Shown: piece after piece, positions 1 through 64,000 of the stretch
Layout: each line of letters starts with the position of its first letter
Position numbering within the stretch: the first letter of the stretch is position 1
Source: Rhodanobacteraceae bacterium
Lineage (GTDB): Bacteria; Pseudomonadota; Gammaproteobacteria; Xanthomonadales; Rhodanobacteraceae
Direction: 5' to 3'
NCBI GenBank assembly: GCA_021325475.1
Contig: JAJPHA010000026.1
Span: 1-64,000, forward strand
DNA: 64,000 nucleotides
The notes under the pieces: model-generated
The model's input: only the letters and a program-made list of their open reading frames with translations
Database searches by the model: none
What the model was told of the DNA's origin: nothing
Program-made: the position numbers and the translations under genes

Positions 1-245
1 GCGACGGCGGCGGGCATCGATGCCGGTTCCGTGGCGACCACGGGCGCGACCGCGTCGGTCGCTTGCGTCACCGTCGGCGCGATCTCCTCGTCGCCGGCGC
101 AGGGGGGATTCGTTGTAATCATGGTGGCGGGAACTACGGCATCAAAGAACGAAAGTTGTTGTGGCTCGACGCACGGCGGCGCGTCGGCTTCGGCGCCAGG
201 CGCGATGGCGGTCTGCGGACGCTCATCCGGCGACACGGCGTTCAT
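1..245 (-). CDS. N-terminal part of a CDS running off the window start; possibly RodZ-like by gene order next to pilW/rlmN
   Basis: Open minus-strand frame from ATG at 245 (MNAVSPDERPQTAIAPGAEADAPPCVEPQQLSFFDAVV...), no stop before position 1; no domain recognised in the visible part. Confidence 0.4.
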   Translation of the reverse strand, partial: MNAVSPDERPQTAIAPGAEADAPPCVEPQQLSFFDAVVPATMITTNPPCAGDEEIAPTVTQATDAVAPVVATEPASMPAAV

Positions 246-246
246 C

Positions 247-1038
247 TCAGTGCGCCTCCGGCGTCGCGGCATCGAGCGAGCGCGCCTGCTCGGAGTCCGG
301 GAAGGCGTCGCGCAGGCGTTTGGCGTAATCGCGCGCGGTGTCGGCGTGACCGAGCTTCACCTCGATGTTGCGCGCCAGCAGCAACGCCGCCGGATCCGGC
401 TTGCCGATCGCCTCGAAGCGCTGGATGAAGGCGCGCGCGCGGAAGAACTCGTTCTTGCGATACAGCACTTCGGCCAATTGGTAGAGCGCGACCGGGTTGT
501 TCGGATTGGTCTCGAGCGCGCGGCGGAAGTCGGCCTCGGCCTCGTCGAGATGGCCGTCGCCCTGTTTCAACAGGCACACCCCGGCATTGGTATACAAGGC
601 ATCGGGCGTCTTGTAGAACGGATCCTCCATCGCCCGCGCGAAGTACTGCTGCGCCTGCGCGTACTTGCCGGCGGCGCACAGGAACTGACCGTAATTGTTG
701 TTGGCATCGCCCGACTTCGGCGCCAGTTCGACCGCGCGCGCGTAGTGCTGCTCGGCGGCGCCGACGTTGCCGATGCGCTCGTAGAGCACGGCGATCACGG
801 TGTGCGCATCGACGTAGTTCGGGTCGTACTGCAAGGCCTTCTGCAGATTTTCCAGCGCCAGATCGAGCTTGCCGCGCTGCATGTAGCGCTGGCCGAGCTC
901 GACGCGCACGCGCGCGGCCTCTTCGCGCTTGTCCTGCTTCGACTCGGCCACGCCGCGGCTGCCGCCGGCGGCCATGCAGGCCGCGAGCAACGCGCCGGCG
1001 CAGCCCACCGCGAGCGTTCGCCGCAGCTCACGCCACAT
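247..1038 (-). CDS. pilW: Type IV pilus biogenesis/stability TPR lipoprotein PilW/PilF-like
   Basis: Lipobox-like [14 protein letters not shown] repeats ([28 protein letters not shown]), directly downstream of rlmN. Confidence 0.85.
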
Positions 1039-2137
1039 GGCGCGCGCCCTCCTCCAGCCGGCGGCGGAATTCGGCCTGGCGCCGGGTACGATCAAGCACC
1101 TGCCCCTTCAACTGGCCGCAGGCCGCGTCGATGTCGTCGCCGCGCGTGCGCCGCACCGTGGTGAGCACGCCGGCATCGAGCAGGATCTTCTGGAAGGCGC
1201 GGATCGTCGCCTCGTCGGAACGCTCGAACACGGTGCCGGCGAAGGTGTTGAACGGAATCAGATTGACCTTGCTCGGCAATCGGCGCATCAGCTTGATCAG
1301 TTGCCGCGCGTGCTCGGGCCGATCGTTCACGCCGCGCAGCATCGTGTACTCGAACGTGATCGAGGTGCGCGGCCGGCGCGCGGCGTAGCGCTGGCATGCC
1401 GCGATCAGTTCGTCGATCGGATATTTCTTGTTGAGCGGCACCAGTTGCGTGCGCAGCTCGTCGTTGGGCGCGTGCAGCGACACCGCGAGCGAGACGTCGG
1501 CGACTTCGCCGAGGCGATCGATCATCGGCACCAGTCCCGCCGTCGACAGCGTCACGCGCTTGTTGGCGAGCCCGAAGCCGAGGTCGTCGCGCATCACGCT
1601 CATCGCCCGCACGACGTTGTCGAAATTGAGCAGCGGCTCGCCCATGCCCATCATCACCACATTGGTGAGCTTGCGCTGCCGATGCGGCACGTTGCCGAGA
1701 TGGCGCGCCGCGACGAACACCTGACCGACGATCTCGGCGGTGGCCAGATTGCGGTTGAAGCCCTGCGTGCCGGTCGAGCAGAACCGGCAGTTGAGCCCGC
1801 AGCCGATTTGCGAGGACACGCACAGCGTGCCGCGGTTCGATTCCGGGATGAACACCGTCTCGACCGCGTTGCCGCCGTCCATGCCGAGCAGCCACTTGTG
1901 GGTGGCGTCGGCGGCCTGCTTCTCGAACAGGATCTTCGGCGGCACGATCTCGGCGACGGCCTCGAGCTTTTCGCGCAAGGCCTTGCCGACATCGGTCATC
2001 TGCGCGAACTCGGTGACGTGGCGGTGATAGATCCACTTCATCACCTGCTCGGCGCGATACGGCTTCTCGCCGAGCTCGGCGAACAGGTCGCGCAAGCCGT
2101 GCCGATCGTAGTCGAGCAGATTGAGTTTCGTCGTCAC
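1028..2137 (-). CDS. rlmN: Dual-specificity RNA methyltransferase RlmN (radical SAM)
   Basis: [24 protein letters not shown] radical-SAM CxxxCxxC motif and full-length family similarity. Confidence 0.96.
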
Positions 2138-2149
2138 GGCTCCGGGACC

Positions 2150-2575
2150 TCAGCGCGGGCACAGCTCCGTGCCCGAGAAAAAGTACGCAATTTCCACTTT
2201 TGCCGTTTCCGGCGCGTCGGAGCCGTGCACGGCGTTGGCGTCGATCGACTGCGCGAAATCGGCGCGGATCGTGCCGGGCGCGGCCTTCTTCGGATCGGTG
2301 GCGCCCATCAGATCGCGGTTCTTCTGGATCGCGCCTTCGCCCTCGAGCACCTGGATCATCACCGGCCCGGAGATCATGAACTCGACCAGCGGCTGGAAGA
2401 ACGGCCGCTCGCGATGCACCGCATAGAACCCTTCGGCTTCCGCGCGCGACAACTGCTTCATCTTGGCGGCGACGATCTTCAAGCCGGCCTTTTCGAATCG
2501 CGTGTAGATTTCACCGATGACGTTCTTCGCCACGGCATCGGGTTTGATGATGGACAAGGTGCGCTCCAGCGCCAT
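2150..2575 (-). CDS. ndk: Nucleoside diphosphate kinase
   Basis: [23 protein letters not shown]...[20 protein letters not shown], active-site NAVHGSD. Confidence 0.97.
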
Positions 2576-2771
2576 GCAGTCGTCTCCGCTTCGGTGCAGT
2601 AGTGAGGAAAATCCCCGGAATGCGAATCGTAGCACCAAATTCGCGGCATTCCACGGGGTTAGCTCACAAAATGGCGGACAATTCTAGTTCCGCCGGGGGC
2701 GGCGATCCGCCGGTCCGCCCGGTGGTGGCAGGCTGCGCGCGTTGACCGGTGCGCCGCCTCCGCCCTATCCT

Positions 2772-2787
2772 TCAAACGCCCGTTTGA
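2772..2787. promoter_or_regulatory. Candidate operator of the adjacent PsrA-like TetR regulator (TCAAACGCCCGTTTGA)
   Basis: 7-bp inverted repeat TCAAACG-CC-CGTTTGA 45 nt upstream of the TetR start; fits the reported PsrA pattern (G/C)AAAC-N2-4-GTTT(G/C). Confidence 0.6.
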
Positions 2788-2832
2788 GCGCGCGCCGGGT
2801 GGAACGATCGCCCGGCGCCGGCGGACCGACGC

Positions 2833-3450
2833 GTGAACTCGCCCCATTTCTCGACCAAACAACGGATCCTCGATTCGGCCGAAGCGCTGTTCGCGCGCCA
2901 TGGCTTCGCCGGCGCCTCGCTGCGCCAGGTCACGGCCGCGGCCAAGGTGAATCTGGCGGCGGTCAACTACCACTTCGGCTCCAAGGAAAACCTCATCAAC
3001 GAGGTGTTCCGGCGCCGCCTCGACGTGCTCAACAGCGAGCGCCTGCAGGCGCTTTCCGCCGCCCTCGCGGCGCCGGAGGTGCGCCTGGAAGACGTGCTCG
3101 CGGCCTTCATCCGCCCGGCCCTGGCCATGGCCCAGGACGAGCACGGCGGCGCCGGCTTCGTCCGCGTGCTGGCGCGGGCGTATGCCGAGCACAACACGCA
3201 ATTGCGCAAGTTCCTGCACGACAACTACAGCCCGACGCTCAAGCAGTTCGCCGCGGCGTTCGCCCGGTTGCTGCCGCATCTGGACAAGCAGGAACTGTAC
3301 TGGCGGCTCGACATCGTCAGCGGCGCGCTCACCTATGCGATGGCCGATTTCGGCCTGATCAAGCGCCGCGGCACCACACCGCAGCAGCACCAGGAACTGG
3401 CCGTCCAGCATCTGATCAAGTTCGCCGCCGCCGGATTGCGCGCGCCGTGA
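2833..3450 (+). CDS. TetR/AcrR-family regulator, PsrA-like (fatty-acid responsive)
   Basis: N-terminal HTH ...QVTAAAKVNLAAVNYHFGSKENLINEVF closely resembles PsrA; next to fad genes. Confidence 0.85.
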   Translation: MNSPHFSTKQRILDSAEALFARHGFAGASLRQVTAAAKVNLAAVNYHFGSKENLINEVFRRRLDVLNSERLQALSAALAAPEVRLEDVLAAFIRPALAMAQDEHGGAGFVRVLARAYAEHNTQLRKFLHDNYSPTLKQFAAAFARLLPHLDKQELYWRLDIVSGALTYAMADFGLIKRRGTTPQQHQELAVQHLIKFAAAGLRAP

Positions 3451-3491
3451 CGCCCGAATCTCCCGAATATCGACCACCCGCGAGTATCCTC

Positions 3492-5870
3492 ATGACTACC
3501 CCGTCGCTACGCATCCGCAAGGCCGCCGTCCTCGGCGCGGGCGTGATGGGCGCGCAGATCGCCGCGCACCTGACCAACGCCAATGTCGAGACCGTGCTGT
3601 TCGACCTGCCCGCCAAGGACGGCGATCCGAACGGCATCGTGCTCAAGGCCATCGACAATCTGAAGAAGCTCTCGCCGGCGCCGCTGGCGGACAAGTCGCG
3701 CGCCGGTGCCATCGTGCCGGCCAACTACGACCAGCACCTCGAGCTGCTGCGCGGCTGCGACCTGATCATCGAGGCGATCGCCGAACGACTGGACTGGAAG
3801 CGCGATCTGTATGCGCGGATCGCCCCGTACCTGGCCAAGACCGCCGTGCTCGCCAGCAATACTTCTGGCTTGAGTATCAATGCCTTGGCGGATGTTCTTG
3901 ACGAAAGTCTTCATCACCGGTTCTGCGGCGTGCATTTCTTCAATCCGCCGCGTTACATGCACTTGGTCGAGCTCATCCCCTGCGCCAAGACCGACCGCGC
4001 CGTGCTGGACGGCCTCGAGGCGTTTCTCACCACCACCCTCGGCAAGGGCGTGGTCTTCGCCAAGGACACGCCGAACTTCATCGGCAATCGCATCGGCGTG
4101 TTCTCGATGCTGGCGACGATGCATCACACCGAGCAGTACGGGCTGCCCTACGACGTCGTCGATGCGCTCACCGGCCCGGCGATCGGCCATCCGAAGAGCG
4201 CGACCTACCGCACCGCCGACGTGGTCGGCCTGGACACCATGGGCCACGTCATCAAGACCATGCAGGAGCAGTTGCCGAACGATCCGTGGCATCGTTACTT
4301 CAAGTCGCCGGCGGTGATCGAGGCACTGATCGCCAAAGGCGCGCTCGGCCAGAAGAGCGGCGCCGGCTTCTTTCGCAAGGTCGGCAAGGAGATCCTGGTG
4401 CTCGACCCGGCCAAGGCCGACTACGTGCCGCAGACCGGCAAGGTCAGCGACGAGGTGGCCGCGATCCTCAAGCTCAAGAACCCGGCCGAGCAGTTCGCCA
4501 GGTTGCGCGCGAGCAAGGACCCGCAGGCGCAGTTCCTGTGGGCGATCCATCGCGACCTGTTCCACTATGCCGCCTGGTGTCTTGCCGACATCGCCGACTC
4601 GGCGCGCGACGTCGATTTCGCCATGCGCTGGGGCTACGGCTGGAAGCTCGGCCCGTTCGAGACTTGGCAGGCGGCCGGCTGGGCCGACGTGGCGCGCTCG
4701 ATCGCCGAGGACATCGCCGCCGGCAAGGCGATGAGCAGCCAACCCCTGCCCGCCTGGGCGAGCGACCCCGCGCGCCGCGGCGTGCACGACGCGGACGGTT
4801 CCTATTCGGCCGCGACCGGCCGCCAGGTGCCCCGCTCCACGGCGCCGGTCCATCGCCGCCAGTTGTTTCCGGAAACCGTGCTCGGCACGAGCCTCGATCG
4901 CGGCACGACGATCTTCGAAACCGACGAGGCGCGGCTGTGGAATCTGGGCGGCGACGACATCGCCATTCTCTCGTTCAAGACCAAGATGCACACCTTGAGC
5001 GCCGGCGTGATCGATGCGGTGCAGCGCGCGATCGACACCGCCGAGCGCGACCACAAGGCGCTGGTGATCTGGCAGGACAGCGAGCCGTTCAGCGCCGGCG
5101 CCAACCTGAGCGAGGCGGTCGCCCTGCTCAAGGCGGGCCGGATCGCCGAATTCGAGGCATTCGTCGCGCGCTTCCAGGAGACCAGCCAGCGCCTCAAGTT
5201 CGCGCTCGTGCCGGTGGTCGCCGCGGTGCGCGGCATGGCGCTCGGCGGCGGCTGCGAGTTGCAGATGCACTGCGCGCGCACGGTGGCGGCGCTGGAGAGC
5301 TACATCGGTCTGGTCGAAGCCGGTGTCGGCCTGCTGCCGGCCGGCGGCGGGTTGAAGGAAATCGCCATCCGCGCCGCGCAACAAGCCGTCGGCGGCGACG
5401 TGTTCGGTGCCTTGCGGGCGTATTTCGAAACGGTGGCAATGGCCAAGGTCTCGGGCAGCGCGCTCGAAGCCAGGGAACTCGGCCTGCTCCGCCCGAGCGA
5501 CGTCGTCGTGTTCCATGCCGACGAGTTGCTGTACGTGGCCAAGAACGAAGCGAACGCGCTCGCCGAATCGGGCTGGCGGCCGCCGTTGCCGAACCGGCAG
5601 ATCCCGGTCGCCGGCGACGTCGGCGCGGCGACGTTCAAGGCCAGCCTGGTCAATATGCTCGAAGGCCGCTTCATTTCGCCGCACGACATGGAAGTCGCCG
5701 GTCGCATCGCCGAGGTGCTGTGCGGCGGTGCGATCGAGCGCGGCTCGCTGGTCGACGAACCATGGCTGCTCGACCTCGAACGCCGGCACTTCGTCGCGCT
5801 CGCGCAAATGCCGAAGACGCAGGAGCGCATCGCGCATACGCTGGCGACGGGCAAGCCGTTGCGGAACTGA
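3492..5870 (+). CDS. 3-hydroxyacyl-CoA dehydrogenase / enoyl-CoA hydratase bifunctional protein
   Basis: Rossmann VLGAGVMGAQIAAHL, HFFNPPRYMHLVELIP, later crotonase-like domain (GMALGGGCELQMHC). Confidence 0.93.
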   Translation: MTTPSLRIRKAAVLGAGVMGAQIAAHLTNANVETVLFDLPAKDGDPNGIVLKAIDNLKKLSPAPLADKSRAGAIVPANYDQHLELLRGCDLIIEAIAERLDWKRDLYARIAPYLAKTAVLASNTSGLSINALADVLDESLHHRFCGVHFFNPPRYMHLVELIPCAKTDRAVLDGLEAFLTTTLGKGVVFAKDTPNFIGNRIGVFSMLATMHHTEQYGLPYDVVDALTGPAIGHPKSATYRTADVVGLDTMGHVIKTMQEQLPNDPWHRYFKSPAVIEALIAKGALGQKSGAGFFRKVGKEILVLDPAKADYVPQTGKVSDEVAAILKLKNPAEQFARLRASKDPQAQFLWAIHRDLFHYAAWCLADIADSARDVDFAMRWGYGWKLGPFETWQAAGWADVARSIAEDIAAGKAMSSQPLPAWASDPARRGVHDADGSYSAATGRQVPRSTAPVHRRQLFPETVLGTSLDRGTTIFETDEARLWNLGGDDIAILSFKTKMHTLSAGVIDAVQRAIDTAERDHKALVIWQDSEPFSAGANLSEAVALLKAGRIAEFEAFVARFQETSQRLKFALVPVVAAVRGMALGGGCELQMHCARTVAALESYIGLVEAGVGLLPAGGGLKEIAIRAAQQAVGGDVFGALRAYFETVAMAKVSGSALEARELGLLRPSDVVVFHADELLYVAKNEANALAESGWRPPLPNRQIPVAGDVGAATFKASLVNMLEGRFISPHDMEVAGRIAEVLCGGAIERGSLVDEPWLLDLERRHFVALAQMPKTQERIAHTLATGKPLRN

Positions 5871-5875
5871 AAACC

Positions 5876-5948
5876 AGGGCCGAGGGCCAAGAGCCAAGAG
5901 CCGAAAAGCCGCACCCTCAGCCCTCGGCCCTCACCCCTCAGCCCTTAT
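5876..5948. repeat. Facing heptamer-periodic inverted repeat (AGGGCCG type)
   Basis: Left arm AGGGCCG-AGGGCCA-AGAGCCA-AGAGCCG; right arm CCCTCAG-CCCTCGG-CCCTCAC-CCCTCAG-CCCTTAT. Confidence 0.8.
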
Positions 5949-5965
5949 CTCCGAAGGACTCCTCC

Positions 5966-7162
5966 ATGAACCGCCAAATCCAAGACGCCTACATCGTCGC
6001 CGCCGTGCGCACGCCGGTCGGCAAGGCCCCGCGCGGCGTGTTCCGCAACACCCGTCCGGACGATCTGCTCGCCTTCGCCATCGATGCTGCATTGTCCCGA
6101 ATTCCACAAGTGGACAAAGCGCACATCGAGGACGTCATCATCGGCTGCGCCATGCCCGAGGCCGAGCAGGGCATGAACGTCGCGCGCATCGCCGTGCTGC
6201 TCGCCGGCCTGCCGCACGGCGTGCCCGCGGTGACGATCAATCGCTTCTGCTCCTCGGGGTTGCAGGCAGTGGCGATGGCCGCCGACCGCATCCGCCTCGG
6301 TGAAGCGGATTTGATGATCGGCGGCGGCACCGAAAGCATGAGCATGGTGCCGATGATGGGCTTCCATCCGGTGTTCAACCCGGCCATCTTCCGCGACGAG
6401 CACATTGGCATCGCCTACGGCATGGGCATCACCGCCGAGAAGGTCGCCGAGCGCTGGAAGGTGACGCGCGAGCAGCAGGACGAATTCGCCGTCGCCAGCC
6501 ACGCCAAGGCGCTGGCCGCGATCCAGAACGGCGAGTTCGCCGACGAGATCGCGCCGTACACGCTGGCCGACCATTACCCCGATCTCGGCCAACGCGGCAT
6601 CGTCGACGATACGCGCGTGATCCGCAACGACGAGGGTCCGCGCCCCGGCACCACGGCGGACGCGCTGGCCCGGCTGAAACCGGTATTCCGCGCCAACGGC
6701 ACGGTGACCGCCGGCAATTCCTCGCAGATGTCGGACGGCGCCGCGGCGGTGGTGCTGGCCAGTGAGAAGGCGATCAAGCAATACGGCCTCACCCCGCTCG
6801 CGCGGTTCGTCGGCTTCGATGTCGCCGGCGTGCCGCCGGAGATCATGGGCATCGGTCCCAAGGAAGCGATTCCGAAGGTCTGCCGGCGCACCGGCGTCAC
6901 ACCGGACGCGCTCGACTGGATCGAACTCAACGAAGCCTTCGCGGCGCAGGCGCTGGCGGTGATCCAGGATCTCGGCCTCGACCCGGCCAGGGTCAATCCG
7001 CTCGGCGGCGCGATCGCGCTCGGTCATCCGCTCGGCGCGACCGGCGCGGTGCGCATCGCCACGCTGGTCCATGGCCTGCGCCGGCGCAAGCAGAAGTACG
7101 GCATGGTGACGATGTGCATCGGCACCGGCATGGGCGCGGCGGGGATCTTCGAGGCGGTGTAG
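5966..7162 (+). CDS. Acetyl-CoA C-acyltransferase (thiolase), FadA-like
   Basis: NRFCSSGLQAVAMAA active Cys motif, GGAIALGHPLGATGA, CIGTGMGAAGIFE. Confidence 0.95.
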   Translation: MNRQIQDAYIVAAVRTPVGKAPRGVFRNTRPDDLLAFAIDAALSRIPQVDKAHIEDVIIGCAMPEAEQGMNVARIAVLLAGLPHGVPAVTINRFCSSGLQAVAMAADRIRLGEADLMIGGGTESMSMVPMMGFHPVFNPAIFRDEHIGIAYGMGITAEKVAERWKVTREQQDEFAVASHAKALAAIQNGEFADEIAPYTLADHYPDLGQRGIVDDTRVIRNDEGPRPGTTADALARLKPVFRANGTVTAGNSSQMSDGAAAVVLASEKAIKQYGLTPLARFVGFDVAGVPPEIMGIGPKEAIPKVCRRTGVTPDALDWIELNEAFAAQALAVIQDLGLDPARVNPLGGAIALGHPLGATGAVRIATLVHGLRRRKQKYGMVTMCIGTGMGAAGIFEAV

Positions 7163-7189
7163 CGGAACGCCGGCCGCGTCCCCGCGCCG

Positions 7190-8377
7190 CTAGGCGAGCT
7201 TCGGCAACCGGCCGCGCAAGCTGTCGGCATCGTGCGGTCCGGGTTCGACGATGAGTTCGCGCGCGGCCTCGACCTGGCCCCAGACGTTCCATAGCAGCAC
7301 GCCGCGCACGCGGCCGCCGTCGAGGTAGTACACCACGCCCTCGTGGTACGGCTGCGTCCACTGTTCGACGATGTCGAGACGATCGTCGAGCGTGCCGACC
7401 GCCTCGTAGCCGAGGTCGAACATATCGGAATAGAAGAACGGCAGCGTGGTGTAGGGCTCGTCCTCGCCCGTCATCATGCGCCCGGCATGGTGGCCCATGC
7501 TGATCGCGGCGTTCTCGTGCTCCACGCGCACATGCGCGCCGAGCGCGGCGCAGGGGAAACGGGCGACGTCGCCGGCGGCGAAGATGTCGGGATCGGTCGT
7601 GCGCAGACGGTCGTCCACGACGATGCCGTCGTCGAACGCCAATCCCGCCTGCTGCGCGAGCTGCGTGTTCGGGGTCACGCCGAGTCCGGCCACGACGGCA
7701 TCGACGGCGAGCCTGGTGCCGTCGGCGAGCGCGAGTTCGGCGCCGCTCTCGCCGGCGCGGCCGCCGCCGACGCGCGCGCCCGGACGGGCGTCGACACCGC
7801 GCTCGCGATAGTAGCCGTTGAGGAATTCGGCGAGTGCGGCGGGATAACGGCCGGCGCCGATCGCGGCACCGGGAAACAGCAGCGTGACCCGGCAGCCTTG
7901 CCCGGCCAACGCCGCGGCGAGCTCGCTGCCGATGAAGCCGCCGCCGACCACGGCGATGTGCGCACCGGCCACGGCCAAGCGGCGCAGGGCGAGGTAATCG
8001 TCGAGGGTGCGGAAGTCGATCGCGCGCTTGCCCGCGAACGGCAGGCGTCGCGGCGCGGCGCCGGTGGCGAGCAGCAGGCAGCGATAGCCATAGGTGTCGC
8101 CGCGGTCGTCGCGCGCGCGGCGCGCCGTGCGATCGAGGGTGACGATCCGCCGACCGAGATGCAGCTTCGCCACCGCTTTCGTGCCGAGATCGATCGCCTC
8201 GACCGACTTGTCGCCCTTCCACAGGGTTTTCGACAGCGGTGGCCGTTCGTACGGCGCATGCTTGTCGTCACCGACGATGCCGATGCGCGCCTGCGGCGCG
8301 CGCTCGTGGATGGCCTTGACCGCGGCGTCGGCGGTCATGCCCGCGCCGACGATCAGATAATCGTACCGGTACTCCAT
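7190..8377 (-). CDS. FAD-dependent pyridine nucleotide-disulfide oxidoreductase
   Basis: YLIVGAGMTADAAVKAI FAD-binding, second Rossmann IAVVGGGFIGSELAAAL, APRRLPFAGKR. Confidence 0.88.
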   Translation of the reverse strand: MEYRYDYLIVGAGMTADAAVKAIHERAPQARIGIVGDDKHAPYERPPLSKTLWKGDKSVEAIDLGTKAVAKLHLGRRIVTLDRTARRARDDRGDTYGYRCLLLATGAAPRRLPFAGKRAIDFRTLDDYLALRRLAVAGAHIAVVGGGFIGSELAAALAGQGCRVTLLFPGAAIGAGRYPAALAEFLNGYYRERGVDARPGARVGGGRAGESGAELALADGTRLAVDAVVAGLGVTPNTQLAQQAGLAFDDGIVVDDRLRTTDPDIFAAGDVARFPCAALGAHVRVEHENAAISMGHHAGRMMTGEDEPYTTLPFFYSDMFDLGYEAVGTLDDRLDIVEQWTQPYHEGVVYYLDGGRVRGVLLWNVWGQVEAARELIVEPGPHDADSLRGRLPKLA

Positions 8378-8430
8378 GGCCGCACTCCGCGGAGCCGGGC
8401 GATCAGCATACCGCGCGGCGCGGAGGCAGG

Positions 8431-9720
8431 CTACCGGCCGAAACCGTCGTAGAAGATGCGATCGCCGCTCTGCGCCTCGAAGGCGCCGATGTCCGTGGCC
8501 GCGCCGACGCGTCGCGCGAACGCCGCGCCGCGTTGATCCGAGGGGATCGTCCCCGGCGGGAACGTCGGGCCGGCGTCGAGTGCGCAGGATCCCGACGGCA
8601 CGGCGTGGGTTGGCGTCGGACCACCGTTGTCGGCGAGCGCGGCGAGATTCGGTGCACAGCTCCGCGTGTCGTTCGGCAAGACCACCATGCCGGAGGTGCC
8701 GACCAGATTGTGATCGCCCGAGACGGTGAGCGACTTGCCGCTGTCCATGTCGTTGGCGCCGGTATTGCCCTGCACCAAGGTCGCCGTCATCGTATGCGCC
8801 GGGCTCGCCGGCACCGTCCCGAGCAGCACGCCGCCACCGCTGTTGGCGGTGATGGTCGTGAACGTGGCGGAGAAAACCTGCGTGTACACGCCACCACCAC
8901 CGGAGGCGGCGCTGTTGCCGCTGATCGTGGTGTTCGTGAGACTCACCTTGTAGGCCGAGATGCCGCCGCCGCTGTAATTGGTGGAATTGCCGCTGATGGT
9001 CGAACCCTTCGCGGTGACCGAACCCGAACTGCCGTAGACGAAGATGCCGCCACCGCCGGTAAAGTTCGCGCTCGTCGCCTGATTGTTGCTGACCACGGAA
9101 TCGACCAGCGTCACGGCGCCGCCTTGCGCGTGGATGCCGCCGCCGCCGAGGGCGCTGTTGCCGGTCACCACCGAATTGGCCAGTGTCACCAAGGCGTACG
9201 TCGCCTCGACCGCGCCGCCATAGGCCGTGGAGTTGCCGTTCTTCAGTGTCACGCCTTGCAAGGTCAGGTCGGCGGTGGTCTCGATCAGGCGGAAATCCGG
9301 CGTGCCCGAAACCGTGCTTCGTTGCAGCGTCACCAGCGGCTTGCCCGCGGCGTCGACGGCGCCGGCGATGGTCATGGGCTTCGTCAGCGCCAGCGCGCTC
9401 ATCGTCGACGGCGCCGGATTGGCGAACGTGATCGCATAGTTCGCCGGAATGCGCACCGTATCGTTGCTGCCGAACGCGCCGCCGCTGTTGCTGCAATTGC
9501 TGCCGCCGACCGGACTGCCCTGCTGGATCGAGGCGACCGCATCGACGAGGGCGCAATGACCCGCCACGCTCGTGCCGGCAGGATCGTTCACCACGATGGT
9601 GGCCGCCGGCAGCCAGCCGCAAAATCCGACACCCAAGGCCGCCGCGAGCGGCCGCAGGCGCGGCGACGACAAAAAAACCCCTCGCGCGCGGCGCCCGCGC
9701 GCGTTCGAACGATTGCGCAT
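8431..9720 (-). CDS. Secreted right-handed beta-helix / choice-of-anchor-Q-type protein
   Basis: Signal-like N-terminus, repeated NSVVTGNSALGGGGI/TTISGNSAASGGGGVY motifs, DNGGPTPTHAVPSGSCALDAGP, C-terminal IFYDGFGR; GGGGAG Shine-Dalgarno before ATG at 9720. Confidence 0.8.
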   Translation of the reverse strand: MRNRSNARGRRARGVFLSSPRLRPLAAALGVGFCGWLPAATIVVNDPAGTSVAGHCALVDAVASIQQGSPVGGSNCSNSGGAFGSNDTVRIPANYAITFANPAPSTMSALALTKPMTIAGAVDAAGKPLVTLQRSTVSGTPDFRLIETTADLTLQGVTLKNGNSTAYGGAVEATYALVTLANSVVTGNSALGGGGIHAQGGAVTLVDSVVSNNQATSANFTGGGGIFVYGSSGSVTAKGSTISGNSTNYSGGGISAYKVSLTNTTISGNSAASGGGGVYTQVFSATFTTITANSGGGVLLGTVPASPAHTMTATLVQGNTGANDMDSGKSLTVSGDHNLVGTSGMVVLPNDTRSCAPNLAALADNGGPTPTHAVPSGSCALDAGPTFPPGTIPSDQRGAAFARRVGAATDIGAFEAQSGDRIFYDGFGR

Positions 9721-9802
9721 GTTTCTCCCCGGATCGCTGGTCAAAGATCGGGCCCGCCTGCATGGGGCGGGCCCGTGCTGTTCAGACTGTCACCGCGCTA
9801 GT

Positions 9803-10225
9803 TTAGACGACGGTCAAGGTCACCTCAACGTTGCCGCGGGTCGCGTTGGAATACGGGCAGACCCGGTGCGCCTTCTCGACCAATGCCTGCGCCTTGGCCC
9901 GATCCAGGCCCGGAATCGAGACCTTCAGTTCCACCTGCAGGCCGAAGCCGTGCGCGATCGGGCCGATGCCGACGGCGCTGTCGATCGAGATGTCCGGCGG
10001 TACGGCGATCTTCTCCTGGCCGGCGACGAACTTGATCGCGCCGATGAAACACGCCGCGTAGCCGCAAGCGAACAACTGCTCGGGATTGACGCCCTCGCCG
10101 GTGCCGCCCATCTCCTTCGGCGGCTTGAGCACCACGTCGATGCGCCCGTCGGACGAGCGCGCCCGACCGTCGCGTCCGCCGGTGGCTCTGGCGTGGGCGG
10201 TGTACAGCACTTTTTCGAGCTTCAT
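9803..10225 (-). CDS. ohr: Organic hydroperoxide resistance protein (Ohr/OsmC family)
   Basis: NPEQLFACGYAACFIGAI and AHRVCPYSNATRGNVEV catalytic Cys motifs. Confidence 0.94.
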   Translation of the reverse strand: MKLEKVLYTAHARATGGRDGRARSSDGRIDVVLKPPKEMGGTGEGVNPEQLFACGYAACFIGAIKFVAGQEKIAVPPDISIDSAVGIGPIAHGFGLQVELKVSIPGLDRAKAQALVEKAHRVCPYSNATRGNVEVTLTVV

Positions 10226-10243
10226 GGATGCCTCCTCGTTACG

Positions 10244-11893
<1,650 letters not shown>

Positions 11894-11943
11894 GGGCGCG
11901 GACTATACCGCAGCGGTGCGGATTGCGTCCGCGCGGATCGCGT

Positions 11944-12114
11944 CTATTTCGGCGCCGCCGCGCCGCGCGGCGTGAAATCGCCATAGCGCCGCGCCACGCG
12001 GACGATGCCGATGGCGCACGTGAGCGCCAGCACTCCGGTGATCGCCGCCCAGGGAATCGCGTGCCGCAGCGACAGCAACGCCGTGCCGTCCAGCCAGTCG
12101 AGGAAACGATCCAT
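11944..12114 (-). CDS. Small putative single-pass membrane protein (56 aa)
   Basis: MDRFLDWLDGTALLSLRHAIPWAAITGVLALTCAIGIVRVARRYGDFTPRGAAAPK, one hydrophobic helix. Confidence 0.45.
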   Translation of the reverse strand: MDRFLDWLDGTALLSLRHAIPWAAITGVLALTCAIGIVRVARRYGDFTPRGAAAPK

Positions 12115-12203
12115 GCGTGCCGCCCATGGAAAACCTGCGGCGCGATTCTGGTGCGGGGAGGTGACGGCGCGACTGCGCCGGCATGACGCCGGGATGACCG
12201 CGC

Positions 12204-12689
12204 TCAGGCGCAGCTCGACAGGGTCGCGGGGGGCACCGCGCTCAGCGTACCGAGCGAATGGCCCTGCTCGGCCAGGTATTCCAGCCAGCGGTTGAGGAAA
12301 CTCGCCATGCGCATGCGCTGCTGAAACACCGTCCGCGCCGGCGGAAAGGGCCCCAGCTCGCGACGCAGGCGTTCGCCGGTGTGGCAATGGGTGACCTCGG
12401 CGACGCGCGCATCGCGGTACATGCGCAACCACGCCGACGGCGCCGGATTGCCGGTGTGCGGATCGGGAATGCAATAGGTGAGGTGCAGCTCGACGGTGTA
12501 GCGATGATGCTCGATCACTTCCAAGCGCAGATCGAGGCCGTCGTCGATGCAGGACAGATACGAACCGGGCGCCAGCGTATGCGGCGCGAACAACCGCGCC
12601 AGCCGATGGTAATTCTCGGCGTACAGCCCCATCAGGTAAGCGAAGCGCCCGGGCAATGCGGCGCGGCGGGGTTCGACGGCGATGACCAT
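12204..12689 (-). CDS. DUF1249 family protein
   Basis: LMGLYAENYHRLARLF...SCIDDGLDLRLEVIEHHRYTVELHLTY. Confidence 0.8.
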   Translation of the reverse strand: MVIAVEPRRAALPGRFAYLMGLYAENYHRLARLFAPHTLAPGSYLSCIDDGLDLRLEVIEHHRYTVELHLTYCIPDPHTGNPAPSAWLRMYRDARVAEVTHCHTGERLRRELGPFPPARTVFQQRMRMASFLNRWLEYLAEQGHSLGTLSAVPPATLSSCA

Positions 12690-12778
12690 GCGCCGATCAT
12701 AGCATCGGCGTCTGGCTCGCCCAGTCTGGGCGATGCGGCGGGCGATGGGTACAATGGCAGACCTTCACCACGGATGCG

Positions 12779-12825
12779 CCGGCGCGTGAGCGGTCGAGCG
12801 CAGCGGATTTTGCGATGGGTTCTAG
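12779..12825 (+). repeat. Dispersed repeat, partial copy (matches 30640-30687)
   Basis: ccggcgcgtgagcggtcgagcgcagcggattttgcgatgggttctagc, about 5 mismatches in 48 nt to the second copy. Confidence 0.75.
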
Positions 12826-13154
12826 CGATGCGTGCCCGCAGGGTGCACGCTCGATCCGCTACGCACGCCGACCGCCGGCGGACGGTGCCAACCGCCGTCG
12901 TGATGCCAGTAGCCGCCGTGATGGCCGTGGTAATAGGTGCCGTAGAAGCCCAGGCTGATCCACGGCCAGCCCCAGCAGCACCAGGGATCGTAGGCCGGGG
13001 CGTAGTAGTAATACCCCGGCGCGTAGGCATAGCCGTCATCGTAGACGGTGGTGCCGTCGTCGTAGACCACGCCCGGCCGCTGGTAGTCGTACACGCAACC
13101 GCCGAGCGCGAGCAGTGCGCCGCCGAGCAACAAGCCGCCGATACGCCGTTTCAT
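12822..13154 (-). CDS. Small Tyr/Gly/His-rich lipoprotein
   Basis: MKRRIGGLLLGGALLALGGCVYDYQ lipobox, then YAPGYYYYAPAYDPWCCWGWPW. Confidence 0.65.
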   Translation of the reverse strand: MKRRIGGLLLGGALLALGGCVYDYQRPGVVYDDGTTVYDDGYAYAPGYYYYAPAYDPWCCWGWPWISLGFYGTYYHGHHGGYWHHDGGWHRPPAVGVRSGSSVHPAGTHR

Positions 13155-13232
13155 CGCCGTGCTCCCGCATCCAACCACCAAAGCCTAGGCCCGGCTGCTT
13201 GAATCGAAGCTGAGCAAATCCGGCACCTGTCG

Positions 13233-13841
13233 TCAGCGCAGGCCGGGGTGCGTCAGCGCCTGCACGAAGGCGCCGAGCACACGCGGCTCCATCAGCACCG
13301 TGAACGCGACGCCATACGCCGCGCCCCACAGGTGCGCGCTGTGGTTGACGTTGTCCCTGCCGCGCCGCTCCATGTAGAAGGTGTAGGCCACGTAGAGCGC
13401 CGCGTAAATCACGGCCGGCAACGGGAAAAAGAACACGAGGATCGTCGACCACGGCCGCAGCAGAATGAAAGCGAACAGCACCGCTGATACCGCGCCCGAC
13501 GCGCCGAGGCTGCGGTACGCCGGGTTGGCCCGGTTGCGCAAATACGTCGGCAGGATCGACACCACCAGGCCGCCGCAATAGAACCCGTAGAAACCGAACG
13601 GCCCGAGGTAGCGCTGGTACAGACCTTCCATCACCGTGCCGAAGAAGTACAGGGTCAGCATGTTGAACAGCAGATGCTGGCCGTCGGCGTGAATCAGGCC
13701 GTAGCTGAGCAGACGATAGTACTGATGGTCGCGCGAGATCGCCGGCGGCCACAGAATCAACCGGCGCAACAGATCCGGCTGGCCGAACGCCAGCAGGGAA
13801 ACCAGACAAGTGATGGCGACGATGACGAGCGTACTGCTCAC
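13233..13841 (-). CDS. Rhomboid family intramembrane serine protease
   Basis: HLLFNMLTLYFFG, catalytic SLGASGAVSAVL, later TM His NHSAHLWGAAYG. Confidence 0.9.
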   Translation of the reverse strand: MSSTLVIVAITCLVSLLAFGQPDLLRRLILWPPAISRDHQYYRLLSYGLIHADGQHLLFNMLTLYFFGTVMEGLYQRYLGPFGFYGFYCGGLVVSILPTYLRNRANPAYRSLGASGAVSAVLFAFILLRPWSTILVFFFPLPAVIYAALYVAYTFYMERRGRDNVNHSAHLWGAAYGVAFTVLMEPRVLGAFVQALTHPGLR

Positions 13842-13980
13842 GCGGCGTTCCCGGGCTTGGGCAGGAACGCCGAATGATAGGCCAAACGGGACGACCGCCG
13901 CTGCTGCGGCTCGGGCGCTGCCACGCGCGCGGATGCGGTGCAGCCGGCCGGCGCTTGCGCGTGGCCGTCCCGCCCCGTGC

Positions 13981-14610
13981 TTAGGCCGCAGGCACTTCCG
14001 CCCCGGTCACGTCCTGCTCGGCGGATGCGTTCGGCGGCGGCGCCAGCCGCGGCGATTCGCCGAGACGACGCGCCTGGGCATGCAGGGTGAAGGCCAGCGC
14101 GAGCGGATACAGGGTCAGCAGCGGCATGCTGGCGATGATCTCCGGCATGCTGGTTGCCGGGGCGAACGCGAGACCGTGCACCGCCAGCGTCAGCACACAC
14201 GCCGCCAGTTGCACGACGAGGCCGCGCAGCGCCAGCGTCCAACCGCCGGCGATGGTCTTGTCGCAGGTCAGCATCACCGTCAGCAGCAGGCTCGGCAGGA
14301 GATCGAAGCGCATCAGCGCGATCCACATCCCGCCGAGCGCCGAATCCACCAGCAGGCTGCGGATCTCGCTCGCCTGCGCGTCGCGCCCGCGCAAGGCCAG
14401 CTCGCGGGCGAGCACCGGCCAGGCGAGCAGGCAGGCGAGGAGCAGCAGCCACACGAACGGCCGCGCCGAGAGGTCATACAGCACCGCGGCGACGCTGATC
14501 GCGCCGAGCAGTTGTCCCGCCAGACGCAACCGGTAGCAGCGCTCCACCGCGCCGGTCGCTCCCGCATCGGCATGCGTCGGCAGGGCCGTTTGCGTCAGCG
14601 TCAACATCAT
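13981..14610 (-). CDS. Stand-alone MASE2-type membrane sensor domain protein
   Basis: RLRLAGQLLGAISVAAVLYDLSARPFVWLLLLACLLAWPVLARELALRGRDAQASEIRSLLVDSALGGMWIALMRFDLLPS resembles MASE2; stop before any GGDEF domain. Confidence 0.7.
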   Translation of the reverse strand: MMLTLTQTALPTHADAGATGAVERCYRLRLAGQLLGAISVAAVLYDLSARPFVWLLLLACLLAWPVLARELALRGRDAQASEIRSLLVDSALGGMWIALMRFDLLPSLLLTVMLTCDKTIAGGWTLALRGLVVQLAACVLTLAVHGLAFAPATSMPEIIASMPLLTLYPLALAFTLHAQARRLGESPRLAPPPNASAEQDVTGAEVPAA

Positions 14611-14777
14611 GGCGGGCAGCGTCCCCCTGTTGGACGACCATTCGTGGAAAGCAAAGCAATTCGGATGCCAAACTCCTGAAGACGTTGGAAATTACCGCTG
14701 CGACCGGTCGCGTGGCAGAATCGGCCACAACGGCAGGACGGCGGTGACCCGTTTCGTCACCCTTCGAGGACATTGCC

Positions 14778-15146
14778 ATGATCGGATACGTCACTCTCGG
14801 TACCAATAATCTGCCGCGCGCGGCGGCCTTCTACGATGCGCTGCTCGCCACCATCGGCGCCAAGCGCGTGATGGAGTTCGATCGCGGCGTCGCCTGGAGC
14901 GCGGGCGGCAACCAGCCGATGCTGGGCGTCATGAAGCCGTTCGACGGCAAGCCGGCCACGGTCGGCAATGGCGTGATGGTCGCGCTCGCCGTGCCCAGTC
15001 GCGAACTGGTCGATGCCGTCCACCGCAAGGCGCTGGAACTCGGCGGCAGCGACGAAGGCACACCGGGACCGCGCGGCGACGGCTTCTATGCCGGTTACTT
15101 TCGCGATCCCGACGGCAACAAGCTCAACGCCCACTGCATGGGCTGA
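14778..15146 (+). CDS. VOC/glyoxalase family protein
   Basis: MIGYVTLGTNNLPRAAAFYDALL...GYFRDPDGNKLNAHCMG. Confidence 0.9.
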   Translation: MIGYVTLGTNNLPRAAAFYDALLATIGAKRVMEFDRGVAWSAGGNQPMLGVMKPFDGKPATVGNGVMVALAVPSRELVDAVHRKALELGGSDEGTPGPRGDGFYAGYFRDPDGNKLNAHCMG

Positions 15147-15147
15147 T

Positions 15148-15927
15148 TCAACGCAGCCAGTCGGGCACCGGCGCGAGCCAGCCGGCGATGCGCTCGGCCC
15201 ATTCGGCCTGGCCCGACTCGGTGGCGATCAGATCCTGTCGAATCTCGAGACCGATCGAGGGGATGCCGCGGCGCTCGCCGTGCACCGGGATGGCGTAGTC
15301 GGTGGTCGCGGTGACCTGGTAGGGCTCGTTGTCGCCGACCGTCCAGATCCCTTCCGCACGAATCCGCTCGAGCAGGATGCGCGCGATGCGCGCGTCGTTG
15401 CCGTACAGCATGCCGATGTGCCAAGGCCGTGCCACGTTCTCGAATACCGGCGTGAAGCTGTGCACGGACACCAGAATCGCCGACCGCCCCTGCGCCGCGC
15501 GCGCATCCAGCTCCGCGGCAATGCGCGCGTGATACGGCGCGAAAATCTCGCGCGCACGCAGCGCCCGCGCGGCCGCATCGAGATCGCGATTGCCCGGAAT
15601 CTCGGTGCCATCGCTGCGCGTTACGATCGAACCCGGCGCATCGAGCGGCCGATTGCAGTCGATGACCAGACGCGAATAGGTCTGGCTTATGAGCACCGCG
15701 TCCAGCCGGTCGGCAAGCCGCGCGGCAACCCCGGCGGCGCCGATGTCCCAGGCGATGTGCCGCTCGAATTCCGCGGCGGGCAGACCGAGATCGCCGAGCG
15801 CACGCGGCAGGCGTCGCCCCGCGTGATCGCAAATCAGCACGAACGGCGCACGGCCCTGCGGTCGCCGCACCGCAAACGGCGGCGGATCGTCAGCGCAAAG
15901 CAGGCGCGAGCGGCCGAAGTCGTTCAT
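15148..15927 (-). CDS. N-formylglutamate amidohydrolase family protein
   Basis: LICDHAGRRLPRALGDLGL, HIAWDIGAAGVAARLA, LVIDCNRPLDAPGSI, SVHSFTPVF. Confidence 0.9.
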   Translation of the reverse strand: MNDFGRSRLLCADDPPPFAVRRPQGRAPFVLICDHAGRRLPRALGDLGLPAAEFERHIAWDIGAAGVAARLADRLDAVLISQTYSRLVIDCNRPLDAPGSIVTRSDGTEIPGNRDLDAAARALRAREIFAPYHARIAAELDARAAQGRSAILVSVHSFTPVFENVARPWHIGMLYGNDARIARILLERIRAEGIWTVGDNEPYQVTATTDYAIPVHGERRGIPSIGLEIRQDLIATESGQAEWAERIAGWLAPVPDWLR

Positions 15928-15943
15928 CGCGCCGTGAAACCTA

Positions 15944-16549
15944 TCATGCCGTTTCCCGCAAAGGCCACTGGCCGACCGCCAGATACTCGGCCTCGGCACC
16001 CAGCCGGCTGTCGATCAGGCGAAACTCGGAGACGCGCCAGCGCACACCGGGCACGGGCAGCGGCGCGAGCGCGTGCGCGGCGTCGCGCAACAGCGTCACG
16101 TGCGGCACGAGCGCGGCGTCCCGCGACGGAATCCCGGCGCGTCGCAATTCCGCATCAAGGCTCTGCCACAGCGCATCGAGCTCCGCCGGCGGTTCGCTGC
16201 AACCGAGCCACCACACGGCATTCCTGCGGCGAAAACTGCCGATACGGTCGAGCACCAGCGTGAATGGCGCCACACGCACGCGAGCGGCGGCCGTCCGCGC
16301 GCATTCGATCAACCCCACAGGCAGCGGCTGGAAGCTGCCGAGGAACTGCAAGGTCAGGTGATAGCGCCACGGTTTGATCCAGCGGCCGCGCGGCGCGAGC
16401 TCGCGTTCGATCCGCGCGGCGACGGCGGCGATCGCCGCACGGGTGGCGGCGTCGGGAAACAGGCCGAAGAAGACGTTGTGCGCCGCCGCCCGCTCCGACG
16501 AGCCGGCCGCGCCGGCGGAGCCTGGCGACGAACGTTGGGACGTGGGCAT
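15944..16549 (-). CDS. thpR: RNA 2',3'-cyclic phosphodiesterase (2H family)
   Basis: VFFGLFPDAATRAAI, RYHLTLQFLG and PHVTLLRDA (paired HxT motifs). Confidence 0.9.
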   Translation of the reverse strand: MPTSQRSSPGSAGAAGSSERAAAHNVFFGLFPDAATRAAIAAVAARIERELAPRGRWIKPWRYHLTLQFLGSFQPLPVGLIECARTAAARVRVAPFTLVLDRIGSFRRRNAVWWLGCSEPPAELDALWQSLDAELRRAGIPSRDAALVPHVTLLRDAAHALAPLPVPGVRWRVSEFRLIDSRLGAEAEYLAVGQWPLRETA

Positions 16550-16677
16550 GGCCGGGTTCGGTACGACGCAGGCGATTTTTCAGTATAGCCGTCGGCGTTG
16601 CGCGCGGTCTTCTTATCCGGTTTGTTGACAACGCGCTGGCCTTGGGCAGAATGGATGTGTCATGGAAGGGCGCCGCC

Positions 16678-16890
16678 ATGTCAAAGGCCAATTTCAAACA
16701 GCTTTTCTTGGACGCAAGCGAGGGGCTTTTCCATTTCCACAACGTTTTGAAGTCTGACCTTTCTTTGTCACCGGATCAGTTGCGAACACTGGCAGTCGAG
16801 ACAGCGCTTCCGCTGGGAAAGCTGTTAGTAGAGCTTGGGCCTCGGTTAGACCGCATCGAACAAAAACTTGCTCAGATCGCAAAAAAGTAG
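16678..16890 (+). CDS. Small hypothetical protein inside the IS element, upstream of the transposase
   Basis: MSKANFKQLFLDASEGLFHFHNVLKSDLSLSPDQLRTLAVETALPLGKLLVELGPRLDRIEQKLAQIAKK. Confidence 0.55.
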   Translation: MSKANFKQLFLDASEGLFHFHNVLKSDLSLSPDQLRTLAVETALPLGKLLVELGPRLDRIEQKLAQIAKK

Positions 16891-16944
16891 CGAACCTCGG
16901 CTTGCCCGACCGTCAAACCACTTAGCACAGCAACAATCCTTTCC

Positions 16945-17961
16945 ATGTCCGAACCTCGCTTCCCTTCAAGCCTGCCTGAGTTTCAAAAGCTCTTTCCAGA
17001 CGATGCGGCGTGCGCGAAGTACCTTGAGCAAACGCGCTGGCCGAATGGGTTTGTTTGCGAACACTGCGGAATAGTCGGGGAGCCGTACCGCTTCAAGACC
17101 CGCTCGTCCGTTGTCCTGCGCTGCCGTAGCTGCAAGAAAAACACGTCGCTTACCGCTGGCACCGTCATGCAATCTAGCCACACGCCGTTGTCTGTGTGGT
17201 TTTGTGGCGCGTATCTGCTGACTACGCAAACCCCGGGTATTTCCGCGCTTCAGTTTCAGCGCCAGCTCGGCATCGGACGCTACGAAACGGCCTTTACCAT
17301 GCTGCACAAGCTGCGCGCCGGTATGGTCCGCCCCGACCGCGATACCATCGGCGGCGAACACGTCGTGGAAGTCGATGAATGCTTCCTCGGCGGCAAGACG
17401 CGGGACAAGCTGACTACCATCGTCGGCGCTATCGAAGTCTGCGAACGTCGCGATGCAGACGAACGCGCTGCCAAGTGGAAGGACGCTCACAAGGGCGGCA
17501 TCCCCGCCAAGAAACTTGTCTACGCTGGACGGCTACGCTTGCGCGCGCTCGATACCAAAGACGCCGCTAGCCTCAACTCGTTTGTCATGGAGTGTGTCAC
17601 TCCCGGCACGCACGTTCGCACGGATGGTGCGTCCGGCTACCGCACGCTCGCCCATGTCGGCTACCGTCACGACCCCCTCGTGCTCGGCGGAAACCCCGAC
17701 AAGGCCGAAGCGCACCTGCCGATGATCCACCTCGTATTCTCGAACCTCAAAACGTGGCTGCTCGGTACGCATCACGGCCGCATCGAGCCGAAACACTTGC
17801 AAGCGTACCTTAACGAATACGTTTTCCGCTTCAACCGCCGCTTTTATCCGATGAACTCTTTCGCTTCGATCTTGGGGCTGGCGGCTCGCTCGCCTTCGCC
17901 GACTTATGAGCAGCTTTACTCGGGGCAGTGGCAGCACCCTTACTCAATGGTTGCCGCGTAA
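16945..17961 (+). CDS. IS1595-family transposase
   Basis: N-terminal zinc ribbon CEHCGIVGEPYRF...CRSCKKNTSLTAGTVM, VVEVDECFLGGK, RTDGASGYRTL, HLVFSNLKTWLLGTHHGRIEPKHLQAYLNEYVFRFNRRF. Confidence 0.95.
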   Translation: MSEPRFPSSLPEFQKLFPDDAACAKYLEQTRWPNGFVCEHCGIVGEPYRFKTRSSVVLRCRSCKKNTSLTAGTVMQSSHTPLSVWFCGAYLLTTQTPGISALQFQRQLGIGRYETAFTMLHKLRAGMVRPDRDTIGGEHVVEVDECFLGGKTRDKLTTIVGAIEVCERRDADERAAKWKDAHKGGIPAKKLVYAGRLRLRALDTKDAASLNSFVMECVTPGTHVRTDGASGYRTLAHVGYRHDPLVLGGNPDKAEAHLPMIHLVFSNLKTWLLGTHHGRIEPKHLQAYLNEYVFRFNRRFYPMNSFASILGLAARSPSPTYEQLYSGQWQHPYSMVAA

Positions 17962-18058
17962 AAGCCTCGTAATCCTCGGCGAGAATTGCGCGGTCCTCGT
18001 CGAACATCTTGCGCATGCGTGCTAAGCGCTCAGCTGGCGTCGTGTCATCTTTTGGCAT
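17831..18058 (-). CDS. Small Lys/Ser-rich hypothetical protein in the IS element (overlaps transposase 3' end)
   Basis: MPKDDTTPAERLARMRKMFDEDRAILAEDYEAF..., antisense overlap of ~130 nt with the transposase. Confidence 0.35.
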   Translation of the reverse strand: MPKDDTTPAERLARMRKMFDEDRAILAEDYEAFTRQPLSKGAATAPSKAAHKSAKASEPPAPRSKRKSSSDKSGG

Positions 18059-18329
18059 TCCCTTAGCCTATCACTCCTGTACAACAGCTAGGGCGCTACC
18101 GAAGTAGCGCTCTAGTGTTGCTATCCTTACCTTGCCGCCAAGCTCGGCGGTATACGACGTAAGGAATGTACGATGTTCAAGCCCCTTAAGCTCAAGCTTC
18201 AGTAGACGAAATTCCGCAAGCTGTAGGTGGAAATTCCGTGGTGGCTAGTGGCAGCCATTCTTGATCTACTGAGTCGTATGTAACACCCGTGCCGGGTACG
18301 GGCCATATCCGCGCCCGGCACACCATCGA

Positions 18330-18713
18330 CTAGCCGGCAAACCAATCGAGTACCGCTTTCGCCTTGCCCAGCCAGTCCGGCAAGTCTGGCTGTTGTGCCG
18401 CCCGGTATAGCGCTGGCAAGCACTCGCCTAACTGCGCAAGTGCCCGTTCATACGCCTCACCGGTTAGTGGGTGTTCGCTCAACACGCCGCGAATCGCCTC
18501 TGCCGCATCGTCCAAGTCCATTTCTGCGGCAAGCGAGAAGACAAGGCGTACCTCCTCGCTGTGGCTCACCCACCATGTCACGCCAGCGGTCCCGAACCGC
18601 ACGGCGTGAAAATTCCTCTTGTAGAACTCTGGCTCCGCTTCCTCCACAGCACGGAATTGGTTCATCACTGCCAGCGCGTCAAACAGACCATACTTTGGAT
18701 GGTTCCCCGCCAT
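18330..18713 (-). CDS. Hypothetical 127-aa protein, candidate IS passenger
   Basis: MAGNHPKYGLFDALAVMNQFRAVEEAEPEFYKRNFHAVRFGTAGVTWWVSHSEEV...; followed by GTGCCGGG...CCCGGCAC hairpin at 18289-18321. Confidence 0.6.
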   Translation of the reverse strand: MAGNHPKYGLFDALAVMNQFRAVEEAEPEFYKRNFHAVRFGTAGVTWWVSHSEEVRLVFSLAAEMDLDDAAEAIRGVLSEHPLTGEAYERALAQLGECLPALYRAAQQPDLPDWLGKAKAVLDWFAG

Positions 18714-18930
18714 GACTGCCGCCCCTCTCTGCTGGTTGAGGGGCAGGATAGTGCGGCTGGCGGTTCTCAGTTTTTCAGACGGCCTTAATTGTCACTTAAC
18801 CGGATAAGCAAGCGCGCGGATTTGTCCGATTTCGCCACAAAGATTTCATTTCCGCCACTGCCACGCCTACACTCAAGCGGTGGAGACTGTGCACCATCGG
18901 GCTTCACCTGCCGCCCGCGAGGAAGCCGTC

Positions 18931-19347
18931 ATGACCAACCGTTGGTTCTCTGCATTGATCGCGACCGCCGTCGTGGTGAGCGATCCCGCCTGGGCCGGCG
19001 CCGAGCCGCCCTACTTCGATCCCGGCCAGTACACCGCGGCCCTGCACCAGCACAGCCACCGCTGGCAGTTGTTGCCGCTCGATGGCGGCGAGGTGGAAGT
19101 GATCGAACGCAGCCCGGTCTGTGTTTCACAGCTGCACGTTCCGCGTGGCGTGTGGGTGGTGACGCGCGACGAGCAGGGGATTCCACTATTGCTCGCACCG
19201 TCCGCGATCCGTCTGCCCCAGGGATTCCCGGCACCGCTGCGCCTCACCGCCTGCGGCGCGGACGACACGCGCACGGGCCTGCCGGTGCCGCCGATCGTGT
19301 TCGAGTGGATCAGCCGGCACGTCGGTTCGGTGATGATCGATGACTGA
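18931..19347 (+). CDS. Hypothetical secreted protein
   Basis: Signal-peptide-like MTNRWFSALIATAVVVSDPAWAGA; stop overlaps the start of the next gene (ATGACTGA). Confidence 0.6.
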   Translation: MTNRWFSALIATAVVVSDPAWAGAEPPYFDPGQYTAALHQHSHRWQLLPLDGGEVEVIERSPVCVSQLHVPRGVWVVTRDEQGIPLLLAPSAIRLPQGFPAPLRLTACGADDTRTGLPVPPIVFEWISRHVGSVMIDD

Positions 19348-20344
19348 CCGCCCGTTCCGCCTGGGATTGCTCGCGCTCGACGGCTGCATGCTGTCCAGTC
19401 TGTCGGGTCCCGCCGACGCGCTGCACGTGGCGCAGCGGCTGCTCGAACTCCGCAGCCCAGCCGCGCCGCCGCGCTTCGCGAGCGTGCTATTCAGCGCGCG
19501 CGCCGCACCGATGGTGCGCAGCGAGACCGGCATCGAGCTCGTCGTCCGACCGCTGCCGCGCCGGCCGCGCTTCGACCTGGTGCTGGTGCCCGGCGTGGAT
19601 CATCGCCGGCCGCGCGACGTGCTCGAACGCCGCGCCGAGCTCGCGCCCGAACTCGAACTGCTGCGCACGCTGCACGCCCAGGGCACGCGCCTGGCCGCGA
19701 CCTGCAGCGGCACCCTGATCCTGGCCATGAGCGGCCTGCTCGACGGGCGCCGCGCGACCACGAGCTGGTGGCTCGCCGGGGCGTTCCGCCGGCACTTTCC
19801 GGCGGTCCGGCTCGAGGAGCAGGCGATGCTGGTCGATGACGGCGACCTCGTCACCACCGGCGCGTCGACCGCGGTGTTCTCGCTGGTGCTGCGCTGCATC
19901 GCCGAGGTCGCGGGCGAGGAGATCGCCCAGCAGACCGCGCGGATGATGCTGCTCGACGCCGAGCGCCAGAGTCAGGCGCCGTACGTCAGCCGCGCGCTGC
20001 TCGAAAAACCACGGCATTCGCTGGCCGAGAAGATCGCGCGCTTCCTGGAACGCGAGCTGCACCAACCGATCCGCGTCTCCCGCCTCGCCGCGCACTGCGG
20101 CACGAGCGAACGCAGCCTGCTGCGGCACTTCCGCGCGCACTTCGGCACCCATCCACTCGGCTACATCCAGCGCCTGCGCGTGGAACGCGCCAAGGCCCTG
20201 CTCGAAACCACGCAGTTGAGCTTCGACGAAGTGGTCGCGCGCTGCGGTTACAGCGATGTGCCGAGTTTCCGCAAGCTGTTCAAGCGCGAAACCTCGCTGA
20301 CGCCGGCCGACTACCGCGAGCGCTTCCGCCTGCGGCCGCGCTGA
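19340..20344 (+). CDS. GlxA-type transcriptional regulator (DJ-1/PfpI + AraC HTH)
   Basis: LAATCSGTLILAMSGLLDGRRATTSWWL amidotransferase-like domain and AraC HTH CGYSDVPSFRKLFKRETSLTPADYR. Confidence 0.92.
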   Translation: MTDRPFRLGLLALDGCMLSSLSGPADALHVAQRLLELRSPAAPPRFASVLFSARAAPMVRSETGIELVVRPLPRRPRFDLVLVPGVDHRRPRDVLERRAELAPELELLRTLHAQGTRLAATCSGTLILAMSGLLDGRRATTSWWLAGAFRRHFPAVRLEEQAMLVDDGDLVTTGASTAVFSLVLRCIAEVAGEEIAQQTARMMLLDAERQSQAPYVSRALLEKPRHSLAEKIARFLERELHQPIRVSRLAAHCGTSERSLLRHFRAHFGTHPLGYIQRLRVERAKALLETTQLSFDEVVARCGYSDVPSFRKLFKRETSLTPADYRERFRLRPR

Positions 20345-20356
20345 CTCCGGCGCGCG

Positions 20357-21166
20357 TCAGCCCGGCGGCGCGAGCACCTGATCGAAGGTGTACGAACCCG
20401 GCGCGCGGCGGGCGAGCCAGATCGCGGCGGCGAGCGCGCCGCGGGCGAAGATGTCGCGGCTGGTCGCGCGATGGGTGAGCTCGAGGCGTTCGCCGGCGGT
20501 GCTGAAGACCAGGGTGTGTTCGCCGACGACATCGCCGCCGCGCAGCACGGCGAAGCCGATCTCGCCCTCCTTGCGCGGCCCGACCTGGCCGTGTCGGGCG
20601 AACACGGCACGCTCGGCAAACGCGCTGCCGTGGCCCTCGGCGACCACCTGGCCGAGCGCGAGCGCGGTGCCGGAGGGCGCGTCCTGCTTGCGCGAATGGT
20701 GCATCTCGATGATTTCGCAATCCCAGTCCGGCAGCAGTTCGGCGACCCGTCGTGCAGTGCGCATGAGCATCGCCACGCCGAGGCTGAAATTCGCCGCCCA
20801 CAGCACCGGAATCGTCTGCGCGGCGCGCTCCATCGCGGCGCGCTGCTCGTCGCGCAGGCCGGTGGTGCCGCTGACGAAGGCGACGCGCCGCTCCAGCGCC
20901 AGCGCCAGCGCGGCGTCGAACGCCACCGGTCCGCTGAAGTCCACCAGCACGTCGCAGGGGGTGTCGGGATCGAGCGAAGTGGAAAAATCCACATTGCGCG
21001 GCAGCGCGCCGAACACGCGCTCGAGTGGCTCGTCCGCCAGACCCGAGCCGGGCCGCACCAGGGCGCAGGCCAGGCGCGCCTGTTTCGACTCGAGCACCGC
21101 GCGCACCACCGCCTGGCCCATGCGCCCGGCGGAACCGTAGACGACGACGTTGACGAGTTCGCTCAT
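20357..21166 (-). CDS. dapB: 4-hydroxy-tetrahydrodipicolinate reductase
   Basis: VVVYGSAGRMGQAVV, FVSGTTGL, EIIEMHHSRKQDAPSGTAL. Confidence 0.96.
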   Translation of the reverse strand: MSELVNVVVYGSAGRMGQAVVRAVLESKQARLACALVRPGSGLADEPLERVFGALPRNVDFSTSLDPDTPCDVLVDFSGPVAFDAALALALERRVAFVSGTTGLRDEQRAAMERAAQTIPVLWAANFSLGVAMLMRTARRVAELLPDWDCEIIEMHHSRKQDAPSGTALALGQVVAEGHGSAFAERAVFARHGQVGPRKEGEIGFAVLRGGDVVGEHTLVFSTAGERLELTHRATSRDIFARGALAAAIWLARRAPGSYTFDQVLAPPG

Positions 21167-21262
21167 GCGCCGATGGTAACAAAGCGGCCTGGTGGCGTTC
21201 GCCCCGGCGAGCGGGAAAAATCCATCGTTCGTGCGGCACCGGCCGCCGCGAACGGAGCCCGC

Positions 21263-22402
21263 TCAGCCTTCCGCCCGCGCTCCGGAGGTCACCCGCTCCC
21301 AGAAGCGCTTGACGCCGTCGAACCAGGAGCTCGCGCGCGGCGTGTGCGCGCGCGCATCGTCGCCGAAGCTCGCCTCGAATTCCTCGAGCAGTTCGCGCTG
21401 GCGCTTGCTGAGCTTGACCGGCGTCTCCACCACCACCCGGCAGATCAGGTCGCCGACGCGGCCGTTGCGCACGTTGCGCACGCCCTTGCCGCGCAAGCGG
21501 AACGCCTTGCCGGTCTGCGTTTCCGGCGGGATCCGGATCACCGCATCGCCGTCGAGCGTGGGCACGACGAGGTCCGCGCCGAGCGCGGCCTGCGAGAAAC
21601 GGATCGGCACCTCGCAATACAGATCGTCGCCCTCGCGCTGGAACAGCTCGTGCTCGCGCACGTGGATCTCGACGTAGAGATCGCCGGGCGGCGCGCCGGG
21701 CGGGCCGGCCTGGCCCTCGCCGCTCAGGCGGATGCGGTCGCCGGTATCGACGCCGGCCGGGACCTTCACCGCCAGCGTCTTGGTGCGCTGGACCCGACCC
21801 TCGCCGCGACAGGTCTTGCAGGGATGCGCGACGATGCGGCCGACGCCGCCGCAATGCGGGCAGGTCTGTTGGATCGAGAAGATGCCGTTCTGCATGCGCA
21901 CCCGGCCATGGCCGTGGCAGGTGCGACAGGTTTCCTGCTTGCCGTCGGCGGAGCCGGAACCGTCGCACGCCTCGCAGCGCGCGAGCGTCGGGATCTCGAT
22001 GCGCTTCTCGACGCCGAACACCGCCTCCTCGAGGTCGATCTCGAGCAGGTAACGCAGGTCCGCGCCGCCGCGCGCGCGGGCGCGGCCGCCGCCCATACCG
22101 AAAATGTCGGAGAAGATGTCGCCGAAGATGTCGCCGACATCCGCATGAAAGCCCCCGGCGCCCGCGCCCACCCCATGTTCGAACGCGGCGTGGCCGTGCC
22201 GGTCGTACAGCGCCCGCTTCTGCGGATCGCCGAGCACGTCGTAGGCTTCCTTGGCCTCCTTGAAATGCGCCTCGCAGCTCTGGTCACCGGGATTGCGATC
22301 CGGGTGGTATTTCATCGCCAGGCGGCGGAACGCCTTCTTGAGCTCCTCGGCCGAGGCGCCGCGCGAGACGCCCAGCACGTCGTAGTAGTCGCGCTTGCTC
22401 AC
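21263..22402 (-). CDS. dnaJ: Chaperone DnaJ
   Basis: J domain with HPD ([10 protein letters not shown]), four CxxCxGxG zinc repeats. Confidence 0.98.
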
Positions 22403-22604
22403 GGCCGCCCCTCGCTACGCCCAGCTTGCGCCGGAGCGAGCGCACGCGCGATGCGAACGCGTCGCGCCGCAACGCGCGCCACCGCGATGAATCCGTCGAG
22501 CCTCCCCTCGTTCATTCGGACCTCATGCGCTCCCACCGCGCGCCGCACCGGCTGCCCATGCCGCGCACGCGCGAGCCGCCACCGCGCGCGGCGGCGGCCT
22601 GCCG

Positions 22605-24515
<1,911 letters not shown>

Positions 24516-24589
24516 GTCCGCCTCTCCGAAATTCGTGTTGCGGCTGTCGCGCCGCGCATGCCCCGAAACTGGGGCCGGGGGTCGTCAAT

Positions 24590-25129
24590 TCAAGCGCCGG
24601 GGACTTTCGCCACCGCGACCAGCGCCGGTCGCAGCAGCCGCTCGTTCAAGAGATATCCCTTCTGCATCACCGCCACCACGCTGTTCGGCGCGGCGCCGGC
24701 GGCATCCACCATGCTCATCGCCTGATGCAGTTCGGGATTGAATGTCTCGCCCAGCGGGTCGAGTGCCTTCAGCCCATTGGCCTCGGCGACCTTGAGCAGC
24801 GCCTTCAAGGTCAGCTCCATGCCGCCGCGCAGCGCGGCGACGTCGGCGTTCTCCGCGGCCAGGCCGCGTTCGAGGTTGTCGAGCACCGGCAACAGTTCCG
24901 CGAGCAGGCGTTCGTTGGCGAACCGGCGCGCCTGCTCGACGTCCCGCGCCAGGCGCTTGCGCTGGTTCTCGATCTCGGCGCGCTCGCGCAGCAGCAGATC
25001 GCGCATCTCGCCAAGCTTGTTCTCGTATTCGACCAGCTTGCGGCCGAGCTCGTCGGCGTCGTTCTGCACCGCATCGGCGGCGGCCGGTTCGCTGGCGCCG
25101 TTCTGCGGCGTGGCTTTGGTTTCTTCCAT
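24590..25129 (-). CDS. grpE: Nucleotide exchange factor GrpE
   Basis: [37 protein letters not shown]...[12 protein letters not shown]. Confidence 0.96.
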
Positions 25130-25145
25130 GGCTCGATCCCGAAAA

Positions 25146-25218
25146 GTGAGACGCAAGACGTCAAACGCGACCCGGCGGCACGCGCCCGCCGGGTCACGTC
25201 TCACGTGTTACGTCTTCC
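25146..25218. repeat. Facing heptamer-periodic inverted repeat (GTGAGAC type)
   Basis: Left GTGAGAC-GCAAGAC-GTCAAAC-GCGACCC; right GGGTCAC-GTCTCAC-GTGTTAC-GTCTTCC; inner stem CCCGGCGG/CCGCCGGG. Confidence 0.8.
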
Positions 25219-25225
25219 GGTTTTC

Positions 25226-26299
25226 TTATTGGGCCTGCTGCGCCCGATTCAAGGCGTTCGACAGGATCTGCGCCGTCGCCTGCACCACCGGAATCACGCG
25301 CTGATAGGCCATGCGCGTCGGGCCGATCACGCCGAGCACACCCAACACGCGCCCCTCGACGCCATAGGGTGCCGTAATCAGACTGCAGCCGTCCAGCGCG
25401 GTGAATCCCGACTCCTCGCCGATGAACAGCCGCACACCCTCGGCGCGCGCGCAGCCCTCGAGCAGCATGAGCAGATCCCGCTTGCGCTGGAACGCCTCGA
25501 ACAGCTCGCGCAGGCGCTCCATGTCGCTCAGGTCCTGCGAACTCATCAGATTGGTCTGCCCCGCCACCAGCATGTCGGCGTCGGGGTGCACCGGCACGGC
25601 GCGTTCGGTGACCTCGATCGCGGCGGCCATCAACTGGTTGAGGCTGTGCCGGGTTTCGCGCATCTCGCGCCGCAGGCGCTCGCGGATCTCGCCGAAGCGC
25701 AGGCCGGCGTAGTGCGTGTTGAGAAAGTTGGCGATCTGCTCGAGTTCGCCGGCGTCGTAGGGCCGCTGGGTGGTGACGACGCGGTTCTGCACCTCGTTGT
25801 CCGAGAACACCAGGATGACCAGCACGCGGTTGCCGCCGAGCGGGACGAAGTCGATGTGGCGCAGCGGAAACTCCTCGCGCCGCGGCACCGTGACCAGACC
25901 GACGAAGTGGGTCACCTCCGACAACAGCGAGGACACGCCGTTGAGCAGGTCCTGGGTGGTGGCGCCCTCCGGCAGCTCGCCGCGGAGCTTCTCGACCTGC
26001 GCAGGTTCGAGCGGCGTGACTTCGAGCAGACTGTCGACGAACACGCGGTAGCCTTGCGCGGTCGGCACCCGGCCGGCCGAGGTGTGCGGCGCGGCGACGA
26101 GACCGATCTCCTCGAGATCCGCCATCACGTTGCGGATGGTGGCGGCACTGACGTCGAGGCCGGCGTGCTTGGCCAGCGTGCGTGAGCCGATCGGATGGCC
26201 CTCGGCGATGTACTGCGCGATCAGGGCGCGCAGCAACTGCCGCGCCCGCGCATCGAGCTTCGGGTGCAGGTGAACGCCGCTGTCGGGCCGTTGAACCAT
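25226..26299 (-). CDS. hrcA: Heat-inducible transcription repressor HrcA
   Basis: LDARARQLLRALIAQYIAEGHPIGSRTLAKHAGLDVSAATIRNVMADLEE. Confidence 0.96.
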   Translation of the reverse strand: MVQRPDSGVHLHPKLDARARQLLRALIAQYIAEGHPIGSRTLAKHAGLDVSAATIRNVMADLEEIGLVAAPHTSAGRVPTAQGYRVFVDSLLEVTPLEPAQVEKLRGELPEGATTQDLLNGVSSLLSEVTHFVGLVTVPRREEFPLRHIDFVPLGGNRVLVILVFSDNEVQNRVVTTQRPYDAGELEQIANFLNTHYAGLRFGEIRERLRREMRETRHSLNQLMAAAIEVTERAVPVHPDADMLVAGQTNLMSSQDLSDMERLRELFEAFQRKRDLLMLLEGCARAEGVRLFIGEESGFTALDGCSLITAPYGVEGRVLGVLGVIGPTRMAYQRVIPVVQATAQILSNALNRAQQAQ

Positions 26300-26332
26300 G
26301 GCGTCTGACGCTAACAACCGCGCCTGATGCGG

Positions 26333-26361
26333 TCAATGGGTCTTGGCCGCCATCTTTCAAG
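26333..26361 (-). promoter_or_regulatory. Candidate sigma-32 heat-shock promoter for hrcA-grpE-dnaK-dnaJ
   Basis: Minus strand CTTGAAA-N14-CCCATTGA, upstream of hrcA; resembles the E. coli sigma-32 consensus CTTGAAA/CCCCATnT. Confidence 0.6.
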
Positions 26362-26737
26362 CCGGCGGCATGGGATACCTGGCGCCGATCCGATCGCCGA
26401 CGCTGGACTTATGCGCGCAATCCCCGTAGGCTTGTGTCGGGGCGCGGGCCCGCCCACGCGCCGGCAAGCACCGGTGCAACGCACGACCGCCCGCGCGGCT
26501 CATTATTTTTCGACAGGACGATGCCCACGCCCGGCGGTGGCCGGTGCGTGCAGTCCGCGGCGAATTGCCTTCCCGCAGAGCGCGGCGCAAGCGGAATTCC
26601 GCGGTCGAACGGGACAGCCGTTCGCAACGCAAGGGCACGCCTGCACGCCGATCGGCGACGCAACGAATCTGCGAACATTTCCACAATGCAACAACAGCAC
26701 TGCGCCAGCAGCCGCCATCCATGACGACCGAGCCGGC

Positions 26738-27583
26738 ATGAATCCGCAGGCCGCCACCGCCGACGCCGAAACGGCGGGGATCTTCCCGCCCGTTCCGCAG
26801 CAGCAGGAAATGCCGCTGGCGATCGTGCGCGGCCAGCCGGTGCTGGAGATGCCGCAGGATCTGTACATCCCGCCGGACGCGCTCGAGGTGATCCTCGAGG
26901 CGTTCGAAGGGCCGCTCGACCTCCTGCTGTATCTGATCCGGCGCCAGAATCTCGACATCCTCGACATCCCGATCGCCGAGATCACGCGCCAGTACGTCGA
27001 TTACATCGACCTGATGCGCGAACTGCGCCTGGAGCTCGCCGCCGAATATCTGGTCATGGCCGCGATCCTGGCCGAGATCAAATCGCGCCTGCTGCTGCCG
27101 CGACCGCCGCAGGCCGAGGGCGAGGAGGAGGACCCGCGCGCCGAACTGGTGCGACGGCTGCAGGAATACGAGCGCTTCAAGAAGGCGGCCGAGGACATCG
27201 ACGCCTTGCCGCGCCTGGAACGCGACTTCGCCGTGGCCGGCGCCTTCGTGCCGGACAAGAGCGTGATCCGCCTGCCGCCGCCGGTGCAGTTGCGCGAATT
27301 GCTGCTGGCGCTCAAGGACGTGCTCAAGCGCGCCGAACTCACCGGCCGGCACGCAATCCAGCGCGAGGCGCTGTCCGTGCGCAACCGCATGAGCGACGTG
27401 CTCAAGGCGCTGCAGGACGGCGAATTCCACCCGTTCGAGCGGCTGTTCAACCTCGAAGAAGGTCGGCTCGGCATCATCGTCACCTTCCTCGCCATCCTCG
27501 AACTCGCCAAGGAACACCTGATCGAGATCATGCAAAGCGAGCCGCTCGCGGCGATTTATCTGAAATCCCTGGCGCTGGCGTGA
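26738..27583 (+). CDS. scpA: Segregation and condensation protein A
   Basis: FEGPLDLLLYLIRRQNLDILDIPIAEITRQYVDYI. Confidence 0.95.
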   Translation: MNPQAATADAETAGIFPPVPQQQEMPLAIVRGQPVLEMPQDLYIPPDALEVILEAFEGPLDLLLYLIRRQNLDILDIPIAEITRQYVDYIDLMRELRLELAAEYLVMAAILAEIKSRLLLPRPPQAEGEEEDPRAELVRRLQEYERFKKAAEDIDALPRLERDFAVAGAFVPDKSVIRLPPPVQLRELLLALKDVLKRAELTGRHAIQREALSVRNRMSDVLKALQDGEFHPFERLFNLEEGRLGIIVTFLAILELAKEHLIEIMQSEPLAAIYLKSLALA

Positions 27584-27651
27584 CCGCCGGCGACGCACTC
27601 GCGGCGTTCACCCACGCGCCGCGGCCGCAGGCTCCAACCCGGATCATGTTC

Positions 27652-28296
27652 ATGATGGAACCACAACAACTCAAACGCATCGTCGAGGCCGCCCTGCTGG
27701 CTGCCGCGCAACCACTTTCGCTCGCCCAGCTCTCCGCCCTGTTCGGTGAACACGAAACTCCCAGCCACGAGGAACTCGCCCGCGCGCTGGAGGAGCTCGC
27801 GCGCGACTGCGACGGTCGCGGCGTGGAGCTCAGGGAGGTCGCCTCCGGTTTCCGCTACCAGGTGCGGCAGGACGTCCATCCGTGGGTCTCGCGCCTGTGG
27901 ACCGAACGCCAAACCCGCTATTCGCGCGCGCTGCTCGAGACGCTCGCGCTGATCGCCTACCGCCAGCCCATCACCCGCGGCGAAATCGAGCAGATCCGCG
28001 GCGTGGCGGTGTCGAGCAACATCATCAAGACGCTCGAGGAGCGCGAATGGGTGCGTGTGGTCGGCTACCGCGACGTGCCGGGCAAACCGGCGCTGTTCGG
28101 CACCACGCGCGCGTTCCTCGACTACTTCAATCTCAAATCGCTGGACGAATTGCCGCCGCTCGCCGAGATCCGCGAGATCGAGGAACTCGATCCGCAACTG
28201 ACGCTGGCGCCGGTGGCGCCGGCCGACGAGGCCGGCGCGCCGCCGCCGACCGCCGACGACGACGCGACGCTCGCCGCCACGGAGCCTTCCGCATGA
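27652..28296 (+). CDS. scpB: Segregation and condensation protein B
   Basis: RYSRALLETLALIAYRQPITRGEIEQIRGVAVSSNIIKTLEEREWVRVVGYRDVPGKPALFGTTRAFLDYF. Confidence 0.95.
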   Translation: MMEPQQLKRIVEAALLAAAQPLSLAQLSALFGEHETPSHEELARALEELARDCDGRGVELREVASGFRYQVRQDVHPWVSRLWTERQTRYSRALLETLALIAYRQPITRGEIEQIRGVAVSSNIIKTLEEREWVRVVGYRDVPGKPALFGTTRAFLDYFNLKSLDELPPLAEIREIEELDPQLTLAPVAPADEAGAPPPTADDDATLAATEPSA

Positions 28297-29591
28297 ACGC
28301 ACCGACGCGCACGCTGCTCACCCTGCGGCGTTCCCCGAGCGAAGGCTCGGCGATCGAGGAACGTCTGCACAAGGTGCTGGCGAACGCCGGATTGGGATCG
28401 CGGCGCCTGCTCGAGGAGCGCATCGCCGCCGGCGAGGTCAAGGTGAACGGCGCGGTCGCCGAACTCGGTTCCGGAGTCCGCCCCGGCGATCGGGTCGAGC
28501 TCGACGGCAAGCTGTTCGTGGCGGTGACGGACACCGCCGAACACGCGCAGGTGCTGGTGTTCCACAAACCCGAGGGCGTGGTCACGACGCGCGACGACCC
28601 CGAGGGCCGACCGACCGTGTTCGAGATGCTGCCGCGCCTCAAGGGTGCGCGCTGGATCGCGGTCGGCCGCCTCGACATCAATACCACCGGCTTGCTGCTG
28701 CTCACCACCGACGGCGCCCTCGCCCACCGGCTCATGCACCCCAGCACCGAAGTCGAACGCGAATACATCTGTCGCGTCCACGGCGAGGTGCCGGACGAGA
28801 CGTTGGAGCGGCTCCAGGCCGGGGTGGAACTGGAGGACGGCCCGGCCCGCTTCGAGGAACTCGCGGTCATCAGCCGCGGCGAAAGCCATTCCTGGTTCCG
28901 CGTCGTGATCCGCGAGGGGCGCAACCGCGAAGTCCGGCGCATGTGGGAATCGCAGGGACTGATGGTGAGCCGCTTGAAGCGCATCCGCTACGGCAACGTC
29001 GAGTTGCCGCGCGGGCTGCTCAAGGGCCACAGCCAAGAGCTGGAACCGGACCAAATCAAGGCTTTGCGCCGGCTGGTCGGCGCCGCGGACGCCGAGCCGA
29101 CGCTGACGCTGCAGCCGGTCATCGGTCAGCGCCGCGCGGTGCGACCGGCCAACGAATTCCGTCCCGCCCCGCGCACCCAGCAAGCCTGGACCGGCGGCTA
29201 TCACGACGAAGGCCGCGAACTGCGCGCGTTCGATCGCATCCGCGAGGATACGCCGTTCCTCCGTCCCGGCGAGAAGCGAACCCGGCGCGGCAAGAAAAAG
29301 CGCGGCAAGAATCCGCCGCAACAGCAAGCCACGCGACATGGCCGTGGGTCCGGGCAGTCCGGCGCCTACGCCGCGACGCCCTGGAGCGGCGCGGGCGAAG
29401 CCGCCGCTCGTCCGCGGCGGCGGCGCGGCAAATCCGGCGAGGCAAGCTGGCGGCCACCGGTCACCGGCGGATACGCACCGCGCGGTGCGCATCCGCAACG
29501 GGGTTCCGGCGAAAGTTTTCCGCGCGACGACATCGGCAATCGCCTGCCGCCGCAGGACGGCCGTCGACGCGGCAAGCCGCGGCGGCGCTGA
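28293..29591 (+). CDS. rluB: 23S rRNA pseudouridine synthase, RluB-like
   Basis: S4 domain, VGRLDINTTGLLLLTTDG, EGRNREVRRMWES; basic low-complexity C-terminal tail. Confidence 0.92.
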   Translation: MNAPTRTLLTLRRSPSEGSAIEERLHKVLANAGLGSRRLLEERIAAGEVKVNGAVAELGSGVRPGDRVELDGKLFVAVTDTAEHAQVLVFHKPEGVVTTRDDPEGRPTVFEMLPRLKGARWIAVGRLDINTTGLLLLTTDGALAHRLMHPSTEVEREYICRVHGEVPDETLERLQAGVELEDGPARFEELAVISRGESHSWFRVVIREGRNREVRRMWESQGLMVSRLKRIRYGNVELPRGLLKGHSQELEPDQIKALRRLVGAADAEPTLTLQPVIGQRRAVRPANEFRPAPRTQQAWTGGYHDEGRELRAFDRIREDTPFLRPGEKRTRRGKKKRGKNPPQQQATRHGRGSGQSGAYAATPWSGAGEAAARPRRRRGKSGEASWRPPVTGGYAPRGAHPQRGSGESFPRDDIGNRLPPQDGRRRGKPRRR

Positions 29592-29607
29592 ACCGACGCA
29601 TCGGGCC

Positions 29608-29636
29608 AAAAAAAAGCGGCCCCGATGCGGGGCCGC
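29608..29636 (-). terminator. Intrinsic terminator for the CsgG-like gene
   Basis: Minus strand GCGGCCCC-GCATC-GGGGCCGC followed by T8. Confidence 0.85.
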
Positions 29637-29692
29637 CTTGCCGTTCGACGAAGCCGCATCCTGCGTCGCTGACGCAAGGCGCGGCCGCCCGG

Positions 29693-30412
29693 TCAATCCA
29701 GCTTCAACGCCTTCTTGTCGCTGGCGCGACGCTTCTGTTCCTTGGCGTTGTACTCCTGGATGCAACCGTCCTTCTTGACCATCACGCACTCGAGGTATTC
29801 GCTGGCCTCGACCAGCGCGGCGCGGATCGCCTTGCCGGCCGGCGTATTCTCCTCGTGCGCCAGCGTGCCACCGAAGCCACCGCGGAACACGCCCACGGAC
29901 ACGCCGCTGCTCTTGCTGCGGCCTTCCACGGTGCGCGAGAACGCCACGTCGCCGGTGGTCGTGTCGATCACGCGCAGGTCGATCGCCATGTACGCCTCAC
30001 TCTGCTTGCCGCCGAGGCCGATGCCCTTGAAACTGAAACCGCCGCCGGTGCTCGAGGTGTTCTCCTCGTAGGCGCTGACCGTGCCGGCGACCAGATACTG
30101 CGCACCGGTCAGCTTGCCGATCTTCGGGCCCTGACCCGGAGCCATGCGACCCGAGGCGGCGAGATTCTGTTCCTCCAGCACGTTCTGCAGCTTCTGCCGC
30201 TCCACCACATGGAAGTTGCCGCTCGAAGCCAGTTCGTTCGACAGCATGCTGGACAGTTCCCAACCCACACCGCCGCGCCACCAGGCGGCGCCCGATTCGT
30301 TGCGGAATTCGGCCACGCCGATCGTCGGACGGCCGTCGCCGGCCGCGTACGCGCTGCCGGCCGACCACGCGCCGACCAGCGCCAGGGTGATACCCGCTAC
30401 CAATTTCTTCAT
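29693..30412 (-). CDS. CsgG/HfaB-family secreted protein
   Basis: IGVAEFRNESGAAWWRGGVGWELSSMLSNELASSGNFHVVERQKLQNVLEEQ...; signal peptide. Confidence 0.8.
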   Translation of the reverse strand: MKKLVAGITLALVGAWSAGSAYAAGDGRPTIGVAEFRNESGAAWWRGGVGWELSSMLSNELASSGNFHVVERQKLQNVLEEQNLAASGRMAPGQGPKIGKLTGAQYLVAGTVSAYEENTSSTGGGFSFKGIGLGGKQSEAYMAIDLRVIDTTTGDVAFSRTVEGRSKSSGVSVGVFRGGFGGTLAHEENTPAGKAIRAALVEASEYLECVMVKKDGCIQEYNAKEQKRRASDKKALKLD

Positions 30413-30561
30413 TGTCTGCTCCCCATCAATATCCAGGAATCCGTCCGCCCATCGTAGCAGCCTTTCACGGCTCCGGGTGGCGGGTTGGCATTCTAACAAG
30501 GCGGCAGGTACCGAAACGCCGTCGTCTGCACGCCGCCATCACATAACACGCGTATGCTGAC

Positions 30562-30688
30562 TGGAGCCTATCTCAAAATCGTCGCGAGCGAGGGCGGATT
30601 GCGCGCCGCCGTAGCGCAGGACCCGGAGTCCGAGCACCGCCGGCGCGTGAGCCGTCGAGCGCAGCAGATTTTGAGACGGGTTCTATCC
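30562..30688 (+). repeat. Dispersed inverted-repeat element, apparently complete copy
   Basis: Arms TATCTCAAAATCGTCGCGAGCG and CGTCGAGCGCAGCAGATTTTGAGACGGGTTCTATCC; 3' arm matches 12779-12825. Confidence 0.75.
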
Positions 30689-30718
30689 ACCAAACGCGGA
30701 TTGCACTCCAAGGAGAAC

Positions 30719-32518
30719 ATGCCCATGCACGCTTTCGTCCGGCAGGCGCTCGGCGCCGCCTTGCTGCTGGCCGGCACCGTCGCCGCGGCAACGGAATCGA
30801 CCAAGGCCGACGGCATCCACTGGCTGCGCTCCGACAGCGAGGCGTTCGCGCAGGCGCGCGCCGAGCATCGCTTCGTCATCCTCTACCTCGAAGCGGTGTG
30901 GTGCCACTGGTGCCACGTCATGGACGAGCGCACCTACGGCGACGCCGAAGTCCGCGCCGAGATCGCCGCGCACTACGTACCGTTGCGCATCGATCAGGAT
31001 CTGCGGCCGGATCTCGCCAACCGCTACCGCGACTATGGCTGGCCGGCGACGGTGGTGTTCGCCGCCGACGGCAGCGAGATCGTCAAGCGCCAGGGCTATG
31101 TCGAGCCGCAACGATTCCTGCGGCTGCTCAAGGCGATCGTCGCCGACCCCTCGCCCGAGGCCGCGGACGAGGCCGACGTCGCCCCGTCGCCCGCCGCGGC
31201 GAGCGCGCTCGCGGCCGAGACCCGCGCCGAATTGCGCAAGCGCCACCGCGACACCTACGACGCCAAGCTCGGCGGCCTGACCACCGGCCAGAAGTACCTC
31301 GACCGCGACAGCGTCGAATACGCCATCGCCCAGGCGCTCGCCGGCGACGAGACCGAAGCGGCGATGGCGCGGCACACGCTCGACGCCGCCCGCGCGCTGT
31401 TCGATCCGGTCTGGGGCGGGGTCTACCAATACTCGACCTACGGCGACTGGCAGCACCCGCACTACGAGAAGCTGGCGACCGTGCAGGCGCAGTACCTGCG
31501 CATCTACGCGCTGGCCGCGGCCGCGTTCCAACGCCCGCAGGATGCCCAGGCGGTGAGCGAGATTCGCCGCTATCTCGACGCGTTCCTGCGCAGTCCGGAG
31601 GGCGTCTACTACGTCAGCCAGGACGCGGATCTGCGGCCCGGCGAGCATGCCACCGCGTACTTCGCGCTGGACGATGCCAAGCGGCGCGCCCAGGGCGTGC
31701 CGCGCGTCGACCACCACGTCTACGCCCTGCAGAACGGCCAAATCATCGAAGCGCTGGCGACCTGGAGCGAGCTCGGCGGCGACGCCGCTGCGCTGGCGCA
31801 GGCGCAGCAGGCGGCGGAGTGGATCCTCGCCCATCGCGCGCTGCCGGGCGGCGGCTTCCGCCACGACGAGACCGATGCGGCCGGGCCGTATCTCGGCGAC
31901 ACGTTGGCGATGGGACGCGCCTTCCTGGCGCTGTACCGGGCGACGGCCGATCGCGCCTGGCTCGCGCGCGCGAGTGCCGCCGCCGATTTCATCGGCGCGA
32001 ATTTCGCCCGCTCGGCGGCCGGCTTCGTCAGCGCGAAGAGCACCGGTCCGATCGCGGCGCAGCCACAGACCGACGAGAACATCTCGCTCGCGCGCTTCGC
32101 CAATCTGCTCGCGCGCTACGACGGCAAGGCCGAGCACCGTGCGCTCGCCGAGGCGGCGCTGCGCTATCTCGCCGCGCCGAAGGTCGCGCTGGCCGAGATC
32201 ACCGAGCCCGGCATCCTGCTCGACGACGACGAAATCCACAGCGATCCGCTGCACCTGACGGTCAGCGGCGGCAAGAGCGATCCCGACGCCGCCAGGCTGT
32301 TTTCCACTTTGCAGCGTTTGCCACAATGGTACAAACGCATCGACTGGTGGGATCGCAGCGAGGGGCCGCTGCCGAATCCCGACGTCAGCTATCCGCCGAC
32401 CCGCCGCGCCGCCGCGTTCGTGTGCACCGAGAACCGTTGCTCGCTGCCGATGTACCAGCGCGAGGAGATCCTCGAGTTCCTGAAAAGTTCCCGGGCGAAA
32501 ACCGGACGCGACGGTTAA
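30719..32518 (+). CDS. Thioredoxin-like DUF255 domain protein (YyaL-related), exported
   Basis: VILYLEAVWCHWCHVMDERTY; signal-like N-terminus. Confidence 0.85.
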   Translation: MPMHAFVRQALGAALLLAGTVAAATESTKADGIHWLRSDSEAFAQARAEHRFVILYLEAVWCHWCHVMDERTYGDAEVRAEIAAHYVPLRIDQDLRPDLANRYRDYGWPATVVFAADGSEIVKRQGYVEPQRFLRLLKAIVADPSPEAADEADVAPSPAAASALAAETRAELRKRHRDTYDAKLGGLTTGQKYLDRDSVEYAIAQALAGDETEAAMARHTLDAARALFDPVWGGVYQYSTYGDWQHPHYEKLATVQAQYLRIYALAAAAFQRPQDAQAVSEIRRYLDAFLRSPEGVYYVSQDADLRPGEHATAYFALDDAKRRAQGVPRVDHHVYALQNGQIIEALATWSELGGDAAALAQAQQAAEWILAHRALPGGGFRHDETDAAGPYLGDTLAMGRAFLALYRATADRAWLARASAAADFIGANFARSAAGFVSAKSTGPIAAQPQTDENISLARFANLLARYDGKAEHRALAEAALRYLAAPKVALAEITEPGILLDDDEIHSDPLHLTVSGGKSDPDAARLFSTLQRLPQWYKRIDWWDRSEGPLPNPDVSYPPTRRAAAFVCTENRCSLPMYQREEILEFLKSSRAKTGRDG

Positions 32519-32600
32519 CTTCGCGGCAACGAGCGATTAACCGGATGCTCATCCGCGCCGCGTATCCTGCGCGCACTTCATCGGATCGCGGAGGTGACCC

Positions 32601-32840
32601 ATGCGCAGTATGCGGACGCTGGAAACGCGGATGCTCGGTTATGCGATCGAGCGCCTGGACGAATTCGACGACCACGGCCTGCCGCGCTCGGTGCGCTACG
32701 AGGTGCTGTGCCCGCACACCCAGGCGGTGCTCGCGAGCCGCGCCACACTGCGCGAGGCGCGCCGCTTCGTGCTGGTGCACGAGCTCGCCGCGATCAAGCG
32801 CGATGCCGCGGCGCGTGCGGCCAGGACCCGCGTGGCCTGA
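32601..32840 (+). CDS. Small hypothetical protein
   Basis: MRSMRTLETRMLGYAIERLDEFDDHGLPRSVRYEVLCPHTQAVLASRATLREARRFVLVHEL. Confidence 0.5.
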   Translation: MRSMRTLETRMLGYAIERLDEFDDHGLPRSVRYEVLCPHTQAVLASRATLREARRFVLVHELAAIKRDAAARAARTRVA

Positions 32841-32849
32841 AGCGGCCGG

Positions 32850-33659
32850 TCACGTCAACAAGCGGAAGTCGTCGGCGTCCATCCACGCCGGAAAGCGCTG
32901 ACGGTGCGCGGCGAGCGCGGCCGCGTCGAGCGCCACGGTGACGACCTGCTCCTGCGCGCCGAGCTCGATGAGCGGCAGACCGAGGAAATCGAGTACGGCG
33001 CTGTCGCCGCTGTAGTAGAGATCGTTGCCGTCGGTGCCGACGCGGTTGAGGCCGGCGCAGTAGCTCAGGTTCTCGATCGCGCGCGCGCGGAGCAGCGTGC
33101 GCCAGGCGTGTGCGCGCGCCGCCGGCCAGTTGGCGACGAACAGGACGAGATCGTAGTCGAAACGTTGCGCCGCGCGGTCATAGCGGTTGCGCAGCCACAC
33201 CGGAAACCGCAGGTCGTAGCAGACCTGCGGACAGATGCGCCAGCCGCGCCACTCGACGATCAGGCGTTCGTCGCCGGCCGCGTAGCGCTCGTGTTCGCCG
33301 GCGTAGCGGAACAGGTGCTTCTTGTCGTAGTGCCGGATCGTGCCGGTCGGCATGGCGAACAGCAGGCGGTTGTATACTTTTGCCTCCGCCGCCGCGCCGG
33401 CCCGCAACTGCACGCTGCCGACGATCGCCGCATCCAGTGCGCGCGCCTGCGCGCACAGCCAGGCCACGGTCGCGCCGTCCATGGTCTCGGCCTGGTGGAT
33501 CGCCTCGTTGGAGAAGCCGCTGGTGAACGTCTCCGGCAGCAGGACCAGATCGGTGCGTCCCCGCAGCGGCTCGATCAGCGCCGCGTAGTAGTCGCGGTTG
33601 CCGGCCGGATCGTGCCAGCGCGTGGCGCCCTGGACCAGCGAGATTCTCAGAGGCGGCAT
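32850..33659 (-). CDS. Carbon-nitrogen hydrolase, omega-amidase (YafV-like)
   Basis: LVLLPETFTSGFSNEAI, KKHLFRY, ICPQVCYDLRFPVWLRNR (Glu-Lys-Cys triad). Confidence 0.92.
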   Translation of the reverse strand: MPPLRISLVQGATRWHDPAGNRDYYAALIEPLRGRTDLVLLPETFTSGFSNEAIHQAETMDGATVAWLCAQARALDAAIVGSVQLRAGAAAEAKVYNRLLFAMPTGTIRHYDKKHLFRYAGEHERYAAGDERLIVEWRGWRICPQVCYDLRFPVWLRNRYDRAAQRFDYDLVLFVANWPAARAHAWRTLLRARAIENLSYCAGLNRVGTDGNDLYYSGDSAVLDFLGLPLIELGAQEQVVTVALDAAALAAHRQRFPAWMDADDFRLLT

Positions 33660-34792
33660 AGGCGCTCCGCGGCGGCGGCGAGGGTGGCGTCGTTCTTGGC
33701 GAAGCACAGGCGCACGAGCCTCGCCTCCGGCGGCGTTTCGTAGAACGCCGACACCGGAATCGCCGCGACCCCGGCCTCGCGCACCAGCCACTCGCAGAAG
33801 TTGAGGTCGTCCTGTGCGCTGATCGCCGAGTAATCGACGAGCTGGAAGTACGCCCCGGCCACCGGCAGCAGTTGGAACCGGGATGGCGCGAGCAGCGCGC
33901 GGAAGCGATCGCGCTTGGCCTGATAGAACGCCGGCAGCTCCAGATAGTGCTGCGGATCGCGCTCCAGCGCCTCGGCGAAGGCCCACTGCGCCGGCTGGAA
34001 TGTGCAGAACGTGAGGTACTGGTGCACCTTGCGGAATTCGGCGCTCAGCGGCGGCGGTGCGATGCAGTAGCCCACCTTCCAGCCGGTGCAGTGATAGGTC
34101 TTGCCGAAGGAACTGACCACGAAACTGCGCGCGGCGAGCTCGGCGTGGCGCAGCACGCTCTGGTGGGCACGGCCGTCGAAGATGATGTGCTCGTAGACCT
34201 CGTCGGCCAGCACGAAAGTGTCGCTGCCGCGCAGGATGTCGGCGAGCGTATCGAGATCGCGCGCCTCGAGCACGGCGCCGGACGGATTGTGCGGCGAGTT
34301 GAGCAGCACGAGCCGCGTCTTCGGACTCATCGCGTCCTTGACCCGCTGCCAGTCCACCGAGAAATCCGGCAGCGACAGCGGCACGTGCACGGTGCGGCCG
34401 CCGGCGAGTTCGACCGCCGGCTCGTAGCTGTCGTAGCAGGGATCGAGCACGATCACCTCCTCGCCCGGGCGCACCGTCGCGGCGATCGCCGCGAACAGCG
34501 CCTCGGTGGCGCCGCTGGTCACCGTCACCTCGGTGTCGGGGTTGACCTTGCGGCCGTACAGGCGTTCGGTCTTGAGCGCGATCTGCTCGCGCAGCTTCGG
34601 CACCCCGGTCATCGGCGCGTACTGGTTCTTGCCGGAGTTCATCGCCGCGGCGAGGGCGTCGTGCAGCCATTGCGGGCCGTCGAAATCCGGAAAACCCTGG
34701 CCGAGGTTCACCGCTTTGTGTTCCGTCGCCAACTGCGACATCACGCTGAAGATGGTCGTGCCGACCTTGGGCAACTTGGTGCGGATCTGCAT
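33647..34792 (-). CDS. PLP-dependent aminotransferase, methionine aminotransferase (YbdL-like)
   Basis: VNLGQGFPDFDGPQWL, NSPHNPSGAVL, SSFGKTYHCTGWKVGY. Confidence 0.9.
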   Translation of the reverse strand: MQIRTKLPKVGTTIFSVMSQLATEHKAVNLGQGFPDFDGPQWLHDALAAAMNSGKNQYAPMTGVPKLREQIALKTERLYGRKVNPDTEVTVTSGATEALFAAIAATVRPGEEVIVLDPCYDSYEPAVELAGGRTVHVPLSLPDFSVDWQRVKDAMSPKTRLVLLNSPHNPSGAVLEARDLDTLADILRGSDTFVLADEVYEHIIFDGRAHQSVLRHAELAARSFVVSSFGKTYHCTGWKVGYCIAPPPLSAEFRKVHQYLTFCTFQPAQWAFAEALERDPQHYLELPAFYQAKRDRFRALLAPSRFQLLPVAGAYFQLVDYSAISAQDDLNFCEWLVREAGVAAIPVSAFYETPPEARLVRLCFAKNDATLAAAAERLCRL

Positions 34793-35007
34793 CGCGCCTC
34801 GCGATTTGGATGGCCAAACGAGCGGCGATGGTAGCACGAACGCGCGCCGCGCCCCGGCACTGCGGCGGCCACGGCGAGCCATCCTGGGCGAACCGACGCG
34901 CAGCGTGCGCATGCGAAGCCGGCGGCGAACACGAAGGCGAAGCGGATGCGGACGCGCGCGCAGCGATGTGCGTGCGACGGCGATTGCTTGCGCTGCGATC
35001 GGGGGTC

Positions 35008-35095
35008 TGCCCGGAGCCGGACTCGAACCGGCACGGACCGGTCAGGGTCCGGCGGATTTTAAGTCCGCTGCGTCTACCGATTTCGCCACCCGGGC
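35008..35095 (-). tRNA. tRNA-Leu (anticodon TAA); 3' CCA not encoded
   Basis: GCCCGGGTGGCGAAATCGGTAGACGCAGCGGACTTAAAATCCGCC...GGTTCGAGTCCGGCTCCGGGCA, with variable arm. Confidence 0.95.
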
Positions 35096-35191
35096 ACCGG
35101 CGCGTGCGGCCGGCGCGGCCGCGAGGCGATTCTAGCGCTCACCGGGGAATGCATAAACCCGGGCGTGAGGAGCCGCCTGCGGGTCGGCGAA

Positions 35192-35265
35192 TGGAGGCCA
35201 GGGTCGGAATCGAACCGGCGTACACGGCTTTGCAGGCCGCTGCATGACCACTCTGCCACCTGGCC
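35192..35265 (-). tRNA. tRNA-Cys (anticodon GCA)
   Basis: GGCCAGGTGGCAGAGTGGTCATGCAGCGGCCTGCAAAGCCGTGTACGCCGGTTCGATTCCGACCCTGGCCTCCA. Confidence 0.96.
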
Positions 35266-35310
35266 ATTCGTTGTCCGCGCGCGGGCGCTCAGCATAGCCG
35301 CCGCGCCCCG

Positions 35311-35342
35311 GAAAAACAAAACCTCGGATGGCCCGAGGTTTT
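35311..35342 (-). terminator. Terminator-like hairpin between tRNA-Gly and tRNA-Cys
   Basis: Minus strand AAAACCTCGG-GCCAT-CCGAGGTTTT-GTTTTT. Confidence 0.75.
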
Positions 35343-35405
35343 GTCGATGGCGGTGCGATCCATCTGGTCGCTCGCCTGCGCGCTCCTCGCGGAGCGCGCG
35401 AATGC

Positions 35406-35481
<76 letters not shown>

Positions 35482-35526
35482 GTGGGAAGGCGAATTATAC
35501 GGGTTGTGCGGCGTCTGGCAACCCTG

Positions 35527-36090
35527 TCAGACGCGATGGCCGCGCAGCACCGGCCAGGCGGCACGGACGTACACCAAGCCCGACCAGATGGTGAGCGCAG
35601 CGGCGAGTCCGAGCAGCACTTCGCCGAGATGGAACAGGCCGAGGCCGTCGAGATCCTTCTGGTACAGCAGCACCACCAGGGCGACGAGCTGGGCGATGGT
35701 CTTGACCTTGCCGATGCCGGCCACGCGCACGCGCGTGCGCTCGCCGACCATCGCCATCCATTCGCGCAGCGCCGAGATCGTGATCTCGCGGCCGACGATG
35801 ACGGCCGAGATCACCGCCAGCGGTATGGTCGGGTTGTCCTGCACCAGCAGGAACAGGGTGACGGCCACCATCAATTTGTCGGCGACCGGATCGAGGAAGG
35901 CGCCGAACGCGCTGGTCAGGCCGAACCGGCGCGCGATCCAGCCGTCGAGCCAGTCGGTCAGCGCCGCAGCGACGAAGATCGCCGAGGCGGCGATGTTCGC
36001 GCCGTGAAACGGCGCGTAGAACACGACCACCATGATCGGCAGCAGGGCGATGCGGAACAGGGTCAGCGCGGTCGGTAGCGTCAGGCGCAT
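35527..36090 (-). CDS. pgsA: CDP-diacylglycerol--glycerol-3-phosphate 3-phosphatidyltransferase
   Basis: CDP-alcohol phosphotransferase motif ALTDWLDGWIARRFGLTSAFGAFLDPVADKLMV. Confidence 0.95.
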   Translation of the reverse strand: MRLTLPTALTLFRIALLPIMVVVFYAPFHGANIAASAIFVAAALTDWLDGWIARRFGLTSAFGAFLDPVADKLMVAVTLFLLVQDNPTIPLAVISAVIVGREITISALREWMAMVGERTRVRVAGIGKVKTIAQLVALVVLLYQKDLDGLGLFHLGEVLLGLAAALTIWSGLVYVRAAWPVLRGHRV

Positions 36091-36135
36091 GGCGCGAGGG
36101 AGCCGTCGGAACCCGGCAAGTGTGGCACGCCCGGT

Positions 36136-37974
36136 TCAGCCATGGAACGCGCCGTAGATGCGCGCGGCGAGTTCGCGACTGACGCCCTTGACCTCGGCCA
36201 ATTCCTCGATGCCGGCCGCGGCCACGCCGGCGAGGCCGCCGAAGTGCTTGAGCAGCGCCGCGCGCCGCTTGCCGCCGATGCCGGCGATCTCCTCCAGCGG
36301 ACTCCTCTCGCGCGCCTTCTCGCGGCGTTGGCGGTGGCCGGTGATGGCGAAGCGATGCGCCTCGTCGCGCACGCTCTGGATCAGATGCAGCGCCGGCGAT
36401 TCCGGCCCCGGCCACAGGGTCCGGCCGTCATCGCCGCGGATCAGGGTCTCGTGCCCGGCGCGACGCTCGGCGCCTTTCGCCACGCCAACCACCAGCACGC
36501 CGGCGATGCCGAGATCGGCCAGCACCTCGAGCGCCTGCGCCACCTGCCCCTTGCCGCCGTCGATCAGCAGCACGTCCGGCAGCGCGCCCTCGCCCGCCTG
36601 CACGCGTTTGTAGCGCCGCAGGAGCGCCTCGCGCATCGCGCCGTAGTCGTCGCCGGGCGCGACGCCGGCGATGTTGAAGCGACGGTATTGCGATTTTTCC
36701 GGTCCGTCCGGCCCGTACACCACGCAGGCGGCGACGGTCGCTTCGCCGAGCGTGTGGCTGATGTCGAAGCATTCCAGCCGCCGCGGCGTCTCGTCGAGTT
36801 CGAGCAACTCGCGCAGCGCCTCGAAGCGTTCGCGCGCGGTCTGGTTGCTCGCCAGACGCGCGGCGAGCGCGGCGCGCGCGTTCTTGCGCGCCAGTTCGAC
36901 GAAGCGCGCACGCTCGGCGCGCACCTGCACCTTGATCTCGACCGCATGGCCGGCCTGCGTCGTCAGCATCTGCGCCAGCGCGGCCGCGTCGTCCGGCGCG
37001 TCGCTGACGATGAGTTCGGGCGGCACCGGCTTGTCGAGGTAATACTGCGCGATGAACGACGCCAGCAGCGCGCCGGGGGTCGCTTCCGTCGGCAGACGCG
37101 GGAAGAAGTCGCGCGAACCCAGACTGATGCCGTTGCGGAAATACAGCACCGCCACGCAGGCGAGTCCGGCCTCGAGATGACACGCCAGCACGTCGAGGTC
37201 CGCGCTCGCACCCTGCACGTAGTTCTGCGCCTGCAGGCGCTTGAGCGTGGCGATCTGATCGCGCAGCCGCGCCGCCTGCTCGAATTCCAGCGCCGCACTG
37301 GCCCGTTCCATCGCCGCGCCGAGTTCGTCGATCACGGCGCTGCTGCGGCCGTGCAGGAACATCGCCGCGTGACGCACGCTTTCCCGGTATTCCTCCGGCG
37401 TGACGAGGCCCACGCACGGCGCGCTGCATCGCCCGATCTGGTATTGCAGGCACGGGCGCGAGCGATTGCGGAAGTAGCTGTCCTCGCACTGGCGCACGCG
37501 AAACAGCTTCTGCATCAGATCGAGACTCTCGCGCACCGCCCAGGCGCTGGGATACGGGCCGAAGTATTCGCCCTTGGCGGTCCTGGCGCCGCGATGGAAC
37601 GCCATGCGCGGAAAATCCTCGCCGGCCGAAAGATAGATGTAGGGATAGCTCTTGTCGTCGCGCAGCAGGATGTTGTAGCGCGGTTTGAGGTGCTTGATGA
37701 GCTGCGCCTCGAGCAGCAGCGCCTCGGCCTCGGTGCGAGTGAGCGTGACCTCGATGCGCGCGATCTGCGCCACCATCGCGGCGATGCGCGGCTCCATGCG
37801 CGGCTTGAGGAAATAGCTGCCGACGCGCTTCTTCAGATTGCCGGCCTTGCCGACGTAGAGCGGCTCGCCGTTCGCCGCCAGCATCCGGTACACCCCGGGC
37901 GAGGTGGTCAGGGTACGGACGAACTCCTTGCCGTCGAACGCCGGAGGGCTCGCTGCGGATCGCGATGCGGCCAT
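36136..37974 (-). CDS. uvrC: Excinuclease ABC subunit UvrC
   Basis: GIY-YIG start SPGVYRMLAANGEPLYVGKAGNLKKRVGSYF, C-terminal helix-hairpin-helix. Confidence 0.97.
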   Translation of the reverse strand: MAASRSAASPPAFDGKEFVRTLTTSPGVYRMLAANGEPLYVGKAGNLKKRVGSYFLKPRMEPRIAAMVAQIARIEVTLTRTEAEALLLEAQLIKHLKPRYNILLRDDKSYPYIYLSAGEDFPRMAFHRGARTAKGEYFGPYPSAWAVRESLDLMQKLFRVRQCEDSYFRNRSRPCLQYQIGRCSAPCVGLVTPEEYRESVRHAAMFLHGRSSAVIDELGAAMERASAALEFEQAARLRDQIATLKRLQAQNYVQGASADLDVLACHLEAGLACVAVLYFRNGISLGSRDFFPRLPTEATPGALLASFIAQYYLDKPVPPELIVSDAPDDAAALAQMLTTQAGHAVEIKVQVRAERARFVELARKNARAALAARLASNQTARERFEALRELLELDETPRRLECFDISHTLGEATVAACVVYGPDGPEKSQYRRFNIAGVAPGDDYGAMREALLRRYKRVQAGEGALPDVLLIDGGKGQVAQALEVLADLGIAGVLVVGVAKGAERRAGHETLIRGDDGRTLWPGPESPALHLIQSVRDEAHRFAITGHRQRREKARERSPLEEIAGIGGKRRAALLKHFGGLAGVAAAGIEELAEVKGVSRELAARIYGAFHG

Positions 37975-39402
37975 CTACTCACTGAAATTCAGGCGCCGGA
38001 TCTGGCCGGAGCTCAGGTCCACGCGCACGATCTCGTGCGCGTTCGTGTTCGCGATCCACAGCGCGCCCGCGGCGACCGCGACGCCGGCCGGCTCGTTGAG
38101 CCGGTACGGCAGGTTGAGCGCACGCACCTCACCGCTGCGCAGGTTCAGCGCCTTGATCTTGCCGTTGTAGCTGTCGGCGATGAACACCAGACCGCGCGGA
38201 TCGACGCAGACGTCGAGCGGATGCTGCAAACGCGCGGTGTCGCGCCGGCCGGGGGCGTCGCCGAACTCGTACAATCCCATGCCGACCAGCGTGCTGACGC
38301 GATTGTCGAGCAGCCGCACCAGCCGTATCGCCGATGCCGCGGCATCGGCCACGACCAGTTGCTGGCCGAGCAGGGCCAGTCCGCTCGGCTGGGCGAAGCT
38401 GGCGGCCGGGCCGTCGCCGTCGATCAGGTCGAGCTGGCCGTTGCCAGCGAACACGGCCAGGCGATTCTTGATCAGATCCAGTTGCCAGATCTGATGCTGG
38501 CCGGCGAGCGTGAAGTACAGGCGTTCGCCCATGCCGACCACCGCGGTCGGCGCCGACATCGCCAGCTTGGTCGGTTCGAGCGCATCGTTCGGCACGTCGT
38601 AGCCGCACGCGCCGGTGCCGGCGACCGTCTCCACTTCGCCGGTGAGCAGGCGGATGCGGCGCAGCGCATGGTTGCCGGTATCGGCCACGTACAGCGCGTC
38701 CTTCAGCAGGGTCATGCCCTGCGGCTCGGTGAAGCCGGCGTCCTGATTGCGCCCGTCCCAGAATCCCGGATTGCCGGAACCGAACTGGCGCTGGATGCGG
38801 CCCTCGTGGGTGCATTCGAGGATGCGATTGTGGCCGCTGTCGGCGATCCACAGCACCGAATCGGTCACCAGCAGCCGGCGCGGAAAGCGCAACGGCAGCC
38901 TCGGCTCCGGCCGCTGCACCGGCACGCTGGATTCGTACACCCGCATGTCGCGGGCCGCCGCCTCGTCGAGCAGATGCGCGACCAGCGTATCGATTTCCTG
39001 GCGGCGGCCTTCGCCCGGCAGCAGCGCCGCGAGTTGGCCCTGCGCGTCGACCACCGCGACCGTCGGCCAGGCGGATACGCCGTAAGCCTGCCACGCCAGA
39101 TAATTCGGATCGTTGGCGACGGCGTGGCGGATGTGGTGACGATTCACCGCCTTGAGCACCGGCGTCGCCTCGCGCTGGTAGGCGTACTTCGGCGTGTGAA
39201 TGCCGATCACGCTCAGCCCGTCGTGGTACTTGTTCTCGACGTAGCGCAGATCCGGCAGCAGATTGAGGCAGTTGACGCAGTCGAACGTCCAGAAGTGGAG
39301 CAGCGTCACGCGCCCGCGCAGCGCCGCAAGCGTCGGCGGTTGATCGGTATTCACCCACTCCAACGCCGGCGGCAATTCCGGCGCCTGCACTCTGGCGTTC
39401 AT
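37975..39402 (-). CDS. Thioredoxin-like + NHL-repeat protein (NHLRC2-like)
   Basis: LHFWTFDCVNCLNLLPDLRYVENKY, then NHL-type blades (VTDSVLWIADSGHNRILE, LYVADTGNHALRRI). Confidence 0.9.
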   Translation of the reverse strand: MNARVQAPELPPALEWVNTDQPPTLAALRGRVTLLHFWTFDCVNCLNLLPDLRYVENKYHDGLSVIGIHTPKYAYQREATPVLKAVNRHHIRHAVANDPNYLAWQAYGVSAWPTVAVVDAQGQLAALLPGEGRRQEIDTLVAHLLDEAAARDMRVYESSVPVQRPEPRLPLRFPRRLLVTDSVLWIADSGHNRILECTHEGRIQRQFGSGNPGFWDGRNQDAGFTEPQGMTLLKDALYVADTGNHALRRIRLLTGEVETVAGTGACGYDVPNDALEPTKLAMSAPTAVVGMGERLYFTLAGQHQIWQLDLIKNRLAVFAGNGQLDLIDGDGPAASFAQPSGLALLGQQLVVADAAASAIRLVRLLDNRVSTLVGMGLYEFGDAPGRRDTARLQHPLDVCVDPRGLVFIADSYNGKIKALNLRSGEVRALNLPYRLNEPAGVAVAAGALWIANTNAHEIVRVDLSSGQIRRLNFSE

Positions 39403-39429
39403 CGCGCGAGCCTCGTTCCTCGGCGCGTA

Positions 39430-39894
39430 TTATGCGGCATCACGGCAGCGTTCGATCAGGCCGAACACGCCGCGCCGCACGAGGGCGATCACCTGGCGGA
39501 AATCCTCGTCGTCGCCGTAATAGGGATCCGGCACTTCCTCGGGCGGCGCGGTGCCCGCGAACGGCAGGAACAGCGCGAGCTTCTCGCTGTGCGCGGGCGG
39601 ACAGCGCCGCGCCAGTTCGCGCAGATTGGACCGATCCATGGCCAGCACCGCGTCGAACCCGACGAAGTCCATGGCCGTGACCTGGCGCGCGCGGTGCGCG
39701 GCGAGATCGTAGCCGTGCGCGGCGGCGCAGGCGACGGCACGCGCGTCCGCACCGGCGCCGCTGTGCCAGCCGCCGAGGCCGGCCGAGGCGACCGTCAACG
39801 CCAGCCCGGCGTGCGCGAACTCGCGCCGCGCCACCGCTTCGGCGAGCGGCGAGCGACAGATGTTGCCGAGGCAGACAAAGAGTATACTTTTCAT
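39430..39894 (-). CDS. Low molecular weight protein-tyrosine phosphatase
   Basis: [17 protein letters not shown]-loop, [12 protein letters not shown]. Confidence 0.96.
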
Positions 39895-40670
39895 CCCCGC
39901 CCCTCGCGCGCCACGAGCGCGCGCACGCGCGCGAGATCCTCCGCCGTGTCCACACCGCCCGGAAACGGCGCCGGCGAAAGACCCACGGCGATGCGAAAGC
40001 CGTGCTCGAGCGCGCGCAGTTGCTCCAGCGACTCGGCCCGTTCCAGCGGGGTTCGCGGCAACGCCGCGAAGCGGCGCAGGAACCCGGCACGGTAGGCGTA
40101 GATGCCGATGTGGCGCCGGAACGGCACGTCCGCCGGCAGGCGCTCGCGCGAGACCGCGAACGCGTCGCGCGGCCACGGCAGCGGCGCGCGGCTGAAGTAC
40201 AGCGCATGGCCATCGGCGGTGGTCACCAGCTTGACGCAGGCCGGATCGAACAACTCCTCGACCGACTCGATCGGCGCGGCCAGCGTGGCCATCGGCGCAT
40301 CGGTCGCGGCGAGCAGTTCGGCGACCGCGCGCACGCCGGCCGGCGGCGCGAGCGGCTCGTCGCCCTGCAGATTCACGACGATGGTCTCGTCCGCCCAGCC
40401 GAGACGCGCCGCGCACTCGGCGAGGCGATCGCTGCCGGAGGCGTGATCGGCCGCCGTCAGCACCACCTCGACGCCGCTGCCCCGCAGCGCGGTGGCCACG
40501 CGCTCGTCGTCGGTCGCCACCAGCGTGTGCGTCGCGCCGGCACGCTGCGCACGGCGCGCCACGTGCCGCACCATCGGCTCGCCGCCGATCTCGAGCAGCG
40601 GCTTGCCCGGCAGACGGGTGGAGCCGTAGCGGGCCGGGATGGCGACGATGAATTCCAGGGAATCGGTCAC
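39891..40670 (-). CDS. kdsB: 3-deoxy-manno-octulosonate cytidylyltransferase (GTG start)
   Basis: [50 protein letters not shown]. Confidence 0.96.
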
Positions 40671-40849
40671 GTACCAGATGCAGGAGGGACGACGGGCCGC
40701 AGTGTACACGGCACGACCTCGTCCGCGCTCGCACCGGTGGCCGCCACCGTTGACCGAGACACCTGTCACAAGAGGGATGGGCGCCGTCGGGCGCAAGTGC
40801 TAGCGTGTGACGCAGGGCAACGTGAGTCGGAAATCCGACGGGAGCCTCC

Positions 40850-41680
40850 ATGCAACGTTTTCTCCCAATCGCGATGGCCGGATTGCTGCTCGCGCTGGCG
40901 ACCATCGGCCCGGCCCATGCCACCCGATGGACCGTACAAGTCGGCGGCACCAGCACCTACGGCGACGGCTACGGCGGCGGTTATACGAACCCGGTCCTGG
41001 CGTTTTCTCCGGCGCAACTGACGATCAACGCAGGCGATACGGTGACCTTCATCAATCTCGGCGGCGCCGCGCACAACGTGCACGCCGACGACAACTCGTT
41101 CCGCTGCGCCAACGGCTGCGACGGCCAGGGCGGCAACGGCAATCCGTCCTCGGCGGATTGGAGCTTCAGCCTCACGTTCAACAACCCCGGTACCATCGGC
41201 TATCACTGCGACGTGCATCAAGGCATGGGCATGGTCGGCACGATCGTGGTGAACGCCTCGTCGTCCTCGATACCGCTCGGCGGCTACATGAGCGGCAACT
41301 GGTACGGCGGCTCCAGCCAGAGCGGTCACGGCTTCCAGCTCGAGTTCACCAGCCAGAACAACACCGCCGTCGCGATCTGGTTCGTCTATTCACCCGACGG
41401 TTCCGCACAGAACTGGATCTATGCCCAGGGCACCTACGATCCGACCCAGAGCACCGTCACCCTGCCGGCGTTCCTGCTCACCGGTGCCAAGTTCCCGAAC
41501 CCGCTGTCGAACTTCGATCCCACCGCCGTGCAGCGCACCGACTGGGGCACGCTCACCTTCAGCTTCACCGACTGCAACAACGGCACGGCGAGCTGGAATT
41601 CGACGGTCGCCGGCTACGGCAACGGCAGCTTGCCGATCACCCGGGTCAGCCAGATCGCCGGCACCGTATGTCCGCAATGA
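40850..41680 (+). CDS. Secreted cupredoxin-domain protein
   Basis: Signal peptide; LTINAGDTVTFINLGGAAHNVHADD...YHCDVHQGMGMVGTIVV type 1 copper ligand pattern. Confidence 0.85.
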   Translation: MQRFLPIAMAGLLLALATIGPAHATRWTVQVGGTSTYGDGYGGGYTNPVLAFSPAQLTINAGDTVTFINLGGAAHNVHADDNSFRCANGCDGQGGNGNPSSADWSFSLTFNNPGTIGYHCDVHQGMGMVGTIVVNASSSSIPLGGYMSGNWYGGSSQSGHGFQLEFTSQNNTAVAIWFVYSPDGSAQNWIYAQGTYDPTQSTVTLPAFLLTGAKFPNPLSNFDPTAVQRTDWGTLTFSFTDCNNGTASWNSTVAGYGNGSLPITRVSQIAGTVCPQ

Positions 41681-41707
41681 GGCAATGACGCCGGCCGCGT
41701 CGCGCGT

Positions 41708-42964
<1,257 letters not shown>

Positions 42965-43019
42965 GGCACCAGGGGCAGTCGAACCGGGCCGTGCAGTTGA
43001 CCGCTTCGCGCGAGCCGCG

Positions 43020-44768
43020 TCAAGCCAGGCCCGCCGAACGCGGCGCGTTGGCGGTTTCCTCGCGCACCGCACCCGCCGCATCGTCCGCCGCCGAATCGTC
43101 AGCAAGGTCAATCCGTACATAACCGCCGCCGAGCTCATGCACGGCGGCGATCGCGACCGTCTCGATGCGCGGCTCCGGCGGCCAGCCGAAGGGATCCCCC
43201 GCGCGGGTCACTTCGACCTGCCGGGCATCGCGCTCGAAGGTGGCGGCGGTGAGCAGCGCGCCGCCTTTCCGCTCGCCCGGACCTTCGCCGAGCCATTCCA
43301 GCAGGATGCCGCGTAGCGGCGCGCGCGGCGCGTCGTGCCGATCGAAGGTGCGCAGCGCCGCCGCGATCGCGCGACGGGCCAGGAGCTCGATGCCGACATC
43401 GAGCGCGCCATTCGCGTCCACCCGCATCCAGCGAATGGTGCCGATCATCCAGTCCTGCGGTTCATCCTCGTCCTCGGCCGGCGGCGCGAGGCCGACGAGT
43501 TCCCCGACCTTGAGCCGGATGCCCTCGCCCTTCTCCCACAGCAGCCGGTAGCCGCGCAGGCTCTGATCGAGCACTTTCGCGACATGATGGCGAACGCGCA
43601 ACGCGGTGGCGCCGGGACTGGCCGGCCAGGCCGCCCGATCGTGCTCGGAGAGCAGCGCCGTGCCGCGCGTCTTGCGCAGGAACGTCTCGAAATCCTGATT
43701 GCCGGCGAGCGCGAAGTGGACGTCGACGAGGCCGATCAGCGTATCCAGCGTGTGGCCGGCGGCGAGCCGCGCCTCGCCGCGTTCCGCGGCATTGTCCCAA
43801 CCGCGCATCAGGCGCTCGACGAAAGCCACGTCGGTGTGCACCACCGGGCCGCCGCGCAGCCGGAACTGGGTCTTTTCCACGCCGGGCGGCAGCATCGCCA
43901 ACTGGCCTTCGAGAAAGCGCAACAGGCCGTTGATCTCCAGCGCCCACAGTCCTTCGCCCGGCGCTTCGCGTTCCTCGGGCAGATAGCCCGGGCTCTGGTC
44001 GCTGTCGGTGCGCACCGCGATTGCGCCGGCCGGCGCGCGGCCTTCGCGCAATTCGCAATGCGCGGCGAACACGCGGGTGAGCTCGTAGGTCTCGCTGTTT
44101 TCGCGCTGGCTGAAGCGGTACGGGTTGCACAGCGCGAACAGCAGCGCATGCTGATACGCCAGACGCACGCTGGTCTGCGCGTCCTCCTGCAGCGGATCGG
44201 GCACGGGCTTGTCGTCGAGCCGCACCGCCACCGCGAACCGGAACAGATCGTGCAGGTTGCGCCAGGCGCCCGCCGGCGGCGCCAGATAGCGCAGGTACGC
44301 GGTATACAGCACCGCGCCGCGATGCTGCACCGCCCGCGCCAGCGCCAGCGCCACGCTGCGCGCGCGCAGGAACGGCACCGCGCCGGCCGGCGCGCAGAAA
44401 TCGTAGACCGCCGCGCCGTAGCCCATCGCCAGCTCGAGCTCGAAGTCCTGCGCGAGCTGACCGAGCTGCTGCTTCTGCGGCGGCAGCGGAAAGCTGTCGC
44501 CGGCGACCTGCTTGTTGAGATTCGCCACGATCTGCGCGACCTGCGGCCGCAGCATCTCCAGCGCTTCCAGGCGTTGCGCCGGCTCGATGCGCAACTGGTT
44601 CGTCTCGCGCAGGGCGTTGATCAGCAGGCGCGCGGTGGCGCCGGGATTCGCCAGCGGCAGATGCGCGATCCAGTCGCGCAAGGAGCGGGCGTCGGTGGCG
44701 AACGAATTCTTCCCCGGCGCGTGCCGCTCCGGGAAACCGTGCACCAACCGCTGGAACAGGGCACTCAT
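43020..44768 (-). CDS. Conserved hypothetical 582-aa protein (possibly PilZ-related C-terminus)
   Basis: [49 protein letters not shown]...; domain assignment uncertain. Confidence 0.6.
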
Positions 44769-44802
44769 CGACCAACCGCCTCCACTGCGCGCAGTATACT
44801 CC

Positions 44803-46746
44803 TCACTCCGCCGCGGTTTCCCGCAGGGCGCGCAGCACCAGGCGGCGCAGCAGGCGTTCGCGGAAGTTGCGCGGGCGGTCGAGGTCGAGCCGGCGCAGCG
44901 CCGCCGCCTCGGCCGTCGCGGACACCGTGCCCGACCAAGCACCGAACGCGAACGCGGCCAGGCGCAGTTTGTGCGCGCTCAGCGCCTTCAGGCGTTGCAG
45001 GGCCGGCAGCAAGGCGAGCTCCTCCGCGTTGAAATCGCTGCCGAACGGAAATCTCGGCAACTGCGCGCGCCACGGCGCGAGCGTCTGCGCCAGATGTTCC
45101 GGCGTGTTGCGGCGCCAGGGTTCCGGAATGACGAAGTCCGGGCGCAGCTTGCCGGCCGCCTTGGCCTGCGCGGCCAGTGCATCCTGGAAGCGCGCGTCGG
45201 CGATCGCGAGCATGGCGACGATGCAGTCCTCGTCGGACTTGCCGCGCAGATCGGCCACGCCGTATTCGGTGACATAGATGTCGCGCAGATGTCGCGGAAT
45301 CGTGGTGTGGCCGTAGTTCCAGACGATGTTCGAGCGCACCCGGCCGCCGCTCTCGCGGGTGCTGCGCAGGAGCAGGATCGAGCGGCCGCGATCGAGCGCA
45401 TGCGCCATCGCCACGAAGTTGTACTGGCCGCCGACGCCGCTCACCACCTGACCGTCCTCGAGCGCGTCGGACACCGCCGCGCCGAGCAGTGTGGCCATCA
45501 TGCAGGTGTTGAAGAAGCGCGCCTGGCGGCGTTGCAGGGCGTCGAGCAGTTCGCGTCCGCCGTAGAGCTGGTTGATGTCGGACACGCGCGTCATCGACAG
45601 GCCGTTGAAGGCGTCGCCCTCGAGGCCGCGCAGCCAGGCGTAGAACTCCCGGGAACCGAGATAGAACGCGCCGCGCAGATAGCGGCCATCGTGCCGGTCG
45701 CGGAGATCCACCGGCTGCCCTTCGGCGAGCGCCAGTTCGATCATGAGATCGTCGTAGACCCGCCGCGACAAAATGCCGGCGCGGGCCAGGTGCATGAAAC
45801 CGTCCATCACCATCTCGCTCGCGCCGTAGAGACCCTGCGCGAATGGTGCGAGGCCGCCGTCGCGCTCGATCAGCGCGGCGTCGCCGCCGCCGAGCGCCGC
45901 CAGCGCCGCACGGTACGCGGCATTCTCGCGCTGGCGCAGCAGCAGGCCGTGGACGAGCGCATCCGACAGCGCGCCGATGCCGATCTGCAGGGTGCCACCG
46001 TCGCGCACCAGCGTGCTCGCGTGCAGGCCGAGCGCGTGCTCGGGCAGCGTCACCGGCTCGCGCACCAACGCGAACAGCTCGTGGCGACAGGCCGGATCCT
46101 CGAGGATCACGTCGAACAGTTCCGCTTCCACCTCGGCCTCGTGACCGATGAACGGCAGATCGGGATGGACCACGCCGACCAAGAGCGGCCGCGGCGCACC
46201 GGCCGCGCCGAGACGGTCGAGCAGATCGAAGGTGACGTCCGGGTTGCAGGCGAGACTGTAGCGCCGGCGGCCGTCCCGATCCTCGCGCACGGCGACGAGT
46301 TGGGTCAGAACGTTGATTCCGGCGTGCACCAGATCGCGCGCGACGTGGGTGTAGTTGAGGCTGATGTAATCGCGCTGTGACTGCGGCACGTGCAGCATGC
46401 TGCCGGACAGGAGATAGAACTCGTGCACACGCACGTTCGCCGGCAGCGCATTGGCGTGCTGGGCGACGACATAGGCGAGATCCGGATAGTCGGCGCCGAA
46501 ATGGCGCGCCAGAAACGGTTCGAGGAAGCGTCGCTCGAGATCGTTGTGCGGACGCGGCCGCGCCAGCGACAGCGCGGTGTACAGCGTCAGGCGCAACGAA
46601 GGGTCCGCGGCGACGCGCCGATAGATCGCGTTCAACAGCACGTTCGGTTTGCCGAGGCCGAGCGGCGCGGCCACGCGCAGGTGCGCGCCGGCGTGCGCGA
46701 AGATGCGCGCGCAGCACGTCGCCACGTCGTTCACGAACTCGGTCAT
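44803..46746 (-). CDS. Acetyl-CoA hydrolase/transferase family protein (long form)
   Basis: GVGGQYNFVAMAHAL, TEYGVADLRGKSD. Confidence 0.85.
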   Translation of the reverse strand: MTEFVNDVATCCARIFAHAGAHLRVAAPLGLGKPNVLLNAIYRRVAADPSLRLTLYTALSLARPRPHNDLERRFLEPFLARHFGADYPDLAYVVAQHANALPANVRVHEFYLLSGSMLHVPQSQRDYISLNYTHVARDLVHAGINVLTQLVAVREDRDGRRRYSLACNPDVTFDLLDRLGAAGAPRPLLVGVVHPDLPFIGHEAEVEAELFDVILEDPACRHELFALVREPVTLPEHALGLHASTLVRDGGTLQIGIGALSDALVHGLLLRQRENAAYRAALAALGGGDAALIERDGGLAPFAQGLYGASEMVMDGFMHLARAGILSRRVYDDLMIELALAEGQPVDLRDRHDGRYLRGAFYLGSREFYAWLRGLEGDAFNGLSMTRVSDINQLYGGRELLDALQRRQARFFNTCMMATLLGAAVSDALEDGQVVSGVGGQYNFVAMAHALDRGRSILLLRSTRESGGRVRSNIVWNYGHTTIPRHLRDIYVTEYGVADLRGKSDEDCIVAMLAIADARFQDALAAQAKAAGKLRPDFVIPEPWRRNTPEHLAQTLAPWRAQLPRFPFGSDFNAEELALLPALQRLKALSAHKLRLAAFAFGAWSGTVSATAEAAALRRLDLDRPRNFRERLLRRLVLRALRETAAE

Positions 46747-46867
46747 CGCTGCCTCCGCACGCGCGCATCATCGCAGATCGCGCGGCCGCATGCCCGTGTT
46801 CGGACCGCGCGAAAACCCGCGCACCGCGACGCGCGCTTCGGTATCATCGCGCCGGGGAGGTCGGCGC

Positions 46868-49279
46868 ATGAACGAGCGCTTCAAGATCGCGATCATCGGC
46901 TCCGGGCCGGGCGGATTGTCCGCGGCGGCGCGCGCGGCCGAGCGCGGCGTGCCGCACGTGCTGCTCGAGGCCGAGGACCATCTGTCCAACACGATCTACC
47001 GCTACCAGAAGGGCAAGTTCGTGATGGACGAACCGGGCATTCTGCCGCTGCGCGCGCCGGTGCCGTTCAAGGCCGGCTCGCGCGAGGAGATCCTCACGGC
47101 CTGGGACGAGGCGGCGGCACGGCTGAAGATCAACGTGCGCCTGAAGCACGAGGTCGCTTCGATCAAGCCTCTCGCCGGCGGCGGCTTCGAGATCAAGTGC
47201 AGCAACGGCCAGACCCTCGCCGCCGAATTCGTCGTGCTCGGCATCGGCCTGCAGGGCAACATCCGCAAGCTCGGCTGCCCGGGCGAGGACCTGCCGTTCG
47301 TGCAATACCAGCTCGACGACCCGGACGAATACGAAGGCGAAGTGATCGCCGTGGTCGGCGCCGGCGATGCGGCGATCGAGAACGCGGTGGCGCTGGCCAA
47401 GCAGAACAACGTCATCATCATCAATCGCAAGGACGAATTCGCGCGCGCCAAGAAGGCCAACGAGGCGGCGATCCTGAAGGCGATCGAGGACGGCACCATC
47501 GAGTGCTACTACAACTCCGCGCCGGAGCGCGTCGATGCGCTGAGCGTCGGCCGCAAGAAGGGCCGGATGATCCTCAACACCGCCAACGGCAAGGCGCAGA
47601 TCCTGCTCGATCGCGTGATCGCGCGCCTCGGCGCCACCGCGCCGCGCGGCTTCGTCGAAGCCTGCGGCGTGGTGTTCCCGAGCAAGGACCCGGCGGCGGT
47701 GCCGGCGATCAGCTCGCAGTACGAATCCAACGTCAAGGGGCTGTACATCGTCGGCGCGCTCGGCGGCTACCCGCTGATCAAGCAGGCGATGAACCAGGGC
47801 TACGAGGTCGTCGAATACATCCTCGGCCACAAGGTGGAGCCGGCGGACGAGCCGCTGCTCAAGGCGAAATTCGCGGCGATGCCGGGCTTCCGCAACGTCG
47901 AGGAGGCACTCGCCCGGGTGCAGAAGAACGTGCGCCTGCTCGCGCACATCACGCCGTTGCAGTTGCGCGAGTTCATGCTCGACTCGGACATCCGCACGCC
48001 GAAACCCGGCGAGACGATCTTCAGGCGCAACGATTACACCAACACGTTCTTTTCCATCGTCGAGGGCGAGGTGCACATCCTCATCGACGAGCAGCGCAAC
48101 CAGCGCGTCACGCTCAAGCGCGGCGAGTTCTTCGGCGAGATGAGCCTGATCTCCGGCCGGCGCCGCTCGGCCACCGTGCTCGCCGGCGCGAACTGCGTGC
48201 TGATCGAGACGCCGCGGCGTTCGATGAATCGCCTGATCAACTCGGTCGAGGCGGTCAAGCGCGAGATCGATCAGGTGTTCATCCTGCGCGCGGTGCAGTC
48301 GCGCTTCGCCGCCGAGGTGCCGGTGGAGCAGCTCGCCGAGGTGGTGGCCAACGCGCGCCTGGAGCGTTTCAAGGCCGGCGACGTGCTGTTCCACGAGGGC
48401 GAGATCGCCGATTGCCTGCATCTGGTGCGCTCCGGCTCGCTCACGATCTCGCGCAACATCGGCGGCAAGGACGTGGTGCTCTCCTACGTGCCGGCGGGCA
48501 ACTACGTCGGCGAGATGGCGCTGATGGGCGAGTCGCGCCGCTCGGCGACCGCGCGCGCCGCGATCGCGACCGAGACCGTGCGCCTCGATGGCGAGAGCTT
48601 CAAGAAGCTGGTCAACCGCGTACCGGTGCTGCGGCTCAAGCTGCAATCCGAATACCGCCAGCGCGCCGCCGCGAACCTGGCGATGCAGGCCGCGCCGGAA
48701 GGCGGCGACATCATCTCGTTCCTGATTTCCCAGGGCGCCGGCGAGGCCACCGACATCCTGCTGATCGACGAGTCGTTGTGCGTGCGTTGCGACAATTGCG
48801 AGAAGGCCTGCGCCGAGACCCACGGCGGCACCTCGCGGCTCGATCGCGAGGCCGGACCGACCTTCGCCAGCGTGCACGTGCCGACCTCGTGCCGCCACTG
48901 CGAACACCCGCATTGCATGAAGGATTGTCCGCCCGATGCGATCCACCGCGCGCCGAACGGCGAGGTGTTCATCGCCGACAACTGCATCGGCTGCGGCAAC
49001 TGCGAACGCAACTGCCCCTATGGCGTGATCCACATGGCGGCCAAGCCGCCGAAGAAGCCGGGCCTGATCCAGTGGCTGCTGTTCGGTCGCGGTTCCGGCC
49101 CGGGCGAAGCGCCGCTCGAGCCGAAGGCGAAGCAGGCCGCGACCGGCAAGAAGGCGGTCAAGTGCGACATGTGCAAAGGTATACCCGGCGGTCCGGCGTG
49201 CGTGCGCTCCTGTCCGACCGGCGCGGCGATCCGCATCTCCCCCGAGGAGTTTCCGGCGTATGCGCAATCGAGAAGATAG
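46868..49279 (+). CDS. FAD/NAD(P) oxidoreductase - two cNMP-binding domains - poly-[4Fe-4S] ferredoxin fusion
   Basis: IAIIGSGPGGLSAAARAAERG, VIAVVGAGDAAIENAVAL, two CNB modules (FGEMSLISGRRRSATV; VGEMALMGESRRSATA), four Cys clusters CVRCDNCEKAC / CRHCEHPHCMKDCP / CIGCGNCERNCP / CDMCKGIPGGPACVRSCP. Confidence 0.93.
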   Translation: MNERFKIAIIGSGPGGLSAAARAAERGVPHVLLEAEDHLSNTIYRYQKGKFVMDEPGILPLRAPVPFKAGSREEILTAWDEAAARLKINVRLKHEVASIKPLAGGGFEIKCSNGQTLAAEFVVLGIGLQGNIRKLGCPGEDLPFVQYQLDDPDEYEGEVIAVVGAGDAAIENAVALAKQNNVIIINRKDEFARAKKANEAAILKAIEDGTIECYYNSAPERVDALSVGRKKGRMILNTANGKAQILLDRVIARLGATAPRGFVEACGVVFPSKDPAAVPAISSQYESNVKGLYIVGALGGYPLIKQAMNQGYEVVEYILGHKVEPADEPLLKAKFAAMPGFRNVEEALARVQKNVRLLAHITPLQLREFMLDSDIRTPKPGETIFRRNDYTNTFFSIVEGEVHILIDEQRNQRVTLKRGEFFGEMSLISGRRRSATVLAGANCVLIETPRRSMNRLINSVEAVKREIDQVFILRAVQSRFAAEVPVEQLAEVVANARLERFKAGDVLFHEGEIADCLHLVRSGSLTISRNIGGKDVVLSYVPAGNYVGEMALMGESRRSATARAAIATETVRLDGESFKKLVNRVPVLRLKLQSEYRQRAAANLAMQAAPEGGDIISFLISQGAGEATDILLIDESLCVRCDNCEKACAETHGGTSRLDREAGPTFASVHVPTSCRHCEHPHCMKDCPPDAIHRAPNGEVFIADNCIGCGNCERNCPYGVIHMAAKPPKKPGLIQWLLFGRGSGPGEAPLEPKAKQAATGKKAVKCDMCKGIPGGPACVRSCPTGAAIRISPEEFPAYAQSRR

Positions 49280-49473
49280 GGCTGAAGGCCGAGGGCCAAG
49301 GGCCGAGGGCCGAGGGCTGAGGGCTGAGGCTTCGACTTCGCGCCTGCGGCGCGCAGCCCGACCTTCTCTTGGCGAATGGCTCGGCCCGAACGGATGGTGT
49401 GCGTCTGTCCGCTCACCGCTCACCGCTCACCGTTCACCGTTCACCACTCAGCCCTTGGCCCTCAGCCCTTGAC
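49279..49473. repeat. Heptamer-periodic repeat with facing arms (GGGCTGA and GCTCACC types)
   Basis: Left: 7 heptamers 49279-49327; right: GCTCACC x3, GTTCACC x2, ACTCAGC, CCTTGGC, CCTCAGC, CCTTGAC (49411-49473). Confidence 0.85.
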
Positions 49474-49477
49474 CCCC

Positions 49478-50374
49478 ATGCACGACTCGATCCTCACCTA
49501 CGCGAAGTCGCGCTATCTGTGGGTTGCCCTCGCGCTCGGCGCGGGCGCGCTCGCGGCCTACCTGTGGCACGACCCCGGCGGCCCGCCGAACGGCGGCACC
49601 TGGCTCGGGTACACCCTCGGCACGATCGGCGCCGCGCTGATCGTCTGGCTGATGTGGTTCGGCGTGCGCAAGCGCAGCTACGCCGGCGGCATCGGCACGC
49701 TGCGCGGCTGGCTGTCGGCGCACGTCTATCTCGGCACCACGCTGATCCTGATCGTGCTCCTGCACGCCGGTTTCCAGCTCCACTGGAACCTGCACACGTT
49801 CACGTTCGTGCTGATGCTGGGCGTGATCTTCTCCGGCTTCTTCGGCGTGTACGCCTATCTGCGCTATCCCACGCTGATGACGCGCAATCGCGAAAGCGCG
49901 ACCCGCGACGCCATGCTCGAGGAAATCGCCGAGATCGACCAGAACGCGCTGGCGCTCGCCGACGGCATCGACCCGAAGATCCACGCCCTGGTGCTGCGCT
50001 CGATCCAGAACACCCGGCTCGGCGGCGGCGCGTGGACCCAACTGCGCGCCCGCGACGGCTCCGATCTCGCGCTCGCCTCGCTGCACGAGGCCATGGCCGC
50101 GCGCGAACAGCGCAAGGAGATGGCCACCAGCGAAATGCCGACCATGTTCGCGATGGTCGATTTCCTCGCCGGCCGCGCCACCGACAAGCAGGGCGAGGCG
50201 ATGCGCAAGTTGATCGATCTGATCTCGCGCAAGAAGGCGCTGGCCACGCGCGTGGCGCGCGACATCCAGTTCCAGGCGCTGATGGAGGTCTGGCTGTACC
50301 TGCACGTGCCGCTGTCGTTCGCGCTGCTGGCGGCGCTGATCGGCCACATCGTGTCGTCGTTCTTTTATTGGTGA
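49478..50374 (+). CDS. Multi-pass membrane protein, candidate b-type cytochrome / ferric-reductase-like
   Basis: About 5 hydrophobic helices with intramembrane His (SAHVYLGTTLILIVLLHAGFQLHWNLHTF; WLYLHVPLSFALLAALIGHIVSSFFYW). Confidence 0.7.
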   Translation: MHDSILTYAKSRYLWVALALGAGALAAYLWHDPGGPPNGGTWLGYTLGTIGAALIVWLMWFGVRKRSYAGGIGTLRGWLSAHVYLGTTLILIVLLHAGFQLHWNLHTFTFVLMLGVIFSGFFGVYAYLRYPTLMTRNRESATRDAMLEEIAEIDQNALALADGIDPKIHALVLRSIQNTRLGGGAWTQLRARDGSDLALASLHEAMAAREQRKEMATSEMPTMFAMVDFLAGRATDKQGEAMRKLIDLISRKKALATRVARDIQFQALMEVWLYLHVPLSFALLAALIGHIVSSFFYW

Positions 50375-50470
50375 GGTCGGGATGAGTCGATCGATTGCAC
50401 GCCGTCGCATGATCGTCCGGGGGTGCCCGGAACCAGGTCTCACGCGCGGCAGCGCCGCCGTTCTCGTCGA

Positions 50471-50815
50471 TGTGTCCATTCGGTTTTCCGCTCGCGTCCA
50501 GCGCGCGGGTGACTTTTCTTTGCTCGTGCAAAGAAAAGTCACCAAAAGAAAGCACGTCAGAGCGGGCTTCGCCCTCGGGTTTGACGCAAAACCAATTTTG
50601 CCGGTCCACACACATTTCCATTGATATTCGGGTTTTCCGGAGCGAGCGTCACGTGATGCAAAAGCGCCTTGCCTGTGGAGTTGTGTGCGAGCCATCCGGG
50701 GAAGGTTTGCGCATATCCAGGGGCGTGCCCGATGCCCTTTCTTTGGCCACTTTCTTTGGGCAAGCAAAGAAAGCGGCCCGCTCGCAGGACGCGCGCGGAA
50801 AAATGGAGGGACACG
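50471..50815. repeat. Pair of inverted CAAAGAAAAG hairpin repeats with shared flanks
   Basis: GGTGACTTTTCTTTG-CTCGTG-CAAAGAAAAGTCACC (50508-50543) and GGCCACTTTCTTTG-GGCAAG-CAAAGAAAGCGGCC (50745-50778), flanked by GGACGCG(A/C)GCGGAAAA...GGACAC in opposite orientations. Confidence 0.85.
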
Positions 50816-50918
50816 GCTTGGACGCAGGCGGAAACGCGAAGGGATGCACCCACGAAAACCGCTCACCGAATCATGCGCAGGGGCGCTGCGCTCAAGAACG
50901 AGAAGAGGCACGGCCGTC

Positions 50919-52694
50919 ATGCGCTGGCTGATCCGCCGCGTCCTCAAGAAGGGCAAGGGCGCCGTCTCCTACGAGGAGGACGTCCACTACGGCGACGCCC
51001 TGACCATCGGCCGCGCCGCGGATCAGGCGATCTTCCTGCCGGATCTGCGCGTCGCCCTCAACCACGCGCGCGTCACCCTGCTCGCGAACGGGCAATACAA
51101 GATCGAATCACTGATCCTCGCCGGCATTCGCGTCGATGGCCAGATCGTCTATACGACGACCGCGGCGCCCGGCGCGGTGATCGAGATCGGCAACACCCGG
51201 CTGACGCTGCTGTCCGCACCGCAGGACTTCGACGGCGGCGTGGAGATCAGCACGCTCGACAAGACCGAGCAGAAAGCCGAGAAGGAGCGGCTCGCCAAGC
51301 CGACCCGGCTCGAACAGACGCGCCTGAGCAAACGCCGTCCGGCGTGGGTGCTGTTCCTCGTCATCCTCGTGTTCGGCCTGGTGCTGCCGATGATCGGCCA
51401 TTTCGTGCCCGGTTTCGGCGAGCTGCTGCGGCATACGCCGCTGCCGAGCACGCAGAGCTGGAATCCGGGTCCGCTCGACGCCGCCCACGGCTTCTTCGGC
51501 GGCGACTGCCAGCGCTGCCATCAGCACGCATTCCTGACCGTGCGCGACGCCGCCTGCCTCGCCTGCCACGCCAACACGCCGGCGCACGCCGATCCGGCAA
51601 AGTATAATCTTCCACAATTGGGCAACGCCGAGTGCCGCTCCTGCCACCAGGACCACCAGGGCGCGCGCGGCCTGAACCGCACCGACCAGCGCCTGTGCGC
51701 CGACTGCCACGGCGACTTGAAGACGCGCACCCGGAACGCGAGCCAGTTCGAGGACGTGCGCGACTTCGGCACCGCCCATCCGGAATTCAAGCTCCTGCTG
51801 CCGGCGTGGGACGCGAACGGCCGGTTCGCGCCGCAGCGGGTGACGTTCGCGCCCGACCTCAAGGAGAACTCGGGCCTCAAGTTCAACCACGCCAAGCACC
51901 TCAAGCCGGACGGCGTCAACGCGCCGCAGGGCCATCGCGTGCTCGATTGCGGAGACTGCCATGTCCCGGATGCCGGCGGCGCCAAGATGCGTCCGGTGAA
52001 CTTCGCGACGATGTGCCACGACTGCCACACGCTCGGCTTCGACCCGCTCGCACCCGGCCGCGAGGTGCCGCACGGCAAGGTGAGCGAGGTGATCTACACC
52101 TTGAACGAGTACTACGCGCGGGTCGCGCTGGAAGGCGGCTACCAGGACGCGAAATCGCCGGTGATCGTGCAGGAACGTCGGCGCCCCGGCGCACCACCGC
52201 TGTCGCAGCAGCAACAGCAGGAGGCGCTGGCCTGGGCGCGCGAGCAGGCGCGCAGCGTGACCGAGAGCCTGTTCACCGGTCGCGCCTGCACCACCTGCCA
52301 CAAGGTTTCGCCGCCGCGCGATGCCGCCGACACCTGGCACGTCGCCCCGGTGCGCGTGGCCGGCGTGTGGTACGCCGACGCCAAGTTCACCCACGCCAAG
52401 CACACCACGATCTCGTGCGACGACTGCCACGCCGCGCGCAAGTCTGAGGTTGCGAGCGATCTGCTGATTCCCGGCATCGGCAACTGCCGCGCCTGCCATG
52501 CCGGTGCCTATGCGAAGGACCGCGTGGCGACAACCTGTATCGCCTGCCACGAGTATCACCAGTCGTCGACGCTGCGGATGGGTCGCGCACAACTCGATCC
52601 GGGCTGCCTGGCGACGCCGCTGCCGATGGTGCTCGCGCAAGCGAAGGCCGAATCCGGCTGCGCGCCGCGCACGGCGCTGACGGGCGTGCCGTAA
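50919..52694 (+). CDS. FHA-like domain - TM - periplasmic decaheme c-type cytochrome
   Basis: N-terminal GDALTIGRAADQAIFLPDLRVALNHARVTLLANGQYKIESL...; TM PAWVLFLVILVFGLVLPMIGHFV; ten CXXCH motifs. Confidence 0.88.
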   Translation: MRWLIRRVLKKGKGAVSYEEDVHYGDALTIGRAADQAIFLPDLRVALNHARVTLLANGQYKIESLILAGIRVDGQIVYTTTAAPGAVIEIGNTRLTLLSAPQDFDGGVEISTLDKTEQKAEKERLAKPTRLEQTRLSKRRPAWVLFLVILVFGLVLPMIGHFVPGFGELLRHTPLPSTQSWNPGPLDAAHGFFGGDCQRCHQHAFLTVRDAACLACHANTPAHADPAKYNLPQLGNAECRSCHQDHQGARGLNRTDQRLCADCHGDLKTRTRNASQFEDVRDFGTAHPEFKLLLPAWDANGRFAPQRVTFAPDLKENSGLKFNHAKHLKPDGVNAPQGHRVLDCGDCHVPDAGGAKMRPVNFATMCHDCHTLGFDPLAPGREVPHGKVSEVIYTLNEYYARVALEGGYQDAKSPVIVQERRRPGAPPLSQQQQQEALAWAREQARSVTESLFTGRACTTCHKVSPPRDAADTWHVAPVRVAGVWYADAKFTHAKHTTISCDDCHAARKSEVASDLLIPGIGNCRACHAGAYAKDRVATTCIACHEYHQSSTLRMGRAQLDPGCLATPLPMVLAQAKAESGCAPRTALTGVP

Positions 52695-52769
52695 AGCCGC
52701 GCGCGGCAAGTGCTATGATGGGCCAAAACAAGAAGCCGCATCGGGGCGGTCGCACTCGGGAGGGAGGCG

Positions 52770-54824
52770 ATGGGGAGACCACAGATCCGCTGGCTGGCAC
52801 TGGCCTCGGCGCTCGCTCTCGCCGCCTGCGGCGGCGGCAGCAATTCCGGCAGCAGCACCGGCACCGCGCCGCCGCCGGCGGGGACGCCGGACTCCGGCTG
52901 CACCGGCTCGTGCGCGACGGCGCAGTCGCTGCTCACCGTCGGCGACGTGCAGACCGTCATCGCCCAGGCCGCCAACGAGGCGCAGGCGCAGGGCAAGCCG
53001 GCGGTGATCGCGGTGGTCGATCGCGTCGGCAACGTGCTCGCCGTCTACCGCATGACCGGCGCGCCGCTCACGGTCACGATCACCTCGCAGCGCGGCGTGG
53101 TCGGCGGCCTGGAGAATCTCGCCGTGCCGAGCGAACTCGCCGCGATCGCCAAGGCGATCACCGGCGCCTACCTGTCCTCCGAAGGCAACGCCTTCTCGTC
53201 GCGCACGGCCAGCCAGATCGTGCAGCAGCATTTCAATCCGGGCGACCTCGGCACGCCCTCCGGACCGCTGTTCGGCGTGCAGTTCTCGCAACTGCCGTGC
53301 TCGGACCTGTCCACCCGGTTCACGCACGGCACCGGCCCCGGTCCGCACCGTTCGCCGCTCGGCCTGTCGGCCGATCCCGGCGGATTCCCATTGTATAAAA
53401 GTGGAACTCCGGTCGGCGGCATCGGCGTGGCCGCGGACGGCGTCTACGGACTCGATCCGGAGGTGATGGACCGCGACCGCGACGTCGACGAATACATCGC
53501 CATGGCCGGCACCTACGGCTTCGGCGCACCCCTGGACCGCCGCGCCGACCGCATCACCGCCGGCGGCATCACGCTGCGCTTCAGCGACGTCGACTACGCC
53601 GATCTCGCCGCCAATCCGGCGAGCGCGCCGCCCTACGCCGCGCTGACCGGCAGCCTGATCGCCGTGCCGGGCTACGCCGACGCCACCATCCTCGCCGGCA
53701 CCGCGTTCGGCCAGACCGCCTCCGGCTATCGTCCGGACACCGCGTTCTATCCGGGCCTCGACGCCTTCGTGCTCGACGACGGCACCGGCAACAACCGCTA
53801 TCCGCCGATCGCCGGCACCGACGGCGGCAATGCCCTCACTGTCACCGAGGTGCAGACCCTGATGCAGCAGGCGCTCGCCGTCGCCAACCGCGCGCGCGCG
53901 CAGATCCGCAATCCGGTCGGCAGCCAGGCGCGGGTGACGGTGTCGATCGTCGATACCAACGGCGTGGTGCTGGCGCTGGCGCGGACGCGCGACGCGCCGG
54001 TGTTCGGCACCGACGTGTCGCTGCAGAAGGCGCGCACCGCGGCGTTCAACTCCGGCGCCTACGCCGCCAGCGATCTCGCCAACGCCGCCTCCGCCGCGGC
54101 GGGCGTGTTCACGCCGGCCGCCGCCGATTATCTCGCCGCCAGCATCGATCCGAACGCGCATACCGCGAAGTTCACCGTGCTCGGCACCAGCCACCTCGGC
54201 GACTACGTGACGCGCCTGCGCGCCTTCCTCGGCCTGCCGAACGCGCTCGGCGACGGCGCTGTCGCGTTCACCGACCGCGCCGGCGGCAACCTGGCGCGGC
54301 CGTTCTATCCGGACGGCATCGACGGCGACCCGCCCGGACCGTTCAGCTATCCGCTGGCGCAGTGGAGCCCGTTCAATGTCGGCCAGCAACTCGATCTGGT
54401 CTACAACCGCCTGGCGTTCCACGTCGCGTTCTATCTGCAAAACGCGCCGGCGCCGCTCGGCCCGCTCACCGTCTCCGTCGGCAACGTGACGTTGCCGGCG
54501 CTGCCCGACGTGGCGCAGAACTGCACCGGCATCGCGCGCCTGCCGAACGGCATCCAGATCTTCCCGGGCAGCGTGCCGATCTACCGCGGCAGCACGCTGG
54601 TCGGCGGCATCGGCGTGTCCGGCGACGGCGTCGACCAGGACGACATGGTGAGCTTCCTCGGCCTGTACAACGCCGGCCTCAAGCTCGGCGGCAGCATCGC
54701 CAACGCACCGCCGGCGATGCGCGCCGACCAGCTCGCGCCGCAGGGCTCGCACCTGCGCTACGTGGAATGTCCGCAGGCGCCGTTCCTCGACACCAACGAC
54801 GCCAACGTTTGCGACGGGAAGTGA
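52770..54824 (+). CDS. Lipoprotein with two HbpS/GlcG-type (DUF336) domains
   Basis: LALASALALAACGGG lipobox; LLTVGDVQTVIAQAANEAQAQGKPAVIAVVDRVGNVLAVYRM and ALTVTEVQTLMQQALAVANRA...VTVSIVDTNGVVLALART; VGGIGVAADGV and VGGIGVSGDGV. Confidence 0.85.
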   Translation: MGRPQIRWLALASALALAACGGGSNSGSSTGTAPPPAGTPDSGCTGSCATAQSLLTVGDVQTVIAQAANEAQAQGKPAVIAVVDRVGNVLAVYRMTGAPLTVTITSQRGVVGGLENLAVPSELAAIAKAITGAYLSSEGNAFSSRTASQIVQQHFNPGDLGTPSGPLFGVQFSQLPCSDLSTRFTHGTGPGPHRSPLGLSADPGGFPLYKSGTPVGGIGVAADGVYGLDPEVMDRDRDVDEYIAMAGTYGFGAPLDRRADRITAGGITLRFSDVDYADLAANPASAPPYAALTGSLIAVPGYADATILAGTAFGQTASGYRPDTAFYPGLDAFVLDDGTGNNRYPPIAGTDGGNALTVTEVQTLMQQALAVANRARAQIRNPVGSQARVTVSIVDTNGVVLALARTRDAPVFGTDVSLQKARTAAFNSGAYAASDLANAASAAAGVFTPAAADYLAASIDPNAHTAKFTVLGTSHLGDYVTRLRAFLGLPNALGDGAVAFTDRAGGNLARPFYPDGIDGDPPGPFSYPLAQWSPFNVGQQLDLVYNRLAFHVAFYLQNAPAPLGPLTVSVGNVTLPALPDVAQNCTGIARLPNGIQIFPGSVPIYRGSTLVGGIGVSGDGVDQDDMVSFLGLYNAGLKLGGSIANAPPAMRADQLAPQGSHLRYVECPQAPFLDTNDANVCDGK

Positions 54825-54825
54825 C

Positions 54826-56652
54826 ATGCGCCCACGATTCCGTTCCCGCCTCCTGCCGGCCGCGATCGCGCTCGCCGCGACTGCGCCATTTTCCACGAAT
54901 ATACTCGCGCAAACGGCAGCGTTGGCCGCGCCCAGCCTGCTCGAACTCGTGGGCGTGCTGCCCGGCCCGACCTACGATCCGGCCGAATCGCGGATTCCGC
55001 GGCGCCGCCCCGGCCATCCCTACTCGCCGCCGCCGGAATTCACCGTGCAGAATCCGGACGGCGTGCCGCCGGCGCCGGTCGATCAGGCCGGCGAGTTCCT
55101 CCCGGTGCCGGATCGCTGGCGCATCATGGAAACGCTCGGCTTCCGCTTTCCGTGGTACGACCCGTACAACCAGAACGTGCTCAAGGGCGACAAGCCGATC
55201 GACGGCAAGGATCACTTCCTCAGCCTGAGCTTCATCTCCGATACCTTCCTCAAGGCGCAGAGCACGCCGCTGCCGGTCGGTCCGCAGGGCACCGGCAGCG
55301 CCGGCGAACTCGACGTGCTCGGCCGCGTCCACCAGCGCGCCTTCGTGCAGAACTTCATCGCCAGCGTCGATTACTACAAGGGCGACACCACGTTCAAACC
55401 GCCGGAGATCGAATACAAGGTCACGCTCGCCTTCAACTACAACCGGGTCAACACCCAGGAAGCGCGCGCGCTGCAGATCGATCCGCGCCTCGGCACCGAC
55501 CGCGACGACGGCTTCGTCGGCGTGCAGGAGCTGTGGGTGGACAAGCATCTGCGCGACGTCGATTCGCGCTACGACTTCGACAGCCTGCGCATCGGCATCC
55601 AGCCGTTCTCCACCGATTTCCGCGGCTTCCTGTTCCAGGATTCGCAACTCGGCATCCGCCTGTTCGGCAATCGCGACAACAACCGCTGGCAGTACAACCT
55701 CGCCTGGTTCCGCCGGCTGGAGAAGGATCTCAACTCCGGCCTCAACGACGTCACCCGCAAGCCGCGCAACGACGACATCCTGATCGCCAACCTGTATCGC
55801 CAGGATTTCCCGTTCCTCGGCTACACCTCGCAGGTGACGCTGGTCTACAACCGCAACCACGACGACCGCATCTACGACTCCAACGGCTTCATCGAGCGGC
55901 CGGCGGCGATCGGCCTGCAACTGCCGCGCACGTATCACGTCACCTACTTCGGCTACAACGGCGACGGCCACATCGGCCGCGTCAACCTCACCGCCTCGGC
56001 CTACGGCGTGCTCGGCCATCAGTCGCATGGCGTCTTCGTCGAGGAATCCACCCGCATCCGCGCCGGCTTCCTCGCCGCCGAGGCGTCGATGGATTTCGAC
56101 TGGATCCGCGCGCGCCTGTCCGGCGCCTATGCCAGCGGAGACAAGAACGCCTACGACAAGCGCTCGACCGGCTTCGATGCGATCTTCGAGAACCCGATCT
56201 TCGCCGGCGCCGACACCAGCTACTTCATCAGCCAGGGCATTCCGCTGATCGGCGGCGGCGGCGTGGCGCTGGTACAGCCGAACGGCATGCTGCCGGACCT
56301 GCGCACCTCGAAGGAACTCGGCCAGTCGAATTTCGACAACCCGGGACTGCGCCTGCTCGGCGTCGGCGGCGACTTCGACCTGGCACCCAGCTCGCGCCTG
56401 TCGGCGAATCTCAACGAGCTCTGGTTCGACCACACCGCGACGCTCGAGGCCGCGCGCCAGCAGGGTCCCATCGGCCGCCGCATCGGCACCGATGCCTCGG
56501 TGGCGTGGATCTACCGGCCGTTCTTCACCCAGAACATCGTGTTCCGCCTGTCCGGCGCGGCGCTGCGGCCCGGCGGCGGCTTCAAGAGTCTGTACGGCAC
56601 CGAGCACTCGCTGTACTACTCGGTGCTGGCCAACGTGATCCTGACCTACTGA
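54826..56652 (+). CDS. Predicted outer-membrane beta-barrel (porin-like)
   Basis: Signal peptide, alternating amphipathic strands with many aromatic residues, C-terminal YYSVLANVILTY. Confidence 0.78.
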   Translation: MRPRFRSRLLPAAIALAATAPFSTNILAQTAALAAPSLLELVGVLPGPTYDPAESRIPRRRPGHPYSPPPEFTVQNPDGVPPAPVDQAGEFLPVPDRWRIMETLGFRFPWYDPYNQNVLKGDKPIDGKDHFLSLSFISDTFLKAQSTPLPVGPQGTGSAGELDVLGRVHQRAFVQNFIASVDYYKGDTTFKPPEIEYKVTLAFNYNRVNTQEARALQIDPRLGTDRDDGFVGVQELWVDKHLRDVDSRYDFDSLRIGIQPFSTDFRGFLFQDSQLGIRLFGNRDNNRWQYNLAWFRRLEKDLNSGLNDVTRKPRNDDILIANLYRQDFPFLGYTSQVTLVYNRNHDDRIYDSNGFIERPAAIGLQLPRTYHVTYFGYNGDGHIGRVNLTASAYGVLGHQSHGVFVEESTRIRAGFLAAEASMDFDWIRARLSGAYASGDKNAYDKRSTGFDAIFENPIFAGADTSYFISQGIPLIGGGGVALVQPNGMLPDLRTSKELGQSNFDNPGLRLLGVGGDFDLAPSSRLSANLNELWFDHTATLEAARQQGPIGRRIGTDASVAWIYRPFFTQNIVFRLSGAALRPGGGFKSLYGTEHSLYYSVLANVILTY

Positions 56653-56662
56653 GGCCGCGGTC

Positions 56663-59600
56663 ATGACCAAGACGAAACCGATCGGCCTGCCTCTCGTCCT
56701 GCTCGGCGTGCTCGTCGCCGCGCGCGGCGCGATCGGCCACGAGGACGACGCGGCCGCCCGCCGCTACGCGCCGGCGCCGCCCGCGCCGGCGTTCCAGAGC
56801 TGGGACGAGGCCGGGAAGAAATCGGCCGGCTGCGTGTCCTGCCACACCCAGTCCGACCGCAAGACCATGCACGCCAGCGAAGCAGTGGTGCTCGGCTGCA
56901 CCGACTGCCACGGCGGCGATGCCGCGGTGCACGCGCCGCCCGGCGAAACCTGGTCGGCCGACGAACACCACGGCGCGCGCGACTGGTCGGCGGCGTACCG
57001 CGCGGCGATGGATCGGGCGCACATCCTGCCGAACGATCCGGCGCACTGGCCGACCAGCGCCAATCCGGAACGCAGCTACACCTGGTGGATGAAGGAATCG
57101 CTCGAATTCGTGCGCTTCGTCAATCCCGGCGATCTGCGCGTGGCCGACGAAGCCTGCGGCGCCTGCCATCTGCCGGCGATCCTCGCCAATCAGAAGAGCC
57201 TGATGGCGAACGCGGCGATGTTCTGGGGCGCGGCGGCATACAACAACGGCATCCTGCCGTACAAGCACTCGATCCTCGGCGAGGCCTACACCAAGGACGG
57301 CCAGCCGGCGGCGGTCGACAGCAAGATCGAACCGGACGCGAACATGACCGCGCACGGCATCCTGCCGAAGATCTATCCGATGCCGAGCTGGGAGACGACG
57401 CCGCCGGGCGACATCTTCCGCGTGTTCGAGCGCGGCGGCCGCAACATCGGCACGCTGTTCCCGGAGATCGGCCTGCCCGACGAAGCCGGTCTGATCCAGC
57501 GCCTGGAGGAACCCGGCCGGCCCGACATCCGCCAGTCCAACCGCGGTCCCGGCACCGGCAACCGCGTCGCGATCCCGGTGCTCAACATCACCAAGACGCG
57601 CCTCAACGATCCGTTCCTCTGGTTCCTCGGCACCAACGACAACCCCGGCGACTTCCGCTCCTCCGGCTGTTCGGCCTGCCACGTGGTCTACGCCAACGAC
57701 CGCGACGTGTTCCATGCGGCGATCTACGCGAAATACGGCAACATGGGCACCTCGCAGCAGAGCGATCCGACCATCCCGCACGGCGAATCGGGCCATCCGC
57801 TCAAGCACGAATTCACCCGCCGCATTCCGACCAGCCAGTGCATGATCTGCCACATGCACCAGCCGAACATGTTCATCAACACCATGCTCGGCTACACGAT
57901 GTGGGACTACGAATCCGACGCGCCGTTCCTGTGGCCGGAGAAGCAGCAGTACCCGAGCGACGACGAGGCGCGCAAGGTGCTCGACCGCAATCCCGAGGAG
58001 GCCGCGATCCGCGGCAAATGGGCGAGCGTCGATTTCCTCAAGGACGTCAGCCGACTCAATCCGCAACTGCACGACACCCAGTTCGCCGATTACCACGGCC
58101 ACGGCTGGAATTTCCGCGGCGTGTTCGCGCGCGACCGCAAGGGCGATCTGCTCGACAAGGACCGCCGCATCGTCGCCGACGACGATCCGGCCAAGTGGCA
58201 GAAGGCCGTGCACCTGCAATCGATCCACGTCGACGTCGGCATGCAGTGCGTGGACTGCCATTTCGCCCAGGACGCGCACGGCAACGGCTACCTCAAGGCC
58301 GAGGTGATGGGCGCGGTCGAGATCCAGTGCCAGGACTGCCACGGCACCGTCGATGCCTACCCGACGCTGAAGACCTCCGGTCCGGCCGCTTCGCCGCACG
58401 GCCGCGATCTCAAGCTGATCCGCAATCCGGACGGCAAGAAGCGCTTCGAATGGGTGGACGGCAAGCTGATCCAGCGCTCGGCAGTGACGCCGGGCCTGGA
58501 ATGGACCATGACCCTGCTCAAGGACGCCTCCGACCCGAAGTCGGCCAACTACGACGCCAAGGCCACGCGCGCGCACACCGTGGCGATGGATCCCGACACC
58601 CAGCGCTTCGGCGCGGACGTGCCAAAGGACCAGCGCGCGCATGGCGAGGACAAGATGCTGTGCTACGCCTGCCACACCTCGTGGACCACGAGCTGCGGCG
58701 GCTGCCATCTGCCGATCCAGGCGAACTGGAAGACCGAGCGCCACAAGTACGAGGGCGGCTACACCCGCAACTACGCCACCTACAACCCGCAGGTCGCGCG
58801 CGACGAGATGTTCTTCCTCGGCGTGCACGGCGAGATCAAGAACCACAAGATCGCGCCGGTGCGCTCGTCCTCGGCGCTGGTGCTGTCCTCGACCAACATC
58901 AACCGCGAGCGCATCTACATCCAGCAGCCGCCGATCTCGGCGGCCGGTTATTCGTCGCAGGCGTTCGCGCCGCACTACCCGCACACCGAGCGCAAGACCG
59001 AAACCCGCCAGTGCGACGATTGCCACCTGGCGAAGAACAACGACAACAACGCGATCCTGGCGCAGACGCTGCTGCTCGGCACCAAGTTCATCGACTTCAT
59101 CGGCTTCAACGCCTGGGTCGGCGAAGCCGGCGCCGTGGGCGCCGTGCAGGTGACGGAATGGGACGAGCCGCAGGCGGTGATCGGCAGCTATCTGCACCGC
59201 TATGCCTATCCCGACTGGTACCAGCAGCATCAGCAGCGCGGCCAGCGGCTCGCCAACGCCAGCGAGCACGACGCCGGCGAAGCGCAGTGCCTGCAGTTGC
59301 GCGGCGAATACCTGTACGTGGCCGAAGGCGCCAAGGGCATGCGCGTCTACGACGTCGCCAGCATCGCCAACAAGGGCTTCTCCGAGAAGCTCATCACCGC
59401 GCCGTTCTCGCCGCTCGGCCAGGACACGCACATTGCCTCGAAGAACGCCACCTGCGTGGCGCTGGCGACCACCCAGCCGGTCGATCCGGCGCGCAACCAG
59501 AGCGAGCTGATGCAGGGCGCGAATCAGGAACAGGTGATGAACCCGATCTACCGCTACGCCTTCATCACCGACGCCGAGGAAGGCCTGATCGCCACCGACA

Positions 59601-60460
59601 TCACCACCCTGCACGACCGCGAGCCGCGCAACAATTTCCTGAAACGCGCACTCACCTGGAACGAGAACGGCGTGCTCGCCGGCGCGCGCCACCTCGCCAT
59701 CGCCGGCAACACGTTCTATGTCGCGACCGACCGCGGCGTGGTCGTGCTCGACATGCGCGATCCACTCAAGCCGAAACATCTGGCCACCGTGCCGATCGCC
59801 GAGGCGCAGGCCGCGCAGGTGCAGTTCCGCTACCTGTTCGTCAGCGCCAGGGACGGCCTGCACGTGGTCGATGTCACCCATCCGGAGCGGGCGCGCGAGG
59901 TGGCGCACGTGCCGCTGCGCGACGGCCACAAGCTGCATGTCGCGCGCACTTATGCCTACGTCGCCGCCGGCGCCGACGGCATCGCCATCATCGACGTGAC
60001 CCGGCCCGAACAGCCGTTCGTGTACCAGATGTTCAACGCCGGCGGCAAGATCGCGGATGCGCGCGACGTCGTGATCGGCACCACCAATGCCTCGCTGTTC
60101 GCCTACGTGGCCGACGGCAGCAACGGTCTCAAGGTCGTGCAACTCACCAGCCCCGAGGCGCAGCCGAAATTCTACGGCTTCAGTCCGGAGCCCAAGCCGC
60201 AACTGATCGCCTGGTATCCGACCAAGGCCCCTGCCCTGTCGCTGTCGCGCGGCCTGGAACGCGATCGCGCGGTGGACGAATCCGGCAACCAGGTGGCGAT
60301 CTTCGGTCGCATCGGCTCGCGGCCGTTCCATCTCGACGAGATGCAGAAGCTGTATCTCAAGCCGGACGGCACGCCGTGGTTCGTGGACGATCGCGACGAC
60401 GGCGGGCGCCGCGCAGGTGCGGCGAACACGCCCGCAACGGAAGCGCACGCGAACCGATGA
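56663..60460 (+). CDS. Large secreted decaheme cytochrome c with LVIVD-type beta-propeller
   Basis: Signal peptide; CVSCH, CTDCH, CGACH, CSACH, CMICH, CVDCH, CQDCH, CYACH, CGGCH, CDDCH; C-terminal repeats GVVVLDMRDPLKPKHLA, GLHVVDVTHPERAREVA, GIAIIDVTRPEQPFV, GLKVVQLTSPEAQPKF. Confidence 0.93.
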   Translation: MTKTKPIGLPLVLLGVLVAARGAIGHEDDAAARRYAPAPPAPAFQSWDEAGKKSAGCVSCHTQSDRKTMHASEAVVLGCTDCHGGDAAVHAPPGETWSADEHHGARDWSAAYRAAMDRAHILPNDPAHWPTSANPERSYTWWMKESLEFVRFVNPGDLRVADEACGACHLPAILANQKSLMANAAMFWGAAAYNNGILPYKHSILGEAYTKDGQPAAVDSKIEPDANMTAHGILPKIYPMPSWETTPPGDIFRVFERGGRNIGTLFPEIGLPDEAGLIQRLEEPGRPDIRQSNRGPGTGNRVAIPVLNITKTRLNDPFLWFLGTNDNPGDFRSSGCSACHVVYANDRDVFHAAIYAKYGNMGTSQQSDPTIPHGESGHPLKHEFTRRIPTSQCMICHMHQPNMFINTMLGYTMWDYESDAPFLWPEKQQYPSDDEARKVLDRNPEEAAIRGKWASVDFLKDVSRLNPQLHDTQFADYHGHGWNFRGVFARDRKGDLLDKDRRIVADDDPAKWQKAVHLQSIHVDVGMQCVDCHFAQDAHGNGYLKAEVMGAVEIQCQDCHGTVDAYPTLKTSGPAASPHGRDLKLIRNPDGKKRFEWVDGKLIQRSAVTPGLEWTMTLLKDASDPKSANYDAKATRAHTVAMDPDTQRFGADVPKDQRAHGEDKMLCYACHTSWTTSCGGCHLPIQANWKTERHKYEGGYTRNYATYNPQVARDEMFFLGVHGEIKNHKIAPVRSSSALVLSSTNINRERIYIQQPPISAAGYSSQAFAPHYPHTERKTETRQCDDCHLAKNNDNNAILAQTLLLGTKFIDFIGFNAWVGEAGAVGAVQVTEWDEPQAVIGSYLHRYAYPDWYQQHQQRGQRLANASEHDAGEAQCLQLRGEYLYVAEGAKGMRVYDVASIANKGFSEKLITAPFSPLGQDTHIASKNATCVALATTQPVDPARNQSELMQGANQEQVMNPIYRYAFITDAEEGLIATDITTLHDREPRNNFLKRALTWNENGVLAGARHLAIAGNTFYVATDRGVVVLDMRDPLKPKHLATVPIAEAQAAQVQFRYLFVSARDGLHVVDVTHPERAREVAHVPLRDGHKLHVARTYAYVAAGADGIAIIDVTRPEQPFVYQMFNAGGKIADARDVVIGTTNASLFAYVADGSNGLKVVQLTSPEAQPKFYGFSPEPKPQLIAWYPTKAPALSLSRGLERDRAVDESGNQVAIFGRIGSRPFHLDEMQKLYLKPDGTPWFVDDRDDGGRRAGAANTPATEAHANR

Positions 60461-60574
60461 TCCGCGATTGCCGCGCCGCGACGGCGCGTCGCAACGGAGT
60501 CCGCCGCAGTCGTCGATCGGCTGCGGCGTGCGCCGGCAACGCATTGACGGCATGCGCCGCCCCCGGGTGCGCGC

Positions 60575-62995
60575 CTACAACACCGCCTCGGCGAAATCGA
60601 AGGTCCAGTCGGACAGCCAGCCGCTGAGCGCGTCGCCCTGCACGTAGTGCACGCCGAGCTTGAGCAGCGCGGCGAGGTCGCTCATGCCCGCCACCTGGCA
60701 GGCGACCGTGATCTTGCCGAGCGAGCGCGCCTGGGACAGCGGCGCGGCCAGCGTTTCCCACACCTTGTCCGGCTTGCCCTCGACCTGCGGACGCGCGAAG
60801 CGGATCACGCTGAACGCCTCGACCGCGAACAACCGCTCCATCGCCTCCGGCGGCGGAGTGCCGAGATCGAGCGCCAAGCGCACGCCGATGCGTTGCAGAT
60901 TCTCCAGCGCGCCGTGCAGGCGCGCGAGCTCGGCGCGCGCCTCGGCGGCGCTCACCTGCAGCGCGATCAGCGCGCCCGGCACCGCCTGCGCGCGCAGTTC
61001 CGCCGCCAGCCACGGCGCGAACGCCGGATCGAACAGCGTGGCGACGCTGACCGGCACGTACAGGCGCAACTCGCGCTCGGCCGCCTTGCGTTCGCGGATC
61101 AGCTCGATCACGCCGCGCAGGGCGTGGCGGTCGGCGTGCGCGACCAGGTTGAGCTCGCGCGCCAGCGGCAGGTAGTCGGCGCGGGTCAGCCGCAGCGCAT
61201 GCGTGGACTTCGGCGGCGCCAGCTCCATGCGGGTCTCGTACTGGCCGGCGATGTGGCCGGCGAGCGGCACCAGCGGCTGGAATTCGAAACGCGCCGTGCC
61301 ACGGATGCTCGGCGAACGCAGGATGGCGCGTACCAGCCTTCGCTGCGGCGTCTCGTCGGTGTCGATGCTGACCGCGCGCAGATCGAATTCGCAGCGACCG
61401 CCACCGGCCTGTTGCGCATTCGCGCATTGCGTGCGGACACGTTCGAGCGCCTCCTCGACCTGCGCCAGCTCCGCCGGCAGCCGCACGCAGCCGATGCTGA
61501 AGCCGAGCTTGAGCGGCTGCTCCGCGGACAGCCACTGGCGCGCCTCGAGCTTGCGCCGCAATTCCTCCAGACGCGTGCGCACGGTGAGCTCGTCGTCGCC
61601 GTGCAGCAGCACGAGGTAGCGCAACTCGCCCCACGCGCTCAGGGTGCGCGCGCCGGAGATCTCCGCCGCCAGCGCCGCCGCCACCTGCTGCGGCAGCGTG
61701 CCGCCGGCGACGAAGCCGATGCTGCGCAGCACGTCCTCGGCGTCGTCCACCGCGATCAGCGCCAGCGCCGGGCAACGGTCCTGCTCCTCGCGTGCCGCGC
61801 GCAGGATCTCGCGCGCCATCACGTCGCGCCCGGAGAAGTTGCCGCGCCGCTCGCCGACCTGCTCGGGCCGGCCCGCGTGCAGCGCGCGCGCACGCTTGAT
61901 GCGGCTCTCGACCGTGGTCACCAGATGCCGCGGCTTCACCGGCTTGGTGATGAAGTCGTCGGCGCCGACGCGGATCGCGTCGAAGCGCAGATCGAGATCG
62001 AGCTCGCCCGACAGGAACACGATCGGCAGGAACGCATGCCCGGCCTGGGCGCGGATGTGCTCGGCGATCTCGATGCCGTTGCCGCCTGGCAGGTAGAGAT
62101 CGAGCAGCACGAGGTCGGGCTTGAAATCGGCCAGCGCGGCGTCGACACGCTTCGGATCCTCGCACACGCTGGTGATCATGCCGCGATGGCGCAGGATCGA
62201 TTCGCAGAATTTCGCCTGGCCGCGGTCATCCTCGACGATCAGCACGCGGTAGCCGAGCGCGCGCCGTTGCGCCCACAGGGCGTCGAGCCGCGCCACCAGC
62301 GCCACCGGATCGCGCTCGGTGACCACGGCGTCGGCACCCGCGCGCTGCGCGAACAGGGTGCGGGTGAGGTCGGTCTCCTCCGCCAGCACCAAACACAGGG
62401 CGGCGTCCTTGTGCGCCGGACGGCAGCGCTGCACCGCCTCGGTGAGCGCGTGCACCTCGGCGACGAACGCCTCGTCCACCAGCAGGATGTCGGGGCTCGC
62501 TTCGTCCAGCGCCAGCAACAGGCGATCGCGTTCGTCGAACGGCCGCACGATGCAGCCGTGCTGGCCGAGGCGCGCCGCCAGCCCCGGAATCTCGCGCGAC
62601 TCGCCGCGCAGGTAGAACACCTGGCGGCGGCTGCTGTCCGCCGCCTCGGCGGGCTTGCGCTGCGCGCGCTTGGCCGGAGTCTCACCGGTCGCCGCGGCCA
62701 GACGCTCGATCAGGCGCTCCAGCTCCTGGCGCTGCGCCGGATTCGGCGCGGCGTCGCGATCGACGAACGAACACAGGTACACCGTGAGTTCGAGCGCCGG
62801 CGCGGCGAGCTCCGCGGCGCCCTGTTCCTCCGCCAGCGCCGCCAGCCGCTCGAGTTCCTCGTACAGCGCGCTCGCGGAAGCGCTCTGCCATTGCTGGCCG
62901 AGTCCGCTGCGCCAACCCTCGAGGAACGCCTGTACGCGCTGGCGCAGGGCGCGATCGCCGCCGGCGCCGGCGGCAGAAGCCGAGCTGCTCGTCAT
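60575..62995 (-). CDS. Response regulator with pseudo-REC, REC, degenerate GGDEF and degenerate EAL domains
   Basis: REC YRVLIVEDDRGQAKFC...DLVLLDLYLPGGNG...FITKPVKP; GGDEF site reads LHGDDELTV; EAL region FEFQPLVPLAGHIAGQYETRMEL. Confidence 0.82.
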   Translation of the reverse strand: MTSSSASAAGAGGDRALRQRVQAFLEGWRSGLGQQWQSASASALYEELERLAALAEEQGAAELAAPALELTVYLCSFVDRDAAPNPAQRQELERLIERLAAATGETPAKRAQRKPAEAADSSRRQVFYLRGESREIPGLAARLGQHGCIVRPFDERDRLLLALDEASPDILLVDEAFVAEVHALTEAVQRCRPAHKDAALCLVLAEETDLTRTLFAQRAGADAVVTERDPVALVARLDALWAQRRALGYRVLIVEDDRGQAKFCESILRHRGMITSVCEDPKRVDAALADFKPDLVLLDLYLPGGNGIEIAEHIRAQAGHAFLPIVFLSGELDLDLRFDAIRVGADDFITKPVKPRHLVTTVESRIKRARALHAGRPEQVGERRGNFSGRDVMAREILRAAREEQDRCPALALIAVDDAEDVLRSIGFVAGGTLPQQVAAALAAEISGARTLSAWGELRYLVLLHGDDELTVRTRLEELRRKLEARQWLSAEQPLKLGFSIGCVRLPAELAQVEEALERVRTQCANAQQAGGGRCEFDLRAVSIDTDETPQRRLVRAILRSPSIRGTARFEFQPLVPLAGHIAGQYETRMELAPPKSTHALRLTRADYLPLARELNLVAHADRHALRGVIELIRERKAAERELRLYVPVSVATLFDPAFAPWLAAELRAQAVPGALIALQVSAAEARAELARLHGALENLQRIGVRLALDLGTPPPEAMERLFAVEAFSVIRFARPQVEGKPDKVWETLAAPLSQARSLGKITVACQVAGMSDLAALLKLGVHYVQGDALSGWLSDWTFDFAEAVL

Positions 62996-63124
62996 GAAGT
63001 CCACGCCATCGGATCAACCCGCACTATACCGGGCCGGCGCGCATTTCGGCAGAGCCGGCGTGCGGATGGCGCGTGACGGCGCGGCGGAGTAATCTCGCGG
63101 TTTCGATTCCGGCCGCGCATCACC

Positions 63125-64000
63125 ATGTCCGAAACCCACGCCGCCTACGTCGTGGAGCGGGAAGTACTCTCGCCGAGCGAGCTCGTGCGCCAGGTGCGCG
63201 AGCTGCTCGAAGGCCATTTCCCGCTGCTCTGGGTCGAAGGCGAGATCTCCAACCTGTCGCGGCCGGCATCCGGACACCTGTACTTCAGCCTCAAGGATGC
63301 GCAGGCGCAGGTGCGCTGCGCCATGTTCCGGCCGAAGAGCACGTACCTGCGCTTCCGTCCCGCCGACGGCCTGCGCGTGCTGGTGCGCGCGCGCGTCGCC
63401 ATGTACGAGGCCCGCGGCGAATTCCAGCTCGTGGTCGAGCACATGGAAGAAGCCGGCGAAGGCGCACTGCTGCGGGCGTTCGCGGAACTCAAGGCGAAGC
63501 TCGCCGCGGAGGGTCTGTTCGATCCGGCGCGCAAGCGCCCGCCGCCGCGTCTGCCGCGTCGCATCGGCGTGATCACCTCGCCGACCGGCGCCGCGATCCG
63601 CGACATGCTCAGCGTCATCGGCCGGCGCTTCCCGCTCGCCGAGATCGAGGTCCTGCCGGTGCCGGTGCAGGGCAAGGAGGCGCCGCCGGCGATCGCCGCG
63701 ATGCTCGGCGCGGCGTCCGCGGCGCGTCGCCACGACGTGCTGCTGCTCACCCGCGGCGGCGGCTCGCTGGAAGACCTCGCGGCGTTCAACGACGAACGCG
63801 TCGCGCGCGCGATCGCGGCGTGCGCGATTCCGGTCGTCTGCGCGGTCGGTCACGAGATCGATTTCACCATCGCCGATTTCGTCGCCGATCTGCGCGCGCC
63901 CACGCCGTCGGCCGCCGCCGAGCTGCTGGTGCCGGAGGCGGCCACCCTGCTCCATCTCGCCGAACAGCGCGAACGCCGATTGCGACAACGCCTGCGCCAT
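63125..64000 (+). CDS. xseA: Exodeoxyribonuclease VII large subunit (truncated by window end)
   Basis: [70 protein letters not shown]. Confidence 0.97.

Follow-up and report, generated by a model that had tools for sequence, protein, structure and literature searches.

A six-gene proteobacterial locus that may encode a two-module electron export system

Six consecutive genes on contig JAJPHA010000026.1 of a Rhodanobacteraceae bacterium (GCA_021325475.1; positions 46868-60460, all on the + strand) may together encode a two-module system that exports electrons from NAD(P)H to a terminal decaheme cytochrome at or beyond the outer membrane. We give this reading a probability of roughly one half; it is suggested by the domains seen in the sequences, by invariant cofactor ligands, and by conserved linkage of the genes. 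A literature search found no description of the six-gene set, which is apparently a widespread and undescribed variant of the porin-cytochrome systems.

A conserved locus

Re-examination of the window (the whole 64,000-nucleotide stretch analyzed, positions 1 to 64,000 of the contig) agrees with an earlier sequence-only reading on the six open reading frames, their positions, and their shared strand (Table 1), as well as on gaps of 1 nt between g4 and g5 and 10 nt between g5 and g6. The g2 frame stands, but not its proposed start at 49376, the conserved start in alignment A3 being 49478. The start of g3 is put at 50919. Two further gaps in the source genome are wider, 198 nt (g1-g2) and 544 nt (g2-g3).

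Table 1. Genes of the locus, with predicted products and the evidence for each
Gene	Predicted product	Position	Strand	Evidence
g1	Cytoplasmic electron-entry protein, 803 aa	46868..49279	+	Pfam, invariant cofactor motifs
g2	Inner-membrane diheme cytochrome b, 298 aa, five helices	49478..50374	+	Motifs, alignment A3
g3	FHA-like domain, one TM helix, decaheme c-type cytochrome	50919..52694	+	Pfam, CXXCH count
g4	HbpS/GlcG-repeat lipoprotein, 684 aa	52770..54824	+	PF03928, lipobox
g5	Outer-membrane beta barrel, 608 aa	54826..56652	+	AlphaFold model, Foldseek
g6	Exported decaheme cytochrome, C-terminal LVIVD repeats, 1265 aa	56663..60460	+	CXXCH count, LVIVD match

Do these six genes belong together? 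Co-occurrence in other genomes, which had been set beforehand as a test that could refute the set, holds: of 59 relatives whose flanking sequence suffices, 51 have the six genes side by side, and both order and strand are identical in 50 of the 59 fully covered loci. Since collinear copies are seen in other genera, families, and classes, with the gene order kept across two classes, the set is more than a chance arrangement. A profile search with the g5 barrel found 511 loci among 84,980 species genomes (GTDB). The named carriers are mostly Gamma- and Alphaproteobacteria and include the culturable genera Tahibacter, Dokdonella, Solimonas, Alcanivorax, Steroidobacter, and Sphingobium; the block is found nearly unchanged in numerous bacteria of soils and seas. 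Most of the named cultured genera are usually counted as ordinary aerobic organotrophs, not lithotrophs. If the export reading is true, bacteria other than iron reducers carry out directed electron export from NAD(P)H much more often than thought, and the idea can be tested in carriers that are cultured and handled easily.

The six-gene set is thus real, and it is not complete, as a c554-type multiheme cytochrome also belongs. This protein, which has four CXXCH motifs and one CX4CH, is encoded adjacent to the set in 33 of 80 loci, is unlinked in the source genome, and is present in all 10 of the Lysobacterales genomes tested. Near the C119 cytochrome lie autotransporter, caspase/Sel1, fabI, dnaQ, and rnhA genes, which we take to be unrelated.

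The inner-membrane module

The domains first read in g1 are confirmed by a family scan: an FAD/NAD(P) Pyr_redox domain, two cNMP-binding domains, and Fer4, the PF13247 match scoring 36.6 bits against a Pfam cut-off of 26.2. No N-terminal signal was seen in g1, and the proposal that the set includes a cytoplasmic electron-entry protein is supported. The FAD motif G-x-G-P and the NAD motif G-x-G-D are invariant (59/59), and the 16 Fe-S cysteines of the four [4Fe-4S] sites do not vary in 59 sequences. What donates the electrons? In a distant relative, g1 lacks the Pyr_redox domain and a separate NAD-binding/2Fe-2S reductase adjoins it, which points to NAD(P)H.

To call g2 a His-rich multi-pass membrane protein was correct as far as it went; the protein also has a WX3HX13H motif at residue 78 and another at residue 272. 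Both are found in all 47 sequences, SGXXG is found in 46 of the 47, and the four His ligands are invariant. Hydropathy gives five helices, the fourth of which shows as two overlapping peaks. The inner-membrane protein of the PCC3 and PCC4 systems is described in the same terms, with five helices, SGXXG on helix 4, and WX3HX13H on helices 3 and 5 (PMC5566968). Since g2 has exactly the features that He et al. 2017 give for this protein type, the inner module and PCC4 are related; the PCC4 clusters are themselves putative (PMC5566968). The set corresponds to no named conduit by family model, in line with the earlier reading, without being wholly unprecedented.

No Pfam family, PF01794 included, matches g2. 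It may nonetheless work like the core of the ferric reductases and NADPH oxidases, the HX13H geometry being common to both: two HX13H helices with two b hemes, supplied by an NAD(P)H flavoprotein in the cytoplasm. It differs from them in lacking PF01794, in the Fe-S relay predicted between flavin and b heme, and in a putative onward path to multiheme c-type cytochromes.

In g3, a family scan finds FHA and c3/c7 heme domains and bears out the decaheme assignment, with exactly 10 CXXCH here and in 64 of 64 sequences; about ten further His residues are conserved. A single transmembrane helix occupies residues 142-160. FHA proteins were the only matches in a PDB sequence search. The Ser of the FHA motif SxxH is missing in most sequences, and canonical phosphothreonine binding is therefore doubted.

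The outer module

The match of g4 to the HbpS family agrees with its reading as an HbpS/GlcG lipoprotein; PF03928 is found in three stretches, the lipobox is LAAC, and a simple pattern detects a lipobox in 56 of 76 sequences. Whether g5 is a barrel was a second point on which the set could have been refuted. AlphaFold and Foldseek predict that it is, with about 18 strands (mean pLDDT 57) and AlgE as the best structural match (E about 1e-13), followed by MOMP and Occ porins. In addition to the strands there is a conserved N-terminal stretch of ~120 aa, identity in alignment A1 is 58-78%, and no NCBIfam family matches. As for g6, heme domains and an LVIVD match (5.8e-14, Pfam) bear out a decaheme protein with propeller-type repeats, with exactly 10 CXXCH in 70 of 70 sequences. 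It has an N-terminal hydrophobic segment; no lipobox and no cell-surface signal were found with the tools used. The predicted structure of its decaheme region has a pLDDT of 44, and PDB sequence searches with g5 and g6 returned nothing significant.

How might these proteins act together? The original chain had electrons crossing the outer membrane. That step is unsupported, since the 18-strand model is narrow and the tools used do not place g6 at the surface; the modeled g5 barrel does not look wide enough to enclose a decaheme cytochrome in the manner of MtrB. In addition, conservation among the six proteins is highest in g6 and lowest in g3, with mean identities of 65% and 38% (63% and 34% between distant carriers), a pattern more in keeping with an enzyme specific for its substrate than with a general conductor at the surface. 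Given the narrow-looking barrel and this conservation, g6 could be such an enzyme. It is a distinct possibility, well short of an even chance, that g5 is a selective channel admitting a soluble substrate (e.g., an oxyanion) to a periplasmic, substrate-specific reductase or oxidase, g6, with g1 to g3 and the c554-type cytochrome serving only as the link to the inner membrane and no electrons crossing the outer one. The g5 model does resemble substrate channels (AlgE, MOMP, and Occ porins) and not MtrB, and g6 has weak local similarity to ExtM, ExtO, and ExtN of a Geobacter selenite/tellurite operon, whose porin ExtI is implicated in the reduction of both oxyanions (PMC5877670). However, g6 scores only 71.5 bits against the ExtM model, which has a cut-off of 800, and is not a member of that family. 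The presence of a lipoprotein (g4) and of a propeller hints at an assembly at the outer membrane or the surface, and two 10-heme proteins exceed the needs of a simple reductase chain.

Relationship to known systems

Likeness to PCC4 goes beyond the g2 motifs. A PF13247 Fe-S protein is encoded upstream in Subgroup II, as g1 is directly upstream of g2; a joined gene for the Fe-S and inner-membrane proteins is noted in PMC5566968, and g1 and g2 form one fused open reading frame in two genomes. Periplasmic 10-heme and tetraheme cytochromes may be common to both. Those of PCC4 have 4, 5, and 10 hemes; here there are the 10-heme g3 and the unlinked c554-type protein, and a separate third cytochrome was not found. 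The differences are that g1 adds the FAD/NAD(P) and two cNMP domains, that g3 adds an FHA-like domain, and that the outer module comprises an LVIVD decaheme cytochrome, an HbpS lipoprotein, and a modeled 18-strand barrel. PCC4 lacks an extracellular multiheme cytochrome, whereas g6 is exported and putatively at the surface. The g5 profile showed no similarity to two uncharacterized open reading frames beside PCC4-like loci, which are not established porins. If the export reading is true, the hypothetical PCC4-type inner-membrane protein gains a likely electron donor.

With PCC3 the locus shares the inner-membrane motif type, a porin, and exported and periplasmic multiheme cytochromes. PCC3 cytochromes mostly have more hemes (in the Gallionellaceae, 21-27 in the periplasmic and 10-35 in the extracellular ones), and PCC3 porins reach 42 strands (PMC5566968, PMC10734462); membership was rejected on the exactly 10 hemes each of g3 and g6 and the roughly 18 modeled strands. 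MtrCAB, MtoAB, and PioAB likewise combine decaheme cytochromes with an outer-membrane barrel, but electron entry here would be by flavin, Fe-S, and cytochrome b, not by CymA. They were rejected because g5 has no match to TIGR03509 (MtrB/PioB) and 18 modeled strands against 24 or more (28 in MtrB, 24-32 in MtoB/PioB, as quoted in PMC5566968). A search of the source genome for an MtrB/PioB barrel was negative, with the control likewise silent, and g3 matches TIGR03508 (DmsE/MtrA) weakly, at 24 bits against a cut-off of 192.2, short of membership. The Geobacter operon extHIJKLMNOPQS also combines a porin and a membrane cytochrome b with several multiheme cytochromes (PMC5877670); rhodanese, Rieske, and selenocysteine cytochrome are absent here, the entry module is another one, and membership was rejected on the ExtM score given above. 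Uet of "Ca. Tenderia" is a predicted porin-multiheme complex with propeller-type repeat proteins (summarized in PMC10734462). Its 11-heme (UetJ), 4-heme, and 3-heme proteins, peptidylprolyl isomerase, and NHL repeats set it apart by description, and it was rejected on heme counts and gene content.

Proposed mechanism and direction of flow

We infer the order of the electron carriers, the outward direction, the location of g6, and gating as follows. In g1, electrons from NAD(P)H would enter FAD, run along the four [4Fe-4S] clusters, and reach g2 at its b heme on the cytoplasmic side. They would cross the inner membrane by way of the two stacked b hemes in g2 and arrive at the decaheme domain of g3 on the periplasmic side, and the c554-type tetra- or pentaheme cytochrome would relay them through the periplasm. 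The g5 barrel and g4 lipoprotein would position or feed g6, the putative reductase of a substrate located at the outer membrane or outside it.

Could electrons flow inward instead? It is unlikely that g6 takes electrons from a donor outside the cell (Fe(II), Mn(II), an electrode, or humics) and that g2 feeds them into the quinone pool or, energetically uphill, into NAD(P)+. The NAD(P) domain of g1 favors outward flow from NAD(P)H, and the genera of most named cultured carriers are regarded as aerobic organotrophs, not lithotrophs, which tells against uptake. In favor of uptake, a g2-type inner-membrane protein has been proposed for this role in iron oxidizers (PCC3/PCC4, PMC5566968), and a 10-heme "Forkhead-associated protein" occurs in 27 Gallionellaceae iron-oxidizer genomes (PMC10734462, Table 1).

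It is very improbable that g1 to g3, as an inner-membrane redox regulator, and g4 to g6, as an unrelated outer-membrane heme-protein set, are merely neighboring operons: some genomes do have g1 to g3 without g4 to g6, and the g2-g3 gap holds a terminator-like site (50489-50511, such sites being no commoner than in shuffled sequence), but the order is identical across two classes and g2 accompanies full-length g6 in every genome examined, even far apart. In 7 of 7 distinct further genomes tested that lack the inner-membrane half nearby, g2 is located elsewhere, and in a sample of the phylum g2 is present in each of the 11 genomes that match g6 strongly, although g2 is found without g6 as well.

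To return to electron export from NAD(P)H, a more ambitious version of it would be a cyclic-nucleotide-gated, NAD(P)H-driven trans-envelope conduit of an unrecognized class, widespread in aerobic Alpha- and Gammaproteobacteria, bypassing the quinone pool and ending in a surface decaheme/propeller terminal oxidoreductase. We regard that version as doubtful. The two cyclic-nucleotide domains of g1 probably do gate electron entry, and if so a second messenger may turn export on and off. Both cassettes are intact, with the phosphate-binding Arg433 and Arg558 invariant in 59 of 59 sequences, and CHASE2-cyclase genes adjoin several of the loci.

Conservation of the six-gene set

The sequence-only reading had staked its proposal on the six genes g1 to g6 occurring together in other genomes, and they do. 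A profile of the g5 barrel, searched against the GTDB genome collection, found relatives at 511 places, and gene order was counted on the best 80 of these loci, 59 of which have enough flank. All six genes are present in 51 of the 59, with order and strand kept in 50; one complete locus (L137) has g1 relocated behind g6. In the remaining eight, the inner module (g1 to g3) is cut or absent from the locus. Where is g2 in such genomes? A search of six of the eight (those lacking g2 in the locus), two duplicates, and one more relative found it elsewhere in all of them (seven distinct genomes, counting L138). In one sampled genome, G653, the inner and outer (g4 to g6) modules lie ~670 kb apart. Among 399 sampled Pseudomonadota genomes, 11 have a strong g6 match and all 11 carry g2, which also occurs without g6. 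The g5 gene is found on Sphingobium plasmids as well; the one viewed in full is typed as conjugative and carries all six genes under merely generic NCBI names.

The inner module

The entry protein g1 (803 amino acids) combines a Pyr_redox domain, two cNMP-binding domains, and 4Fe-4S domains (Pfam). None of its 16 Fe-S cysteines varies across 59 sequences; the FAD motif G-x-G-P-x-G, the NAD motif G-x-G-D, and the Arg that binds phosphate in each cNMP cassette (Arg433 and Arg558) are equally constant. DmsB/FdhB-type subunits hold the cysteine complement for four [4Fe-4S] clusters, and the number in g1 fits the same four. In the cytochrome b g2 (298 amino acids from the conserved start at 49478), WX3HX13H occurs twice in all 47 sequences compared, and SGXXG is present in 46 of them. 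In g3, an FHA-like domain and a single helix (residues 142-160) accompany exactly 10 CXXCH motifs in 64/64 sequences; about 10 further conserved histidines, nine of them invariant, would roughly suffice for a distal ligand on each heme. Two genomes (L192 and L193) encode g1 and g2 as a single ORF followed by g3, a point in favor of g1 feeding g2 directly; no outer module was found near either fusion. The g3 relative next to these ORFs has nine CXXCH motifs. At the level of sequence, then, cofactor ligands, topology motifs, linkage, and the g1-g2 fusion are established.

How new is the set? The putative porin-cytochrome clusters PCC3 and PCC4 include an inner membrane protein with exactly the motifs of g2, and PCC4 further includes cytochromes with 4 and 10 hemes and a protein of family PF13247 (He et al. 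2017, PMC5566968); these shared features make the inner module a relative of PCC4. The main-text account of PCC3 and PCC4 lacks an entry protein that, like g1, joins FAD/NAD(P) to cNMP domains, an FHA-decaheme, and the entire outer module. Supplementary tables of that paper give further inner membrane proteins with HX13H, which may already include some of the inner module. A 10-heme "Forkhead-associated protein," entered without comment in 27 Gallionellaceae genomes (PMC10734462), is perhaps a g3 relative. No description of the six-gene set was found in the literature searched, most subscription literature being outside its reach.

The outer module

g4 is an HbpS-repeat lipoprotein, its gene duplicated in tandem in relatives L072 and L029. 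The prediction of a barrel for g5, first made from sequence, holds in modeling: the AlphaFold model (mean pLDDT, 57) shows 18 usefully long strands, and the Foldseek matches listed are outer membrane barrels, AlgE (E ~1e-13) followed by Campylobacter MOMP and Pseudomonas Occ porins. The predicted barrel is the size of a substrate channel, whereas MtrB has 28 strands, MtoB/PioB 24 to 32, and PCC3 porins up to 42 (PMC5566968). In a Chiayiivirga MAG (L115), g5 appears interrupted by ~1.1 kb near residue 133, perhaps by an insertion. The exported decaheme g6 has exactly 10 CXXCH motifs in 70/70 sequences, more than 10 further invariant histidines, and its LVIVD region at the C-terminal end.

Might g5 instead be a porin and g6 a periplasmic enzyme? 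Mean pairwise identity is highest of the six for g6 (65%) and lowest for g3 (38%). In known conduits, surface cytochromes tend to diverge fast. This strong constraint, together with the channel-sized barrel, keeps the porin-plus-enzyme explanation a serious rival.

Proposed electron route and possible control

On the simplest conduit reading, electrons would pass from NAD(P)H to FAD and the four [4Fe-4S] clusters of g1, then through the two b hemes of g2 to g3, and outward via a c554-type cytochrome to g6, which would sit at the outer membrane or farther out; we infer this order and direction, the location of g6, and any gating. The c554-type cytochrome (PF13435; ~450 amino acids), with four CXXCH motifs and one invariant CX4CH in its alignment, adjoins the set in 33/80 loci by neighbor clustering; in the Lysobacterales it is unlinked yet present in 10/10 genomes tested. 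In L195, a distantly related PCC4-like locus, a c554-type cytochrome adjoins a standalone NAD-binding/2Fe-2S reductase; a cNMP/Fe-S protein without Pyr_redox, a 10-heme protein, and a g2-kind cytochrome b are present as well. This gene content likewise suggests that electrons enter from NAD(P)H.

Five of the 80 loci have CHASE2-cyclase genes near the set (one more CHASE2 gene is on a Sphingobium plasmid), and PP2C genes adjoin the c554-type cytochrome in 6/80. With the cNMP domains of g1, these neighbors suggest second-messenger control. The kinase link is weaker because the g3 FHA-like domain has mostly lost its phosphothreonine-site Ser.

The locus and its neighbors

The window's genome (2.9 Mb, 99.97% complete) has Rhodanobacteraceae, Rudaea-type MAGs among them, as its closest named relatives. 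Both genes divergent from g1 adjoin the set in most Rhodanobacteraceae carriers.

Features of the six-gene locus and related loci (window positions unless a locus or contig is named)
Feature	Position	Strand	Placement	Source
Uncharacterized protein gene	43020-44942	minus	divergent from g1	
Acetyl-CoA hydrolase-like gene	44803-46746	minus	upstream of g1, divergent	family scan
g1 to g6	46868-60460	all one strand	fill the span	
14-nt direct repeats, GGGCCGAGGGCTGA type, plus inverted counterpart	49278-49326, 49426-49475		g1-g2 gap	
Palindrome-like repeat TTTCTTTGNNNNNGCAAAGAAA, two copies	50515-50536, 50751-50772		g2-g3 gap	
Response-regulator/GGDEF/EAL gene	60575-63004	minus	downstream of g6, convergent	family scan
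xseA			downstream of g6	family scan
c554-type cytochrome gene of the window's genome	G000:C119:4648-6012		beside Ser/Thr kinase and PP2C phosphatase	
Locus L223	G000:C119:4648-13609		in order: c554-type cytochrome, Ser/Thr kinase, PP2C phosphatase, autotransporter with Ig domains, caspase/Sel1 protein	
g1-g2 fusion ORFs	L192:5844-9203, L193:3046-6420			
Tandem g4 duplication	L072:5779-9996			
Apparent interruption of g5	L115:8605-11428			

The palindrome-like repeat has 6 sites across the genome, versus 0 for a reversed control. It may be an intergenic element, dispersed through the genome, that broke up the operon.
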